The notes under the pieces: generated by a model
What the model saw: the letters and a program-made list of their open reading frames with translations, nothing else
Databases searched by the model: none
What the model was told of the DNA's origin: nothing
DNA from: a virus
Reading direction: 5' to 3' (one strand)
IMG/VR virus record: IMGVR_UViG_3300047359_000988
Span: 1-47,954 of that record
DNA length: 47,954 bases
Translations under genes and position numbers: made by a program
Shown here: piece by piece, positions 1 to 47,954 of the stretch
How the letters are laid out: every line of letters starts with the position of its first letter
Position numbering within the stretch: the first letter of the stretch is position 1

Positions 1-1407
1 CATTCCGTCTGCATCAAGTATAGGCTGTGTAATAGCATCCATGTAGCCATTCATTATTTTAGTAAGTCCTTTAACGTCATCGCCAAAAGACTCACCAAGG
101 GGAGTAAACCCTCTTAGGTCTGAGAACACAATTGATACTTCTTTCTTCATACCTTCTTTTATAAGTGCAGGGTTTTCTTGCAACATACGCACCACGGTTG
201 GTGATGCATATCCCGCAAACTGTTTTTTAATTTCTTGTTTCTGCAAATACTCGCTTACGAATCGATTAAAAACAGCATGTAAACTAACCAACACAAATGC
301 TAGTATAGGCATAGTAACATCTAATAGATACAAGTACTCTTGCCATGCATATAACGCACCGTACGCAAGTCCTCCTACTACTGTAACTATTACTATACCT
401 ACAGCCCAAAAAGGCGCAAGTGAAGCAACTACAATAGCAAGTAAACTTACTACCGCTGTTGTGGCTAGTTCTGCTAGATCAGCCCAAAATGGCCTTTCAA
501 TTTGGTCACCGTCTAATACAGTTTGTAGTGTTACAGCCGCAGGTATATAATTATATTGCGGACCTGTTGGACTTGCAATAAATCCACCTAAGCCTTCTGC
601 TGTTAGTCCTATGACAACAGTACGACCTTGGAACTCGTTAAAGTTATCCTTAGTCGCACTAATTGTGTCAAACGTTTTATTCCAACGTAACCAGATTTGT
701 CCATTAGGGTCAGTGTTAATAATTGGGTAACTCGGAACACGGATCTTTTCAATGCCACCCTCGTTGGCTTTGATTTGATAAGATGGTTGACCTGTGGCTA
801 ATCTAATCACCTCTACTGCGAGTGATGGGTACGTATCCCCCTGGATACGCATGATCAAAGGTACACGGCGTACTACACCGTCTATCTCAGGTGCTGTGTT
901 TATAACTCCAACACCTCCGGCATTTTGACCTAGTAGAGGAATAGGACCCAACATGCCTGGCCATTCAAACAGAAATGGTAATGGGTTTCCTATCTTGGCA
1001 ACTCCGCGAGGAACGGAATTTTTGTTGACTGATGTAGTTCCTGTTTGGGCAATTACTACACCATTATCTGCAAGTGCATCGGCTAATGCTTCGTCTCCAC
1101 CTAATCTATCAGGTTCAGAAAAAAGTATAGGTATTACAATAATACCTGCACCTGCTTCTCGAAGTTTCCAGACTATATCTGCAATTACTTCGCGCTTCCA
1201 GGGCCACTGACCATACTTCTCAATGGCGGCCTCGTCAATAGCAACAATGCCAATATCCTGGGATTGCAATGGCTCATCGGTTAGTTGAAGTAGATCGAAT
1301 TGCTTGAGCCGAGCTGTTTCCACTACGGTGCTATTACCATAATGAATCATCCATATTATTAAGGCCGTGATAATTGCCACTGACCAGTGTGTAATGTACT
1401 TCGTCAT
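1..1407 (-). CDS. CHASE2-domain class III nucleotide cyclase (3' end outside window)
   Basis: The reading frame opens at an ATG at 1407 and is still open at base 1 (469 codons seen). An N-terminal membrane helix (about residues 5-22) is followed by a CHASE2 sensor-like region to about residue 290. Two or three hydrophobic helices come next (about 310-390), then the start of a class III adenylate/guanylate cyclase domain near residue 420 (VSIVFSDLRGFTPLGES), whose Asp is a metal ligand in this family. Known role of the family: extracytoplasmic sensing coupled to cAMP or cGMP synthesis. No clear ribosome site is seen. It ends the curli/FecR gene run, and CHASE2 cyclases are often found beside FecR genes in bacteria. 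Whether it makes cAMP or cGMP cannot be judged, because the substrate-specifying residues lie outside the window. Confidence 0.88.
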   Translation of the reverse strand, partial: MTKYITHWSVAIITALIIWMIHYGNSTVVETARLKQFDLLQLTDEPLQSQDIGIVAIDEAAIEKYGQWPWKREVIADIVWKLREAGAGIIVIPILFSEPDRLGGDEALADALADNGVVIAQTGTTSVNKNSVPRGVAKIGNPLPFLFEWPGMLGPIPLLGQNAGGVGVINTAPEIDGVVRRVPLIMRIQGDTYPSLAVEVIRLATGQPSYQIKANEGGIEKIRVPSYPIINTDPNGQIWLRWNKTFDTISATKDNFNEFQGRTVVIGLTAEGLGGFIASPTGPQYNYIPAAVTLQTVLDGDQIERPFWADLAELATTAVVSLLAIVVASLAPFWAVGIVIVTVVGGLAYGALYAWQEYLYLLDVTMPILAFVLVSLHAVFNRFVSEYLQKQEIKKQFAGYASPTVVRMLQENPALIKEGMKKEVSIVFSDLRGFTPLGESFGDDVKGLTKIMNGYMDAITQPILDADGM

Positions 1408-1417
1408 ACTGTATTTA

Positions 1418-1522
1418 TTATAGCATAGACACGGCTATAAGAAAGCCGATGTTTAGTCCAATTGAACATACAAATGCAAAGTCTTTCCAAAAGTTGTACT
1501 TAATATATTCTTGTTCTTCCAT
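1418..1522 (-). CDS. 34-residue single-helix membrane micro-protein
   Basis: An ATG overlaps the stop codon of the upstream gene (TAATG), and the frame runs 34 codons to a TAA 10 nt before the cyclase start. The product has a charged N-terminus (MEEQEYIKYNFWKD) and one hydrophobic helix (about residues 15-33). The position between the coiled-coil gene and the cyclase, and the coupled start, support a real gene. Function is unknown. It may be a small membrane partner of the cyclase. Confidence 0.55.
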   Translation of the reverse strand: MEEQEYIKYNFWKDFAFVCSIGLNIGFLIAVSML

Positions 1523-1821
1523 TATTTTTTGCCCATTAGTTTTGCTTTTAGTAGATCTAAGTCTTTATTACCTTGCGACTGCTTTTCACCGCTTGGTTGT
1601 AAATTATTTCTTTTTGATCGTTGTGCTTCTTCCACCATGAACTTGGCTTGTGCCTGTGAATCGTTATTGGATTTGTTTCGGCGGCCAATAGTGCGTTCCA
1701 TAGCGGCGATCCTTCTCTTAATTGAATTGATTTTTGATTGGAGATCATCTTCAAATGCCCTTTCTGCGACAGCCTCGTCGCTGTTAGTTTTACAAATTAA
1801 ATTGCATAACCATTGCCTCAT
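1522..1821 (-). CDS. Small charged coiled-coil protein, unknown function
   Basis: The product is 99 residues, highly charged and predicted helical (Lys/Arg/Glu/Gln-rich from residue 20 on), with no signal peptide and no motif I recognise. The start lies 7 nt after the stop of the curlin gene, and the stop overlaps the start of the 34-residue protein, so it belongs to the same transcript. The N-terminus carries two Cys residues (C6, C10). It is probably a cytoplasmic accessory protein of the surface/signalling block; no function can be assigned. Confidence 0.6.
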   Translation of the reverse strand: MRQWLCNLICKTNSDEAVAERAFEDDLQSKINSIKRRIAAMERTIGRRNKSNNDSQAQAKFMVEEAQRSKRNNLQPSGEKQSQGNKDLDLLKAKLMGKK

Positions 1822-1828
1822 GCTGTAT

Positions 1829-3025
1829 TTAGTATTGTGTTACGCTAATGCTACATCCGCTAGGGTTATTGCATATACTTGTCATTGTGTATGATTTTGC
1901 TGAATTGCTGTGTTGTTCTAAACTAAAGTTATATGCTGGCCCATATGTACTTGACAAGTCAATAGTTGCACTGTGTGAGCCGCCACCGTGTTGATTTACA
2001 TCAACTAGATTGTAGTTGCCTTCTATGTCAAGATCAAGATATGTTGAGCCTTGGTTTCCATTTTGCGCCACATCAACATTATTGTCGTCTCCGTCTATGT
2101 CAACATACATTGTGTGAGCACCATTTTTACGTTGTGATAAGTTTACTTCATTATCGTCGCCAATTATACCAGCGTTTAATTCGTGTGATGCCCAACAACA
2201 GTTTGCGGCTTGATCAGTTTGTGCTGAATGAAAGACATTGTTATCACCTGTAATAGCAACATATGCGTCGTGGTCGCCACCTTCGGTTGAGTCAGTAGTA
2301 CCATCTATCTGCTTGCCTTGCCATATTTTTACGTTGTTATCATCACCCGTTAGTACCAGTCTACCAAAGTTGCTTTCGCCTCCACCGCCTTGATAACCAT
2401 CTACGGTGTTGTCATTTCCTATAACAGCAATTTCTGCTTGTTCGTATTGTGATCCGTTTTGTGTTAGTGTTAGTGTATTCCTGTCGCCAGTAAGTGGTGT
2501 GTTGCCGTAGCCATACACCATATGATTGTTACCGTCTTGGTCAATAACAATAGTATTGTCGTCTCCGTTTGCTTCGACTGCAACTACGTTATCATCACCA
2601 TCTTGTGTAACTGTAATGCTTTGATCATAGTCGCCGCCATTACCAACTTCAACCGCCGCATAGTTGTCGTTGCCTGTTTGTGTAACGGCAAGCACACAAT
2701 TATTACCGTGACAGTCTAAACGTGCTTCGTTGTCGTTGCCTGTTTGAGTTGCGTTACTAATACCGTTGCCAGCAGACGTATAAACTTTTATAGCATTACC
2801 ATCACCTGTTTGGTTGTATGTTGTACTAGTATTGTTGCCACTAATTGTTGCTTTGCTAGTGCCACCTGACAGACCAGTAACTGTATTATCATCACCGTCT
2901 TGTGAGATAGTCAAGTTAGTATTGTCACCTATTTGGTTTATGTATATTTCATTAGCCATACAGGATTGGGCACCAAAGTATAATAGTATTACTAAAATTC
3001 CTAAGTGTGTTCCTGTAAGTTTCAT
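1829..3025 (-). CDS. Secreted curlin-repeat protein (CsgA/CsgB-like, large)
   Basis: The product is 398 residues with a signal peptide (about residues 1-24, ending near CMANE). The mature part is a chain of repeats of the form Q-x-G-x-x-N-x-x-x-x-x-(Q), for example NQIGDNTNLTISQDGDDN, rich in Asn, Asp and Gly. This is the amyloid-forming curlin pattern, with many more repeats than the five of enteric CsgA. It ends in SISVTQY, like the Gln-Tyr end of CsgA. Several Cys pairs (around residues 105-112 and in the second half) are unusual for curlin. The start overlaps the FecR stop by 4 nt. Expected route: Sec export, then secretion through CsgG encoded upstream. Confidence 0.85.
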   Translation of the reverse strand: MKLTGTHLGILVILLYFGAQSCMANEIYINQIGDNTNLTISQDGDDNTVTGLSGGTSKATISGNNTSTTYNQTGDGNAIKVYTSAGNGISNATQTGNDNEARLDCHGNNCVLAVTQTGNDNYAAVEVGNGGDYDQSITVTQDGDDNVVAVEANGDDNTIVIDQDGNNHMVYGYGNTPLTGDRNTLTLTQNGSQYEQAEIAVIGNDNTVDGYQGGGGESNFGRLVLTGDDNNVKIWQGKQIDGTTDSTEGGDHDAYVAITGDNNVFHSAQTDQAANCCWASHELNAGIIGDDNEVNLSQRKNGAHTMYVDIDGDDNNVDVAQNGNQGSTYLDLDIEGNYNLVDVNQHGGGSHSATIDLSSTYGPAYNFSLEQHSNSAKSYTMTSICNNPSGCSISVTQY

Positions 3026-4170
3026 TGTCCTTGCCTTATGTCTATAGCATTAGTACCGTTACCTAATCTATAATCTAAAACAGCTTCGCCTTGCTGTTCC
3101 ATGTTGATAATATATCCGCTTGCTTGAGATAGCCTTAACTGAAGATTATTAACAACACCTAAATCCGTTCTTTGTACTACCCAATTTGGGTCTTGTTTAT
3201 CTAGTGTTATTCTTGTTTTATCATCATACCCAAATTTCTGATCTGCAAAAAATTGTTCGTTTTGTTTGTCTAGTTCATTTCTAAACAATGCCGCAAGAGC
3301 TAAGTTTAATTGATCTATCATGTCGTACAATAGCTCGCCTAAATAGTAATCTGCTCCTCTTGATAATTCTGTTGCCCATATATCTTTGATGCTGTCTGTA
3401 AGTGCATCACCATCAAGTACATCTGTTTCTAAAAAATCAATATCTAAGAATTCAAACTGAGCTTTTTGTTTTTTAAGTATTTCTATTTCTTCTTCATCGT
3501 AAGGACTACGCTTTCTTAATATTAGAAGTGTTCCTATTTGATTTTCGTCTATGTCTAGTACCAATGGCTTTGACGGCTTTTGGTAACTACTTTTAATTTG
3601 TGTTGTTTGAAATGCTTGATTCATAATAACAAAACCTGTGTCGCTTTCAACACTAATTTCGCCTACTATACATGTACCGTTAGTATCACAACTAGGTAGC
3701 AATGTAACCATTGTACCACCTATTTCGTCTACAAGCATTATGAAATCTGTACCACGTACTCCGATTGTTGCACTTGGTGTTCTTATTTTAACGTTTTGTT
3801 GGTAACGTTTTGCTATTTGTCCACTAGCATATCTTACTGTGCCTAGTGACGCTTTTAAACTGATAGACCCTATATCATTAGCAGGATCATATACAAACTC
3901 ATCGATTAATAGTCTGCTATGGTCTGTGAGATCGACACGGGTGTCGTCCACAAAGTCAATACGCATCTTACCTTTTGCGGTAACCGCTGTATCCATACTT
4001 TGTACACCAACACCCGTACCTCCTTCAATAACCTGACGATTCCTTTCCAGTACACCAGAACCTTTTATTTCGCCTATAGACCCTGCATCAGAGTTGGCGA
4101 ACGCCGGCAAACTGGAAAGGAGCACACATAATGCTATGCCCGACTTAATCAGATTGTGTAATATCAACAT
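3022..4170 (-). CDS. Exported FecR-domain protein with curlin-like C-terminal tail
   Basis: A signal peptide (MLILHNLIK..., cleaved near AFANS) is followed by a FecR domain at about residues 25-190, with the typical core FVDDTRVDLTDHSRLLIDEF and TPSATIGVRGTDF. A helical middle follows, then a last 45 residues that look like curlin repeats (GNGTNAIDIRQGQ). FecR domains are periplasmic and bind surface or cell-wall partners or act in signalling. The fusion to a curlin-like tail suggests a nucleator or anchor for the neighbouring amyloid proteins (inference). The frame extends to a GTG at 4182; I prefer the ATG at 4170. Either start overlaps the preceding curlin gene (by 26 or 38 nt). Confidence 0.82.
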   Translation of the reverse strand: MLILHNLIKSGIALCVLLSSLPAFANSDAGSIGEIKGSGVLERNRQVIEGGTGVGVQSMDTAVTAKGKMRIDFVDDTRVDLTDHSRLLIDEFVYDPANDIGSISLKASLGTVRYASGQIAKRYQQNVKIRTPSATIGVRGTDFIMLVDEIGGTMVTLLPSCDTNGTCIVGEISVESDTGFVIMNQAFQTTQIKSSYQKPSKPLVLDIDENQIGTLLILRKRSPYDEEEIEILKKQKAQFEFLDIDFLETDVLDGDALTDSIKDIWATELSRGADYYLGELLYDMIDQLNLALAALFRNELDKQNEQFFADQKFGYDDKTRITLDKQDPNWVVQRTDLGVVNNLQLRLSQASGYIINMEQQGEAVLDYRLGNGTNAIDIRQGQ

Positions 4171-4849
4171 CTTGGTTATCACCGCTAAATGTAGCTTCTA
4201 TAATATTATCACCTAAACCGCTTTGTGTAATATCATAAGTGCTACCGCCGCCAGTTACATCTATATTAATAGTATGTCCGCTAACGTCTCCGTTACCGTC
4301 TACATCAATTGTAAATGTATTGCCACTTGAAGCAAGACTTGCACTGTTATCATTAACTAATGTAAGTGCAACACTTTCGCCGTCTATGTTAGATGTAATC
4401 GTGTTTCCGTCACCGTCAACAGTAAAGTTCGCTACTAAGTCTTGTGCGTCTGCTGATTCACCTAAATATATTGCAAATGCGTTTGTGTCACCATTTGTTG
4501 TTATGTTTGCCGTTACGTTTTCGCAATTGGTACCTGAAGTTTGATCGCAAGTCATAGCTACTGTATTACTATTACCGATAAAACTCCATGTTCCTGTATA
4601 CGTATTCCCTTTGATAACTGCCGCTATCGAGTTTGAATCACCTTGCTGTGTAATACTAAATGTCATATCATCGCCATCTAGTGTTACATCAGTTTGTGAT
4701 GTTCCAATCACGTTGTTAGAACCATCTTGAATGATATCTAAGTCTAAATTATCGCCAACCTGGGTGATATAGATATCATTAGCAAACGATGGAACAGTTA
4801 TTAAAAGTGATACGCATGCTACTAACATACCGTATGTTATATTTCTCAT
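4145..4849 (-). CDS. Secreted curlin-repeat protein (smaller paralogue)
   Basis: The product is 234 residues with a signal peptide to about residue 23 (SFANDIY). The mature N-terminus (IYITQVGDNLDLDIIQDGSNN) closely resembles that of the 398-residue curlin protein, so the two are paralogues. Further GxxN repeats run to the end (GDNQDVDITQSD). It lies 3 nt after csgG, whose final codons (GAG GGC) supply the ribosome site. It is a likely second curli subunit. Which of the two is major subunit and which nucleator cannot be told from sequence. Confidence 0.85.
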   Translation of the reverse strand: MRNITYGMLVACVSLLITVPSFANDIYITQVGDNLDLDIIQDGSNNVIGTSQTDVTLDGDDMTFSITQQGDSNSIAAVIKGNTYTGTWSFIGNSNTVAMTCDQTSGTNCENVTANITTNGDTNAFAIYLGESADAQDLVANFTVDGDGNTITSNIDGESVALTLVNDNSASLASSGNTFTIDVDGNGDVSGHTINIDVTGGGSTYDITQSGLGDNIIEATFSGDNQDVDITQSD

Positions 4850-4852
4850 ATT

Positions 4853-5722
4853 TTAGCCCTCTTCTGAGTCATTTAATTCCTCAGATATTTCGTTTATTGT
4901 CTCTATAGATTCTTCAGCCTCTTCTTTGAATTTCCATAAGTCCCTGCGCTCGCCCTCAAAAATAAGTTCGATAACGCCCTGTTCTACAGCTGCCCTCACA
5001 GCGTAGTTTACAGGTTCATTGACTGAAAACCCAGCTTCTGTCTCTACTAATTTAGTTCCTAAATCAAAGAACTTAAAGATATCCGCTCCGGATCTATAAC
5101 TCGCGATTGTCTTTTCGGTTGCTATACTCATTAACACTTTCCCTGTGCTAACGCTTACTAGCCTCATGACTACAGTAACAGTGTCCACGCGGTACTCTGT
5201 CTGTATGCCTAAGCCTAAATATCTTGCGCCTGCCCCACCAACAGCCGTATTACTATCGTATCCTACTACACCGCCTTCTAGTATTAACCCTGCAAATAGC
5301 AAGGGCTTCATCGGTGTAGGACCAGTGGGAAGCTCTTTCTCGTAAACTTCTCGTGTCTGCCTAATTAATTGCCTTTCTTTTATTAAATTATCCATTCCAA
5401 CACGTTCGACAACATCAAACCATTGTCCGTTGCCTACGTCTTGTAGGGCCTTAATGACCCAAACTTCGCTACCTTGTGTAACCGCACTACTTAAACTTGC
5501 TACCATATCCGAAGGTTTACGTTGACCTGTTCTATCACTAAACTGGTATACAGCTATAGTAATCTTTTGTCCGTCAACACCTGGAACGTCTTCCAATCTC
5601 TTTTGGATTGGACTAGCCTGCAATGTTGGTGATGTGGCAGTGTCCTCAAGTATTTGTAAACTTGGGTTCATTGCACACCCGCCTAACATAGCAAGTGCCA
5701 CTAAGGCTGCAAGTATTTTCAA
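4853..5722 (-). CDS. csgG: CsgG-like curli secretion channel lipoprotein
   Basis: The product is 289 residues with a lipobox LAMLGGC (Cys16) for outer-membrane lipidation. The CsgG core is clear: IAVYQFSDRTGQRKP, then SSAVTQGSEVWVIKAL, then WFDVVERVGMDNLIKERQLIR, then the barrel-forming part around GLGIQTEYRVDTVTVVMRLV. In CsgG, nine copies form the outer-membrane pore that exports curli subunits. The start is a TTG overlapping the csgF stop (TTGA), with a strong GGGGGAG ribosome site 8 nt upstream. The acidic helical tail (last about 25 residues) is longer than in enteric CsgG. Confidence 0.93.
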   Translation of the reverse strand: MKILAALVALAMLGGCAMNPSLQILEDTATSPTLQASPIQKRLEDVPGVDGQKITIAVYQFSDRTGQRKPSDMVASLSSAVTQGSEVWVIKALQDVGNGQWFDVVERVGMDNLIKERQLIRQTREVYEKELPTGPTPMKPLLFAGLILEGGVVGYDSNTAVGGAGARYLGLGIQTEYRVDTVTVVMRLVSVSTGKVLMSIATEKTIASYRSGADIFKFFDLGTKLVETEAGFSVNEPVNYAVRAAVEQGVIELIFEGERRDLWKFKEEAEESIETINEISEELNDSEEG

Positions 5723-6189
5723 AAGTTAAACTCCCCCATTCCTGGAATTGATATCTCTGTTACAGTTCCATCCTCACCAGTAATAGTAAGTGTAATGGTT
5801 CCTGTTGTTGGATCTTTTACCCAACTAATAATATTACCTTCAACTTCTGCTGTACCTGCGTTGGTACAAGTATCGCCACAATCAGCAAACATACTGTCAA
5901 CCATCTGCTTGCTAAGTGTTGCATAAATTCTACTTTCTAAGTTTCTAATAAACTTATTTAGAACACTATTTTCTAGTTCTCTTTCAAGTCTATTAGCTTC
6001 GGCTTCTGCTTCCTTTCTAAGTTCTTGCTTACGATTATGTTGTAACTGTTCTACACTTAAAACGTGTGTAGAGTAACCGTTACCATAATGAAATGCTGGA
6101 TTTTTAAATTTCCATGTTAGTTCAGTTGCGCCGGCTGGCGAAAATACAAGTACTAGTGTTAGTGCTAGTAGTTGAGTTAGTCTCTTCAT
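5719..6189 (-). CDS. csgF: CsgF-like curli assembly factor
   Basis: The product is 156 residues with a signal peptide to about residue 21. After cleavage comes TELTWKFKNPAFHYGN, matching the CsgF N-terminal segment (TxxFxNPxFGGN) that inserts into the CsgG pore. The C-terminal beta region (TLTITGEDGTVTEISIPG) also fits CsgF. The charged helical middle is longer than usual. A good GGAGAT ribosome site precedes the ATG. It is the first gene of the block and overlaps csgG by 4 nt. A late-type box lies at 6243-6249. No csgE or csgC is visible. Confidence 0.85.
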   Translation of the reverse strand: MKRLTQLLALTLVLVFSPAGATELTWKFKNPAFHYGNGYSTHVLSVEQLQHNRKQELRKEAEAEANRLERELENSVLNKFIRNLESRIYATLSKQMVDSMFADCGDTCTNAGTAEVEGNIISWVKDPTTGTITLTITGEDGTVTEISIPGMGEFNF

Positions 6190-6242
6190 ATTTCATCTCC
6201 GTTGCGAACGCCCTCACGCTCTGTTCATCGAATTACCACATG

Positions 6243-6249
6243 TATTTAT
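6243..6249 (-). promoter_or_regulatory. Late-type promoter box upstream of csgF
   Basis: The box reads ATAAATA on the minus strand, about 54 nt before the csgF start. It matches the T4 late core (TATAAATA) and suggests the curli block is expressed late. Confidence 0.5.
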
Positions 6250-6272
6250 GCTTTGGTTCAGGAAGATTTTGC

Positions 6273-6293
6273 TGTAACAGCGGAAATGTTACA
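6273..6293 (-). terminator. Hairpin between the 377-residue gene and csgF
   Basis: A perfect 7-bp inverted repeat TGTAACA/TGTTACA with a 7-nt loop lies just after the stop of the upstream gene. The following minus-strand bases have only a weak T-run, so this is a weak terminator or a processing site. Confidence 0.35.
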
Positions 6294-6312
6294 AATGTAA
6301 TAGAATTTTGAT

Positions 6313-7446
6313 TTAGACTAGTGTGGCTTGCATGCTCATACCACGTTGTTGTCCGTTAAGGTATAGAGCGCCTAGTTTAAATTTATCAACAGCAACAGAT
6401 AAGTCTTCAAAGTGAAGTGTTGTAATGTTGTCGCCGCTTGCTTTCATTAATAACATACTTGTGAAGTCTTGCTTTGCTTTGTAACTTGCAAATGCTACAG
6501 GAGCAATAGTTCTAGTTGTATGATTAGGGTATGAATTAGCTGCGTTGTTGATCAAACTCTCATCTGCATTAGGATATGCATACTGTAATAAACGTTTGAA
6601 TATTTGTTTTTGTTCTTGAATCATAAGTGGAGTAGGCTGTGCGCCTTCTTCAACTTTTAAGTATTGTGGATCACTTAATACATCTACAATGTTAGGTAAT
6701 GTTTTTGCACTTTGACGTGTTGACTTAAACATACTAACACTCTTAGGACATTTCTTAGGATCTATTCTACTTTCAGAACTTCTAATGTAAGTGTCTAGTG
6801 GATAGTCGTTCATTGCTGTCCAACGTCCGCCACCTTTGCCGCCTGCTGATGTTTTAACTTCAACAAGGTCATTGCCGTATTTTAAATCATAACTTGCTTT
6901 AGGATCTGTACCTGCTGTAACCTTTCTGTGGAAACATGCAATAGCAAGTTCGCCTGGTCCTGCTTCACCTGCGTTTTTACCAATTAGACCCGGATCGTTA
7001 ATCATAGCCTTAAACATTGTTCTTGCTGTTTGACTACCTTCGAACCAAGTGTCCATTGATTGTGGTGTGCCTGACTTGTCAAATATTGCTTCTGGCTTAA
7101 TGCAATTTGTTGTAGCAAACTCTTTTAAGAATGCAACTTTGTCGTTAGTAGGAATTTCTAGCTCAATAATCATTTGTGCTAGTCTGTTAACAAATTTTTC
7201 TGCGTCACTATCTGATCTAAAATACTTTGTTGAAACTCTAGTAATGCCGCCTTTACGTAGTATAGATTCTACTCTGTGTAATACACTAGCATCATCTACA
7301 CGCATAACTCTATCAGCAACCTGTTGCTGTAAGTCTTTTACTTCTTTGTCGTCATACGTATCTGAACCAACATTGACATTGGCCATCTTTTTGGCAGGTA
7401 CTTCATCACCTGGTGCTTCGACTAATTTAAAATCTTGATAACGCAT
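6313..7446 (-). CDS. Putative virion protein with capsid-targeting-like N-terminus and nuclease-like motif
   Basis: The product is 377 residues. The N-terminus MRYQDFKLVEA resembles the T4 capsid-targeting peptide that ends at a (L/I)-x-E cleavage point for the head protease. In the middle, GPGELA (E166), YDLKYGND (D187/D193) and VEVKTS (E196-x-K198) have the spacing of a PD-(D/E)XK nuclease core. Both points are readings of motifs, not proven homology. A late-type box lies 24 nt upstream inside the pcyX 3' end. An internal head protein with nuclease activity is possible; otherwise the function is unknown. Confidence 0.5.
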   Translation of the reverse strand: MRYQDFKLVEAPGDEVPAKKMANVNVGSDTYDDKEVKDLQQQVADRVMRVDDASVLHRVESILRKGGITRVSTKYFRSDSDAEKFVNRLAQMIIELEIPTNDKVAFLKEFATTNCIKPEAIFDKSGTPQSMDTWFEGSQTARTMFKAMINDPGLIGKNAGEAGPGELAIACFHRKVTAGTDPKASYDLKYGNDLVEVKTSAGGKGGGRWTAMNDYPLDTYIRSSESRIDPKKCPKSVSMFKSTRQSAKTLPNIVDVLSDPQYLKVEEGAQPTPLMIQEQKQIFKRLLQYAYPNADESLINNAANSYPNHTTRTIAPVAFASYKAKQDFTSMLLMKASGDNITTLHFEDLSVAVDKFKLGALYLNGQQRGMSMQATLV

Positions 7447-7459
7447 GTATTGTTATTCC

Positions 7460-8167
7460 CTATATAGAATATTTATCTAATTTAGGAAACAACATGTCGG
7501 TACAGAACTTGTCTACATCTGCTTCTGCAAGTCCTAGTGTTTTCATTACGTTTGCTGTGTGAGGATTTTGTTGCTGATTTTCACAGTAATAGTTTTGTGC
7601 GGCTAGTGTCATAAACTTATCACCATAACCTTCAAACTGTGGAACTTCATCGAACCATGCTTCTAAGTTTGCTATTGCTAGATCAATTATTGAAACAGCC
7701 TCTTCTTCTGTACGCACATTGCCTGCGGCAATCATACTGTCTGTGAAGATGTTAGTTGCCCATTCTGGTAACTTACGTTGCTTAGTTGGTACAAAGTCTT
7801 TAACAGCATCTTTGTAGCCTTCAACCATAGGATGATCTTCGCCACCACTACTTGCACTAAAGTCATGAAAGGCACCAGTCATTTTGTTTTTGCCTGCTAT
7901 AACATCAAACCCGTATATAGGTGCATCGTTGTCTAGCGTAGGAAAACAACATACATGCATCATCCATAAGCCTTTAGACTCACGTGCATCTACAACGTCT
8001 ATATGCGCTCTGCGTACATTTTTATTAGCCCATACTCTGTTTACCCATCCATTGTCAGGTTGGTTAAAGTCTGCTAATCCTGGTTCGTCAAATTCTGTTG
8101 CATGCTTTTCAAATATTTCAATTATTTGATCTTGGCATTCAATCAGTCTGTTCCATATAATGCTCAA
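7460..8167 (-). CDS. pcyX: Ferredoxin-dependent bilin reductase, PcyX-like
   Basis: The product is 235 residues, the usual size of viral bilin reductases. The core MMHVCCFP (His71) and PIYGFDVIAGK (Asp88) aligns with the PcyA catalytic His88 and Asp105, with the same 17-residue spacing, followed by GAFHDFSAS. The C-terminal YCENQQQN...FPKLDKY segment also fits the family. These enzymes reduce biliverdin with ferredoxin electrons; PcyX enzymes from marine viruses make phycoerythrobilin. The start overlaps the end of the heme oxygenase gene by 29 nt, so substrate supply and use are co-transcribed. Subclass PcyX rather than PebS or PcyA is inferred from the non-cyanophage context. Confidence 0.85.
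   Translation of the reverse strand: MSIIWNRLIECQDQIIEIFEKHATEFDEPGLADFNQPDNGWVNRVWANKNVRRAHIDVVDARESKGLWMMHVCCFPTLDNDAPIYGFDVIAGKNKMTGAFHDFSASSGGEDHPMVEGYKDAVKDFVPTKQRKLPEWATNIFTDSMIAAGNVRTEEEAVSIIDLAIANLEAWFDEVPQFEGYGDKFMTLAAQNYYCENQQQNPHTANVMKTLGLAEADVDKFCTDMLFPKLDKYSI
7470..7476 (-). promoter_or_regulatory. Late-type promoter box before the 377-residue gene
   Basis: The box reads ATAAATA on the minus strand (preceded by TAG). It is inside the last codons of pcyX and 24 nt before the ATG of the next gene. Confidence 0.45.
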
Positions 8168-8705
8168 TGTCTAACTCCATTAGTTCTTTAAATAGTTTTG
8201 TTGCAGAGTCAAAAACATATTTTGCTTCTTCAGCCATATCGTCATTGATCTTTGCACGGACTGTGTCCTTTAGTACAGAAGTATCTCCGTCAAACTGATA
8301 CATTCTAGCTTCGCCCGGTATACGTTTTTTAATCATTTGTCCGCCGCTTAGGTCGCCCATATGTAAAACGTATATGTGAGCCATTACTTTTGTTGGATCA
8401 GTCATAATTGATTTCATATGTTCAATGTAGTCGTTAGTGCTTTCAACTATCGGCGGTGGTAGTTGATTATTCCATAATTCTAAATAGTCTTCGTGTATTG
8501 CGTTCTTACGTCTTATTGCATGTAAATCATCTAGTAAGCCATGCGTAGTAGCAACAGCCTCTAGCAGATCGTATTTCTTGTGTTGGTTCCACAAGTATGT
8601 TGCGTAAAATTGTGGATTAATTTTTCCACTCATTAATACTTTAACAAACTCTTGGCGTTCTGCTTCTTGATGATGTTCCCATGTTAGTTCTTTTAAATTT
8701 GCCAT
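8139..8705 (-). CDS. ho1: Heme oxygenase (biliverdin-forming)
   Basis: The product is 188 residues from the ATG at 8705, one base after the clpS stop; the frame also reaches a TTG at 8723, which would overlap clpS. The proximal-heme-ligand region WEHHQEAE (His12) and the distal helix LHMGDLSGGQMIKK are diagnostic of heme oxygenase. It opens heme to biliverdin IX-alpha, CO and iron using ferredoxin electrons. Its direct neighbour pcyX uses the biliverdin. A release of heme iron for the infected cell is an alternative benefit. Confidence 0.92.
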   Translation of the reverse strand: MANLKELTWEHHQEAERQEFVKVLMSGKINPQFYATYLWNQHKKYDLLEAVATTHGLLDDLHAIRRKNAIHEDYLELWNNQLPPPIVESTNDYIEHMKSIMTDPTKVMAHIYVLHMGDLSGGQMIKKRIPGEARMYQFDGDTSVLKDTVRAKINDDMAEEAKYVFDSATKLFKELMELDIEHYMEQTD

Positions 8706-8706
8706 T

Positions 8707-9009
8707 TTATCCGTTTTCTTCAACTTTTACTTGCAGAGGGAATCCCTGGTTTCTGCTAAGTGTAGTTGCTTCAGTTGCTTTTACTTCAGCGATCTCGTAA
8801 GAGTAAACTCCTACAATGCCACTTCCTTCTGTATGTATCGTCATTGTTATTTCTTCTGCTGAAGCCTGGCTGTGTTTGAATACAGATATCAATAATGAAA
8901 CTACCCATTCCATTGGCGTTGCATCATCATTAAGAAATACTACCTTGTACTTACTAGGCTTCTCAATTTCTTGTTTTATTTTTTCATCAAGTTGTACATC
9001 TGTTGACAT
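8707..9009 (-). CDS. clpS: ClpS, N-end-rule adaptor of the ClpAP protease
   Basis: The product is 100 residues. It contains the ClpS signature YKVVFLNDDATPMEWVV, then IHTEGSGIVGVYSYEIAE and a C-terminal PLQVKVEE strand. ClpS binds N-degron residues and delivers proteins to ClpA, while blocking other ClpA substrates. The flexible N-terminal tail (about 20 residues) that engages ClpA is present. It lies between hsp20 and heme oxygenase in one transcript. A phage copy could redirect host proteolysis during infection (inference). Confidence 0.92.
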   Translation of the reverse strand: MSTDVQLDEKIKQEIEKPSKYKVVFLNDDATPMEWVVSLLISVFKHSQASAEEITMTIHTEGSGIVGVYSYEIAEVKATEATTLSRNQGFPLQVKVEENG

Positions 9010-9058
9010 TTTTCTTTCCTCTAATAATGGGGGAGTTGTTACACTCCCCCTAGACTAG

Positions 9059-9523
9059 TTACTTTTCAGCAACTTCACCATCAATTGTAAGACCTTCATT
9101 GATCTTAATTTTCTTTGGTTGTAGTTCCTCAGGAACTTCACGCTTTAGATGAATGTTAAGCATACCTAGTTGTAGGCTTGCATCAACTACTTCAACGTGA
9201 TCTGCAAGTGTAAACTCTCTACGGAAGTTGCGTCCTGCAATTCCTTTGTGTAGATAATTTACATCTTCGTCTCCTTTAGGAGTAGTACCTTCAATAGTAA
9301 GGATATTCTTTTCCTGTTCAATTGAAAGGTTGTCCATACCAAAGCCAGCAACAGCCAACGAGATCATATACTCGTCATCGTTTACTTGTGCAATGTTATA
9401 TGGGGGATACCCGTTTCCATTTGGACTGTTTGCAAACTGTCTTTCAAGTTCATTAAACATTCTATCAAAGCCAATAGTAGCTCTGTGGAAGTTAGGTAGG
9501 TCTAGAGTTGTTAGTCTTGTCAT
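9059..9523 (-). CDS. hsp20: Small heat-shock protein Hsp20 (IbpA-like)
   Basis: The product is 154 residues. The alpha-crystallin domain runs from about residue 40 to 135 (YPPYNIAQVNDDEYMISLAVAGF at the start, GMLNIHLKR carrying the G-x-L motif at the end), followed by a short tail with KKIKI, the I-x-I type motif for oligomer contacts. It holds unfolded proteins for refolding and is a common gene of T4-like marine phages. It is preceded by a leader shared with groEL and a late-type box. Confidence 0.93.
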   Translation of the reverse strand: MTRLTTLDLPNFHRATIGFDRMFNELERQFANSPNGNGYPPYNIAQVNDDEYMISLAVAGFGMDNLSIEQEKNILTIEGTTPKGDEDVNYLHKGIAGRNFRREFTLADHVEVVDASLQLGMLNIHLKREVPEELQPKKIKINEGLTIDGEVAEK

Positions 9524-9528
9524 TTTAG

Positions 9529-9564
9529 TTCTCCTTTATTAAGCAAGATTAAATTTAGCACCCT
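9529..9564 (-). repeat. Leader element shared with groEL (hsp20 copy)
   Basis: The 23 bases at 9529-9551 before the hsp20 start are identical to 11261-11283 before groEL, and the similarity continues through ATTTAGCACCCT (here) versus TTTAGAACCCT. The shared part contains the ribosome site AAAGGAG and CTTGCTTAAT. Identity outside coding sequence over this length points to shared regulation or a duplicated expression signal. Confidence 0.75.
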
Positions 9565-9613
9565 TTCGGCATGCCAGTTAAATGTAGGAAGGAATCGGTC
9601 TTTCCTACACATT

Positions 9614-9620
9614 TATTTAT
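9614..9620 (-). promoter_or_regulatory. Late-type promoter box upstream of hsp20
   Basis: The minus strand reads GATAAATA about 90 nt before the hsp20 ATG. Between box and gene lie a 7-bp hairpin (GTAGGAA/TTCCTAC, about 9576-9607) and the leader shared with groEL. Confidence 0.5.
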
Positions 9621-9630
9621 CATCTTCAAT

Positions 9631-11294
<1,664 letters not shown>

Positions 11295-11308
11295 ATTAGG
11301 CGTCCTAG

Positions 11309-11596
11309 TTAGTTAAGAACAGCGATAACTTCGCGTTCTGTAATAGTTGTGTATTTCACATCTGATATTTCATACGATTCACCTGTGCCAGGGTTGACTA
11401 ATATTCTATCGCCAACACTAACTTCAGGTACAATAAAGTTACCTCTATCATCGTGTGCTCCTGGGCCAACAGCTAAAACTTCAGCTTCCATAATAGCATC
11501 GGGTTGAGATTTGGCAATAAAAATACCGCCTGCTGTTTGCTCATCTGGTTCGTCTACCTTGATAATTATCTTATCAAGAATTGGTCTTAAGTTCAT
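11309..11596 (-). CDS. groES: GroES co-chaperonin
   Basis: The product is 95 residues, the standard length. It begins NLRPILDKIIIKVDEPDEQTAGG (mobile-loop region at about 16-32), then VGPGAHDDRG and the C-terminal REVIAVLN. It caps the GroEL ring. It is first in the pair groES-groEL, with a consensus sigma-70-like promoter directly upstream (11621-11649). Confidence 0.96.
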   Translation of the reverse strand: MNLRPILDKIIIKVDEPDEQTAGGIFIAKSQPDAIMEAEVLAVGPGAHDDRGNFIVPEVSVGDRILVNPGTGESYEISDVKYTTITEREVIAVLN

Positions 11597-11620
11597 AATT
11601 ATTTCCTGTAAATTAATTTA

Positions 11621-11649
11621 ATTATACTATAGTTTGAATTTAAAGTCAA
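11621..11649 (-). promoter_or_regulatory. Sigma-70-like promoter of groES-groEL
   Basis: The minus strand reads TTGACT, 17 nt, TATAAT. The -10 box is a perfect consensus and sits about 25 nt before the groES ATG, overlapping the 3' end of the beta-barrel gene. It implies transcription by unmodified host polymerase. Confidence 0.78.
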
Positions 11650-12220
11650 CTATAAAGAATGCAACATCCTTTTCAAAAGTCTTGTCATAGTCAACTTCAA
11701 CATATGGTACTACTGTAAATTTATCACTTACTTTATACTCTAATCCTGTAAAGGTTTGTAAGTGACTGTAACCTGCCTTACCTGAACTATATGTTAGGTT
11801 GAATTGGGGCTCAACTGTAATAAACGGCTTGCCTCCAAAGACAGTAACATTACTTGGCTTGTAACCAAACTGTGGACGATAACGAAAGACGTTATCTTTG
11901 CTTTCTCTAGTACGATGTTCAATACGATGATTAAACCATAACGCACCTGATCTAAAGCCTTTCATTTGCGCTCTGATCCAATGTTCTTCACGCTCTCCTT
12001 TTTGTACATTTCTGTACTCTAATCTGTAAGGTGTTCCAGTAAAGTCCTTCCTTACGATTATCTGTGATACATCTAAGTTGATGTTTTCTCTTATGCCTAA
12101 AGTAATTCCGCTGTCAGAATGTTTGACAAACGTATTAGTTTCAACATAATCAAAGTCCTCTGCTTCTGCAAAGGTTGCTGTTAATGACAGCAGTATTATT
12201 AGTGTTATTATATATTTCAT
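11627..12220 (-). CDS. Small outer-membrane beta-barrel protein
   Basis: The product is 197 residues with a signal peptide (cleavage near AEAED). The mature chain alternates polar and hydrophobic residues in about eight to ten strands (for example FTVVPYVEVDYDKTF) and ends in a strand DFKFKL, typical of outer-membrane barrels. I do not recognise a named family. A GGAGAC ribosome site is present. It lies between the membrane transporter-like gene and groES. Possible roles are altering outer-membrane permeability or masking phage receptors (inference). Confidence 0.65.
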   Translation of the reverse strand: MKYIITLIILLSLTATFAEAEDFDYVETNTFVKHSDSGITLGIRENINLDVSQIIVRKDFTGTPYRLEYRNVQKGEREEHWIRAQMKGFRSGALWFNHRIEHRTRESKDNVFRYRPQFGYKPSNVTVFGGKPFITVEPQFNLTYSSGKAGYSHLQTFTGLEYKVSDKFTVVPYVEVDYDKTFEKDVAFFIVDFKFKL

Positions 12221-12239
12221 TTTAAAAGTCTCCGTAGTT

Positions 12240-12262
12240 GTAGGCCCAAATGATAGGCCTAC
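12240..12262. other. 7-bp hairpin in the gap before the beta-barrel gene
   Basis: A perfect inverted repeat GTAGGCC/GGCCTAC with a 9-nt loop lies between the transporter-like and beta-barrel genes. In the minus-strand transcript it would sit in the 5' leader; no T-run follows on that strand. It may stabilise the RNA or be a weak terminator. Confidence 0.45.
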
Positions 12263-12278
12263 TTTAATTTTTATGTTT

Positions 12279-13334
12279 TTAGATTATTAGTGTTGCGCCA
12301 CCTGCGCCCACTAGTAAGAGCATCCATACTCCAAGAGCACCTGCATACTTACGCCAAGGTGTTCCAAAATACATCTTCCCTATTGCCATACATTTATGCA
12401 TTGGTGATACTAGGTATCCGCAATAGTCTAGTGCAAAGAACCATACAAAGTATTCTACTCCGTACACTAATGATAGTATTGTTGTGATAGCAGCAAACCT
12501 GCTACTTGATCCAAACAAAAATGCTGAACCAAACGCCAAGCCACTTAGTGTAGCAAAGCCTGTAACAGTGTTAATGTCAAACGCTGTATTTTCAAGATAC
12601 GCTTTAATATCGTTTGTATACTCTCTTGTAAAGTTAGCCATTATAATAATAACAGCAACCCAGGCAAGTAGTTTAAAGTCTACAAAGCCTAGTAACCTTT
12701 TGTAGTCCCACGTCATAGTTAATACCATGTAGTAGAACAACAGCCCGCCAAACACTAACCAAGGGTCTAAGCCCGCTACTGGTTTTAGTGCTAGTGCGAT
12801 AGCAAATAAGAAAGGTACTACGTTTCTTAAAACATTAGAAACTTTAAAATGTTGTTTTTGTATGTTAAGTTCAATGTCATCTTCTTTGACAAAAAACATA
12901 ATATACCCAAACACCAATCCTAAAGAAACAATTAACAGTGGTAGTAATGAATATACTACAGCACCGTATGTAATACTGAATGCAGCCATTGGTATAAGAA
13001 TAGTCTTTTCCAATGGTGACCACACATAGTAATGGTGTGTTGACAGATAATCAATTATGCCAAACTTCTCTCGTCCTTTTGATCCTTTCGGAGGAGCGAT
13101 AGTGTCTAACATACCAGCCGATACTGTCACACGGCCAGATATAGGGAGAATACCCGTAAATGCACTCATCAGTGCTACGATTACACGCTTTGATTTAAAC
13201 ACTTTTTGTATGTAAGCATAAGCGCCTGCAAACAAATTGTGTTGTTTTATCAAACCAGCAACCATCATGATGAACGCAATAAACAGTAGGTATTCTTGCC
13301 CCTTGTACAGCAAGTGTAAGTTTTCCAAGGTCAT
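12279..13334 (-). CDS. Polytopic membrane protein, transporter-like
   Basis: The product is 351 residues with about nine or ten hydrophobic helices. A conserved-looking loop TGILPISGRVTVSAGMLDTIAPP near residue 60 and HHYYVWSP near residue 100 recall re-entrant substrate loops of ion-transporter-superfamily (DUF401-like) proteins, but the match is weak. A GGAG ribosome site precedes the start, and it follows guaC by 15 nt. The substrate is unknown. It is one of two membrane transporters in the window, with the phosphate permease at 37.2-38.2 kb. Confidence 0.6.
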   Translation of the reverse strand: MTLENLHLLYKGQEYLLFIAFIMMVAGLIKQHNLFAGAYAYIQKVFKSKRVIVALMSAFTGILPISGRVTVSAGMLDTIAPPKGSKGREKFGIIDYLSTHHYYVWSPLEKTILIPMAAFSITYGAVVYSLLPLLIVSLGLVFGYIMFFVKEDDIELNIQKQHFKVSNVLRNVVPFLFAIALALKPVAGLDPWLVFGGLLFYYMVLTMTWDYKRLLGFVDFKLLAWVAVIIIMANFTREYTNDIKAYLENTAFDINTVTGFATLSGLAFGSAFLFGSSSRFAAITTILSLVYGVEYFVWFFALDYCGYLVSPMHKCMAIGKMYFGTPWRKYAGALGVWMLLLVGAGGATLII

Positions 13335-13349
13335 TTTTATCTCCTGTGT

Positions 13350-14438
13350 TTATTTTCCTATGGTTGCAGACTCATAAACTGAATTATGAGTTTGCGTACA
13401 ACGAACGAACGTTGTACATTTTGCTAGTTGTTTTAGTTTCATTGCACCTGCATAGGTACATGTACTACGCACACCTCCAAGGATCTCTTGCACCGTTCGG
13501 GCAACTTCTCCTCTATACGGCACTAACACTGTGCGTCCTTCTGATGAACGATAATCTTTCAATCCACCAAAATGTTTGTTGTTTGCACTAGCACTACTCA
13601 TTCCGTAGAATTGTACAAAACTTTTTATTTCTGTCACACCAATTTCTTGTGTGTTATACTCTTTTGTAATTACCTTGCCGCCACCTTCGTCATGTCCAGC
13701 AAGCATGCCTCCAAGCATAACGAAGTCTGCGCCTCCTGCGAATGCCTTAGCAACGTCTCCAGGAGTACTACATCCGCCATCAGCGATGATATGTCCGCCA
13801 AGGCCATGAGCAGCATCAGCACACTCAATAACAGCACTAAGCTGAGGATAACCAACACCAGTTTGAATACGAGTCGTGCAAACGCTCCCAGGACCGATGC
13901 CCACTTTAACAATATCTGCTCCACTTAAAATTAACTCCTCTGTCATTTCTCTTGTTACTACATTACCTGCTATAATTACTAATTTTGGAAACTGATCACG
14001 CACCTTACGTACTCTTGCCGCAAAGTGATCTGAGTAACCATTTGCAATATCCATACATACATATTTTAAGTTATCGTATACATTTGCTTGTACATTAACT
14101 AACTTTAAAAAGTCATCATCACTTGTACCAATACTCATAGCAACATTGTTTGTACGCTCTGGTATGTCACTATTAAAGTATTCTGTAAGTTGTTCTACTG
14201 TGTATGTTTTAACTAGGCATGTAAAGATGTTGCCTTCTGCTAGTTTATCAGCCATTTCAAAAGTGCCAACACCATCCATGTTACTTGCCATGATTGGAAT
14301 GCCTTCATAATCAAGTTTACTGTGTCTAAATTCAAACTTACGATCTAGTTTAACTTGACTACGACTTTTAAGTGTACTACGCTTTGGACGTATCAGTACA
14401 TCCTTGTAATCTAGTTTAATATCTTCTTCGATACGCAT
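13350..14438 (-). CDS. guaC: GMP reductase
   Basis: The product is 362 residues (E. coli GuaC 347). It starts [20 protein letters not shown] as GuaC does. It has the catalytic loop [11 protein letters not shown] with Cys187 (E. coli Cys186) and the GuaC-specific [12 protein letters not shown] and VPYRG. There are no CBS domains, unlike most IMP dehydrogenases. It converts GMP to IMP with NADPH, feeding adenine nucleotide synthesis; this suits an AT-rich genome together with nrdA/B and prs. The start overlaps the stop of the oxygenase gene (TAATG). Confidence 0.92.
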
Positions 14439-15016
14439 TACTTCACTTCTCCATAGTTAAATGATATTGAAAGTCTATCACGCCGTGACGTGTTACCTTG
14501 TACTGAGTGTTTAAGCCAACTAGGAAAGACATACAGTGCATTTGTTTTAGAAGCATAACTTGCTCTTGTACTTGTAAAGTAAGTGTGTTTATCTACATCA
14601 AAAGGCATGTGATAATCTGCATTATCACTTCTTTCAAATTGTATGTTTCCTTGTGAAGGGTCTGCTTCAATATAGTACACACCACTTAGTACACTTCCTA
14701 CGTGGTTGTGCAAATCATTGTAAGCACCTGGTGGATTAATGTTTAGCCAAACATTGTATAGTTCTAAAGGTTTAAGTCCAACTTGGTTAGCACAAAAATT
14801 AACTTCTTCTGTGATAGTTTCCAAAAGCCTATCAAGTGCTTTAGACTCACCTGCTTTTAGATTAGGACTTTGGTATCCGCCGTAGTTGCTTAGAACTTGT
14901 GTTGGTACATCTTTCTTTAACTCATAAGCATATGCTTTTAAGTCTTCGTTCTTACCAACATGAATCATTGAGCTCCAGACAACACTAGGGAACCACAACT
15001 CTGTGTGCATCGCCAT
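14438..15016 (-). CDS. 2-oxoglutarate/Fe(II)-dependent oxygenase
   Basis: The product is 192 residues. The double-stranded beta-helix core shows the metal site [17 protein letters not shown] and the distal His and 2-oxoglutarate-binding Arg in [24 protein letters not shown]. It belongs to the group common in T4-like cyanophages (2OG-FeII_Oxy_5 type). The substrate is unknown; proposals for phage members include modification of proteins or nucleic acids. It lies one base after rpsU and is coupled to guaC downstream. Confidence 0.85.
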
Positions 15017-15017
15017 T

Positions 15018-15299
15018 CTAGAATCCTAAGTCGTTTTTTCTCTTGGCTAGGTTTTTCTTATGCCTGTTGATTGCCGCTTTCTTTTTTCTATTACGCTTTT
15101 CGCAGGGCTTTTCGTAATACTCTCTTTCACGTACTTCTTGAATAATACCTGCTTCTTGTACTTTCTTCTTAAAGATTCTAAGAGCTTTGGTAACATCATT
15201 GTTACGCACTTCTACAGTAAGACCTTTAGGTTGTTCTTTAGGTTTACTATCCCAACGCTTGCCGCTGTTGAAGTTGTTAAATTTATTATTTCTTGGCAC
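15018..15299 (-). CDS. rpsU: 30S ribosomal protein S21
   Basis: The product is 93 residues. S21 core: GLTVEVRNNDVTKALRIFKKKVQEAGI, then REREYYEKPCEKRNRKKKAAINR, with a basic tail. About 25 extra N-terminal residues precede the core. The start is a GTG with a good AAGGAG site; the start region overlaps the 3' end of the upstream gene by 14 nt. S21 helps start-site recognition on the 30S subunit and is the commonest ribosomal protein in pelagiphages. A phage S21 may tune translation toward phage messages. Confidence 0.95.
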   Translation of the reverse strand: MPRNNKFNNFNSGKRWDSKPKEQPKGLTVEVRNNDVTKALRIFKKKVQEAGIIQEVREREYYEKPCEKRNRKKKAAINRHKKNLAKRKNDLGF

Positions 15300-15675
15300 T
15301 AAGTACTCCTTCCTTTAGTTGTTGTAAATCGTATATGCGATTCATACTTAATTTATTATACACTGTTTCTACCGCATTTGTCAACCAATAAGTGTCTGTA
15401 TGCGATATAATATATGATGCAAGTTCTCGTACTTGAGAATCGCACTGATCGAGGTCCATAATAGTTTTGTCACACATCTTAACTAAAGTAAGAAGCCAGT
15501 CTAAATCGTGGTCATGTGCAGGCTGTGAATAGATATACAAGTTAAAATTTATATCCCAGTCTTGTATAATTGTTTGAAATTCTTCTTTAAGTTCTGCACT
15601 TGGATATATTAACAATATACTAGGGTCGCTATTATGTAATATATCGGGCGGAGTAATTACTTTGATTTGAGGCAT
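15286..15675 (-). CDS. Conserved phage protein of unknown function
   Basis: The product is 129 residues, acidic, with an alpha/beta look (ILLIYPSAELKEEFQTIIQDWD near the start). No signal peptide, membrane helix or catalytic motif is recognised. It resembles short hypothetical proteins of T4-like marine phages. It sits 3 nt after the large membrane gene, and its end carries the rpsU ribosome site and start. Confidence 0.7.
   Translation of the reverse strand: MPQIKVITPPDILHNSDPSILLIYPSAELKEEFQTIIQDWDINFNLYIYSQPAHDHDLDWLLTLVKMCDKTIMDLDQCDSQVRELASYIISHTDTYWLTNAVETVYNKLSMNRIYDLQQLKEGVLSAKK
15355..15384 (-). promoter_or_regulatory. Sigma-70-like promoter of rpsU
   Basis: The minus strand reads TTGACA, 18 nt, TATAAT. 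Both hexamers are perfect consensus. It lies inside the 129-residue gene, about 55 nt before the rpsU GTG, so rpsU and the genes after it can be transcribed separately. Confidence 0.75.
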
Positions 15676-15678
15676 GTA

Positions 15679-17397
15679 TTATTTTTTCAACCGTTTCCAA
15701 ATAGTATCATCTGATTGTTCGCCGTTCTGTACGTACCCTTCTTCGTCTGGTACCCACGGTAACTTGTCAATCCTACCTTGTATATATAAAGTTTTCCAAC
15801 TTTTAAGGTTCTCGTCTGGATTATCTAGTTTCCATTGACGCTTGCGTTCGGCTATAGATGCATCTGCCTCAAGTGCATCTATGTGTTCACGTCTTTCAAT
15901 TTGTGATTGATCTTCGCTTGCTTTAAGTCTTAGGTCTTTTTTTTTAGATTCTTCTATTTCGTTTCCATAAAAGAATGCGTTTTTTGTATCTGGGTATTTT
16001 GATTCTTCAGCACTTTCAGCCATTGCCGTTGCGGCATCATCTACAGCACTCGGTAGTTCTTCTTTAGCTTCGGCTTCTTCGTGCTTCTGTGCCTTGTTGT
16101 TAAACAAGTCTACTGGGTATTCTTCTTCAGGCTCTGGCTCAGGCTCTGGTTCAAATGATGGAGGAACATTAGCAGAAATTATATCTGCTCTCATGCGTTC
16201 GTAGTTGATCCATTCATCGTTGTTAAGCTCAGGTTGTGGCTTACGTTTTCTATTCCATTCAAACGTGTATTGACTTGCTATTAGTAATAGTACAGCAAGA
16301 GGATCAAATACAAATATAATTGTAATAATAACCCAACGCACCGCTTCTTCTAATAAGTTTTTATTTGCTTGTTCGCCATACACAAATTCAGCAATGTATT
16401 TGATAGGTCCTACTTCTGCTTCTAGTTTTCTGTACTCTGCTTGTAGTTCAAATTTCTGATCAGTAAGTGTTTCAATTTCTGCATTTGCTGTTCGAACTCT
16501 TTCGAACTGTTCATCTAACAGTTCGTCAAGGTTAACATCGTCTGTACCTAACTTGCTTCTTAGTCTATTGATAAGTGTATTAGACTGTGCAATGTTATCG
16601 TCTGCAACAGTTCTTAGTCTTTTAATTTCTTCACGTGCGGCTATTACTGTAGGCGAGTTAGCAGAGTCTTGTATCTTAACTAACCATTCTGCACGTTCTA
16701 TTTGTTTTTGTTCTTTCCAGTCGCCAATCTTTTCTGCTGTCTTTTTACCAAAGATGCCGTCAGCACTAGCACCAATCATTTGTTGTGCTTTTGCTACTTC
16801 GCCATTGTCTACATAACCTTGTAGTACAGATATGTCTGCATCAATCTTATCTAGTTCATCTTGGTATAGTTGTGTTACATTTGCAATAATTACATTCTGC
16901 TCGTCAATGGCAGGTTGTATACGATCGTATGCTGTGTCAATACGTTTTTGTTCTTTATCTATTTGATCTTGAATTTGTGAATCGTTGTTAAATGTGCTTG
17001 ACTCTAATTCTCTAATTTTATTTTCAGCACGACCAACTTGACCAATGTATCTTGATATCTCATCTTCAATACGTTCTATTTGTGCAACACTTTCTTCGCC
17101 TGCACTTGTTTGTTCGATGTGTGCTTTACTTAGGAAACCAAAGATACCCATACTTGTTATAAGCATAAGAACGAACACCGCAGAGGCGAGATAAGTTCTC
17201 AGCCACCAAGCAGCTTTGCTCCAATGCTTGTGTAACCAAACAGCGGTCACAAGTTTACCAACCTCTAGCACACCGCCCATAATCATAATTGGGATAGCGG
17301 CGGCTGCGAATATAGCAACCAGTCCTGCTACAGAATAGTAAATTGCCACGGCCGATATTGCAAGGGCCGTGATTAGTGTTAGTATGCCTAGTAACAT
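15679..17397 (-). CDS. Large membrane and coiled-coil protein
   Basis: The product is 572 residues from the ATG at 17397, which has GAGGGAAA just upstream; the longer frame to 17484 would overlap the previous gene. Three hydrophobic helices lie near the N-terminus (about 3-25, 27-48, 65-87). A long charged coiled-coil region (about 95-350) is followed by two more helices (about 360-395) and a Pro/Glu-rich acidic tail. A short segment, MIGASADGIFGKKTAEKIGDW, resembles the core of peptidoglycan-binding domain 1. Similar large membrane proteins occur in T4-like marine phages. Role unknown; anchoring in or remodelling the host inner membrane is possible. Confidence 0.72.
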   Translation of the reverse strand: MLLGILTLITALAISAVAIYYSVAGLVAIFAAAAIPIMIMGGVLEVGKLVTAVWLHKHWSKAAWWLRTYLASAVFVLMLITSMGIFGFLSKAHIEQTSAGEESVAQIERIEDEISRYIGQVGRAENKIRELESSTFNNDSQIQDQIDKEQKRIDTAYDRIQPAIDEQNVIIANVTQLYQDELDKIDADISVLQGYVDNGEVAKAQQMIGASADGIFGKKTAEKIGDWKEQKQIERAEWLVKIQDSANSPTVIAAREEIKRLRTVADDNIAQSNTLINRLRSKLGTDDVNLDELLDEQFERVRTANAEIETLTDQKFELQAEYRKLEAEVGPIKYIAEFVYGEQANKNLLEEAVRWVIITIIFVFDPLAVLLLIASQYTFEWNRKRKPQPELNNDEWINYERMRADIISANVPPSFEPEPEPEPEEEYPVDLFNNKAQKHEEAEAKEELPSAVDDAATAMAESAEESKYPDTKNAFFYGNEIEESKKKDLRLKASEDQSQIERREHIDALEADASIAERKRQWKLDNPDENLKSWKTLYIQGRIDKLPWVPDEEGYVQNGEQSDDTIWKRLKK

Positions 17398-17413
17398 TGT
17401 ATTTCCCTCTATG

Positions 17414-17420
17414 TATTTAT
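17414..17420 (-). promoter_or_regulatory. Late-type promoter box before the 572-residue gene
   Basis: The minus strand reads GATAAATA, 17 nt before the chosen ATG. This leaves a very short leader that still contains the GAGGG ribosome site. Confidence 0.45.
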
Positions 17421-17422
17421 CG

Positions 17423-17866
17423 TTATTTTCGGACAAAATGCCACCTTGCATCTTCAAGATGCTTCTTACATACAGTTTCTTCAAAGTGTCGTGAACGACC
17501 TTTAACAGTTACTTGACTATAAACTACTCTACAGAATCCTCTACCTTGTGGATAACCGTGTACAGCCTTAACATGGCCCATTGCATTACGTTCGTACCAA
17601 CTAATAACCTTGCCGTAGTCGCTGTCTAACGCCGTATAAAAGGCGGCTGTTTGTTTTAGCTTCTGTTGCTTGTCTAGTCCATACTTGTTTGTAATATACA
17701 AGCCGTTTACAACATCAACCATAATGCTTGTGCCACTGGTTGGACTGTTAACAGTAGGAACTTGTACAGCACTAGTCTGATAAGGCGTAGTTGTTGAACA
17801 CGCCCCTAGACTAATTATTGTTGCCGTTAATATTAATGATTTCAGTGCTACCGTCAAGTTTCTCAC
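17423..17866 (-). CDS. Lipoprotein with surface-antigen-like C-terminal domain
   Basis: The product is 147 residues. The lipobox SLGAC (Cys23) marks an outer-membrane or periplasmic lipoprotein. The C-terminal half (GRGFCRVVYSQVTVKGRSRH...VCKK...WHF) resembles the end of RT0821/Lpp0805-type surface proteins, with a Cys pair. The start is a GTG with GGAG 9 nt upstream. The first 56 nt overlap the preceding lipoprotein gene in another frame, an unusually long overlap. Function unknown; it is one of three consecutive lipoproteins next to the lysis enzyme. Confidence 0.72.
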   Translation of the reverse strand: MRNLTVALKSLILTATIISLGACSTTTPYQTSAVQVPTVNSPTSGTSIMVDVVNGLYITNKYGLDKQQKLKQTAAFYTALDSDYGKVISWYERNAMGHVKAVHGYPQGRGFCRVVYSQVTVKGRSRHFEETVCKKHLEDARWHFVRK

Positions 17867-18140
17867 AATATACTCCTCTAGTAGGAATTACCTTCCCGTT
17901 TCTAAATTCATTATACCAAAACTCTTTACAACCTGCATCAATTCCTGCACGTTGTATAGCAACTTGTTGTCCTGGACGATCAGTACAAGAGTGTGTTGCA
18001 TTACCTGATACCTTCTTGCCATCTTTTAATTGGACAGTTTCATCAGTGTAACAGTATGGCGCCTTGTAGTCAAAGTAGTCGGGTGTTGTACACCCTGCAC
18101 TACTAATTGCTACTATTGTCAGCAATAGATACTTGACCAT
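17811..18140 (-). CDS. Small Cys-rich lipoprotein
   Basis: The product is 109 residues. The lipobox SSAGC (Cys17) follows a short hydrophobic leader. The mature part has five further Cys residues and ends in an Asn-rich IININGNNN. A GGAGG ribosome site precedes the ATG. It overlaps the genes on both sides (38 nt upstream, 56 nt downstream). No family is recognised. It could serve in lysis (outer spanin-like) or in blocking superinfection; neither is shown. Confidence 0.7.
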   Translation of the reverse strand: MVKYLLLTIVAISSAGCTTPDYFDYKAPYCYTDETVQLKDGKKVSGNATHSCTDRPGQQVAIQRAGIDAGCKEFWYNEFRNGKVIPTRGVYCEKLDGSTEIININGNNN

Positions 18141-18618
18141 TATTAGCCTCCTGAATCAGACGATCAAAAGTTTCAAGTGGCATCTTAATTCTTACATATG
18201 TATGAACGTTGCCAGTAGATGCAAGTTGGTAAGACTTCTTCTTAACTTCAAGATGCTCTCTAATAACTGTATCTTCAACAGAATGTCTTACATACGTTCT
18301 AGTTTTACGACTAGTGTCTTTGATGTCTACTTCGGTAAAACTATTCACAGTACCGTTAATACGTTCTGCATAACCTTTCACAGCAAAAGTATATGCTTGT
18401 GATTCACTTGCTTGTTCGTATTGACTTTCGCCCATACCACATGCATATGCATAATCAGTTTTCCAAAACAAGAAACCTTCTGAACCAATTTGCTCACAGT
18501 CTTCATACCACTTAGGGTTTGCTTTAGTTTCTCTTACATCAATAGTAGTCATTGAACTACATGCTCCAAGTGTCAAGATGACTCCTGCGAATGTAGCTGC
18601 TTTCAACATATTATTCAT
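18103..18618 (-). CDS. LPP20-like lipoprotein
   Basis: The product is 171 residues from the ATG at 18618 (the upstream in-frame ATG at 18630 lies within the GGAGG ribosome site region). Lipobox TLGAC. The segment WYEDCEQIGS...ACGMGESQYEQASESQAYTFAV has the A-x-G-x-G-x-S...A...A pattern of LPP20/LpoB-type lipoproteins. It is first of the three-lipoprotein run behind a consensus promoter. An effect on peptidoglycan synthesis is possible from the family, but the assignment is tentative. Confidence 0.68.
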   Translation of the reverse strand: MNNMLKAATFAGVILTLGACSSMTTIDVRETKANPKWYEDCEQIGSEGFLFWKTDYAYACGMGESQYEQASESQAYTFAVKGYAERINGTVNSFTEVDIKDTSRKTRTYVRHSVEDTVIREHLEVKKKSYQLASTGNVHTYVRIKMPLETFDRLIQEANNGQVSIADNSSN

Positions 18619-18653
18619 TATAGCCTCCATTTAGCCTATTCATTTAAGTTTAT

Positions 18654-18682
18654 AGTATATGTTCAAGTTAAAAGAATGTCAA
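18654..18682 (-). promoter_or_regulatory. Sigma-70-like promoter of the lipoprotein run
   Basis: The minus strand reads TTGACA, 17 nt, TATACT, about 35 nt before the first lipoprotein ATG and right after the SleB hydrolase stop. Confidence 0.72.
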
Positions 18683-18688
18683 CCACTT

Positions 18689-19249
18689 TTATGGCCAACG
18701 GTAAAAGATGTGTTGTCCTATACGTCCAACTTGATCTAAATCACTAATCCATCTAGGGGAAACATATGTTGCATGATAGTGTGTAGCACCTTCTGTTATG
18801 CCTCTATATCTTCCTAGATACACAAGACGCTGTGCAATTTCCTGCGCTCGCATCCAACTGTCTAAGTCATGTGTTGCATCACTACGACCATCACACCACC
18901 AACTGAATTGACACTTGTGTCGAACGGGATTGTATATGCGTTCGTCATCACGTAGTCCAGCATATTGTTTGGTCTTCCAACTCTCCTTTACTGGTCCTTG
19001 TTTTACTACTCCGCAAATAGTATTAGGATAACGTGTATCCTGTACACGATTAAGAACTACATCTGCAACAGCATATTGTCCTGCAATATGATCTGCTCTT
19101 GCTTCATGATAGATGTTTATTGCTAAACAGTACAGTTCGGGCTCTTCGTTTTCTGTAAACACTTCACCTTGTATCGGTTGCTGAAATGTAGAGCCTAGTA
19201 CTGAAGTTGTGAATAAAAGAATAAAAATTATACTTAATAAATGTTTCAT
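18689..19249 (-). CDS. SleB/CwlJ-type cell-wall hydrolase (lysin)
   Basis: The product is 186 residues. A hydrophobic N-terminus (about residues 1-19) acts as signal peptide or signal anchor. The Hydrolase_2 core starts LYCLAINIYHEARADHIAGQ with the expected catalytic Glu in HEAR. It continues VADVVLNRVQ, CQFSWWCDG, and ends THYHATYVSPRW. Family members are lytic transglycosylases that cut the glycan strand. This is the likely endolysin; the signal sequence suggests Sec export or a SAR-type release. A GAGGAGATAAGC site formed by the previous gene's end precedes the ATG. Confidence 0.9.
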   Translation of the reverse strand: MKHLLSIIFILLFTTSVLGSTFQQPIQGEVFTENEEPELYCLAINIYHEARADHIAGQYAVADVVLNRVQDTRYPNTICGVVKQGPVKESWKTKQYAGLRDDERIYNPVRHKCQFSWWCDGRSDATHDLDSWMRAQEIAQRLVYLGRYRGITEGATHYHATYVSPRWISDLDQVGRIGQHIFYRWP

Positions 19250-19251
19250 GC

Positions 19252-19698
19252 TTATCTCCTCATCTTTGCAATTTCTTCTGCCTGTTTAGTGCCACGCATC
19301 ACAGGAACAGCATTTGACTTATGCATTGTAGCAATACCTACAATAAGATCACCTGTATACTTTGGTGACTCTTTCTTAGTACCGCCTGAACAACCTCTAT
19401 TAAATGTACCGTTCTTGATTGCTTCTTCCATTGCAGAAGGAATCTTAGGATCATCTCTACGCCAAGATGTATCTGGTGTATATGTGCCTCTACTTTTTAC
19501 AGGGGCTTTGTATTCACCACGAACATACGAAATGTAATCGTTTACTGTGTCGTACTGTAATGAGTGATTGTTTGCTCGACGCATTGCTTTGTTGTGCTTG
19601 CGCCATTCGATAGTATATCTTTCGATATCTTTTTGTGTGAGAGCTTTTTTCTTACGCTTCTTAGTACTGATGGTACTAAGACCTCTCGCTAGATGCAT
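19252..19698 (-). CDS. Conserved basic T4-like phage protein
   Basis: The product is 148 residues from the ATG at 19698 (a second ATG lies two codons upstream at 19704). The N-terminus is Lys-rich (STKKRKKKALTQKD), the middle helical and charged, and the end has a conserved-looking YTGDLIVGIATMHKSNAVPV segment that I associate with proteins of T4-like marine phages. No enzymatic motif is seen. It is under its own consensus promoter and its stop overlaps the lysin ribosome site. Confidence 0.68.
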   Translation of the reverse strand: MHLARGLSTISTKKRKKKALTQKDIERYTIEWRKHNKAMRRANNHSLQYDTVNDYISYVRGEYKAPVKSRGTYTPDTSWRRDDPKIPSAMEEAIKNGTFNRGCSGGTKKESPKYTGDLIVGIATMHKSNAVPVMRGTKQAEEIAKMRR

Positions 19699-19735
19699 TG
19701 TCATATTGCCTACTCCGTGCCTGTATTATAGTAAT

Positions 19736-19764
19736 ACTATAGCACGAAATAGACGTTATGTCAA
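19736..19764 (-). promoter_or_regulatory. Sigma-70-like promoter before the 148-residue gene
   Basis: The minus strand reads TTGACA, 17 nt, TATAGT, about 38 nt before the gene, in the gap after the nuclease gene. It may also serve the lysin gene downstream. Confidence 0.72.
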
Positions 19765-19767
19765 CCT

Positions 19768-20235
19768 TTATTTTGTCATTTTAGCGACAGCGGCATCATA
19801 GTCTTTACGACTTACTACCCCTTCACGTAATAACTTATCTCTATTAACTAGATGTTTTGCCGCAATCTCTTCTTTGCTTCCGCCGAAGTATGCTACAGCA
19901 TGTCCTTCTTCAACAAGTATTTCAGTGACTCTTCTACCGTCAATAAGGAAGTCTCCAAGGATTCTTCCGAACTTGCCTTTTTTGTCTTCTCCACTTCGAT
20001 CAATTTCTGTTTTAAGTATTTGTGTTGATCCAATTGGTAACATGTCTTTGAGTCTTGCTTTAGACGCCAGTCCAAATGTTTTCTCTACTTTGTCTCTTGT
20101 TCTTGATTCAGGAGTATCAATGCCCATTATACGAACACGTTCTCTGTGCATCCATATACCAAACCCTAAATCGATATCTATATCAACAGTGTCTCCGTCT
20201 ACTATACGTAACACCTTACATTTATATTCGTACAT
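19768..20235 (-). CDS. Thermonuclease-like (SNase) endonuclease
   Basis: The product is 155 residues. SNase fold: VLRIVDGDTVDIDID at the N-terminus (metal-binding Asp), RVRIMGIDTPESR (catalytic Arg and Glu), KFGRILGDF (second Arg) and EILVEEGHAVAYF. There is no signal peptide, so it acts in the cell or in the virion. It degrades DNA or RNA with calcium in known members. In a phage it could recycle host DNA for nucleotides, in step with the reductase genes. Confidence 0.9.
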   Translation of the reverse strand: MYEYKCKVLRIVDGDTVDIDIDLGFGIWMHRERVRIMGIDTPESRTRDKVEKTFGLASKARLKDMLPIGSTQILKTEIDRSGEDKKGKFGRILGDFLIDGRRVTEILVEEGHAVAYFGGSKEEIAAKHLVNRDKLLREGVVSRKDYDAAVAKMTK

Positions 20236-20278
20236 ACTTGCCCTCTCTTATAATTATATGCCCATATTATTTAGCCAT

Positions 20279-20306
20279 AAAAAAAGACGCAATAAATGCG
20301 CCTTCT
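20279..20306 (-). terminator. Rho-independent terminator after the beta-barrel gene
   Basis: On the minus strand a stem AAGGCGCA/TGCGTCTT with a short loop is followed by seven T. It lies about 27 nt past the stop of the beta-barrel gene. Confidence 0.8.
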
Positions 20307-20333
20307 TTAATTCAAATAGAACTTTGTGGTAAA

Positions 20334-20933
20334 TTACAACTTAATGTTGAACCCTACTACAAATTCTCTATCTGTGTTGTCAAAATCAGTATCCATTTTG
20401 TTTAGGATCTGTGCGTTTAACTCAACGCTTTCACTGATAGACATTCTAGCACCAACTGCCGCATAACTATCTTGATTGTTAAAATCTAAGAAGTCGCCTT
20501 CTAATGAACTAACATCGTAGCCTATTTCAACATATGGCGTTACGCCAAATACTGGTGCTTCGATACCTACATACGGACTTAATACTAATCTGTCATTGGC
20601 AAATGAATCACCAAAATCATAGTGTGCTTCTGCAACACCATAGACATTTAGATTAAGTAATGTAAGGTCAGCTCTTTTAGATAGATTCAATCTGTAATCA
20701 TCTGTTGAGCCGTTGCTAATAAATTGTAATCCAACATTAGCTACTGGGCCTGCGTTGCTCAGTGTAAACACATCTGCGCCATCTGCGAAGTCAGCGTGTG
20801 TTCCTGCTGCGTAGCCAAAAGATAAATTACCTGTTGAAGCCGTTACGCTTACACCAGTTTTGTCGAAGTCATCGGCAAATGCTGGTACAGCCATAAAGGT
20901 CGCTGCTACTATTGATAATAATAGTTTATTCAT
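20334..20933 (-). CDS. Outer-membrane beta-barrel (porin-like) protein
   Basis: The product is 199 residues with a signal peptide (MNKLLLSIVAATFMAVPAFA, cut before DDFDK). The mature part has repeated amphipathic strands (TGNLSFGYAAGTH, LSPYVGIEAPVFGVTPYVEIGY) and a terminal strand EFVVGFNIKL, typical of outer-membrane barrels. Overall layout resembles small alphaproteobacterial porin-like proteins. The 90-nt leader contains a CTAAATAATCTT segment like that in the groEL leader. It ends in a strong terminator, so it is a single-gene unit. Likely role: changing the infected cell's outer surface. Confidence 0.75.
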   Translation of the reverse strand: MNKLLLSIVAATFMAVPAFADDFDKTGVSVTASTGNLSFGYAAGTHADFADGADVFTLSNAGPVANVGLQFISNGSTDDYRLNLSKRADLTLLNLNVYGVAEAHYDFGDSFANDRLVLSPYVGIEAPVFGVTPYVEIGYDVSSLEGDFLDFNNQDSYAAVGARMSISESVELNAQILNKMDTDFDNTDREFVVGFNIKL

Positions 20934-21021
20934 AAAACATTCCTTTTTTTATTATTGTCGCGTCTATATCATACGCAAAGATTATTTAGTAAATTAGTAA
21001 AAATCAGTTTACTGTTTTTGG

Positions 21022-21231
21022 CTAACTAAAAAATAGTGCTTTCGCATTTCCTGCTATGATCATAAAACACGTTATTATGTGTAGTACAATCCAAAAAGTA
21101 CGGAATGCTAATGCTCTCCGTACTTCTTGTTGCGTAATTGGTAAAAATTCTGGCTTGTCTTCATCAGTAACGCCTATCGGCATACCAACAGTTCGGGCCC
21201 AAAATTTAAGCCAACTTCGCTGTCCACTCAT
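21022..21231 (-). CDS. Small one-helix membrane protein, conserved in T4-like marine phages
   Basis: The product is 69 residues. A polar N-terminus with WLKFWARTVGMPIGVTDEDKP is followed by one long hydrophobic helix (about residues 42-64). It overlaps the stop of the Hc1-like gene (TAATG). The N-terminal motif is of a kind I associate with cyanomyophage proteins of unknown function. Holin activity cannot be excluded, but there is only one helix. Confidence 0.65.
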   Translation of the reverse strand: MSGQRSWLKFWARTVGMPIGVTDEDKPEFLPITQQEVRRALAFRTFWIVLHIITCFMIIAGNAKALFFS

Positions 21232-21407
21232 TACATTGAGTTCTTCTTTTCAATGATTTCTTTTCTACGATCTTTAGTTAGTTTACCTAAATCGCCAAGT
21301 GCTTTTCTAGCTCTTGTTGCAGCCGCCTTTACACCTTTCTCTTCGAAAGTTGCATGCTCTGCCAAGTAGTTATTGTATGCTTGTACAATTTCTTCATGTG
21401 TTGCCAT
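21231..21407 (-). CDS. Small basic histone H1 (Hc1)-like protein
   Basis: The product is 58 residues, encoded from an ATG with GGAG 10 nt upstream. It starts MATHEEIVQAYNNYLAEH and continues KGVKAAATRARKALGDLGKLTKDRRKEI, a pattern like the N-terminal part of chlamydial Hc1 (KAAAQRVR...LEKIAKVYRKE). It is helical, basic and has no membrane segment. It may bind DNA or RNA, or be a virion component; the resemblance is by eye only. It is translationally coupled to the next gene. Confidence 0.62.
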   Translation of the reverse strand: MATHEEIVQAYNNYLAEHATFEEKGVKAAATRARKALGDLGKLTKDRRKEIIEKKNSM

Positions 21408-21475
21408 AATGCTCTCCTGTATTATAGTTACAAATTTATTTAATAGATCTGCGTTTAAGGGGTGTTAAAAGTGGT

Positions 21476-21742
21476 TTAGGCTGGATCGCCAACTTTTACG
21501 TTGGCACTACCTGTTGCGGCATCGCCACATGTAGCAAGGTCACCTGCATTAACAACAGCAACTCCGCCAATGAATACATTGTTAGAACCTGCTATCATAG
21601 TTGGTCCGGCATGAGCGCCTGACCCGTGACCTTCTACATCGTCGCCGTTAACAATGACTAGTTCGCCATTTGCGAATACAGTTGCTTGGCTCGGAATTAA
21701 ATCTCCGCCTGCTGTATCATTGTTACGACTAATACCAGGCAT
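21476..21742 (-). CDS. PAAR-domain spike-tip protein
   Basis: The product is 88 residues. It begins MPGISRNNDTAGG and has the PAAR pattern of repeated short strands (VNGDDVEGHG, HAGPTMIAGSNNVFIGG, VVNAGDLATCG). PAAR proteins cap the tail spike (T4 gp5.4) and bind a metal at the tip. The gene directly follows the Sm-like gene with no gap. It is one of the few clear tail-core functions in the window. Confidence 0.88.
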   Translation of the reverse strand: MPGISRNNDTAGGDLIPSQATVFANGELVIVNGDDVEGHGSGAHAGPTMIAGSNNVFIGGVAVVNAGDLATCGDAATGSANVKVGDPA

Positions 21743-22030
21743 CTAAGTTACAATGCCTGTAGTTTGTTCAACATACTGTTTTGAAATTTCTTCAATAGTC
21801 GAGCCTGTTGTCATTACGTTTGTTTGTTTGAACGTCATAACTTGGTCGTTTGTTGTGCTGAACATATAAGGTGCTAGAGCAAGTCCTTGCTGACCCATAA
21901 CAATAGCCATTGGCTTTTTGATGTCATAGCCAGTGTCAGTTTCTGCTTCTAGTCTTCCAATTATTTCTTCGCCTGTTGAGAGTTTTAATGAAATAACATC
22001 TCCGACAGCGGTTGGTTTTTTAAGTAACAT
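21743..22030 (-). CDS. Small Sm-like-fold protein
   Basis: The product is 95 residues. The N-terminal half, GDVISLKLSTGEEIIGRLEAETDTGYDIKKP, has the strand pattern of an Sm/LSm barrel; the rest is less clear. Proteins of this type are common in T4-like marine phages and lack a proven role. RNA binding is suggested by the fold alone. The start overlaps the glutaredoxin stop and the stop directly abuts the PAAR start. Confidence 0.6.
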   Translation of the reverse strand: MLLKKPTAVGDVISLKLSTGEEIIGRLEAETDTGYDIKKPMAIVMGQQGLALAPYMFSTTNDQVMTFKQTNVMTTGSTIEEISKQYVEQTTGIVT

Positions 22031-22287
22031 TATAATGTGTGTCCTGTGCCATTGAAGTTGGTGTCTTCAATATATTTTAATAAATCTGTGTAGCCACCAA
22101 TGTTCTCACCATTGATTTGTATTTGTGGTACACTCCTTGCTCCTGGTACAGCCTCTAATAAATCTTCTAACTGTACATCAGTGCCAATCATCTTAACTTC
22201 GTAGTTAATATGCATTGCATCTAATTTTGCTTTTGCTTTGTCACAAAACGGACATTGCGGTTTGCTCCATACTACAATATTTGTCAT
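22030..22287 (-). CDS. Glutaredoxin
   Basis: The product is 85 residues. The active site is CPFC (Cys12, Cys15) after strand NIVVWSKPQ; the cis-proline SVPQI and GGYTDLLKY helix follow. It delivers electrons to ribonucleotide reductase, whose NrdB gene overlaps this start by 4 nt. T4 carries the same functional trio. Confidence 0.94.
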   Translation of the reverse strand: MTNIVVWSKPQCPFCDKAKAKLDAMHINYEVKMIGTDVQLEDLLEAVPGARSVPQIQINGENIGGYTDLLKYIEDTNFNGTGHTL

Positions 22288-23387
22288 AAACTAAATCCTT
22301 TAAGTGACTCTTCACTTACGTCTTGTTTAATACCGCCAATAACGTAAGACTCTACTTCAGTCTCTTGTGGGGCTACCTGCAAGCCTGAACTACTCAACCA
22401 ATGTGTAGTCCACGGTAATGGGTTAGTGTTTACAGGTTGGTCAAAGATTGCATCTAATCCTAATGCTTTTAATCGTCTGTTAGCAATATACTCTACATAC
22501 TGATTAAGTAGTGTTGCATTAAGTCCAATCATTGAACCATCTTTAAACAAGTACTCCGCCCATGCCTTTTCTTCTTCTACACAGGTACGCCACATTTCGT
22601 ACACTTCTTCTTTACACTCTTTAGCAATCTTAACCATTTGTGGATCGTCTTTGCCGTTAGCCCAGTTCTTAAGAACGTGTGTGCTAAGTGCCAAGTGTTG
22701 TGCTTCGTCACGTGCAATTAATGAAATAATCTTTGCTGATCCTTCCATTAGTTTTAGTTCGCCAAAACCAAATGTACATGCAAAACTTACATAGAAACGA
22801 AGTCCTTCTAAGATATTTACGTTCATCATAGCCAAGTAGAGTTTCTTTTTGACATCTAGCATACTACCTTCACCACGATGATTGTAAGCGTCTGCCGCTT
22901 CTGTAAATGCATCATAGTTCTTAGTAACAGCTTCTGCACGTTTAAGAATCTCTTTGTCGTCTAAGATAGTATCAAATACTTCACTTGGGTCTGGATACAC
23001 ATTTTTCATAATGTGTGTATACGAACGTGAGTGGATAGTTTCAAAGAAGTCCCAAGTAACAATACAACCTTCTAGCTCAGGCAATGATACATGCGGCAAA
23101 AATGCTAGGCATGGACCACGTCCTTGTACGCTGTCAAGTAGTGTTTGATATTTTAAGTTTGCTGTAAAGATGTGCTTCTGCTCAGGGCGGAAGTTAGCAT
23201 AGTCTGCTCTATCTTTTTGCAATGAAACTTCTTCTGGTCTCCAAAAGTATCCAAGCATGGTTTGATTTAATTTATCAAACACAGGAAATTTGAATACATC
23301 ATATCGTTGTGTGTTTTGATCTGCTCCGAAGAACATGTTTTGTTTTGTAAAGTCAACCTTATCAGTGTTGAATACTGTTTTTGCCAT
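22284..23387 (-). CDS. nrdB: Class I ribonucleotide reductase, small (radical) subunit
   Basis: The product is 367 residues. The site ETIHSRSYTHI gives the iron ligands Glu and His and the radical Tyr (E. coli E115, H118, Y122). The second metal site ARDEAQHLALSTH is present. The C-terminal tail ends VSEESLKGFSL for docking on NrdA. It makes the tyrosyl radical for dNTP synthesis. It has its own sigma-70-like promoter upstream and is followed by glutaredoxin with a 4-nt overlap. Confidence 0.97.
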   Translation of the reverse strand: MAKTVFNTDKVDFTKQNMFFGADQNTQRYDVFKFPVFDKLNQTMLGYFWRPEEVSLQKDRADYANFRPEQKHIFTANLKYQTLLDSVQGRGPCLAFLPHVSLPELEGCIVTWDFFETIHSRSYTHIMKNVYPDPSEVFDTILDDKEILKRAEAVTKNYDAFTEAADAYNHRGEGSMLDVKKKLYLAMMNVNILEGLRFYVSFACTFGFGELKLMEGSAKIISLIARDEAQHLALSTHVLKNWANGKDDPQMVKIAKECKEEVYEMWRTCVEEEKAWAEYLFKDGSMIGLNATLLNQYVEYIANRRLKALGLDAIFDQPVNTNPLPWTTHWLSSSGLQVAPQETEVESYVIGGIKQDVSEESLKGFSL

Positions 23388-23414
23388 TTTAAACTTTCCT
23401 TATCCTATGTAGCA

Positions 23415-23443
23415 ATGCTACTATCTTTTCTTTTGTTTGTCAA
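23415..23443 (-). promoter_or_regulatory. Sigma-70-like promoter of nrdB
   Basis: The minus strand reads TTGACA, 17 nt, TAGCAT. The -35 box is perfect and the -10 box is 4 of 6. It lies in the gap after the nrdA stop. Confidence 0.5.
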
Positions 23444-23446
23444 GAA

Positions 23447-25747
23447 TTAAATTGCACATGCTTCGCAGGCTTCTTCATCTTCTTCGGCGCCCATGGGTAA
23501 TTCTACTTGTGTTTCTTCATCTTCCAGTTCACTTGGATCTGTTTTGTAATCATAAGTGTTCTGATAGTAACTAGTTTTCCATCCTAACTTGTAGGTGTTT
23601 AGTAAGTCACCAATCATAACACTCATAGGCACTTCATTGTTTTCAAAGTGCGTAGGGTTATAACTCCAGTTGCCGCTTATAGCTTGGTCAAAGAACTTCT
23701 GCATCACAGCAACAATATTTATATATCCTGTGTTGTTAGGCATATCCCATAACAAGCTGTAGTGGTTCTTTAGAGTTTGGTATTGGGGAACAATCTGCTT
23801 AAGAGGCCCCTTCTTTGATTTTTTAGTGGACAAGTAGCCTCTAGGTGGTTCGATGCCGTTTGTGGCGTTTGACACAACGCTGCTACTCTCCGATGGCATC
23901 TGTGCGGACAATGTCGAGTGTCTAAGTCCGTGTTCCTGTATGCTAGAACGTAGGCTATCCCAATCATAATTTAACTTTCCTTTTACTACATCATCGACAT
24001 CTTTCTTGTAAGTATCAATAGGAAGAATGCCGTCGGAGTATTTAGTACGGTTAAAGTATTCACATGCTCCTCGTTCCTGCGCTAAAGTGTTGCTGGCTTT
24101 AAGCAAGTAATACTGAAACGCTTCTGACAAGTCATGTACTAGTGTCCATGCTTCTTTGTCTTCGTACTTAACATGTTGACGAGCTAGATAGTGTGCTAAT
24201 CCAATGTAGCCTACACCTAGTGAACGTCTTGCCTTTGTACTAACTTCTGCCGCTTTAATTGGATACTTCTGATAGTCAATGATTTCTTCTAATGCTCTAA
24301 CAGCCAGCTCACATAGTTCTTCTAAGTCATCTAATGATCTTAGTGTACCTACGTTAATAGCACTTAGAATACACAATGCAATTTCACCTTCTGGATCATC
24401 AATGTGGTTAAGTGGCTTTGTAGGTAATGTAATCTCTTGACACAGGTTACTCATGTAAACTGTATCTTTAAACGAACTGTGTGTGTTAGCATGATCTACA
24501 TTCATAATGTAGATACGCCCTGTTTCTGCACGTTCTTTTACTAATGCACTAAACAATTCCATTGCAGGAATAGTTTTCTTTTTAATGCTTGTAGCACGTT
24601 CATACTTTTCATAAAGCTCTTTAAACTTGTCTGCATCACCAAAGTATGCTTCATACAATCCCGGAACTTCATGTGGCGAGAAAAGAGTAATATCACCACC
24701 AGATAACAACCTTTCATACATAGTTTTGTTTAACTGTATGCTGTAGTCTAGTTTACGTACTCTGTTGTCCTCTGTACCTTTGTTGTTCTTTAGTACAAGG
24801 ATGTCTTCAATCTCTTGATGCCAAAACGGGAAGTGCGTAGTAGCACTACCGCCACGTACCCCATTCTGTGTACAACAACGTACTGTGCTTTCAAACTTCT
24901 TTAAGAAAGGAATGATACCAGTGTGCGCCACTTCTCCGCCACGTATCTTTGCGTTGACTCCGCGTATCCTGCCAGCGTTGATGCCGATGCCTGCACGTTG
25001 AGCTGTATAGCGGCCAATAGCCATATCACTAGCAAAAATGCTGTCAAGAGTATCATCACTGTCAACAAGAACACAACTTGCAAACTGTCGTACAGGGGTC
25101 CTGACACCTGCCATAACTGGGGTCGGAATATTGATTTTAAAAAGTGAGGTCGCATCGTAGTATCTCCTTACGTAGTGCATACGTGTTTCTGCTGGATAGT
25201 TAGCAAACAATGTTGCCGCAATCATCATATACATAAACTGGGGAGTTTCAAATATTTGTCCATTTGAACGATCCTGGCAAAGGTATTTGTCAACTACTTG
25301 ACGTAACCCTGCGTAGGTAAAGTTTTCATCACGCTTATGTCTTATATAACTGTCAAGTGTAGCAATTTCATCTGTTGTATACTTTTCAAGTATCTCAGGA
25401 TCATATACGTTACGCTCAATGTTAAGTTCAATGTTTTTCTGTAGTGTAATTGCATTGTACTCGCCAAATACATCTTTGTTTACACCATAGCTTAATAGTC
25501 TTGCTGCAGCATACTGGTAGTTTGGGTTATCCAAACTAATTAAATCGTTAGCACTTCTTACTAGAATTTCTTGTATGTCACTTGTTGGCATACCATCATA
25601 AAATTGTAAGTTCGCATTCATTTCGATTTGACTACTACTTACGCCGGCTAAACCTTCACAAGCAAATTCTACTACCTTGTGTATTTTATCAATGTTGATT
25701 GGTTCTTTTTTGCCAGATCGTTTTACGATTTGAATCCCGTTGGACAT
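23447..25747 (-). CDS. nrdA: Class I ribonucleotide reductase, large (catalytic) subunit
   Basis: The product is 766 residues from the ATG at 25747, which has AGGAG upstream (a longer frame to 25765 contains the ribosome site). An ATP-cone region is at the N-terminus (VKRSGKKEPINIDKI). The catalytic SNLCQEI (Asn-Cys-Glu) is present, with the redox Cys residues in FASCVLVD and ALCILSAINVG. The C-terminal EACEACAI holds the re-reduction Cys pair. It converts all four rNDPs. A late-type box lies 34 nt upstream, unlike nrdB, which has a sigma-70-like promoter. Confidence 0.97.
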   Translation of the reverse strand: MSNGIQIVKRSGKKEPINIDKIHKVVEFACEGLAGVSSSQIEMNANLQFYDGMPTSDIQEILVRSANDLISLDNPNYQYAAARLLSYGVNKDVFGEYNAITLQKNIELNIERNVYDPEILEKYTTDEIATLDSYIRHKRDENFTYAGLRQVVDKYLCQDRSNGQIFETPQFMYMMIAATLFANYPAETRMHYVRRYYDATSLFKINIPTPVMAGVRTPVRQFASCVLVDSDDTLDSIFASDMAIGRYTAQRAGIGINAGRIRGVNAKIRGGEVAHTGIIPFLKKFESTVRCCTQNGVRGGSATTHFPFWHQEIEDILVLKNNKGTEDNRVRKLDYSIQLNKTMYERLLSGGDITLFSPHEVPGLYEAYFGDADKFKELYEKYERATSIKKKTIPAMELFSALVKERAETGRIYIMNVDHANTHSSFKDTVYMSNLCQEITLPTKPLNHIDDPEGEIALCILSAINVGTLRSLDDLEELCELAVRALEEIIDYQKYPIKAAEVSTKARRSLGVGYIGLAHYLARQHVKYEDKEAWTLVHDLSEAFQYYLLKASNTLAQERGACEYFNRTKYSDGILPIDTYKKDVDDVVKGKLNYDWDSLRSSIQEHGLRHSTLSAQMPSESSSVVSNATNGIEPPRGYLSTKKSKKGPLKQIVPQYQTLKNHYSLLWDMPNNTGYINIVAVMQKFFDQAISGNWSYNPTHFENNEVPMSVMIGDLLNTYKLGWKTSYYQNTYDYKTDPSELEDEETQVELPMGAEEDEEACEACAI

Positions 25748-25780
25748 ATTGTTCTCCTCTATCATTCCTATTAAGTTTTA

Positions 25781-25787
25781 TATTTAT
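25781..25787 (-). promoter_or_regulatory. Late-type promoter box before nrdA
   Basis: The minus strand reads AATAAATA, 34 nt before the nrdA ATG and overlapping the end of the upstream gene. Confidence 0.45.
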
Positions 25788-26209
25788 TGCAACCCAGACA
25801 TGTGATACTCACGTTGCGAAATTATTGTTTCTGGAAGATCAGACTTGGCAATATGTGTGTCTGGTTCATAGCCAATTATCCTATCTTCGATTAGTAGCAG
25901 ATAGTAAGTTTCGTTGTCTTCTCTATCTATACAGATATGTATCTCTACAGGTACCTGTTTAAAGCGGTCTGTTAACTGTAGCGAATAGCACATTCCTAAT
26001 ACAGTACAAAAGGAACAGTACTGATTCTCTAAAATCAGTTCCCAAGGTTGAGGCCATATTTTTTGATCCCAAGGGTCAGTATGAATACTAACTTGAGGCA
26101 CACTTTCATACGTGTCGATTGTGTACTGTAGGGGATCTGGATGGCTTTCTAACTCTTGTCTGAAGTCATGCCAGGCCTGGAGTCTTACTGAATATTTTTC
26201 ACCAAACAT
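25784..26209 (-). CDS. Conserved T4-like phage protein of unknown function
   Basis: The product is 141 residues. Conserved-looking elements are YSVRLQAWHDFRQELESHPDP at the start, WDQKIWPQPWELILENQYCSFC in the middle and a C-terminal mixed alpha/beta part. It resembles a conserved hypothetical of cyanomyophages that lies near structural genes. The Cys/His placement hints at a protease- or transglutaminase-like fold, but I cannot support that. It lies 5 nt after the beta-helix tail gene. Confidence 0.7.
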   Translation of the reverse strand: MFGEKYSVRLQAWHDFRQELESHPDPLQYTIDTYESVPQVSIHTDPWDQKIWPQPWELILENQYCSFCTVLGMCYSLQLTDRFKQVPVEIHICIDREDNETYYLLLIEDRIIGYEPDTHIAKSDLPETIISQREYHMSGLQ

Positions 26210-26214
26210 TAAAG

Positions 26215-27816
26215 TTAACTTCGTGTACGTATTTTAAAAGTTAAGTTTCCTGAGTCTAATTGGTTTATATATTTCACTTGAGCACTCCATGCACTTTCTA
26301 ACTGGTTTAATGTTGCACTAAATTGCAGGCTTTCGCCTAAACTATCTAGTCCGCTAATATCATAATCATCCATAACGCTTACGCTATTGTTCTCTCTATT
26401 TACAAATACAGTTAAAGTACCTGCTCTAGAAAACACAATGCCGCCTCTGTCAGTCTTATACCAGTAGTCAATATCAAATGACTTACTTGTATCAGCGGGC
26501 AACCTAAACAAGAGTTGAGGTGTACCTATTTGGCTTAGTTCAACTTGCTCAGTATATTCGTGTTCATAGAACGCGGGTCCTTCAACCTCAGGTATATATG
26601 GTTTATTAACTATATACGCCTGATTAATACTAAGATTATACGTTCTATCGAACTCGTTGTCAACTGAAATGTTGCCTGATTCGCCAAATTTTATTATGCT
26701 GTGAGCAACCGTTGTTTCGCTACCGCCGTTGTTGCCCACACTAGGACCAAATCTATTATTGATACTAGAGTTACGTGTACCATTTGCAATATGTATTGCT
26801 TGTTCATCAATGGTCTCAAAATAACATTCTCTAATGTTATTGTCGGTAGCATTTGCTTGACCAATAGTAGGTGTAACACCTAGCTCGATGGCCTTTGTAA
26901 TGTTATAGAACTTACATGCGTCTATTTCATTACGTGAAATATTATGATTACTAACTATTGCTTTACCAATGTTTACAAACTCACAGTCAACGAATCTATT
27001 AAACTCTGATCTTACAGCATCACTCTTGCTTCTAATTAGTACAGCAGGATTAGTTGTATTTGCTGTTAGTTTGTTTGCTTGGAATTGCATGTTTACAAAA
27101 CGGCTGTCACGGCAACTATTAAGTTGTAGTAATGTGCCATCATTGCTTTCTGATTGTAGTGTACAGTCGCTAAATTCTATGTATTGCGAACTGTTTGCAT
27201 ATGTCATTGTTGGATCGCCATATACTACAGCATTGGCTACAACACCGTCATACGAAGAATCTTTAGAGATAGTTTGGAACATAGTAAAGTCGCCTGTCTT
27301 TATAAAGATAGTTTTGTCTTTACCTGCTCCTGCAATAGTTGCAAAAGGTGGAATATTAATTGTAGAACTAATTCTATAAGTTCCTGGCTCTACGTGTAGT
27401 ATTACTCTGCTTTGTGGATTAGTCTTTGTAGTAGGGTTTAGATAAAGTTCGTACAGTGCCTTTTGTAATGCGACAGTAATATCTGATCCGTCACCTGCAC
27501 AACCAAACGAACGAACACTTACGATGTCATCTAGTCTTGCGTTAAGTGTGCGCTCAACAGCAATACCTTCGCCGGTGTCAATTGCACCTTTCTTGTATGC
27601 ATATGTGCCTACGAGTTCGAATATGTCATCATGTTCGGTTAGTATCTTTGAATTACCAACAGCAGGAGCACCTTCAGCTACGGAACCGTTACCAATGTAA
27701 AGTTCTTGTGCGTCAACAGCCCAGCCAAATTCACCACCAGCAAGTTGTGGGATTCCTGATCCTTGATTTGCTTGTCCCCTACGGACTTGAATACGACTGA
27801 TTTGTACTACGGCCAC
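26215..27816 (-). CDS. Tail fibre/spike with pectate-lyase-like beta-helix
   Basis: The product is 533 residues. The N-terminal VQISRIQVRRGQANQGSGIPQ and GEFGWAVDAQELYIGNG form the attachment domain seen on many marine phage tail proteins. From about residue 85, a right-handed beta-helix repeat region follows (RVILHVEPGTYRISSTINIPP, then repeated NxI/FxN steps), with a C-terminal beta domain from about 420. The start is a GTG with TAGGAG upstream. It likely binds, and possibly cuts, surface polysaccharide. Confidence 0.82.
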   Translation of the reverse strand: MAVVQISRIQVRRGQANQGSGIPQLAGGEFGWAVDAQELYIGNGSVAEGAPAVGNSKILTEHDDIFELVGTYAYKKGAIDTGEGIAVERTLNARLDDIVSVRSFGCAGDGSDITVALQKALYELYLNPTTKTNPQSRVILHVEPGTYRISSTINIPPFATIAGAGKDKTIFIKTGDFTMFQTISKDSSYDGVVANAVVYGDPTMTYANSSQYIEFSDCTLQSESNDGTLLQLNSCRDSRFVNMQFQANKLTANTTNPAVLIRSKSDAVRSEFNRFVDCEFVNIGKAIVSNHNISRNEIDACKFYNITKAIELGVTPTIGQANATDNNIRECYFETIDEQAIHIANGTRNSSINNRFGPSVGNNGGSETTVAHSIIKFGESGNISVDNEFDRTYNLSINQAYIVNKPYIPEVEGPAFYEHEYTEQVELSQIGTPQLLFRLPADTSKSFDIDYWYKTDRGGIVFSRAGTLTVFVNRENNSVSVMDDYDISGLDSLGESLQFSATLNQLESAWSAQVKYINQLDSGNLTFKIRTRS

Positions 27817-27845
27817 TACATTCTCCTAAGTTGCTTTCTATAATG

Positions 27846-27852
27846 TATTTAT
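27846..27852 (-). promoter_or_regulatory. Late-type promoter box before the beta-helix tail gene
   Basis: The minus strand reads CATAAATAC, about 30 nt before the GTG start and across the end of the exonuclease gene. Confidence 0.5.
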
Positions 27853-28529
27853 GCTTGTTTCTCATAATACATTTCGCAACGCTTCCACCACTCTTGCGCC
27901 CAGTCATCGAACTCATCTGGCCATATATCAAACTGTTGATATTCTAAATCACGTGAACACATAAAGATGTGTCCTTCACGTATATTTGTGCCGTGTACTT
28001 CGTTGTGTGCTAGAGCATACGCTGTTAGCTGTAGATAGTAGTCATATACCCACTCAGGTTTCTTAGGTTTATTAGTTTGTTTGAAGTCCATTATACATGG
28101 ATTGCCTTTATACTGTCCTACTAAGTCAGTTGTTCCTGCATAGATACCAGGTACATATAAAGGAACTTCGCTTCCCCATATCTCGTCTACATCGCCCATT
28201 GCTTCTTCGCGTATTCTAGTTGCCATTGCATGTGCTTTTTGTGCATAAGGATTGCTACCGCAAGTAGGCCATTCGCCAAACTCTATATAGTCTTCAAGGT
28301 ATTTGTGCATACGTGTACCCACGCCTGCCGCTTCGGTTACAATCTCTTGTGCTTTCTTTTCACCTACACGTTTGCGCCAAGCAATCAAGTGTGATTTATC
28401 TTTTGTTGCATCTAAGATAGTTGTTACACTTGCTACTGGTACACCGCCAGGTGCGGCATACTTACGTTTGCCGTTAACTTCGACTCGCTTGAGTCTTTCG
28501 TATTTGTATTTCTCGATGATTAGTGACAT
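27849..28529 (-). CDS. RecB-like PD-(D/E)XK exonuclease
   Basis: The product is 226 residues. The full motif set of RecB-family nucleases is present: His75 in GTRMHKYLED, Asp135 in GTTDLVG, IMDFK (Asp148, Lys150), and Gln167-x-x-x-Tyr171 in YYLQLTAYAL. Similar single-domain exonucleases are core genes of T4-like marine phages. It likely processes DNA ends in recombination or degrades host DNA. It has a consensus sigma-70-like promoter, unlike the surrounding structural genes, so it is probably made early. Confidence 0.88.
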   Translation of the reverse strand: MSLIIEKYKYERLKRVEVNGKRKYAAPGGVPVASVTTILDATKDKSHLIAWRKRVGEKKAQEIVTEAAGVGTRMHKYLEDYIEFGEWPTCGSNPYAQKAHAMATRIREEAMGDVDEIWGSEVPLYVPGIYAGTTDLVGQYKGNPCIMDFKQTNKPKKPEWVYDYYLQLTAYALAHNEVHGTNIREGHIFMCSRDLEYQQFDIWPDEFDDWAQEWWKRCEMYYEKQA

Positions 28530-28553
28530 ATAATATATAGGTTCCTTTAGTGT

Positions 28554-28582
28554 ATTGTACTACAATAACTATGGAAAGTCAA
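28554..28582 (-). promoter_or_regulatory. Sigma-70-like promoter of the exonuclease
   Basis: The minus strand reads TTGACT, 17 nt, TACAAT, in the short gap between the structural gene end and the exonuclease ATG. Confidence 0.72.
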
Positions 28583-28583
28583 C

Positions 28584-28895
28584 CTATAAGTCGCTTAGGT
28601 CAGTTGCTCTTTTTGCCATGTCGCCAACTGTGTCAGTATTGCTAGGCTCAGTGCTACCTACTTGATCCATTGAGCTATCATTAATAGTTACCCCTTGTGG
28701 GTCAAACTTAACTAGCTTCTGGAGTTGTGCGTTTTGATCGTATGTTTCTTTGAATGTGTTGTAATCAAACTGTGGAACGCCTGCTTTTTTCATATAGCCG
28801 TTGAGTTTATCCCAACTAACAGTTGTTCCAGGTTTAATTGTTTTGATAATTTGTACTAGCGTACCAGATTCGTCTAATGCTTCAGCTATTTGAGC
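28584..28895 (-). CDS. C-terminal part of the structural protein in the -1 frame (or separate small gene)
   Basis: This is an open frame of 103 codons that begins exactly at the A-run where the upstream gene stops. It reads AQIAEALDESGTLVQIIKTI, then a globular stretch (WDKLNGYMKKAGVPQFDYNTF) and an acidic end (MAKRATDLSDL). The only ATG is at 28793 (69 codons) and has no ribosome site, so independent translation is doubtful. Production by -1 frameshifting, or a single base missing from the A-run in the assembly, would make a 353-residue fusion. Confidence 0.6.
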   Translation of the reverse strand, partial: AQIAEALDESGTLVQIIKTIKPGTTVSWDKLNGYMKKAGVPQFDYNTFKETYDQNAQLQKLVKFDPQGVTINDSSMDQVGSTEPSNTDTVGDMAKRATDLSDL

Positions 28896-29644
28896 TTTTT
28901 TTTTGAACGCTCTACACTTTCACGCTTTTCACGACCAGCTTCTTCTTCTCCGCCTGCCGCAGCATCGTCTGCACCAAAGTCATCGCCCATGTCCATGTCG
29001 TCTGCTGGAGCTTCTGCATCCATATCCATGTCCATGTCGTCTGTTGGTTCCATGTCGCCCAAGTCACCCATCTCGTCACCCATAGGCTCTTCAGCGCCGC
29101 CTTCACCTGTAAGCATACCTACACCGTTTGTAAGTGCAGAACGTGTAGTTTCCATTACTTCGTACATTTGCTCTAATGCTGGCTTAATAGTGTTAGTAAA
29201 TGACTCAGCTTGTTCACTACCCATCTCGTCTCTAATAGCATCTGCTAGTTCAAGCATTGATTCTGTTTGCATTTCTGCTGTGTCTTCCATCCAACCTGTT
29301 ACACGGTCTACCATGTCTTTGGCTGCCATTACTAATTCTGCTTTATCTTCTTCGCCTTCAGTAATAGTTGCTTCAAGTACAGGCTCGTCAATGTCAGCTC
29401 TTTCACCAATTTCAGCATTAAGAACATCTAGGAAAAGTTTTGATTTTTGATATGCTGGTGTTTGAGTTGAGTTGAAACTTTCTTTTGTTTCTACTTGACT
29501 AAGTGTAGTTCTTAGTTTGTTTTGAGCATCTTGTAGTTGCCCAAGTGTAAATTCTTCTAAGTTTAGACGCTGTCCAAACTTCTTTGCGAGGCTCTCATTA
29601 AGTGCCTTAGCCGTAATTGGTTTTGAAATTTCTCTTATATTCAT
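28886..29644 (-). CDS. T4-like virion structural protein, acidic (zero-frame product)
   Basis: The product is 252 residues in the zero frame. The N-terminus MNIREISKPITAKALNE is followed by LNLEEFTLGQLQDAQNKLRT, which I recognise from structural proteins of cyanomyophages. Helical region VTGWMEDTAEMQTESMLELADAI follows. An Asp/Met-rich acidic segment (about residues 185-235) and a basic end follow. The frame stops three codons after a run of nine A; the next 103 codons continue in the -1 frame. The late-type boxes at 29676-29686 fit a virion or prohead-core role. Confidence 0.72.
   Translation of the reverse strand: MNIREISKPITAKALNESLAKKFGQRLNLEEFTLGQLQDAQNKLRTTLSQVETKESFNSTQTPAYQKSKLFLDVLNAEIGERADIDEPVLEATITEGEEDKAELVMAAKDMVDRVTGWMEDTAEMQTESMLELADAIRDEMGSEQAESFTNTIKPALEQMYEVMETTRSALTNGVGMLTGEGGAEEPMGDEMGDLGDMEPTDDMDMDMDAEAPADDMDMGDDFGADDAAAGGEEEAGREKRESVERSKKKLK
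28895..28901 (-). promoter_or_regulatory. Candidate -1 ribosomal frameshift site A AAA AAG
   Basis: The minus strand reads A AAA AAG in the zero frame, inside a run of nine A (28896-28904). This is the same slippery heptamer as E. coli dnaX. The zero frame stops two codons later and the -1 frame is open for 103 codons. A tenth A would also join the frames, so a homopolymer sequencing error is the main alternative. I see only weak downstream stems. Confidence 0.5.
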
Positions 29645-29675
29645 TGTTCAACTTTCCTATGTGTTGTTCTTTGTA

Positions 29676-29686
29676 TATTTATTTAT
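29676..29686 (-). promoter_or_regulatory. Late-type promoter boxes (two overlapping) before the structural gene
   Basis: The minus strand reads GATAAATAAATA, two overlapping ATAAATA boxes about 32-36 nt before the ATG. Confidence 0.5.
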
Positions 29687-29689
29687 CAT

Positions 29690-30115
29690 CTAGCACAGGA
29701 TTAGTTCATCCAGTTGCGACTTTACTTCTTGTGCTATATTATAACTTATGTCAAATCTAGTAGATAAAACATCGTATTTGATTTCATCGTTTGTAACTTT
29801 CATACTGTGATTGTAAAATACACAATCTTGATAGTGTTTGCTTAGTATATCATCTAGCCTGTTTATAGTTGCATTTAGACATGTGTCATTTGATGCATTT
29901 ACTTTAGCAAATGCTATTGCACTAGTCTTTGCAAAGAACTTTCCTGCTTGGACATTTTCTCTGCTGTCATACACTAACCATGCGCCAGCACGTTTACTGA
30001 ATCTTACTATAAAGTTCTTAATACGTATACTGTTACCATTCACTACAGGAAGTGGGTAATCTTGTATCTTGCTGTTTATTAAACTTTCAAGTCTACTAGC
30101 TAGTTCCGAATTCAT
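29690..30115 (-). CDS. Conserved phage protein of unknown function
   Basis: The product is 141 residues. A mixed alpha/beta N-terminal half (SIRIKNFIVRFSKRAGAWLVYDSREN) is followed by a mostly helical C-terminal half (INRLDDILSKHYQDCVFYNHSM). No known motif is present. It resembles small conserved proteins of T4-like marine phages. The start overlaps the end of the upstream small gene by 20 nt, and it lies in the virion gene run. Confidence 0.66.
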   Translation of the reverse strand: MNSELASRLESLINSKIQDYPLPVVNGNSIRIKNFIVRFSKRAGAWLVYDSRENVQAGKFFAKTSAIAFAKVNASNDTCLNATINRLDDILSKHYQDCVFYNHSMKVTNDEIKYDVLSTRFDISYNIAQEVKSQLDELILC

Positions 30116-30308
30116 TTTGCACCACCATTACAATATTGTCTTTCAGTATTTTACTTACTAGACTTTTCCTTATTAAGTTATCAATTATGACTTGTTCTCT
30201 AGGAGAAAAACCTTGTAGAGGTTGCACAGGGTTTACTTTTTCTAATACCTTTGCTTCCTCATTTGAAATAGCTATACTAAAGCTATTAATTAACTCGTTT
30301 AGTTTCAT
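30096..30308 (-). CDS. Small helical protein with targeting-like N-terminus
   Basis: The product is 70 residues. The start MKLNELINSF resembles the MKINEL starts of neighbouring putative virion genes. The rest is helical (SPREQVIIDNLIRKSLVSKIL). The ATG overlaps the stop of the upstream gene by 4 nt and the stop overlaps the downstream gene by 20 nt. Function unknown; co-location suggests a small internal virion or assembly protein. Confidence 0.62.
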   Translation of the reverse strand: MKLNELINSFSIAISNEEAKVLEKVNPVQPLQGFSPREQVIIDNLIRKSLVSKILKDNIVMVVQNEFGTS

Positions 30309-30565
30309 TGTCCTGGTGTTGCGAAAACCTTGTCGCCTCTTTTAACAGTTGTTGCTGGATTGGCTTTCGCGCCCGGTTGGGGCTTTTTGTTTATAGTGAC
30401 CTTTTTAGTCTTAGGATCTTTTTGTAGGGCCGATGGATTCTTTTTAAGATCGATAATAGTTTTAGTGCCGTCCATATTATCTACTTCTGCGCTTTGTCCT
30501 GGCTTGAGGTTCTTGATAATTGCTGGTTTAGATCCTTGCATTTCTGTAATTTCATTAATTTTCAT
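30305..30565 (-). CDS. Small basic protein with capsid-targeting-like N-terminus
   Basis: The product is 86 residues. MKINEITE then MQGSKPA fits a targeting peptide with an I-x-E cleavage point. The rest is basic and Pro/Lys-rich (KNPSALQKDPKTKKVTINKK), with a small beta-like core (AEVDNMDGTKTIIDLKK). It lies one base after the basic paralogue pair. Likely an internal head protein; no enzyme motif is seen. Confidence 0.62.
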   Translation of the reverse strand: MKINEITEMQGSKPAIIKNLKPGQSAEVDNMDGTKTIIDLKKNPSALQKDPKTKKVTINKKPQPGAKANPATTVKRGDKVFATPGQ

Positions 30566-30566
30566 C

Positions 30567-30893
30567 TTATATCCTCTTGGCCTTAGACTTTTTACGTTGA
30601 GTCCTTATACCTTTATTTACTCTAGGCAATCTGCTTGATGCAGGGTTTGCTCTTTTTGTTCTTGCTATCTTAACTGCCTGTCGCTTTGCTCCAGCACGTT
30701 TTACTTTCTTAAGAGTAGTTGCTTTCTTAACACTCTTTGGTGCTGTACATGTTGACATCTTTGCAACAATACGTCCTTTACGTGGACCACTATTGCATCT
30801 GTACCTACGAACATTCTTACCGCCTTTACGGCCATAAATGCTAGTTGCGCCTTCTTCAATTGAAGTTGTTTCTGTCAACTCTCTTAAGTACAT
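30567..30893 (-). CDS. Highly basic Cys-containing protein (paralogue 1)
   Basis: The product is 108 residues, very rich in Lys and Arg. The N-terminal MYLRELTETTSIEEG resembles a capsid-targeting leader. The core GGKNVRRYRCNSGPRKGRIVAKMSTC aligns with the next gene's GNKVVRKFRCSGGRRHGRIVSNIAQC, so the two are tandem paralogues with two conserved Cys. The basic tail resembles DNA-condensing proteins. Probably packaged with DNA in the head (inference). Confidence 0.68.
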   Translation of the reverse strand: MYLRELTETTSIEEGATSIYGRKGGKNVRRYRCNSGPRKGRIVAKMSTCTAPKSVKKATTLKKVKRAGAKRQAVKIARTKRANPASSRLPRVNKGIRTQRKKSKAKRI

Positions 30894-31198
30894 TATAATC
30901 TCTTTGGTCTACTTGCTTTATTAAGAGCTGCTACTCTGCGGCTTGCTGAACTTACTCTTTTAGTCTTACGTGCCTTACGTGCCATTTTAGCACCAAGCCT
31001 TGCTTTTGTAACTTTTAGTTTCAAACGCTTCTTCATGTCAGGCTTTGCAAAACACTGAGCAATATTAGAAACAATACGTCCATGTCGCCTGCCGCCACTA
31101 CATCTAAACTTACGAACGACTTTGTTGCCGCGTTTGGCCCAAGCCATTTTAGCTTCTTCTAAATCGTCAAGCGGTAAGGTAATCTCTCTTAATAACAT
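30893..31198 (-). CDS. Highly basic Cys-containing protein (paralogue 2)
   Basis: The product is 101 residues, paralogous to the 108-residue protein that overlaps its stop. The leader MLLREITLPLDDLEEA contains two possible (L)-x-E cleavage points. A Cys-bearing core and a Lys/Arg/Ala tail (MARKARKTKRVSSASRR) follow. It is a good candidate for an internal DNA-binding head protein, like the T4 internal proteins in position and style though not in sequence. Confidence 0.68.
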   Translation of the reverse strand: MLLREITLPLDDLEEAKMAWAKRGNKVVRKFRCSGGRRHGRIVSNIAQCFAKPDMKKRLKLKVTKARLGAKMARKARKTKRVSSASRRVAALNKASRPKRL

Positions 31199-31214
31199 AT
31201 AGTTATTTAGTTGA

Positions 31215-31445
31215 TTAATTAACGTTTAATAAAATTACGATTATTGTGGAAAGTAAACCAGCAACGATTGTGCCAGCTGTGCCAACAAGCACTTTAGTCA
31301 TTGACTTTTGCCCATCGGTGATATCTTTATGAATGTGTTCTACTTTGTCTTCTATTTTAGTGAGACGAGCTTCAAGTTGTTCATATCTTTCTTGACATAA
31401 ATCAACGTGTGCTTCTAAGTTTTTCTTTTCTAGGCTGGTGGCCAT
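31215..31445 (-). CDS. Small tail-anchored coiled-coil membrane protein
   Basis: The product is 76 residues. A charged coiled-coil N-terminus (MATSLEKKNLEAHVDLCQERYEQL to about residue 48) is followed by one C-terminal hydrophobic helix (VGTAGTIVAGLLSTIIVILL). The architecture resembles XhlA-type hemolysin/holin-associated proteins. GGAG precedes the ATG. It sits in the structural block, far from the lysin, so a holin role is only a possibility. A late-type box lies about 93 nt upstream. Confidence 0.62.
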   Translation of the reverse strand: MATSLEKKNLEAHVDLCQERYEQLEARLTKIEDKVEHIHKDITDGQKSMTKVLVGTAGTIVAGLLSTIIVILLNVN

Positions 31446-31537
31446 CTATTATCTCCGTGTATCCTGCTCAAGGATTTTGTTAAGTAAACTCGTAGTTAGC
31501 CTTAAAATAGATGCCTGTTTGTTTTGTTGTATACTTT

Positions 31538-31544
31538 TATTTAT
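31538..31544 (-). promoter_or_regulatory. Late-type promoter box before the tail-anchored protein
   Basis: The minus strand reads GATAAATA at the end of the 126-residue gene, about 93 nt before the ATG at 31445. Confidence 0.42.
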
Positions 31545-31924
31545 CATATCTGTTCAAAATATATGTTCTTATACTTCTTATTGGTTGACTGAAAAATGGA
31601 ATTATTGAACTCTATAGTTTCGCTCAAACCGGCTATAAAGGGTACTAAATTAAAGTCTTCTTTTAACATAGGTACTTCTAAACTTCCTTCACGTTCTACT
31701 TCAAACTCAATTGTCCAAACTTTTTGTTCACCTGTGTAAGTTGAGCCAAAGTATTTTGTAGACTCTGTTATATCTGTAACAACAACCGATGTAGGATTAC
31801 TACGCAACCCTAGTGTGTTTATTACTGTCATGTAGTTTTGATGTTGATTGTACATGTATCTATCCTCAGTTCTACGAGCATAGGTTGGTGTAATATCTAC
31901 TAAAGTTTTTAATATAAAACGCAT
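31544..31924 (-). CDS. Conserved T4-like virion-associated protein
   Basis: The product is 126 residues from the ATG at 31924 (MRFILKTLVDITPTYARR). An ATG six codons earlier (31942) directly abuts a terminator T-run and is less likely. The segment QNYMTVINTLGLRSNP and the beta-rich remainder (KVWTIEFEVEREGSLEV) recall a conserved cyanomyophage protein. No enzyme motif is present. Probably a tail or neck component, from context only. Confidence 0.68.
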   Translation of the reverse strand: MRFILKTLVDITPTYARRTEDRYMYNQHQNYMTVINTLGLRSNPTSVVVTDITESTKYFGSTYTGEQKVWTIEFEVEREGSLEVPMLKEDFNLVPFIAGLSETIEFNNSIFQSTNKKYKNIYFEQI

Positions 31925-31942
31925 GTTAATACTTATAGCCAT

Positions 31943-31973
31943 AAAAAAAGGCCCACTTAAAAAGTGAGCCTTT
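31943..31973 (-). terminator. Strong rho-independent terminator
   Basis: The minus strand has an 11-bp stem AAGGCTCACTT/AAGTGGGCCTT followed by seven T. It lies about 50 nt past the stop of the 124-residue structural gene and just before the next gene, so that structural gene is mostly its own transcript. Confidence 0.88.
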
Positions 31974-32020
31974 TGATGTGACGCCTTTATAACATCACGG
32001 TTCCTAAAGGTAGCTAGGAA

Positions 32021-32395
32021 TTATGCTAAGTCGCCTGCTGTTAGTGTGATTTCAGCTACAGTTGATGTAACACCTGTTGCTGTATCTACTAATGCTTTAA
32101 CAGCTGCTGCTACGTCTGTGTCAGTGTTAGCTGAAACATATGCGTTTGCTGTTGCTGAGTCAATCATTACACATACTATGTCGTCAGCTCTTTCGCCAAC
32201 GTGTACAACGCTCATTTGTGTTTGGATTGCACTAATTGCTTTTGCCAAGTTACCTTGTGTGAACGCTGCTACACCGTCTGCTGACGCTGTATCTGCTGTT
32301 GCTACGTTTGTTCCTGTAATCTTAAGGATGATTGGATCATATCCATAAAAACTACCTGCGGTTGTTAAACCATTTACTTTTGCTTGTGTTGCCAT
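32021..32395 (-). CDS. Small structural (decoration-like) protein
   Basis: The product is 124 residues, Ala/Thr-rich. It starts MATQAKVNGLTTAGSFYGYDP and has an alpha/beta pattern (GNLAKAISAIQTQMSVVHVG, ADDIVCVMID). I associate it with abundant structural proteins of T4-like marine phages. AGGAGAAATAAA gives a strong ribosome site, the leader has two hairpins, and a strong terminator follows; this points to high, separate expression. The exact role (for example head decoration) is inferred. Confidence 0.7.
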   Translation of the reverse strand: MATQAKVNGLTTAGSFYGYDPIILKITGTNVATADTASADGVAAFTQGNLAKAISAIQTQMSVVHVGERADDIVCVMIDSATANAYVSANTDTDVAAAVKALVDTATGVTSTVAEITLTAGDLA

Positions 32396-32422
32396 TTTAT
32401 TTCTCCTGTTTAATATAAAATT

Positions 32423-32473
32423 GAAGAGTATTACCTCTTCGGCTCTAATGACACTATCCGTAAACTCTTTACG
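32423..32473 (-). other. Two leader hairpins upstream of the structural gene
   Basis: The gap holds two perfect inverted repeats: GAAGAG/CTCTTC (32423-32440) and CGTAAA/TTTACG (32459-32473). In the minus-strand transcript both lie in the leader of the gene starting at 32395. A CTAAATA segment precedes them near 32490. They may protect the message from decay. Confidence 0.5.
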
Positions 32474-32515
32474 AAGTGCTTATTATTATTTAGCCTTTTT
32501 ATAAAAAAATAGTGA

Positions 32516-32890
32516 TTATGAGCCCTTTTTGGCTCTCTGATGTAGTAATTTAAGCATTTGAACGTATCCTGGGCCTGCTGTAACGATATCATCCAGCATT
32601 TCTAGTGCAGGAACAAAGCCTTTTACCATTGTACTGGGTACGCTTTTGCCAGCAAGTGCTAGTTCTAAGAACTTTTTAGTGAGCATCATATTACGTTGAC
32701 CTACAATCATTCTATATAGAGCTAGGTCTCTTGCTTCAACACGTTTTTCAATACGGTCAAATGCACCTTCATCTAGCTCTTCTAGATCGTTAAAAACTAA
32801 TTGTAGTTCTTCTAACTTACCGAGTAACTCAGCTGACTCTTTGTCAGGCTGTATCTCAGTATCGTTTTCTAATGCCCTAAGAAAGTCCAT
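32516..32890 (-). CDS. Helical conserved phage protein
   Basis: The product is 124 residues and almost wholly helical (LLGKLEELQLVFNDLEELDEGAFDRIEKRVEARD), with a positively charged end (HQRAKKGS). It overlaps the upstream gene by one base (TAATG). No motif is recognised. Position within the prohead/virion gene run suggests a scaffold or assembly role, which is inference. Confidence 0.62.
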   Translation of the reverse strand: MDFLRALENDTEIQPDKESAELLGKLEELQLVFNDLEELDEGAFDRIEKRVEARDLALYRMIVGQRNMMLTKKFLELALAGKSVPSTMVKGFVPALEMLDDIVTAGPGYVQMLKLLHQRAKKGS

Positions 32891-33258
32891 TACTTCTTCT
32901 TGCGTAAGATATTAAGAATACTAACTAATCCTGCTGAGTCTTGAATTTTCTTTTGAAGTTGTAGTTTTTGCGCTGGCTTGCCACCTGGGCTTTTAAGTGC
33001 TTTAAGTATTGCTACTGCTTCAGGACGTTCAACTCTAATCTTCTTGTTGTCAGAAGTTACAACACTTCTTACAGGATTTTTAATATCGTCGTCTTCTTCC
33101 GAATCTTCAATTCTCATAAGCTGGACTTGCATAGGCTCACCTTTAAGTTTGACTGCTACACTGTCATCGTCTTTGTCTAATTCTGATCCATGCGGATCAA
33201 GACCTGGACGGTAATCCATATCAAAGTCTGCTTCTAAAATTAATTCATTAATTTTCAT
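32890..33258 (-). CDS. Putative virion protein with capsid-targeting-like N-terminus
   Basis: The product is 122 residues. MKINELILEA contains a clear L-x-E/A cleavage-like point after nine residues. An acidic segment (KDDDSVAV, RIEDSEEDDD) is followed by a basic helical tail ending RKKK. The ribosome site AAGGAAAATAAA precedes the ATG. Function unknown; probably a head-internal protein. Confidence 0.64.
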   Translation of the reverse strand: MKINELILEADFDMDYRPGLDPHGSELDKDDDSVAVKLKGEPMQVQLMRIEDSEEDDDIKNPVRSVVTSDNKKIRVERPEAVAILKALKSPGGKPAQKLQLQKKIQDSAGLVSILNILRKKK

Positions 33259-33270
33259 TTTATTTTCCTT

Positions 33271-34362
33271 TTAGTTTGGTTGCCACCTAGTTCGTGGAAC
33301 CAGTTTTATTTTTGACTTTTGAGCAACGTAACCTTCGCCGCCTTGCTCATCGCCTGTCGATGCTTTGATATCTGCATCTGCTCCGTCTAGTTGTGTAATA
33401 ACATCATCCTTTGCAATCATTATTTGTTTTACTAAACTAAAGATTGCTGGCAACGCCTCTGGATTGCTTTCATTCATTGCCGCTAGTTTTGCCTGTTGTC
33501 CTTGACTAACTTTGCTTGTTTTAAGCCAATCAAAAAATCCATTTTCTATATTATCTATCTGCTGTGTGCGAGTCATATGATTCATATAGGTGTAAATGAT
33601 TGCTGCTGGATTGCTCAAACCTTGTACACCTGCTAGGAACTTATCAATATGTCCTGCATGAGCATTTACTTGTTTACGTATTTTGTCTGTTTCTTTTGTA
33701 TTAACTTCAGGTTGATGTGATACATACGTTTGTCCTAGTACAACAACATCTTTATTATTCAATTCGCCTGTTTGTTGTATAGGTTGTCCTGCCTTATCGC
33801 CAAAGTCATTGTAACGTGTGTGTACAGTAACACCTACTTTACTTTGTGCAATACGTTTGCCTATGTCACTGTTTGCATCTACAGTATATGTAACTTTGTT
33901 GGGTGTAAATTGTATTTTGCCGTCTTTAATTATATATGGTTTACCAGGATGATATAATAAATCACCGTACACATATTGATTTACACTTGGCGGAGTTGCA
34001 CTCTTAAGTATATTAAAAATTGCACCCATATCATTGCCAAATTTTTCACGCCACTCTTCACCTTTGCCTGAGGTCTTAATAAAGTTAGCAAGGTCTTCTG
34101 CACTCTTGCTTTTGTTTCTGCCCCAACCGTTCTTACCTACCATTACAAACTCGCCATTCTCTTCGCGACCCCAATAGATAGTAGGATTACCGTCCCATTT
34201 AATTGCAACATCTGAACTGTCAGTACCTAAGTTATCAAGTACGTCTGCGGCTTTAAGTGCGCCTTTAGATCCGTGAACAAAAACAAGGTCCTCTAAGTGT
34301 TGATATTCTCTACCAACCTTGGCTGCCTCAGTTAACGTGTGTCTGAACTCTGTAAATCTCAT
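33271..34362 (-). CDS. Ligase-like nucleotidyltransferase with targeting-like N-terminus (DUF6267-type)
   Basis: The product is 363 residues. MRFTEFRHTLTEAA fits a capsid-targeting peptide (L-x-E then A). VAIKWDGNPTIYWG carries the K-x-D-G motif (Lys55) of ATP-dependent DNA/RNA ligases and capping enzymes. VYGDLLYHPGKPY, and EGYVAQKSKIKLV at the C-terminus, resemble motifs III, IV and V. Together they suggest a covalent adenylyltransferase, though the spacing before the last motifs is unusual. The start overlaps the NTase gene by 4 nt. Its product may travel in the virion and seal nucleic acid (inference). Confidence 0.6.
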   Translation of the reverse strand: MRFTEFRHTLTEAAKVGREYQHLEDLVFVHGSKGALKAADVLDNLGTDSSDVAIKWDGNPTIYWGREENGEFVMVGKNGWGRNKSKSAEDLANFIKTSGKGEEWREKFGNDMGAIFNILKSATPPSVNQYVYGDLLYHPGKPYIIKDGKIQFTPNKVTYTVDANSDIGKRIAQSKVGVTVHTRYNDFGDKAGQPIQQTGELNNKDVVVLGQTYVSHQPEVNTKETDKIRKQVNAHAGHIDKFLAGVQGLSNPAAIIYTYMNHMTRTQQIDNIENGFFDWLKTSKVSQGQQAKLAAMNESNPEALPAIFSLVKQIMIAKDDVITQLDGADADIKASTGDEQGGEGYVAQKSKIKLVPRTRWQPN

Positions 34363-35126
34363 CTTGGAAGTAACTCTTTAATTCTACGTAGTTGTTTTTC
34401 ACCTAGTGTTTCTACAGCCACTTTTGATTTCTTCCATGGTGTATCGGCAAACTCGTTTTGTTCTTGTTTATCTACTAAATCTTTAGCCATAGGACTTTTA
34501 GCAACCATTGCTTCTACTGATGCTAAGTCTTTTGCTTTTGCATCACCACCTAAAAGTATCTTGGCAATTTCATCTAAGTTATTAGATATCATAGCATCAT
34601 CTCTACGATCTAACAATCCTTTGTATGCACTCCACTTCATGCCTTCTGGATGATTTTCATTCTTTGTATTCTTTGCTAGGTCCGCAATTAGTATCTGCTT
34701 GTGTACACCTTTATACGGTGAACCTTTTGGTATGTCATGAACATGAAACTTTTGTGCTGTGTCACCGTTAGCAACAACCATTATGTCAACTTGCTGTGCG
34801 GCTTTGCCTGCTGTTGTTTTAACATGGACACTTGTTCCGCTACGCTTTGTTTCATATCCTGCTTGTTGAAATAACTTTTCTAATTCTATTCTTGCATCTT
34901 TAGGAGTTGTAACATTAAAATGCTTAAACAATGCGCCGGCATCAATAATCATATCAAGGTCGCCGCTTATCTTACCTGGAGTTGGCGATGCGCCTGATCC
35001 TATTGGCAATGCTTTAGCACCTGTTTTAGTTGTTACACTATTAATCTGCTTCATCATGGCTGGAATAATTTTATGATCAAACGGTTCTGTACCTTGGAAT
35101 ATGTTTCCACCTTCATTCAGTATCAT
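34359..35126 (-). CDS. Pol-beta-superfamily nucleotidyltransferase
   Basis: The product is 255 residues from the ATG at 35126 with AAGGAAA upstream (an in-frame TTG lies at 35141). LPIGSGASPTPGKISGDLDMIID gives the G-S and D-x-D signature (Asp56, Asp58), and QQVDIMVV gives the third Asp114. The middle has a basic nucleic-acid-binding look, and the C-terminal third is helical. Family members add nucleotides to RNA, DNA or proteins. It overlaps the ligase-like gene, suggesting a joint end-healing and sealing function. Confidence 0.7.
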   Translation of the reverse strand: MILNEGGNIFQGTEPFDHKIIPAMMKQINSVTTKTGAKALPIGSGASPTPGKISGDLDMIIDAGALFKHFNVTTPKDARIELEKLFQQAGYETKRSGTSVHVKTTAGKAAQQVDIMVVANGDTAQKFHVHDIPKGSPYKGVHKQILIADLAKNTKNENHPEGMKWSAYKGLLDRRDDAMISNNLDEIAKILLGGDAKAKDLASVEAMVAKSPMAKDLVDKQEQNEFADTPWKKSKVAVETLGEKQLRRIKELLPR

Positions 35127-35376
35127 TATTTTTTCCTTCAATAATTCTTGTTATACTTCTTTTAAACTTACGTGGATCGCCCGACCTTATACTGTTAAGA
35201 AAACGCCTTTCTAATTCAGCGGCATTGTCTTGGTCATAAACACGGTGAATCATATTAAGCAAATTAATAGAGCTTTCAATTATGTTACTTGCTGTTGCTT
35301 CAATTAGAAGGTCATCGTTCTTAGGCTTACCTAAGTTATTAAGTTCTTCTAGTATGCTTCGTGTTTTCTTACGCAT
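35113..35376 (-). CDS. Small helical phage protein
   Basis: The product is 87 residues, helical and charged (NIIESSINLLNMIHRVYDQDNAAELERRFLN), with a basic end (RKFKRSITRII). It overlaps the NTase start by 14 nt and is first in the minus-strand run from 35.4 kb. No motif is recognised. It may be a structural or assembly partner of the two enzymes downstream. Confidence 0.62.
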   Translation of the reverse strand: MRKKTRSILEELNNLGKPKNDDLLIEATASNIIESSINLLNMIHRVYDQDNAAELERRFLNSIRSGDPRKFKRSITRIIEGKNNDTE

Positions 35377-35414
35377 TATTCTAATTCCTATATGTGTATT
35401 TAGTTACAATAACA

Positions 35415-35421
35415 ATAAATA
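35415..35421 (+). promoter_or_regulatory. Late-type promoter box of the lipase gene
   Basis: The plus strand reads AATAAATAAAT, 22 nt before the lipase ATG. It is one of two such boxes placed on the plus strand right before a plus-strand gene or run. Confidence 0.55.
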
Positions 35422-35443
35422 AATGTACATAATGGAGGGCAAC

Positions 35444-36205
35444 ATGATACATCAATTAAACTTTCTCGAAAGGTCATTGTTATTTGCGAAATTATCACAA
35501 GTAGCATATTATAACTTCGATGAAGCAAAAAAGCAAGCGAAAAAATTAGGATTTACTACAACAGAGTTTTACGACAAAGACGGAGCTCAAGCATATCGTT
35601 TTATGAACAAGACAGACTTAGTAATTGCTTGCAGAGGAACACAACCTACAGAGTTTAATGACATCAAAGCAGATCTAAAAGCCCTACCAGTTCTTGCAGA
35701 AACTATGAGTCGAGTACACAGAGGTTTCAAAGCAGAAGTTGATGAACTTTGGCCAATGGTTGAAGAAGATGTTCTACGTAAAACAAATTTAAGTAAAACA
35801 CTTTGGTTCACTGGACATAGTTTAGGAGCGGCAATGGCTACTATAATGGCAAGTCGTTGTAAACATAACATTGAACTTAACGATCCTATAGAGCTTTATA
35901 CATACGGGTCACCTCGTGTAGGCTGGAAGGGGTATTGTGATAGCCTATGTGTTGAGCATCATAGATGGAGAAACAATAATGACATTGTTACTACAGTTCC
36001 TCCGTCGTTTATGGGTTATAAGCATCATGGCACTAAACACTACATCAACGCCTATGGCAACGTTCGTAACTTAAATTCTTGGCAACGCTTTAAAGATAAG
36101 TTACGTGGTTTATGGATGGGCATTAAGGCTGGTAAGGTAGACTCATTTAGCGATCACAGCATTGACGAATACATCAAACACATTGAAACAGCGTTAGGAA
36201 AATAA
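35444..36205 (+). CDS. Class 3 lipase (alpha/beta hydrolase)
   Basis: The product is 253 residues from the ATG at 35444 with GGAGG upstream. The nucleophile elbow [12 protein letters not shown] (Ser126) is followed by the Asp in [11 protein letters not shown] (Asp180) and the His in [10 protein letters not shown] (His238), a complete lipase triad. IACRGT is the oxyanion strand. There is no signal peptide, so it acts inside the cell unless packaged. It may attack host membrane lipids at lysis or supply fatty acids. It is the only plus-strand gene in the virion block and converges on prs with a 12-nt overlap. Confidence 0.9.
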
Positions 36206-37126
36206 ACTACTAACGCTTTCTTCGTTTGATACTCTACGGATTGCTTCACCAAATAAAGGCGCGACACTAACCTGTCGTGTCTTTTTACAGTTCTTAGGAC
36301 AACGATCGTTGATACTATCTGTAACTACTAACTCCTCTAACACACTCTTTTCAACCTTGTTACATGCTTCGCCTGACAATACACCATGTGTAATATAAGC
36401 ACGAACTGACAATGCACCTGCGTCCATAATTGCTTTGGCCGCACTACATAATGTTCCGCCTGAGTCAACAATGTCGTCAACTAGAATAGCATGTTTGCCT
36501 TCAACATCACCAATCAGTGCCATCACTTCGCTCTTGCCTGCTTCAGGCCTACGCTTGTCTACAATAGCAATGTCCCCGTGGAACATGTCTGCAAACTTAC
36601 GAGCTCTAACAGCACCACCTGCATCTGGTGATACAAACACTGTCGGCTCTTCTGTGTTAACTTTATATTTGATGTCTTTGGCAAATACTTTACGGCTTGT
36701 TAAATCGTCCACTGGAATATCAAAGAAGCCCTGTATCTGTCCTGCGTGTAGATCCATTGTAAGGATTCTATCTGCGCCTGATGTTGTTAATAGGTTAGCA
36801 ACTAGTTTTGCTGTAATAGGAGTACGACTTGCACTCTTACGATCTTGTCTAGCATAACCGAAGTAAGGAATAACAGCAGTAATACGACTAGCACTTGATC
36901 GTCTTGCCGCATCAATCATAATCAACAGTTCCATTAAACTGTCATTTACAGGGGATGATGTACTTTGTATAATAAACACATCTTCGCCTCTAACGTTTTC
37001 TTCAAACTCAACACTTGTTTCTCCGTCTGCAAATGTTGATATTGTGGCTGGCACCAGTCCAGCAAAACAGTGTTCTGCAATATCTTGTGCTAATGCCCTA
37101 TTGCTATTACCTGCGATTATTTTCAT
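36194..37126 (-). CDS. prs: Ribose-phosphate pyrophosphokinase (PRPP synthase)
   Basis: The product is 310 residues from the ATG at 37126. Typical elements are [11 protein letters not shown] near the start, [10 protein letters not shown] (ATP/ribose-5-phosphate binding flexible region), [16 protein letters not shown] and the PRPP loop [15 protein letters not shown]. It makes PRPP from ribose-5-phosphate and ATP for nucleotide and NAD synthesis. No NAD-salvage partner is visible in the window. A consensus promoter lies upstream. It fits with guaC and nrdA/B in remodelling nucleotide pools. Confidence 0.95.
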
Positions 37127-37178
37127 CTTCAAACTGTTTCCTTTCCGCTATGGATGGTTAATTTCTTAGTGTTTGTAT

Positions 37179-37207
37179 AGTATATATACAAATGGTTTAA
37201 AAGTCAA
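37179..37207 (-). promoter_or_regulatory. Sigma-70-like promoter of prs
   Basis: The minus strand reads TTGACT, 17 nt, TATACT. It directly follows the permease terminator, so prs starts a new unit. Confidence 0.75.
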
Positions 37208-37236
37208 GAAAAAAGACGCCGAAACGTCTTTTTATT
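37208..37236 (-). terminator. Rho-independent terminator after the phosphate permease
   Basis: The stem AAAGACG/CGTCTTT has a 6-nt loop and is followed by a T-run on the minus strand. The other side also has a T-rich stretch, so it could act in both directions. Confidence 0.82.
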
Positions 37237-37246
37237 TTTTGTTGTA

Positions 37247-38218
37247 TTACAGTCCGTTTGGTAGGATAATATAATGTATCATAAGAACCAATGCTACTGA
37301 AGCACCAAGTCCTACCATCATCTTTCCAAAGTCCTTTGCTACAAGTGGAAACACACTCTTGGTCTTTTGCTTACCATAGTATGTAGCCATTGCAAGTTCA
37401 CGTCCTGCAAGTAGACCAACGAACACCCAAGTTGTACTCATAGGAATATCGTTGAGCTCTTTAAAGAAGTACAAGCACAACCAATAGAATAAATCAATCA
37501 GTGTTGCTGATCTTACATATTTTGTATTATGCTTCTCTAGAACAATTTGTTGTATCTTACCACCACGTTCTTTAAACATAAAGAACATGCCTGCTACAAA
37601 TACAAAACTAATTAAGACCATTAAGTCTATCGGAACTACACGTGGTAGGAATACAGCGATGTTTGCCATGTCATGACTAAGCCATGTCCACCACAAGCCA
37701 CCAGTTGCTATCCATTGTGCAATACGCCAAAACTTTTTATTGCCTTCGCTAACAGGTTGTGTTTCGTCGAACCAACTGTTTGCATACTTTGTTATAGCAA
37801 ACCATACCATGTATGCAAAACCTGCGGCTACACCGTAACCCATTATCGATTTCATAAGCATTTTCTCCAACACGAAAGTTGAAGCAAATACTGATAAGAC
37901 CAAGAACGAAGTTGATACTGGTACACCTAAACGTGTTAGTGCAACAAGTATTGCAGGCGCGGCTGCATGATACCATTGTACTTCTTGCCAGGGTATCTTG
38001 TTAAGTCTTCCGTAACTGATGTCACCACCATTTACTGTCCAACCATACCATAAGGTTGCAAGTAACACCGCACTTGCTGCTCCCCATAAAGTTTTGTAGT
38101 TGAATCTCTCATTGTTTGATGCCATCCATGTACCGAGAGTCTGTACTGAGTCGTTGGCAATTACAGCGTATGCTGCGAATAGGAACCCTGTAAGGCTCCA
38201 TAGAGTAAGTGCTTCCAT
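37247..38218 (-). CDS. PiT-family inorganic phosphate permease
   Basis: The product is 323 residues with about ten membrane helices. The first repeat has VIANDSVQTLGTW and PVSTSFLVLS; the second has LSHDMANIAVFLPR and IPMSTTWVFVGLLAGRE. These are the two inverted PiT signature regions (GANDxxxxxG and SHxxND-like), in divergent form. It would import phosphate, often limiting in the ocean. AAAGGAG precedes the ATG. The promoter and a palindromic site lie in the divergent region to its right. Confidence 0.85.
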   Translation of the reverse strand: MEALTLWSLTGFLFAAYAVIANDSVQTLGTWMASNNERFNYKTLWGAASAVLLATLWYGWTVNGGDISYGRLNKIPWQEVQWYHAAAPAILVALTRLGVPVSTSFLVLSVFASTFVLEKMLMKSIMGYGVAAGFAYMVWFAITKYANSWFDETQPVSEGNKKFWRIAQWIATGGLWWTWLSHDMANIAVFLPRVVPIDLMVLISFVFVAGMFFMFKERGGKIQQIVLEKHNTKYVRSATLIDLFYWLCLYFFKELNDIPMSTTWVFVGLLAGRELAMATYYGKQKTKSVFPLVAKDFGKMMVGLGASVALVLMIHYIILPNGL

Positions 38219-38263
38219 TCTTTTCTCCTTTGCTTGACGGCTTTACCCCGTCGCTCACAAACT

Positions 38264-38290
38264 AGTAAGCGAGATTGCTTACTATTTTTT
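38264..38290 (+). terminator. Terminator-like hairpin with no plus-strand gene before it
   Basis: A perfect 7-bp stem AGTAAGC/GCTTACT with a 6-nt loop is followed by ATTTTTT on the plus strand. No plus-strand gene lies upstream for 2 kb. It may end antisense transcripts, end a small RNA, or act as a leader structure in the permease message. Confidence 0.6.
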
Positions 38291-38291
38291 A

Positions 38292-38320
38292 ACTGTAACA
38301 TCACTTAATATTACTGTCAA
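38292..38320 (-). promoter_or_regulatory. Sigma-70-like promoter of the phosphate permease
   Basis: The minus strand reads TTGACA, 17 nt, TACAGT (4 of 6), about 75 nt before the permease ATG. No convincing Pho box was found beside it. Confidence 0.5.
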
Positions 38321-38370
38321 TCAAATATTTAACAAATAGATGATTACAAACAGATTACAGTTGTCCAACA

Positions 38371-38387
38371 TATGCAAACTTTGCATA
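38371..38387. promoter_or_regulatory. 17-bp palindrome, candidate operator
   Basis: TATGCAAA, one base, TTTGCATA forms a perfect inverted repeat. A third half-site ATGCAAA follows at 38394-38400. Placement between the two divergent transcription units fits a repressor or activator site controlling one or both. Confidence 0.55.
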
Positions 38388-38439
38388 ACGGCAATGCAAA
38401 ATTAACACTAGTAATCCTTGCAATATAGTGTTATTGTTA

Positions 38440-38447
38440 TATAAATA
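38440..38447 (+). promoter_or_regulatory. Late promoter (TATAAATA) of the oxidase cassette
   Basis: It is an exact match to the T4 late consensus TATAAATA on the plus strand, about 158 nt before the DUF1127 start. TTGCAA lies 16 nt upstream, so a sigma-70-type reading (TTGCAA-16-TATAAA) is also possible. Confidence 0.58.
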
Positions 38448-38604
38448 GTAGCGAATAGGACAGTGATCCTGTACTATTTAGAGCGTCTTCAGCTCATAAA
38501 AAATGAAGGGCATTCCTATGCCATACAAAGGTGACGCCTAGCAAAGACCAGGGGTACGTGACAGACCTGCTATCACACACATATACACATAAAGGAGAGT
38601 CATT

Positions 38605-38847
38605 GTGACTACATTGATAATGGCGGCCGACACAATCGGTCTGACTGGCTTGGCAAGCTGGTTTAAAAAAATTAAAGCCAAACTCGCTTACAGAGCCCAA
38701 GTAAGACAAACAATCAAAGATCTTTCAAGACTATCAGACTATGAGTTAAATGACATAGGCATTGCTCGCGGTGACATCCGCAACATTGCATATGGCGACA
38801 GCACTCTTAACCGTTCTGTTAATCATAATTTAAAAGGGTGGGTATAA
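38605..38847 (+). CDS. DUF1127 (YjiS-like) small protein
   Basis: The product is 80 residues from a GTG that follows AAAGGAG by 8 nt. The C-terminal half, QTIKDLSRLSDYELNDIGIARGDI, is the DUF1127 signature. Such Arg-rich proteins are abundant in Alphaproteobacteria, where some bind RNA and affect phosphate and carbon metabolism. It is first gene of the plus-strand cassette and its TAA overlaps the next start. It was probably acquired from an alphaproteobacterial host. Confidence 0.88.
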   Translation: MTTLIMAADTIGLTGLASWFKKIKAKLAYRAQVRQTIKDLSRLSDYELNDIGIARGDIRNIAYGDSTLNRSVNHNLKGWV

Positions 38848-39047
38848 TGGAAGTTGTAGGAAATACACCAGTCAAAATTCGTAACCCTTTACCACTTGTA
38901 TACAAGTTTTTTACATGTATTATAGTAGGTATGATTGCTATGGGCGAGTCAGCAGGTAGAGCAAGAGCTGCATCTGAACTATCTCGTATGGGATACCATG
39001 AAGAAGCAAAGGCTTTGATGCTACAGAAAGACAAGAACGATGTTTAG
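38847..39047 (+). CDS. 66-residue micro-protein with membrane helix and ELxxxGYxxxA motif
   Basis: The ATG at 38847 overlaps the DUF1127 stop (TAATG). A hydrophobic helix (about residues 17-34, YKFFTCIIVGMIAMG) is followed by RARAASELSRMGYHEEAKALML. The second part is like small alphaproteobacterial proteins found with DUF1127 genes, and like the next gene. Function unknown; tight coupling suggests it acts with its neighbours. Confidence 0.72.
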   Translation: MEVVGNTPVKIRNPLPLVYKFFTCIIVGMIAMGESAGRARAASELSRMGYHEEAKALMLQKDKNDV

Positions 39048-39174
39048 AAAGTTTCTAAAAGCAATGGAGTACAGAAGTTACTGTATGGCAATTCGTGAAT
39101 TAAGAAACAAAGGCTACTATAAAAAAGCTGACGAAATATCTGAGTTCAAACATAAAATGTACGAGTCATTCTAA
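39040..39174 (+). CDS. 44-residue basic micro-protein
   Basis: The ATG lies inside the last codons of the previous gene (8-nt overlap). The product has 44 residues: FRKFLKAMEYRSYCMAIRELRNKGYYKKADEI and a short tail. IRELRNKGYYKKADEI matches the ELSRMGYHEEAKAL motif of the 66-residue protein, so this is a soluble paralogue of its C-terminal part. Function unknown. Confidence 0.66.
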   Translation: MFRKFLKAMEYRSYCMAIRELRNKGYYKKADEISEFKHKMYESF

Positions 39175-39190
39175 CTGAACTAAGTACAGT

Positions 39191-39373
39191 ATGAAACCAA
39201 ATGGCAACTTTAATCTAACAGTAAAAGATGTAGAGCATATTGAACGTGCTCTACATCTACTTCAAACATCATTTGACAATGATGCAGACAAGAAAGAGAT
39301 AGTCAATTTATTGGCTAGACTGTACCATCAAAAGAATTGGTACAGACCTAAAGAAAACTATGTGAGTGGCTAA
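39191..39373 (+). CDS. 60-residue helical micro-protein
   Basis: The product is 60 residues, helical and charged ([33 protein letters not shown]), without membrane helix or known motif. It begins 17 nt after the previous stop and its TAA lies one base before the oxidase ATG. It is part of the same plus-strand transcript; function unknown. Confidence 0.68.
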
Positions 39374-39374
39374 T

Positions 39375-39989
39375 ATGGAACACTATATTCCAAATACAAT
39401 ATCAGACAAGTTTGCATACCGTTTTACTAGAACTATGAGATGGTTTGCAGATACATTCTTTCGTGAACGCTACGGACATAGAGCTGTAGTATTAGAAACA
39501 GTTGCGGCTGTACCCGGTATGGTAGGAGGCATGTGGACACACCTAAAGAGTCTACGCAAACTACGTCCTGGATACGGTCCATTAATACGCACACTTCTAG
39601 CAGAAGCAGAGAATGAGCGTATGCACTTAATGACTTTCATTGAGATTGCAAAGCCTAATTGGTTTGAGCGATTGCTTATACTAATCGCCCAAGGTATATT
39701 TTGGCATGTATACTTTCTTATATTCTTACTATCACCTAGAACAGCACATAGGATAGTAGGATACTTTGAAGAAGAAGCTGTTTACAGTTATACAGAGTAT
39801 CTTAAAGAAGTAGACGAAGGTAGACTAGAGAATATCCCTGCTCCACGAATTGCAATTGACTATTGGAACTTAGATGAAGATGCTAGGTTACGAGAAGTTA
39901 TAATTGCTGTTAGAGAAGACGAAGCAGGACATAGAGATGTTAATCATCATATTGCCGATACTGGCAATGTAGTGGTTGACAAGCACTAA
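39375..39989 (+). CDS. aox: Alternative oxidase (cyanide-insensitive ubiquinol oxidase)
   Basis: The product is 204 residues from the ATG at 39375 (an in-frame GTG lies at 39366). All di-iron ligands of the family are present with family spacing: Glu41 in [14 protein letters not shown], Glu81 and His84 in NERMHLMTF, Glu132 in [14 protein letters not shown], Glu183 and His186 in [11 protein letters not shown]. It is shorter than eukaryotic forms because it lacks the N-terminal extension. It oxidises ubiquinol and reduces oxygen to water without pumping protons, on the inner face of the membrane. In an infected heterotroph this could keep carbon flow and NADH turnover going. The sequence matches AOX proper rather than the plastid-type oxidase of cyanophages. 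Confidence 0.94.
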
Positions 39990-40004
39990 ATAATACGTTA
40001 TTAT
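39976..40004 (+). promoter_or_regulatory. Sigma-70-like promoter of the 104-residue gene
   Basis: The plus strand reads TTGACA, 17 nt, TATTAT, overlapping the end of the oxidase gene. A CTAAATAA segment in the spacer resembles the late box. Confidence 0.65.
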
Positions 40005-40039
40005 TAATAACACTACACACATACACAGAGGAGAACAAT

Positions 40040-40354
40040 ATGACTGTAGAAACCAAGTATGGCGAAGCTCTTATGAAACAAACACAAGAAATTGCTGAAA
40101 TGTTCAAAGCCGCAATGCCACAAATCAAAACAAATAAGAATGGATACGAAATTCGTACCAAAGTTTTAGAAATGGCTCAAAACAATATCTGGCAAGACTA
40201 TCACGCCAAATGGGCAGGTTGGGAACAAACTGTAAAGCGTGATAAAGATACTGGAGAGATTGTTCAAGAAGTTAAACTACCAGAAGTACCTGGAGCAGAT
40301 GCAGTATTAGAAGCAGCTGAAAAGTTCTATAACTTTGTCAATAATAATAAGTAA
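40040..40354 (+). CDS. Conserved small T4-like phage protein
   Basis: The product is 104 residues, helical and charged (TVETKYGEALMKQTQEIAEMFKAAMPQIKTNKNGYEIRTKVLEMAQ), with an acidic middle and Asn-rich end. GAGGAG precedes the ATG. It resembles a conserved hypothetical of cyanomyophages. No enzymatic motif; role unknown. It has its own promoter and is the last plus-strand gene before the tail fibres. Confidence 0.7.
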   Translation: MTVETKYGEALMKQTQEIAEMFKAAMPQIKTNKNGYEIRTKVLEMAQNNIWQDYHAKWAGWEQTVKRDKDTGEIVQEVKLPEVPGADAVLEAAEKFYNFVNNNK

Positions 40355-40381
40355 CGTTTACTAACGGACGAGTAAAGAATA

Positions 40382-40448
40382 AAGGGGCATAGCCCTTATA
40401 AAGGATTTAAAGAACGAAGCAACCCCGGGTTAGAAATAGCTCGGGGTT
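40382..40448. terminator. Two hairpins between convergent genes
   Basis: AAGGG/CCCTT (40382-40397) and AACCCCG/CGGGGTT (40421-40448, 14-nt loop) lie between the 104-residue gene (+) and the tail-fibre gene (-). T-runs are poor on both strands. They probably end transcripts from both sides. Confidence 0.5.
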
Positions 40449-40455
40449 AATCGTC

Positions 40456-41664
40456 TTAAGTGCTTACGCTTACGTCTAAATCGTTAATGCCTGGGCCTTT
40501 AGCAGTAAACAACATTCTTGCATCGTAGCCTGCACTGCCTGCGGCAATTTCATATTCAACTACAATCTTATCGCTTGACATTGTTACGCTGTTCACAGCA
40601 ACACGACTAGCACCACTAGCAAATTCTAATGCTGATATTCTATCACTTCTTCGTAAATTAGTGCCTTCACTCATTAGTGTATGAACAATTCTTTGAATAT
40701 AGTTATCAGGTCCTGAGTTGTTTCTTGATCCACTAAAGTCTGCTGTTAACACTGTTCCACGCAACCCAGCAACGTTGAGAGTAACTGTGATTGTAGAAGT
40801 TACCGTGCCACTAGTGCCGTGATTATATGCTACAACAACTTCGTCGTATCTTCTACGTAAAACTTTTGTTTCACCGCCACTAAAATCACTTATATGATCG
40901 TGTTCATAACCTGGATCAGATGTTCTTAACCCCCAGTTACCATTGCTGTCAATTACAGCTCTAACAACGGCATTACTTCCTGTTGTAGCTGTCCAAAATT
41001 GAATTGCTCCATCATCAGTGTTGTCGTCAGTTACACCTCTAATATTACATATAACTTTATTTGAATTATCAAATATAACTTGTCCTACATCAGTAGTACT
41101 TGTTCGTTCACCCCTTAGTCTAAGAACAGCTGCATCATCTGATTTGTTGTTGTGAATCATGACTTCAGTATTAGCATATGTTGAATCATCTTCATAAATG
41201 TATAACTTAGTTGCAGGATTAGTTGAGCCAATACCAACATAGCCTTCTTCGTTTATGGTCATTTTGTTAGTCAGCACATCATCTTTTCTTGTGTAAAAAT
41301 CTAATTGACCATTGAAGTTTGTTGATGCACCGTTTGTGTACCAATCATTAGTTCCATTGACTCCTTTTCTTCCAACTACTTTTGCCGCTACTCTATTACT
41401 TTCAACTCCTGCTTCAACTGAAGGTAGGTCAAAGGTTAGTGCTATGGCATGCTCATAGCCTGTTGAATTGTTAAAAACAGTTTGTCCGTGGCTTAATCTT
41501 AGCCCTTCAACTTCAGCATCGACGCCGCTTTTCTTAACATGTATCATGCCATCTGATACAAGTCCATTTACTGTTATTAATTGATTCTCAAGTCCTCTTA
41601 GTGTAAGAGCTTTGTTAATTTCTTCTCTAAGATCTATTTGAGGTCTTGTTACTTTAATTGCCAT
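40456..41664 (-). CDS. Tail-fibre protein
   Basis: The product is 402 residues. A helical N-terminal segment with REEINKALTLRGLENQLITVNG leads into a beta-rich body; NEEGYVGIGSTNPATKLYI is a motif common in phage fibres before the receptor-binding end. The C-terminal about 120 residues are beta-rich and lack the S74 chaperone motif. The ribosome site GAGGGATAAT is formed by the end of the previous fibre gene. It is probably a distal fibre subunit. Confidence 0.8.
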   Translation of the reverse strand: MAIKVTRPQIDLREEINKALTLRGLENQLITVNGLVSDGMIHVKKSGVDAEVEGLRLSHGQTVFNNSTGYEHAIALTFDLPSVEAGVESNRVAAKVVGRKGVNGTNDWYTNGASTNFNGQLDFYTRKDDVLTNKMTINEEGYVGIGSTNPATKLYIYEDDSTYANTEVMIHNNKSDDAAVLRLRGERTSTTDVGQVIFDNSNKVICNIRGVTDDNTDDGAIQFWTATTGSNAVVRAVIDSNGNWGLRTSDPGYEHDHISDFSGGETKVLRRRYDEVVVAYNHGTSGTVTSTITVTLNVAGLRGTVLTADFSGSRNNSGPDNYIQRIVHTLMSEGTNLRRSDRISALEFASGASRVAVNSVTMSSDKIVVEYEIAAGSAGYDARMLFTAKGPGINDLDVSVST

Positions 41665-41665
41665 A

Positions 41666-44600
41666 TTATCCCTCTGCTACCATTCCGTCTATTGCTGTTA
41701 TATTTGTTCCAACAGCGTCTGTAGAATTATTTACTCTTACAAGTCCTTGGAACTCACTTCTTCCGGAACTTGTGCCAGCATGTACTCTTTCAGTAATTGA
41801 GTCATAAGCAAGTCCTGATATTCTTTCTTTGTTACTTGATGTATCGTCCCAATACAATGTTGCTTTTGCATTTGGTTCAAATAATTTCTTTTCATCATTA
41901 AATATTTTTGCTATTTCATTTGCTGTTGCTTTTTTACTACTAACTTTTAACAATGCAAGTTCACCTAACCATGGATACGATACTGTACCTGTATTATTAA
42001 TGTATGCACCTATTCTTGTGTGGTTGTCTGGATGGCTTACATCGTCAGGGCCGCCGGCGGCTGTTCTTATTAATTGACCATCAATGTACAGTTGTAGTTC
42101 GTCATTGTCTCTTACACATGCAAAATGTTGCCATGTATCTGCGTTCATTGGATCGCCAGTGAGTGTTGTCATAGTGGCGCCAGTGTAGAAGTAAAATGTT
42201 TCATCAGTGTTTACACCAATTTCAATTGTGTTAGCATTGCTTGCATATCTACGTCTATGGAATAATGTTTGAACGGATGTACTTGCTACTGGTTTGATCC
42301 AACCTTGTATTGTAAAGTTGCCTGTACCAAAATCTAAGTCATCGTTATACGGTGCTTCCATATAGTTGCTTGTGCTAAACGGTCCGTAACTTACTAAGTC
42401 AGTACCTGTGTTACATGCTTGCTTAGGTATTGTGCCGTAAACAGGAATTGATTGGAAATTACCTGATCTATCATCTTCAGCAAGCATTACACTTACATCA
42501 TCAAAGTCTGCTGTTACAGCCGAGCCGCCAGTTGCACCAAGTTCAATTCTTGATGTTGTGCCTGTTGCAACAAACGATCCTGTTAGTACATCTGCTGTAG
42601 CAGCTGTTGTTGACTTTGTTTCGCCACCCGGATGATAGATGCTTGCATATTGATTGTTGGTTGCAATTACTTTTGCTCTTACCATGTAGGTTACACCTAC
42701 CACTGTTGTAATATCTTGATAACATTGATTTGCAGCCGAGCCACTGTTTCTATCTACTCTTATGTACCCACCTTGGTCTGTAATTATACTTGTACCGTTT
42801 GTACTCCAACCTGTTGTTCCGCCACTAAAGTCACCGTTTGTAATAAGTTCTCCTGAACCTACAACATCTGTATCATCATTGTCACTCATAATTACTAATT
42901 TAGTTTGACGCTGTTGCCAACCTGTGTTGTGATCTGTTTGTATATGAGCATGCAAAGTTACTTGTGCATCTGTATCAGTGAAATCAAATAATAGTAAGCC
43001 ATCATCTTTCGTACCTGCAGCTGGTCCATCTAAGAAATTCATTGCCGCGTCATTTTCAAAACCTGCTTTAATCTCTCCAGATTCGTTGGTGGTGGTTATT
43101 GCATATCCGCCTGTTGTAAGATTATCTGTGCCGTTGTCCCAAGTCCAGTCAGCTGTTATAACACTTGGATCAACAACATAAGTATCTCTAAAACTTAGAT
43201 AGGTATCAAAACTATCGCCGGCATACCATAAGTCACCGTTAGGAGTAATTGTTATATGTCCTACGTAATTGTATGCAGAGCCTGTTGTACTTGTTCCATC
43301 ATGTACTGTTGCTCTATCAGACATTATAACTGATAGACCTCCTGCTGTGCCTACAAATATAGTTGGGTCTTGCAATCCTGTTCTTGGATTAACAGGAGTA
43401 TCAGATAACACTTTTGCTGTTACACATATAGCCGAATTGTCTGCTATTCTAAGAACGCCTCTAGCACCTTGGCTGTCTATTCGTTCACTGTTGCGACTAG
43501 CAATACCTTCTGCTGTGTAGTGATATCCAGCTTCTATCATATCGCCACTGTCTCTAACAAAATCCATTATGCCAAAACGCAATCCGTCTGTTCCACCACA
43601 AGTATACATTTGTCCGTTCATAGCAAAGATGTTTACTACAGTTTGTCCGCCTGATACATGTTTCATCCACATAGTGTTATCAATATTAAACACCATCCAC
43701 ATAGCCATGTCAGGGTGATCAGCATCATATATTGTTACTGTGTTTGCTGTGTTGTCTGCAACAATTAATGCTACCGCAGGAAAGTCTTTTCTACTTCCTC
43801 TTGATGATGTATTAAGTGTTTCGTTGTACCAACTAGTGCCTTGTACTCGTCTTCTCCAAGCGCCGCCGTCTGAATCAAGTCTTGTGTCATACAAGAACAT
43901 TGCTGACTCAGTTGTTGTTATTGATGTGTCAATTGCACCTAGTGCTACATCACCTGTAATTTCTACGCCTTTGGCTGTTGTTTCTAGTTTCTTAGCATTG
44001 TCATAGAATATATCAAGCGAACCATTTACATTAAATGTAAGTCCATACTCAGCAAGAGTAGAACGTAAACTTATTTCGTTGTTTGACTGTACAAACAAAC
44101 TACCACTTGCACCTGCTTCAGTAATAAAACTGTCTGTTGCTGTTGTGTATACTTCTAAGTTATCGTTGTAGTTGCTTTTGATACCTTCGTTAAACTTAGC
44201 GTCTACACTAAATGTTGTTCCATCTGGTGTAAGGCTAAGAATAGTTTTGTCTAGCGATGATACTTTACTTGTTCTTACATCTAGTTGCTGACCTACGTCA
44301 TTTATATCTAAGTACGAAGTACCAGCAACGTTAAATCTTAAATTGTTTTCTGCAAAACGTGAGCCTGTTGTGCCTACAGTAATCTCTGCACCGTCTACAT
44401 CTAGTGTGCCTACCATAGTAACGTTACCACTTGAATCAATAGTAACGTCTGCAGTCATAGTGTCCGAACCACTTAATACAAGTGAGTTAGTTCCATTTGG
44501 AACACCTATACGTGCTTTACCGTTTGCACCGTCAAAGAATCTAATCTGTGAATCTTCATTAGATCCACCTTTGATCTGTATTCTACCTTTTGTTCCACTA

Positions 44601-45529
44601 CCAAAGTTAAACAAGTCACCGTCAGCATTAAAGTTACCTGTTACATTTACAGGCTTGTTTAAGTCCCAACTGGTTGTGCTGTGTACATATGTAATTGTAG
44701 CACTTGCTCCATCTACTGTAATACCTGCGCCGTTGGCCGCAGAACTACCTGCCGCTCCACTTGCTAGTGTAATGTTTATATCGTCTATGTCTAGTGTTGT
44801 AGAATTAATAGTTGTTTGTGTACCATCAACTTGTAGGTCACCAGCAATAACTACTGTACCTGTGTTGTCTCCGTGTGCCGCTGGGTCAATAGTAAATGTA
44901 GCAGGTCCTCTTAGGTAACCTGTAGTTGTAATATTACCTACGCTAATTGCTGCACCACTTTGTAGAGCTGAATCTGCTAATAAGCCTTGTGCAGATGTTG
45001 CGTAATCTGTTGCGGCTGTCGTTGCGGCTGTTCCTAACCCTAGTGTTGTTCTTGCCGCTGTTGCATCAGCGTCATCAACTAAGGTTCCACCAAATGTTGA
45101 TATAGCAGAACTAGCCACAGCATCGGTTATACCATAACCTGCTAAGGTAGTAGGAGTTGATGTAAGATCTGCGTATGCAACACTTGTTAAGAACGTACTA
45201 GTGTCTGGGGGTGTATATGTAAACGTGCCTGTTGTATTGTCATATGCAATAGCACCATCGCCTGCGGCTGTACCTTCTGTACCTACACTTAGGTCTGTAA
45301 GCGTAAGAGCATCTGTTATTCCATAGCCTGCTAGTGTAGTAGGTTTGCTGTTTAGATCATTAAAGTTATAGGATATAGAATAAGCCAATGACGTCCATGC
45401 TGTAATACCGTCACCAACTTTAAGTTTTAATGTATCTGTTTCTACGCCCGGTTCACCTAGAGCTAATACTGTATTTGCTGCTGTCCAGTTAGCGGCGGTA
45501 TCTCTGCGTAGTTGAATTTTTACTGCCAT
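41666..45529 (-). CDS. Large tail fibre with LamG/concanavalin-like domain
   Basis: The product is 1287 residues. The N-terminal VKIQLRRDTAANWTAANTVL and GEPGVETDTLKLKVGDG form the usual fibre attachment domain. Two copies of L-x-S-x-PTTLAGYGITDA follow. The middle is beta-rich with GNVTMVGTLDVDG-type repeats. A carbohydrate-binding-like domain is near 880-980. Near the C-terminus a LamG-type lectin domain (about 1040-1200) has GTGNFTIQGWIKP, WQHFACVRDNDELQLYIDG and WLGELALLKV. It likely recognises host glycans. A late-type box precedes it. Confidence 0.87.
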   Translation of the reverse strand: MAVKIQLRRDTAANWTAANTVLALGEPGVETDTLKLKVGDGITAWTSLAYSISYNFNDLNSKPTTLAGYGITDALTLTDLSVGTEGTAAGDGAIAYDNTTGTFTYTPPDTSTFLTSVAYADLTSTPTTLAGYGITDAVASSAISTFGGTLVDDADATAARTTLGLGTAATTAATDYATSAQGLLADSALQSGAAISVGNITTTGYLRGPATFTIDPAAHGDNTGTVVIAGDLQVDGTQTTINSTTLDIDDINITLASGAAGSSAANGAGITVDGASATITYVHSTTSWDLNKPVNVTGNFNADGDLFNFGSGTKGRIQIKGGSNEDSQIRFFDGANGKARIGVPNGTNSLVLSGSDTMTADVTIDSSGNVTMVGTLDVDGAEITVGTTGSRFAENNLRFNVAGTSYLDINDVGQQLDVRTSKVSSLDKTILSLTPDGTTFSVDAKFNEGIKSNYNDNLEVYTTATDSFITEAGASGSLFVQSNNEISLRSTLAEYGLTFNVNGSLDIFYDNAKKLETTAKGVEITGDVALGAIDTSITTTESAMFLYDTRLDSDGGAWRRRVQGTSWYNETLNTSSRGSRKDFPAVALIVADNTANTVTIYDADHPDMAMWMVFNIDNTMWMKHVSGGQTVVNIFAMNGQMYTCGGTDGLRFGIMDFVRDSGDMIEAGYHYTAEGIASRNSERIDSQGARGVLRIADNSAICVTAKVLSDTPVNPRTGLQDPTIFVGTAGGLSVIMSDRATVHDGTSTTGSAYNYVGHITITPNGDLWYAGDSFDTYLSFRDTYVVDPSVITADWTWDNGTDNLTTGGYAITTTNESGEIKAGFENDAAMNFLDGPAAGTKDDGLLLFDFTDTDAQVTLHAHIQTDHNTGWQQRQTKLVIMSDNDDTDVVGSGELITNGDFSGGTTGWSTNGTSIITDQGGYIRVDRNSGSAANQCYQDITTVVGVTYMVRAKVIATNNQYASIYHPGGETKSTTAATADVLTGSFVATGTTSRIELGATGGSAVTADFDDVSVMLAEDDRSGNFQSIPVYGTIPKQACNTGTDLVSYGPFSTSNYMEAPYNDDLDFGTGNFTIQGWIKPVASTSVQTLFHRRRYASNANTIEIGVNTDETFYFYTGATMTTLTGDPMNADTWQHFACVRDNDELQLYIDGQLIRTAAGGPDDVSHPDNHTRIGAYINNTGTVSYPWLGELALLKVSSKKATANEIAKIFNDEKKLFEPNAKATLYWDDTSSNKERISGLAYDSITERVHAGTSSGRSEFQGLVRVNNSTDAVGTNITAIDGMVAEG

Positions 45530-45553
45530 ATATCTATCCTAATTATCTAGTAG

Positions 45554-45560
45554 TATTTAT
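45554..45560 (-). promoter_or_regulatory. Late-type promoter box of the large tail fibre
   Basis: The minus strand reads CGATAAATAC, 25 nt before the ATG at 45529. Confidence 0.52.
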
Positions 45561-45568
45561 CGTTACTA

Positions 45569-45799
45569 CTAGGAACCCCATACGGTTCCTGCAATGTCTT
45601 GCACAAACTGAGGATACGAAGTAACATCAGTTCCTGTTGGAAGGTTTACTACACGACTTTTTCGTATAGGTAGATCTGCATCTTCGGGATCATCCCAAGT
45701 ATCTATAAGGGTAACGGATAGTACACTTTGAGTATAGTCTGTTGCATCTCTTACAGTTACATCTACTCTTTTAACTACAGTTGTTTTTGTAATTGCCAT
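45569..45799 (-). CDS. Small beta-rich tail-associated protein
   Basis: The product is 76 residues: TVVKRVDVTVRDATDYTQSVLSVTLIDTWDDPEDADLP followed by a short beta/helix end. AGGAGACTAATT gives a strong ribosome site formed by the end of the upstream fibre gene. It lies between two large fibre genes, so it is probably a fibre-associated or assembly protein. No family is recognised. Confidence 0.68.
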   Translation of the reverse strand: MAITKTTVVKRVDVTVRDATDYTQSVLSVTLIDTWDDPEDADLPIRKSRVVNLPTGTDVTSYPQFVQDIAGTVWGS

Positions 45800-45801
45800 A
45801 A

Positions 45802-47954
45802 TTAGTCTCCTGCTAATAGAATTTTTACATCATTGCCTGTTCTATACAGGCCTCCAGTTGGTACACCGCCTGCTCTTGCATCACTTGCTGATGGATAGCT
45901 ATCACTCTCTGCAAGGTGTGTCATAATAATACCAGAGAAAGCTGTTGAAGCTGGCGCAGCTACTACAAACCCTGTTTTTGGAGCAGCTGCACTTATACCT
46001 GTACCTACTACAAATCTTTGATTCTGTACCCAAGTTGCTCCTACACCGTCATCTGTATCAAACTTTTTCAAAGGATCATTATGGGCGCCTACAACGGTAG
46101 AGCCTTTTTCCCACTCATATGGATCATCAGCAGTTGCTCTGTTAAGAGGTGTTTTTAACTGATAACCAAGACACATTCCTCCATCACCCAGCGGTTCATT
46201 TTTATAGCCTGCCGCAAAGAGATAGTCATTGCCAGTAGTATGTTCTGCACTGCCTAGTACATTAAGGGCTCCGACAGCTGCAGAAGCTCTTGTGTTTGTT
46301 AATCTTTGTATCTCTCCAGCCGCAAAACCTTGTGGTGCTGTATCAAGTATATGATACAATCCTATAGCACCCGAATGATCTGAATCTGCTTTAATGTTAC
46401 TAGATTTACCATAATTAAAGGAGTGCGCCGAGTCTATTTTGTGCGCTTCAAAGTTTTCACTGCTTCCACCTATGCCTCCGGCTATAAAAGAATTAGTAGC
46501 ATTTGAAGTTAGTATAGTTTGCTTTCCAAAAAGTACGCCGCCTTCAGCATGGTTTTCTGAATAATAAATTGTTGATCCACCTGGATACGATCCGTTCCCC
46601 CAAGTAAATCCATAATTGCCAGTAGTTTTTGTAATATAGCCGCCAGCGAATATCGACGTTTTAGCTGATACTCCATCACCTGCTATTACACTTCCGCCAT
46701 GCGCCACACTGTTTGTTATATAAGATTTAACATCAACTCGAGATCCAGAAGCTAAGTTTGAAACTGTATCAGCTGAAAAATCAATATCGTCGCCAAAGCC
46801 AATGTTGTTACTTCCATAGTTGAAAGAGTTTCGACCTACTAACATACCATAGTCAGTATCTTGATTAATTTGCAAATCTCCTGCGGTATAGGTTCCCCGT
46901 CTATCATTGCCTACATGGATACCGTTTTGAGTTGTGTGGAATATAAGTTCTTGTCCATCTACTTCAGACGTTGCAAAATTAAATATTCGAAGGCCACCAA
47001 CATCTCCATTTTTACCAACATTCACTAGTATCTCATGTGCGTCTAGAGTCATAGTACCTTGATCCGACCGTATAACTATTTGATCGTTTGCAGATGATGT
47101 TTGATCATCATAAAAAAGTGCAAAGTTATTAATTCCTTGGCCTGTTCCAATTACTACAGTGTCTACAGAAGCATCTGCGACTTGTTGTCTGTTATTTCCA
47201 AGAGGACTACCTGCTGAGCTGGCTTCAATAGCATTGACAGCACTTACAACACCAGTATGCATTAAGGTTTGTGCAGGTAGGGCAACTTCGTACCAGCTAG
47301 CCTTCTGCTCTCCGTTTGGTCCGCCAATTGCTATCTCATTGTCCTGCAAATCGGCAACACCTACTATAGGCGCATTTATATCTACAAGAATTGAACCTGT
47401 TGTTGCATCTGTTGTAATTATTGTAGCGACTTGTTGTGTACTAATTTGGAAAGCATTAGGAGCTGTTCTAGTTAAATCACCTGCGATTTCAGAAACATAT
47501 AAAAGGTTACCACTACCTGGTATAGCGGTTGTAGTAGTGTCTATATTTGAAAGAATACCTTTTGTTAAGAGCTTAGTAGTACTCTGAGAACTTACTGTCT
47601 CTGTAGCAATGCCAACTGCATGAGAGCTTATATTATTTGCGTCAGCAAGTTGTACAACAGGAACGCCTGCGTCTGTTGTTGAAATAATATAACAAACCTG
47701 ACCTTTAACTAGATCAGCTGCGGATTGTACTGTAAGGTATTGCTCTTCGATACGTGCATTACCGGCAAGTGCTGTAGTAGATGTTGTGCCTATCTGTAAT
47801 AATGTAGGCTTACTTGTTAGGTCATCGTAGTCACCACTAAACAACGTAGGCTTACTTGTTAACGAATCATATACTCCGTCAAATAATGTAGGCTTGTTTG
47901 TTAGGTCTGTATAGTCACCACTAAACGCTGTTGGAATAGTAGGCTTGTTTGTTA
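45802..47954 (-). CDS. Tail-fibre protein (5' end outside window)
   Basis: The frame is open from the right edge to a TAA at 45802 (about 717 codons seen). The upstream part is a repeat of LTNKPTLFSGDYDD type. Then come a beta-rich middle, a region with GSNNIGFGDDIDF and many GNx turns, and a C-terminus ending VPTGGLYRTGNDVKILLAGD, typical of marine phage fibres. The frame has a TTG at 47844, but it stays open upstream, so the true start is outside the window. It heads the fibre gene set. Confidence 0.82.
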   Translation of the reverse strand, partial: TNKPTIPTAFSGDYTDLTNKPTLFDGVYDSLTSKPTLFSGDYDDLTSKPTLLQIGTTSTTALAGNARIEEQYLTVQSAADLVKGQVCYIISTTDAGVPVVQLADANNISSHAVGIATETVSSQSTTKLLTKGILSNIDTTTTAIPGSGNLLYVSEIAGDLTRTAPNAFQISTQQVATIITTDATTGSILVDINAPIVGVADLQDNEIAIGGPNGEQKASWYEVALPAQTLMHTGVVSAVNAIEASSAGSPLGNNRQQVADASVDTVVIGTGQGINNFALFYDDQTSSANDQIVIRSDQGTMTLDAHEILVNVGKNGDVGGLRIFNFATSEVDGQELIFHTTQNGIHVGNDRRGTYTAGDLQINQDTDYGMLVGRNSFNYGSNNIGFGDDIDFSADTVSNLASGSRVDVKSYITNSVAHGGSVIAGDGVSAKTSIFAGGYITKTTGNYGFTWGNGSYPGGSTIYYSENHAEGGVLFGKQTILTSNATNSFIAGGIGGSSENFEAHKIDSAHSFNYGKSSNIKADSDHSGAIGLYHILDTAPQGFAAGEIQRLTNTRASAAVGALNVLGSAEHTTGNDYLFAAGYKNEPLGDGGMCLGYQLKTPLNRATADDPYEWEKGSTVVGAHNDPLKKFDTDDGVGATWVQNQRFVVGTGISAAAPKTGFVVAAPASTAFSGIIMTHLAESDSYPSASDARAGGVPTGGLYRTGNDVKILLAGD
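47804..47954 (-). repeat. Short tandem repeats in the tail-fibre gene
   Basis: Four near-identical copies (plus strand GTAGGCTTACTTGTTA or with GT for AC) begin at 47804, 47846, 47888 and 47939. The period is 42 or 51 nt (14 or 17 codons), encoding LTSKPTLF/LTNKPT-type units. This is the usual coiled or beta shaft repeat of phage fibres and can vary in copy number. Confidence 0.85.

Follow-up and report, generated by a model that had tools for sequence, protein, structure and literature searches.

The window analyzed here is the whole 47,954-base stretch of a linear IMG/VR virus record, which belongs to a T4-like aquatic phage. A tightly packed group of genes on its minus strand runs in the order hsp20, clpS, heme oxygenase (HO) and pcyX. 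The features of this region are as follows.

9059..9523, minus strand: hsp20, a small heat-shock protein that opens the conserved block, 49 bases before clpS (PF00011, 61.5 bits; phrog_432).
8707..9009, minus strand: clpS, the N-recognin adaptor of the Clp protease (PF02617, 99.2 bits; matches to ClpS structures in the PDB; NDD motif and histidine kept).
8139..8705, minus strand: heme oxygenase of the canonical alpha type, with proximal His12 and GDLSGGQ (PF01126, 70.4 bits; matches to HO structures in the PDB; alignment).
7460..8167, minus strand: pcyX, a ferredoxin-dependent bilin reductase with Asp57, His71 and Asp88 (PF05996, 57.1 bits; 5owg, E 8.3e-80; tree; residues).
6313..7446, minus strand: orf377, 377 amino acids, directly downstream of pcyX and outside the bilin route (N-terminus like a capsid-targeting sequence; residues like those of PD-(D/E)XK nucleases).
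9631..11596, minus strand: groEL and groES, just upstream of the block and variable among relatives (PF00118, PF00166; groEL in 9 of 80 loci).

In a Pfam profile search of the window, all four families of the block scored far above their cut-offs (Fe_bilin_red 31, Heme_oxygenase 23, ClpS 23 and HSP20 20.8 bits), which bears out the initial annotation in placing a heme oxygenase and a bilin reductase here with clpS and hsp20. The HO gene most likely starts at ATG 8705 (MANLKELTWEHH...), 1 base past the clpS stop, rather than at an upstream TTG, since its relatives begin likewise in the alignment. The pcyX gene starts at TTG 8167, within the 3′ end of the HO gene, with an overlap of 29 bases; this start is backed by homologues beginning with MSxIW. 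The four genes very likely form a single, co-transcribed phage operon. Two T4 late promoter sequences (TATAAATA) occur in the window, a number not above chance, and none lies at the operon. Further upstream of the block are groEL, groES, genes for DUF2490, DUF401, an IMPDH/GMP-reductase-like protein, a 2OG-Fe(II) oxygenase and bS21, while orf377, csgF, csgG and genes for a FecR-like and a curlin-repeat protein lie downstream. The IMPDH/GMP-reductase-like gene (13350-14438) is a regular upstream neighbor of the cassette in relatives as well. As the record is a linear fragment of 47,954 bases, the absence of a gene from the window says little about the whole genome.

PcyX relatives are encoded on at least 586 IMG/VR stretches, a redundant set of overlapping contigs. 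The operon context with clpS and hsp20 proposed in the initial annotation proved to be fixed, all four genes occurring together in 81 of 90 loci. The tightest pair is clpS-HO, with an overlap or a gap of at most 5 bases in 73 of 84 loci; the same spacing was found between HO and pcyX in 46 of 84, and in many loci a Trp_halogenase-like gene, a carbon-nitrogen hydrolase or other genes separate these two. The intervening Trp_halogenase-family gene (PF04820) was seen in about 20 of 80 loci, for example at L034:8499-9995. Gene clustering over 80 loci showed a constant four-gene core with variable flanks, groEL, groES, DnaK or a 2OG oxygenase standing before it and several unrelated proteins after it. 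Even in L140, whose PcyX is 38% identical, the gene order can be recognized, with csgF and csgG behind it. When loci were anchored on ClpS, HO and PcyX were present in 84 of the 86 with room downstream, a sample biased by ClpS queries that were drawn mostly from HO-PcyX loci.

Two contigs (L141 and L142) carry hsp20-clpS without HO-PcyX and have a ClpP-like gene nearby, and the Pelagibacter phage Mosig has HO-PcyX with no clpS beside the pair. The block is thus old and either selected or vertically inherited, and its two halves are separable, as these cases and fragments with pcyX only indicate. On five such fragments (L048, L050, L051, L058 and L059), pcyX stands without HO among other neighbors, such as a DNA polymerase gene. 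Contigs of metagenome-assembled genomes (MAGs) whose PcyX is 65-73% identical have this phage block too, and we read them as phage contigs binned with bacteria. Cassettes of the clpS-HO-pcyX type were also observed on jumbo-size contigs, namely L192, L196 and L307 (278-365 kb) and L088 (335 kb, in a Neomarinimicrobiota MAG).

The reductase is a member of the ferredoxin-dependent bilin reductases (FDBRs), scoring 57.1 bits against the PF05996 cut-off of 31. Its closest solved relative is PcyX_EBK42635 (5owg), with 52% identity and an E-value of 8.3e-80, whereas PcyA structures matched at 2.6e-12 or weaker. In a quick tree of 44 FDBRs, with a very long branch to the PebS outgroup, the phage PcyX sequences formed one clade (SH-aLRT 98) that joins alphaproteobacterial PcyA (99) and stands apart from cyanobacterial and cyanophage PcyA and from PebS. 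The grouping of alphaproteobacterial PcyA with PcyX corresponds to the published AX clade (PMC10151467). His71 and Asp88, the residues already singled out in the initial annotation, are the equivalents of PcyA His88 and Asp105 and are invariant across all 78 phage PcyX sequences. A third site, not noted in the initial annotation, is the diagnostic one: the PcyA glutamate (Glu76) is replaced by Asp57 in the window, and this position holds an aspartate in 77 of 78 phage PcyX and a glutamate in 28 of 28 PcyA. From the alignment to 5owg, Asp57 is likely the equivalent of Asp55, published as a PcyX-specific catalytic residue (PMC11480375). By its sequence, the window reductase is a PcyX on a PcyX branch of its own, and its predicted activity, based on characterized relatives, would be the conversion of biliverdin into phycoerythrobilin. 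A divergent pair was noted at L140:7188-8427, where GTLNGGQ stands in place of GDLSGGQ in the HO and an asparagine in place of the aspartate at the PcyX site; its activity may differ.

Regarding the heme oxygenase, the PF01126 and PDB matches and the alignment assign it to the family, with the proximal histidine and GDLSGGQ as in canonical enzymes, and its activity is likewise predicted from characterized relatives. Together, the two genes would encode the route from heme to a reduced bilin suggested in the initial annotation. The ClpS domain is present with the NDD pocket motif and the conserved histidine, which have recognized roles in ClpS. The closest solved structures are 4yjm (ClpS 2) and 3dnj (ClpS), which are Agrobacterium and Caulobacter proteins, respectively. 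From its domain and motifs the protein would be an N-recognin, with putative binding of N-degrons and ClpA.

The combination of HO and PcyX is a known marine-phage cassette (PMC11480375), as the initial annotation had stated for marine viruses. The hemO-pcyX genes of marine phages (5owg, Mosig), whose two PcyX are 85% identical to each other, share with the window the order HO then PcyX, 52% identity and the same catalytic residues. In contrast to both, the window PcyX lies on a separate branch and has hsp20 and clpS upstream, where Mosig has 2OG-Fe(II) oxygenase genes. The hemO-pcyA/X-valaS cassette (PMC11480375) of freshwater phage CB_2 covers the same two heme-catabolic steps, and alaS is found in some relatives of the window; however, CB_2 encodes a true PcyA without the PcyX-specific aspartate, whereas this aspartate is present in the window and alaS was not found on the fragment. 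Cyanophage PebS and PcyA are also FDBRs serving phage-borne bilin synthesis, but cyanophage PcyA is only 21-26% identical to the window PcyX, falls in another clade and has a glutamate at the PcyA site, and PebS is more distant still. Pelagimyophages with curli genes (PMC7029224) have csgF, csgG, S21 and T4-like gene content in common with the window, while the main text of that paper mentions no Hsp20 or bilin gene. What is new here is therefore the fixed hsp20-clpS context and the separate PcyX branch, the HO-PcyX enzyme pair itself being already known.

The phycoerythrobilin pathway has been called enigmatic in viruses whose hosts are thought not to use phycobilins (PMC11480375). The reading we favor, with a probability of about 0.6, is deliberate phycoerythrobilin synthesis, in which the hsp20-clpS-HO-pcyX operon was selected for the bilin itself, made in a probably proteobacterial host. 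HO would open heme to yield biliverdin IX-alpha, CO and iron, and PcyX would reduce biliverdin by four electrons to phycoerythrobilin, a pink pigment; ClpS and Hsp20 may merely share the transcript. Ferredoxin would be supplied by the host, as no Fer2 ferredoxin gene was found in the window. A phage ferredoxin as dedicated electron donor was rejected, since one was found in Mosig only, together with one match in a bacterial bin (G063). A 5-ALA synthase gene (alaS) was detected in 7 of 50 fragmentary relatives at about 570 bits, far over the cut-off, and a valaS-hemO-pcyX cassette has been published (PMC11480375). Both point to extra tetrapyrrole and favor bilin synthesis over iron release, because refilling the heme route while opening heme is sensible if the bilin is wanted and makes little sense if iron alone is. 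Against this reading, most records, nearly all of them fragments, have no detected alaS or ferredoxin gene, pcyX occurs without HO on the five fragments, and no bilin acceptor was found in the window. Ferrochelatase (PF00762) is absent from the cassette family, and a whole-record search of Mosig (MT647606.1) gave no PF00762 match for QOI69023.1, which is annotated as ferrochelatase beside HO-PcyX.

Removal of heme for its iron is unlikely, although it draws on the gene content of the window, which encodes a class Ia ribonucleotide reductase and a 2OG-Fe(II) oxygenase. HO would free host heme iron for these phage enzymes, a supply role discussed in the literature (PMC11480375), and PcyX would just clear biliverdin. 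However, the 5-ALA synthase of some relatives would replenish heme, a dedicated four-electron reductase is a costly way to dispose of biliverdin, and HO is absent from the five pcyX-only fragments. The links to protein turnover and heme-iron recycling put forward in the initial annotation stay conjectural, and iron release as the purpose fits poorly with relatives that encode 5-ALA synthase.

In another reading, modeled on what has been proposed for PebS cyanophages, the pathway would serve light harvesting by a cyanobacterial host. NrdA is closest to cyanophages (72-74%), which counts for such a host and against a proteobacterial one. On the other side, about 750 bits were obtained for the window GroEL against E. 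coli-type GroEL and 528 against chloroplast-type Cpn60B1, the solved structures nearest to the window ClpS come from Agrobacterium and Caulobacter, the SAR11 phage Mosig carries the same HO-PcyX pair, published gp13 trees group such contigs with pelagiphages (PMC11480375), and curli genes and S21 also occur in pelagimyophages (PMC7029224). The host is likely proteobacterial and probably not an ordinary cyanobacterium. The window holds no phycobiliprotein gene, as the initial annotation had it, and no GAF gene; in some 50 cassette-bearing records, no phycobiliprotein was found above the cut-off, nor was a GAF domain. The gene psbA is absent from 50 such records, but excluding a cyanobacterial host on this ground is a weak argument that we set aside, because some T4-like cyanophages, one cluster of them described, lack psbA (PMC10665884). 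Placement of the phage reductases in a PcyX clade, the outcome of the tree proposed as a check in the initial annotation, removes them from cyanophage PcyA and PebS, and GroEL is not of the cyanobacterial or plastid type. Cyanobacteria make 5-ALA by the C5 route, whereas relatives of the window encode alaS. Taken with the psbA count of 0 in 50, these observations make light harvesting very unlikely.

If phycoerythrobilin is made deliberately, a partner for it may be sought among phage proteins. A GAF sensor or a phycobilisome gene close to the cassette was rejected as a candidate, since PF00502 and GAF searches of 49 cassette records gave nothing above cut-off. The bilin-binding GAF sensor suggested in the initial annotation was therefore not recovered, and a different candidate partner is a set of phycobiliprotein-like tail repeats in relatives. 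PF00502 gave sub-threshold matches inside giant proteins of the larger contigs. One tail-type protein of 3,225 residues, encoded on a 278-kb contig that carries the cassette, reached 27.6 bits over the whole protein against a cut-off of 22.2, and it contains carbohydrate-binding repeats and six repeats with C-x-R-D. A profile (A7) was built from 13 repeats, some of them taken from cassette contigs. It matched phycocyanin alpha in the PDB (E 9.2e-5), and its best 60 matches, in which the alignment runs across the CxRD site, were nearly all phycobiliproteins or smURFP. In A7 the Cys and Asp are invariant and the Arg nearly so; among 62 repeats of cassette phages, Cys is kept in 87%, Arg in 92% and Asp in 95% (of 61). 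In phycobiliproteins, these three residues contact the bilin. An AlphaFold2 model from 20 natural repeats (pLDDT 77.7, pTM 0.74) folds into five helices. Foldseek placed only phycobiliproteins and the related bilin-binding domain of ApcE among its 42 best matches, with probabilities mostly of at least 0.9 and TM-scores up to 0.72, but with E-values of 0.24 or worse. This likeness in sequence and fold fits a phycobiliprotein, though it extends over about 100 residues only and the Foldseek E-values are weak.

A7 matched in 28 of 49 cassette-bearing records and in 15 of the 18 of at least 95 kb. In L008, the closest of the long relatives of the window, A7 matched five times at some 40 to 50 kb downstream of the cassette; no match was found in Mosig or in the window, which covers 7.4 kb downstream of the cassette. 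A consensus repeat was found in 408 records of the phage collection; one of these is a marine single-cell virus and the others are cyanophages. A strict tie of the repeats to bilin genes or to cyanophages was ruled out, as an FDBR occurs in only 4 of 47 uncultured contigs that had been selected for carrying the repeat, and neither psbA nor HO nor an FDBR showed up in 13 of them along the 40 to 137 kb examined. The CxRD repeat is thus a widespread tail module of T4-like aquatic phages that resembles a phycobiliprotein domain, and it is a possible bilin acceptor. Repeat-bearing giant tail-type proteins were located at L343:3243-12920 (minus strand), L344:2208-11516 (minus strand) and in L353-L372, and in cyanophages such as S-PM2 (L347). 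A limited literature search returned no paper on this repeat, which is no proof of novelty.

A stronger proposal holds that the bilin sits on the virion: CxRD repeats of giant tail proteins would bind phycoerythrobilin, and the phage of a bilin-less host must therefore bring HO and PcyX. The 27.6-bit PF00502 score, the A7 matches, the modeled fold, the conserved Cys, Arg and Asp and the apparent co-occurrence with the cassette speak for it. We nevertheless regard it as a long shot, given the missing repeat in the window fragment and in Mosig, the scarcity of FDBRs and the 13 bare contigs among repeat carriers, the poor Foldseek E-values and the partial seeding of A7 from cassette contigs. Bilin binding by the tail repeats, if real, would give phycobiliprotein-like domains a role in virus particles. 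The clpS/hsp20 link and the candidate tail acceptor turn the enigma of viral phycoerythrobilin into specific, testable questions.

Control of tetrapyrrole flux, in which phage ClpS would change how Clp degrades the host enzyme that forms 5-ALA and HO would remove feedback heme, raising bilin output, has the slimmest prospects; to our knowledge, alphaproteobacterial ALA synthase has not been reported as a substrate of ClpS. The idea, suggested by clpS-HO being the tightest pair and by analogy with Salmonella and chloroplasts, where the ALA-forming enzyme GluTR is a heme-regulated Clp substrate and, in chloroplasts, interacts with ClpS1 (PMC7966870), is countered by Mosig, with HO-PcyX and no adjacent clpS, and by L141 and L142, whose hsp20-clpS without HO-PcyX near a ClpP-like gene implies that the link may be positional.

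Two other neighbors of the operon deserve mention. The gene behind pcyX starts with a sequence like MRYxDFKLVE in 63 of 80 loci, with differing bodies, and this N-terminus resembles the T4 capsid-targeting sequence. Members of the orf377 family retain E, D and ExK as in PD-(D/E)XK nucleases, and the product is possibly an injected nuclease, as judged from these motifs; its AlphaFold2 model was poor and gave no usable fold match. Further downstream, positions 1829-6189 of the window hold csgF, csgG, FecR-like and curlin-repeat genes. A curli module is known from pelagimyophages, where the fiber subunit was reported missing (PMC7029224), and the curlin-repeat protein of the window may be that missing subunit.

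Follow-up and report, generated by a model that had tools for sequence, protein, structure and literature searches.

Among the closest described parallels to the site examined here is that of dnaX, in which the same type of slippery sequence gives two products with a common N part (PMC1088944, PMC5009743). In E. coli dnaX, A_AAA_AAG directs a ribosomal -1 shift, and in Thermus thermophilus dnaX, polymerase slippage occurs on nine A's (PMC1088944, PMC5009743). A run of nine A's with a length conserved among homologues is considered very likely to represent purposeful slippage (PMC1088944). Long-tailed phages, with the exception of T4, have kept the common tail-gene frameshift (PMC5009743), and in the capsid proteins of T7/T3 (gene 10), Listeria phages and Lactobacillus phage A2, as proposed for the gene described here, a share of the head protein gains a C-terminal extension from another frame. 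In T4, internal proteins reach the core via a short N-terminal targeting sequence that is removed by gp21 (PMC9026906). Known cleavage sites of this protease include ITE and LTE, and its logo also accommodates LIE (PMC5694885, PMC9026906).

The window, the whole stretch of 47,954 nt that was analysed (IMG/VR virus record IMGVR_UViG_3300047359_000988, positions 1 to 47,954), carries the gene of interest on the minus strand. The frame-0 open reading frame, hereafter the N part, spans 28886..29644 (ATG at 29644), encodes 252 aa and ends in VERSKKKLK, from TCA AAA AAA AAG CTC AAA TAG. The A9 run (T9 on the plus strand) occupies 28896..28904, the zero-frame slippery heptamer A AAA AAG lies at 28895..28901, and the zero-frame stop TAG at 28886..28888 follows the run by 7 nt (0-22 nt in relatives). 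The -1 frame, or C part, is open for 103 codons at 28587..28895 (AQIAEALDESGT...MAKRATDLSDL; stop at 28584-28586). In the window, its earliest ATG is at residue 35, and neither ATG, GTG nor TTG is present before that position. The first-pass annotation had described exactly this layout, a zero frame stopping just past the heptamer and a -1 frame open for 103 codons with no start of its own, and the sequence bears it out. The predicted fusion comprises 250 + 103 = 353 aa. The annotated product sizes of 252 and 353 aa therefore agree, with the refinement that both products are probably precursors, as protease-like sites flank each part.

Downstream of the gene, a PD-(D/E)XK exonuclease is encoded at 27849..28529 (-). 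Elsewhere, the window includes curli-type genes at 1829-5722 (-), encoding CsgG (E 4e-48), two curlin-repeat proteins and one FecR-domain protein, as well as a heme oxygenase gene at 8139-8723 (-; Pfam, E 2.5e-19) and a phage-borne alternative oxidase gene at 39366-39989 (+; Pfam AOX, E 1.5e-82).

The window is AT-rich, and its two A9/T9 runs compare with about 0.8-1.3 expected. Since the run count matches the composition of the window, the A9 run by itself is not evidence; on the sequences compared, the evidence beyond chance is the conservation of the layout across relatives. The other minus-strand A9 (15937-15945; TCT AAA AAA AAA GAC) lies within a 601 aa open reading frame at 15679-17484 and looks incidental, as a long alternative frame is absent after the run.

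Relatives were collected in IMG/VR scans, for which the window protein, a profile and two divergent members served as queries, and in one scan of genome contigs. The 323 matching loci were reduced to 148 distinct sequences, and in every one of them a stop closes the N frame, with >60 open codons in the -1 frame. This supports the core claim of the first-pass annotation, that a slippery site joins two frames of a virion gene. The lowest identity between N parts is 49%, and they form 25 clusters at 70% identity; hence, the 148 relatives are far from clonal, though not independent. Pairwise differences in the C part, counted by -1-frame codon position, are 1573, 1111 and 2752 for positions 1, 2 and 3, respectively. 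Changes are thus dominated by the third position, as expected of a translated protein under protein-level selection. When isolated phages were searched with the window protein, at the DNA and at the protein level, nothing matched at 1e-5.

Of the 148 relatives, 142 have a run of A8-A10 at the junction (A9 in 134, A8 in four and A10 in four; A9 or A10 in 138), and the remaining six, which form a nested group, have a TAATG stop/start overlap. In the zero frame, all 142 slip-bearing relatives carry either A_AAA_AAG or A_AAA_AAA. The commonest arrangement at the zero-frame stop is the run followed directly by the stop, AAG TAA. The serine codon ahead of the lysines is TCA in 124/131, and its wobble A changed five times on the tree, whereas each of 46 fourfold sites of the gene changed at least 11 times, with a median of 24. 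This base is not part of the A_AAA_AAG heptamer, so the longer run appears to be what is under selection. The third lysine codon is AAG in 130/139. Where the serine wobble A is lost, nine A's are regained via AAA at the third lysine in 5/9 sequences, and AAA is otherwise found at that codon in 4/130 (Fisher p 4e-5, an optimistic value, the sequences being related). In six relatives (L010, L011, L032, L078, L209 and L210), tandem second A9 copies are present near the slip site, in the zero or -1 frame.

Stimulatory elements, which often accompany programmed -1 sites but are not required, were also sought. A Shine-Dalgarno sequence is present upstream of the slip site in 38/142 relatives, against about 37 expected, and is thus not enriched. 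No specific stem-loop was found downstream of the slip site in the window (z +1.28), and folding across the family gave a mean z of about -0.8 to -1.2 from +3 to +80, with no peak at the slip site.

The presence of a zero-frame X_XXY_YYZ heptamer in 142/142 slip-bearing relatives, together with -1 coding conserved in 148/148, indicates that this jumbo-phage virion gene almost certainly includes a programmed -1 frameshift. Which machine slips is a more evenly weighted question. The term 'dnaX-type' used in the first-pass annotation fits the E. coli ribosomal and the Thermus polymerase versions alike, and the data do not tell them apart. The ribosome is given an even chance of being the main slipping machine. 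Slippage of RNA polymerase on the A9 run, as in T. thermophilus dnaX, would produce the same N-C fusion and has a probability a little under one half. It is favoured by a run kept beyond the heptamer, with so few changes of the serine wobble A and with nine A's restored in five of the nine sequences that lost it, by the lack of detected ribosomal stimulators (Shine-Dalgarno among the 142, stem-loop in the window), and by the agreement of the A9 run with the published length-conservation criterion (PMC1088944). However, a few lineages have only A8 and yet retain A_AAA_AAG, and the predominant AAG at the third lysine makes the heptamer the one most prone to shifting in E. coli (PMC5009743). Since A9 holds two overlapping ribosomal heptamers, the length of the run does not discriminate between the machines. 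Loci with A6 heptamers were considered as proof of a purely ribosomal mechanism, and this argument was dropped because each such locus has an upstream A9 in the same open window. Relative to dnaX, the phage gene differs in that it is a virion gene, that the shift yields the longer product, and that neither a Shine-Dalgarno nor a stem-loop stimulator was detected.

The N part matches phrog_14154, 'virion structural protein', over residues 94-249 (E 4.2e-17). A search with an HMM built from N recovers PA5oct gp247 (annotated ESI-MS/MS), Atu_ph07 gp044 and a Phosso protein, and PA5oct gp247 itself matches phrog_14154. The assignment of the locus to a virion gene in the first-pass annotation is upheld by this match and by the MS-annotated homologues, and the frame-0 product is very probably a head or virion protein. 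Residues 97-180 are predicted to form long helices, and residues from about 182 to 239 are predicted to be acidic and disordered. Residues 1-96 look like a propeptide, and the start, MNIREISKP...LNE↓S (the arrow marks the putative cleavage point here and below), is targeting-like. Among the relatives are two long ones, a virus record of 357 kb and a MAG-binned contig of 335 kb. Both encode T4-type gp23 and gp21, the latter a protease of the gp21 family (PF03420), and the lineage is therefore placed among the T4-superfamily jumbo phages. In the window's own contig, which is a fragment, no gp21 or gp23 was identified.

The C part was modelled, with moderate confidence, as a winged-helix-like domain over residues 6-72, with an H-E-H-H-H-E-E topology (mean pLDDT 69; about 80 over residues 11-70). 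The top structural matches of the model are mostly winged-helix domains and are of middling quality (best Z 7.6, rmsd 2.7, 76 aligned residues), and Foldseek returned E values of 0.1-1. These matches suggest that C may bind nucleic acids. Comparison of C with Pfam, PHROGs and PDB sequences gave no credible family, the rows obtained including weak calmodulin/EF-hand matches.

Putative prohead-protease sites were found at the boundaries of both parts. In the window, these are LNE17↓S (29594..29602 (-)), present in 147/148 relatives, ITE96↓G (29357..29365 (-)), represented by [VIL]xE↓G in 141/148, and, in the C part just past the slip site, IAE↓A (28881..28889 (-)). In 146/146 relatives, C has the general motif [LIVFM]xE among its first 16 residues, with P1' mostly A, G or S, as compared with 234/2816 (8%) of background 16-residue windows of C, [LIV]xE being a short motif. 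The motif in C is encoded by varying codons at varying distances from the slip site, and so does not arise as a consequence of the slip sequence. Sites of the [LI]xE type thus lie at the domain boundaries of N and C, as would be expected of gp21-type substrates. The gp23 N-termini of the two long relatives include LLE↓S and LLE↓G, with LAE↓S or LSE↓T near residue 41.

Small-gene clusters at 30305-35376 (-) and 6313-7446 (-) in the window encode proteins that begin in a targeting-like manner and have a [LIVF]xE site near the N-terminus (MRYQDFKLVE↓A, MYLRELTE↓T, MLLREITLPLDDLEE↓A, MKINELILE↓A, MRFTEFRHTLTE↓A and others), which, judged from these starts, may be further internal head proteins. 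One of these genes, at 35113-35376, matches phrog_11854, a virion structural protein. In another genome (L328, G002:C57), the gene at 314 (+), upstream of a gp21 homologue, encodes an acidic protein with repeated VDEA units, each of which fits the protease motif. In this, the protein is similar to a T4 core protein that is to be digested.

The likely overall explanation is that this is a programmed frameshift gene of an uncultured T4-superfamily jumbo-phage lineage that doses C into the head. Decoding that keeps the frame would end at the zero-frame stop to give N (252 aa), and at TCA AAA AAA AAG a set fraction, through a -1 shift or one extra A in the mRNA, would give N-C (353 aa). N, with its targeting-like start, would enter the prohead core, and the C domain would ride along. 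A gp21-type prohead protease would then cut at LNE↓S, [IVL]xE↓G and the [VIL]xE just past the slip site, leaving mature N and a free winged-helix-like C domain inside the head, such that the shift frequency would set the C:N dose. Delivery of C on N followed by cleavage is somewhat favoured. We infer that the fusion is produced and cut, and that C functions within the head, where DNA may be its target; a product ratio and DNA binding by C are put forward on the same footing. The T4 internal proteins IPI-III and Alt are similar in that a short targeting-like stretch at the N-terminus ends in [LI]xE, and the relatives encode a gp21-family protease. Unlike these proteins, the C domain lacks its own targeting start in most of the clade and would acquire one by way of the frameshift. 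The gene also differs from those of T7/T3, Listeria phages and phage A2 in that its product is not the major capsid protein, and in that the extension is predicted to be a winged-helix-like domain behind a protease-like site rather than an Ig-like surface domain.

In the six loci with no slip run, the N stop overlaps the C start, in the -1 frame, and C begins with the targeting-like MKISDIINE↓G. This TAATG group is nested within the slip-bearing relatives (support 0.998) and its sister group has A9, and the split gene is thus derived in this group. The isolated phages show a similar arrangement. PA5oct gp247, Atu_ph07 gp044 and the Phosso protein share with N the homologous core and an [LI]xE just before it, and in each phage a small separate gene follows directly, with a start (MKIKDIL-, MRLIDLL- or MRLSEII-like) similar to that of C in the TAATG group. 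The N homologues differ in being encoded by single-frame genes with no A9 at the junction. In PA5oct, an exonuclease is encoded three genes past the N homologue, which parallels the exonuclease downstream here. Comparison of C with the small downstream genes of the isolates, by HMM and profile-profile methods, was not significant; as homology to C was not established, these genes are a positional parallel only. The Phosso protein had no relatives in IMG/VR.

Several other readings of the layout were weighed against delivery of C by frameshift and cleavage. The TAATG arrangement would be consistent with two separate genes throughout, with C made from its own initiation or coupled re-initiation and no frameshift. 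This is very improbable for the family as a whole, as C in the window has no start codon before residue 35, no start was found up to 60 nt past the stop in 94/148 relatives, and the slip run is retained in all but the TAATG relatives. An A9 run is in principle prone to replication slippage, and phase variation could toggle A9 and A10 in the population; an in-frame N-C fusion is found in none of the 148 genomes (0/148), leaving this reading with hardly any probability. The first-pass annotation had itself offered one missing A, in a run that should be ten within a continuous frame, and homopolymers are error-prone. However, N and C in one continuous frame were looked for in the 148 distinct relatives and found in none, and the same layout recurs in sequences from many metagenomes and all 25 clusters. 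Even in the four A10 relatives, a zero-frame stop follows the run at once, and C is still in the -1 frame. A sequencing or assembly error is therefore of negligible probability.

The fate of the fusion is a separate matter. Phage capsid proteins extended by a frameshift usually stay uncut (PMC5009743), and the longer, minor form could likewise remain in the capsid here, as in T7/T3 gene 10. This is considered rather unlikely, as the protease-like motif is kept in every C part through variable nucleotide solutions, and C is a protein of its own in the nested clade. Returning to cleavage of the fusion, the frameshift may, tentatively, be viewed as a cargo-loading device: N would lend its capsid targeting to a fixed fraction of a possibly DNA-binding winged-helix C, which the protease would free in the head, and the nested subclade would reach the same end via a split gene with its own targeting-like start.

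No prior report of this frameshift was found in the literature, of which coverage was limited, nor was the combination of recoding with prohead proteolysis found described in the limited literature searched. The variants with A8, A9 or A10, phase-shifted runs or TAATG represent natural tests of ribosomal versus polymerase slippage. Annotation pipelines will cut the protein short at the zero-frame stop and miss the C domain. The locus documents a deeply conserved virion-gene frameshift in a widespread marine lineage of T4-superfamily jumbo phages.
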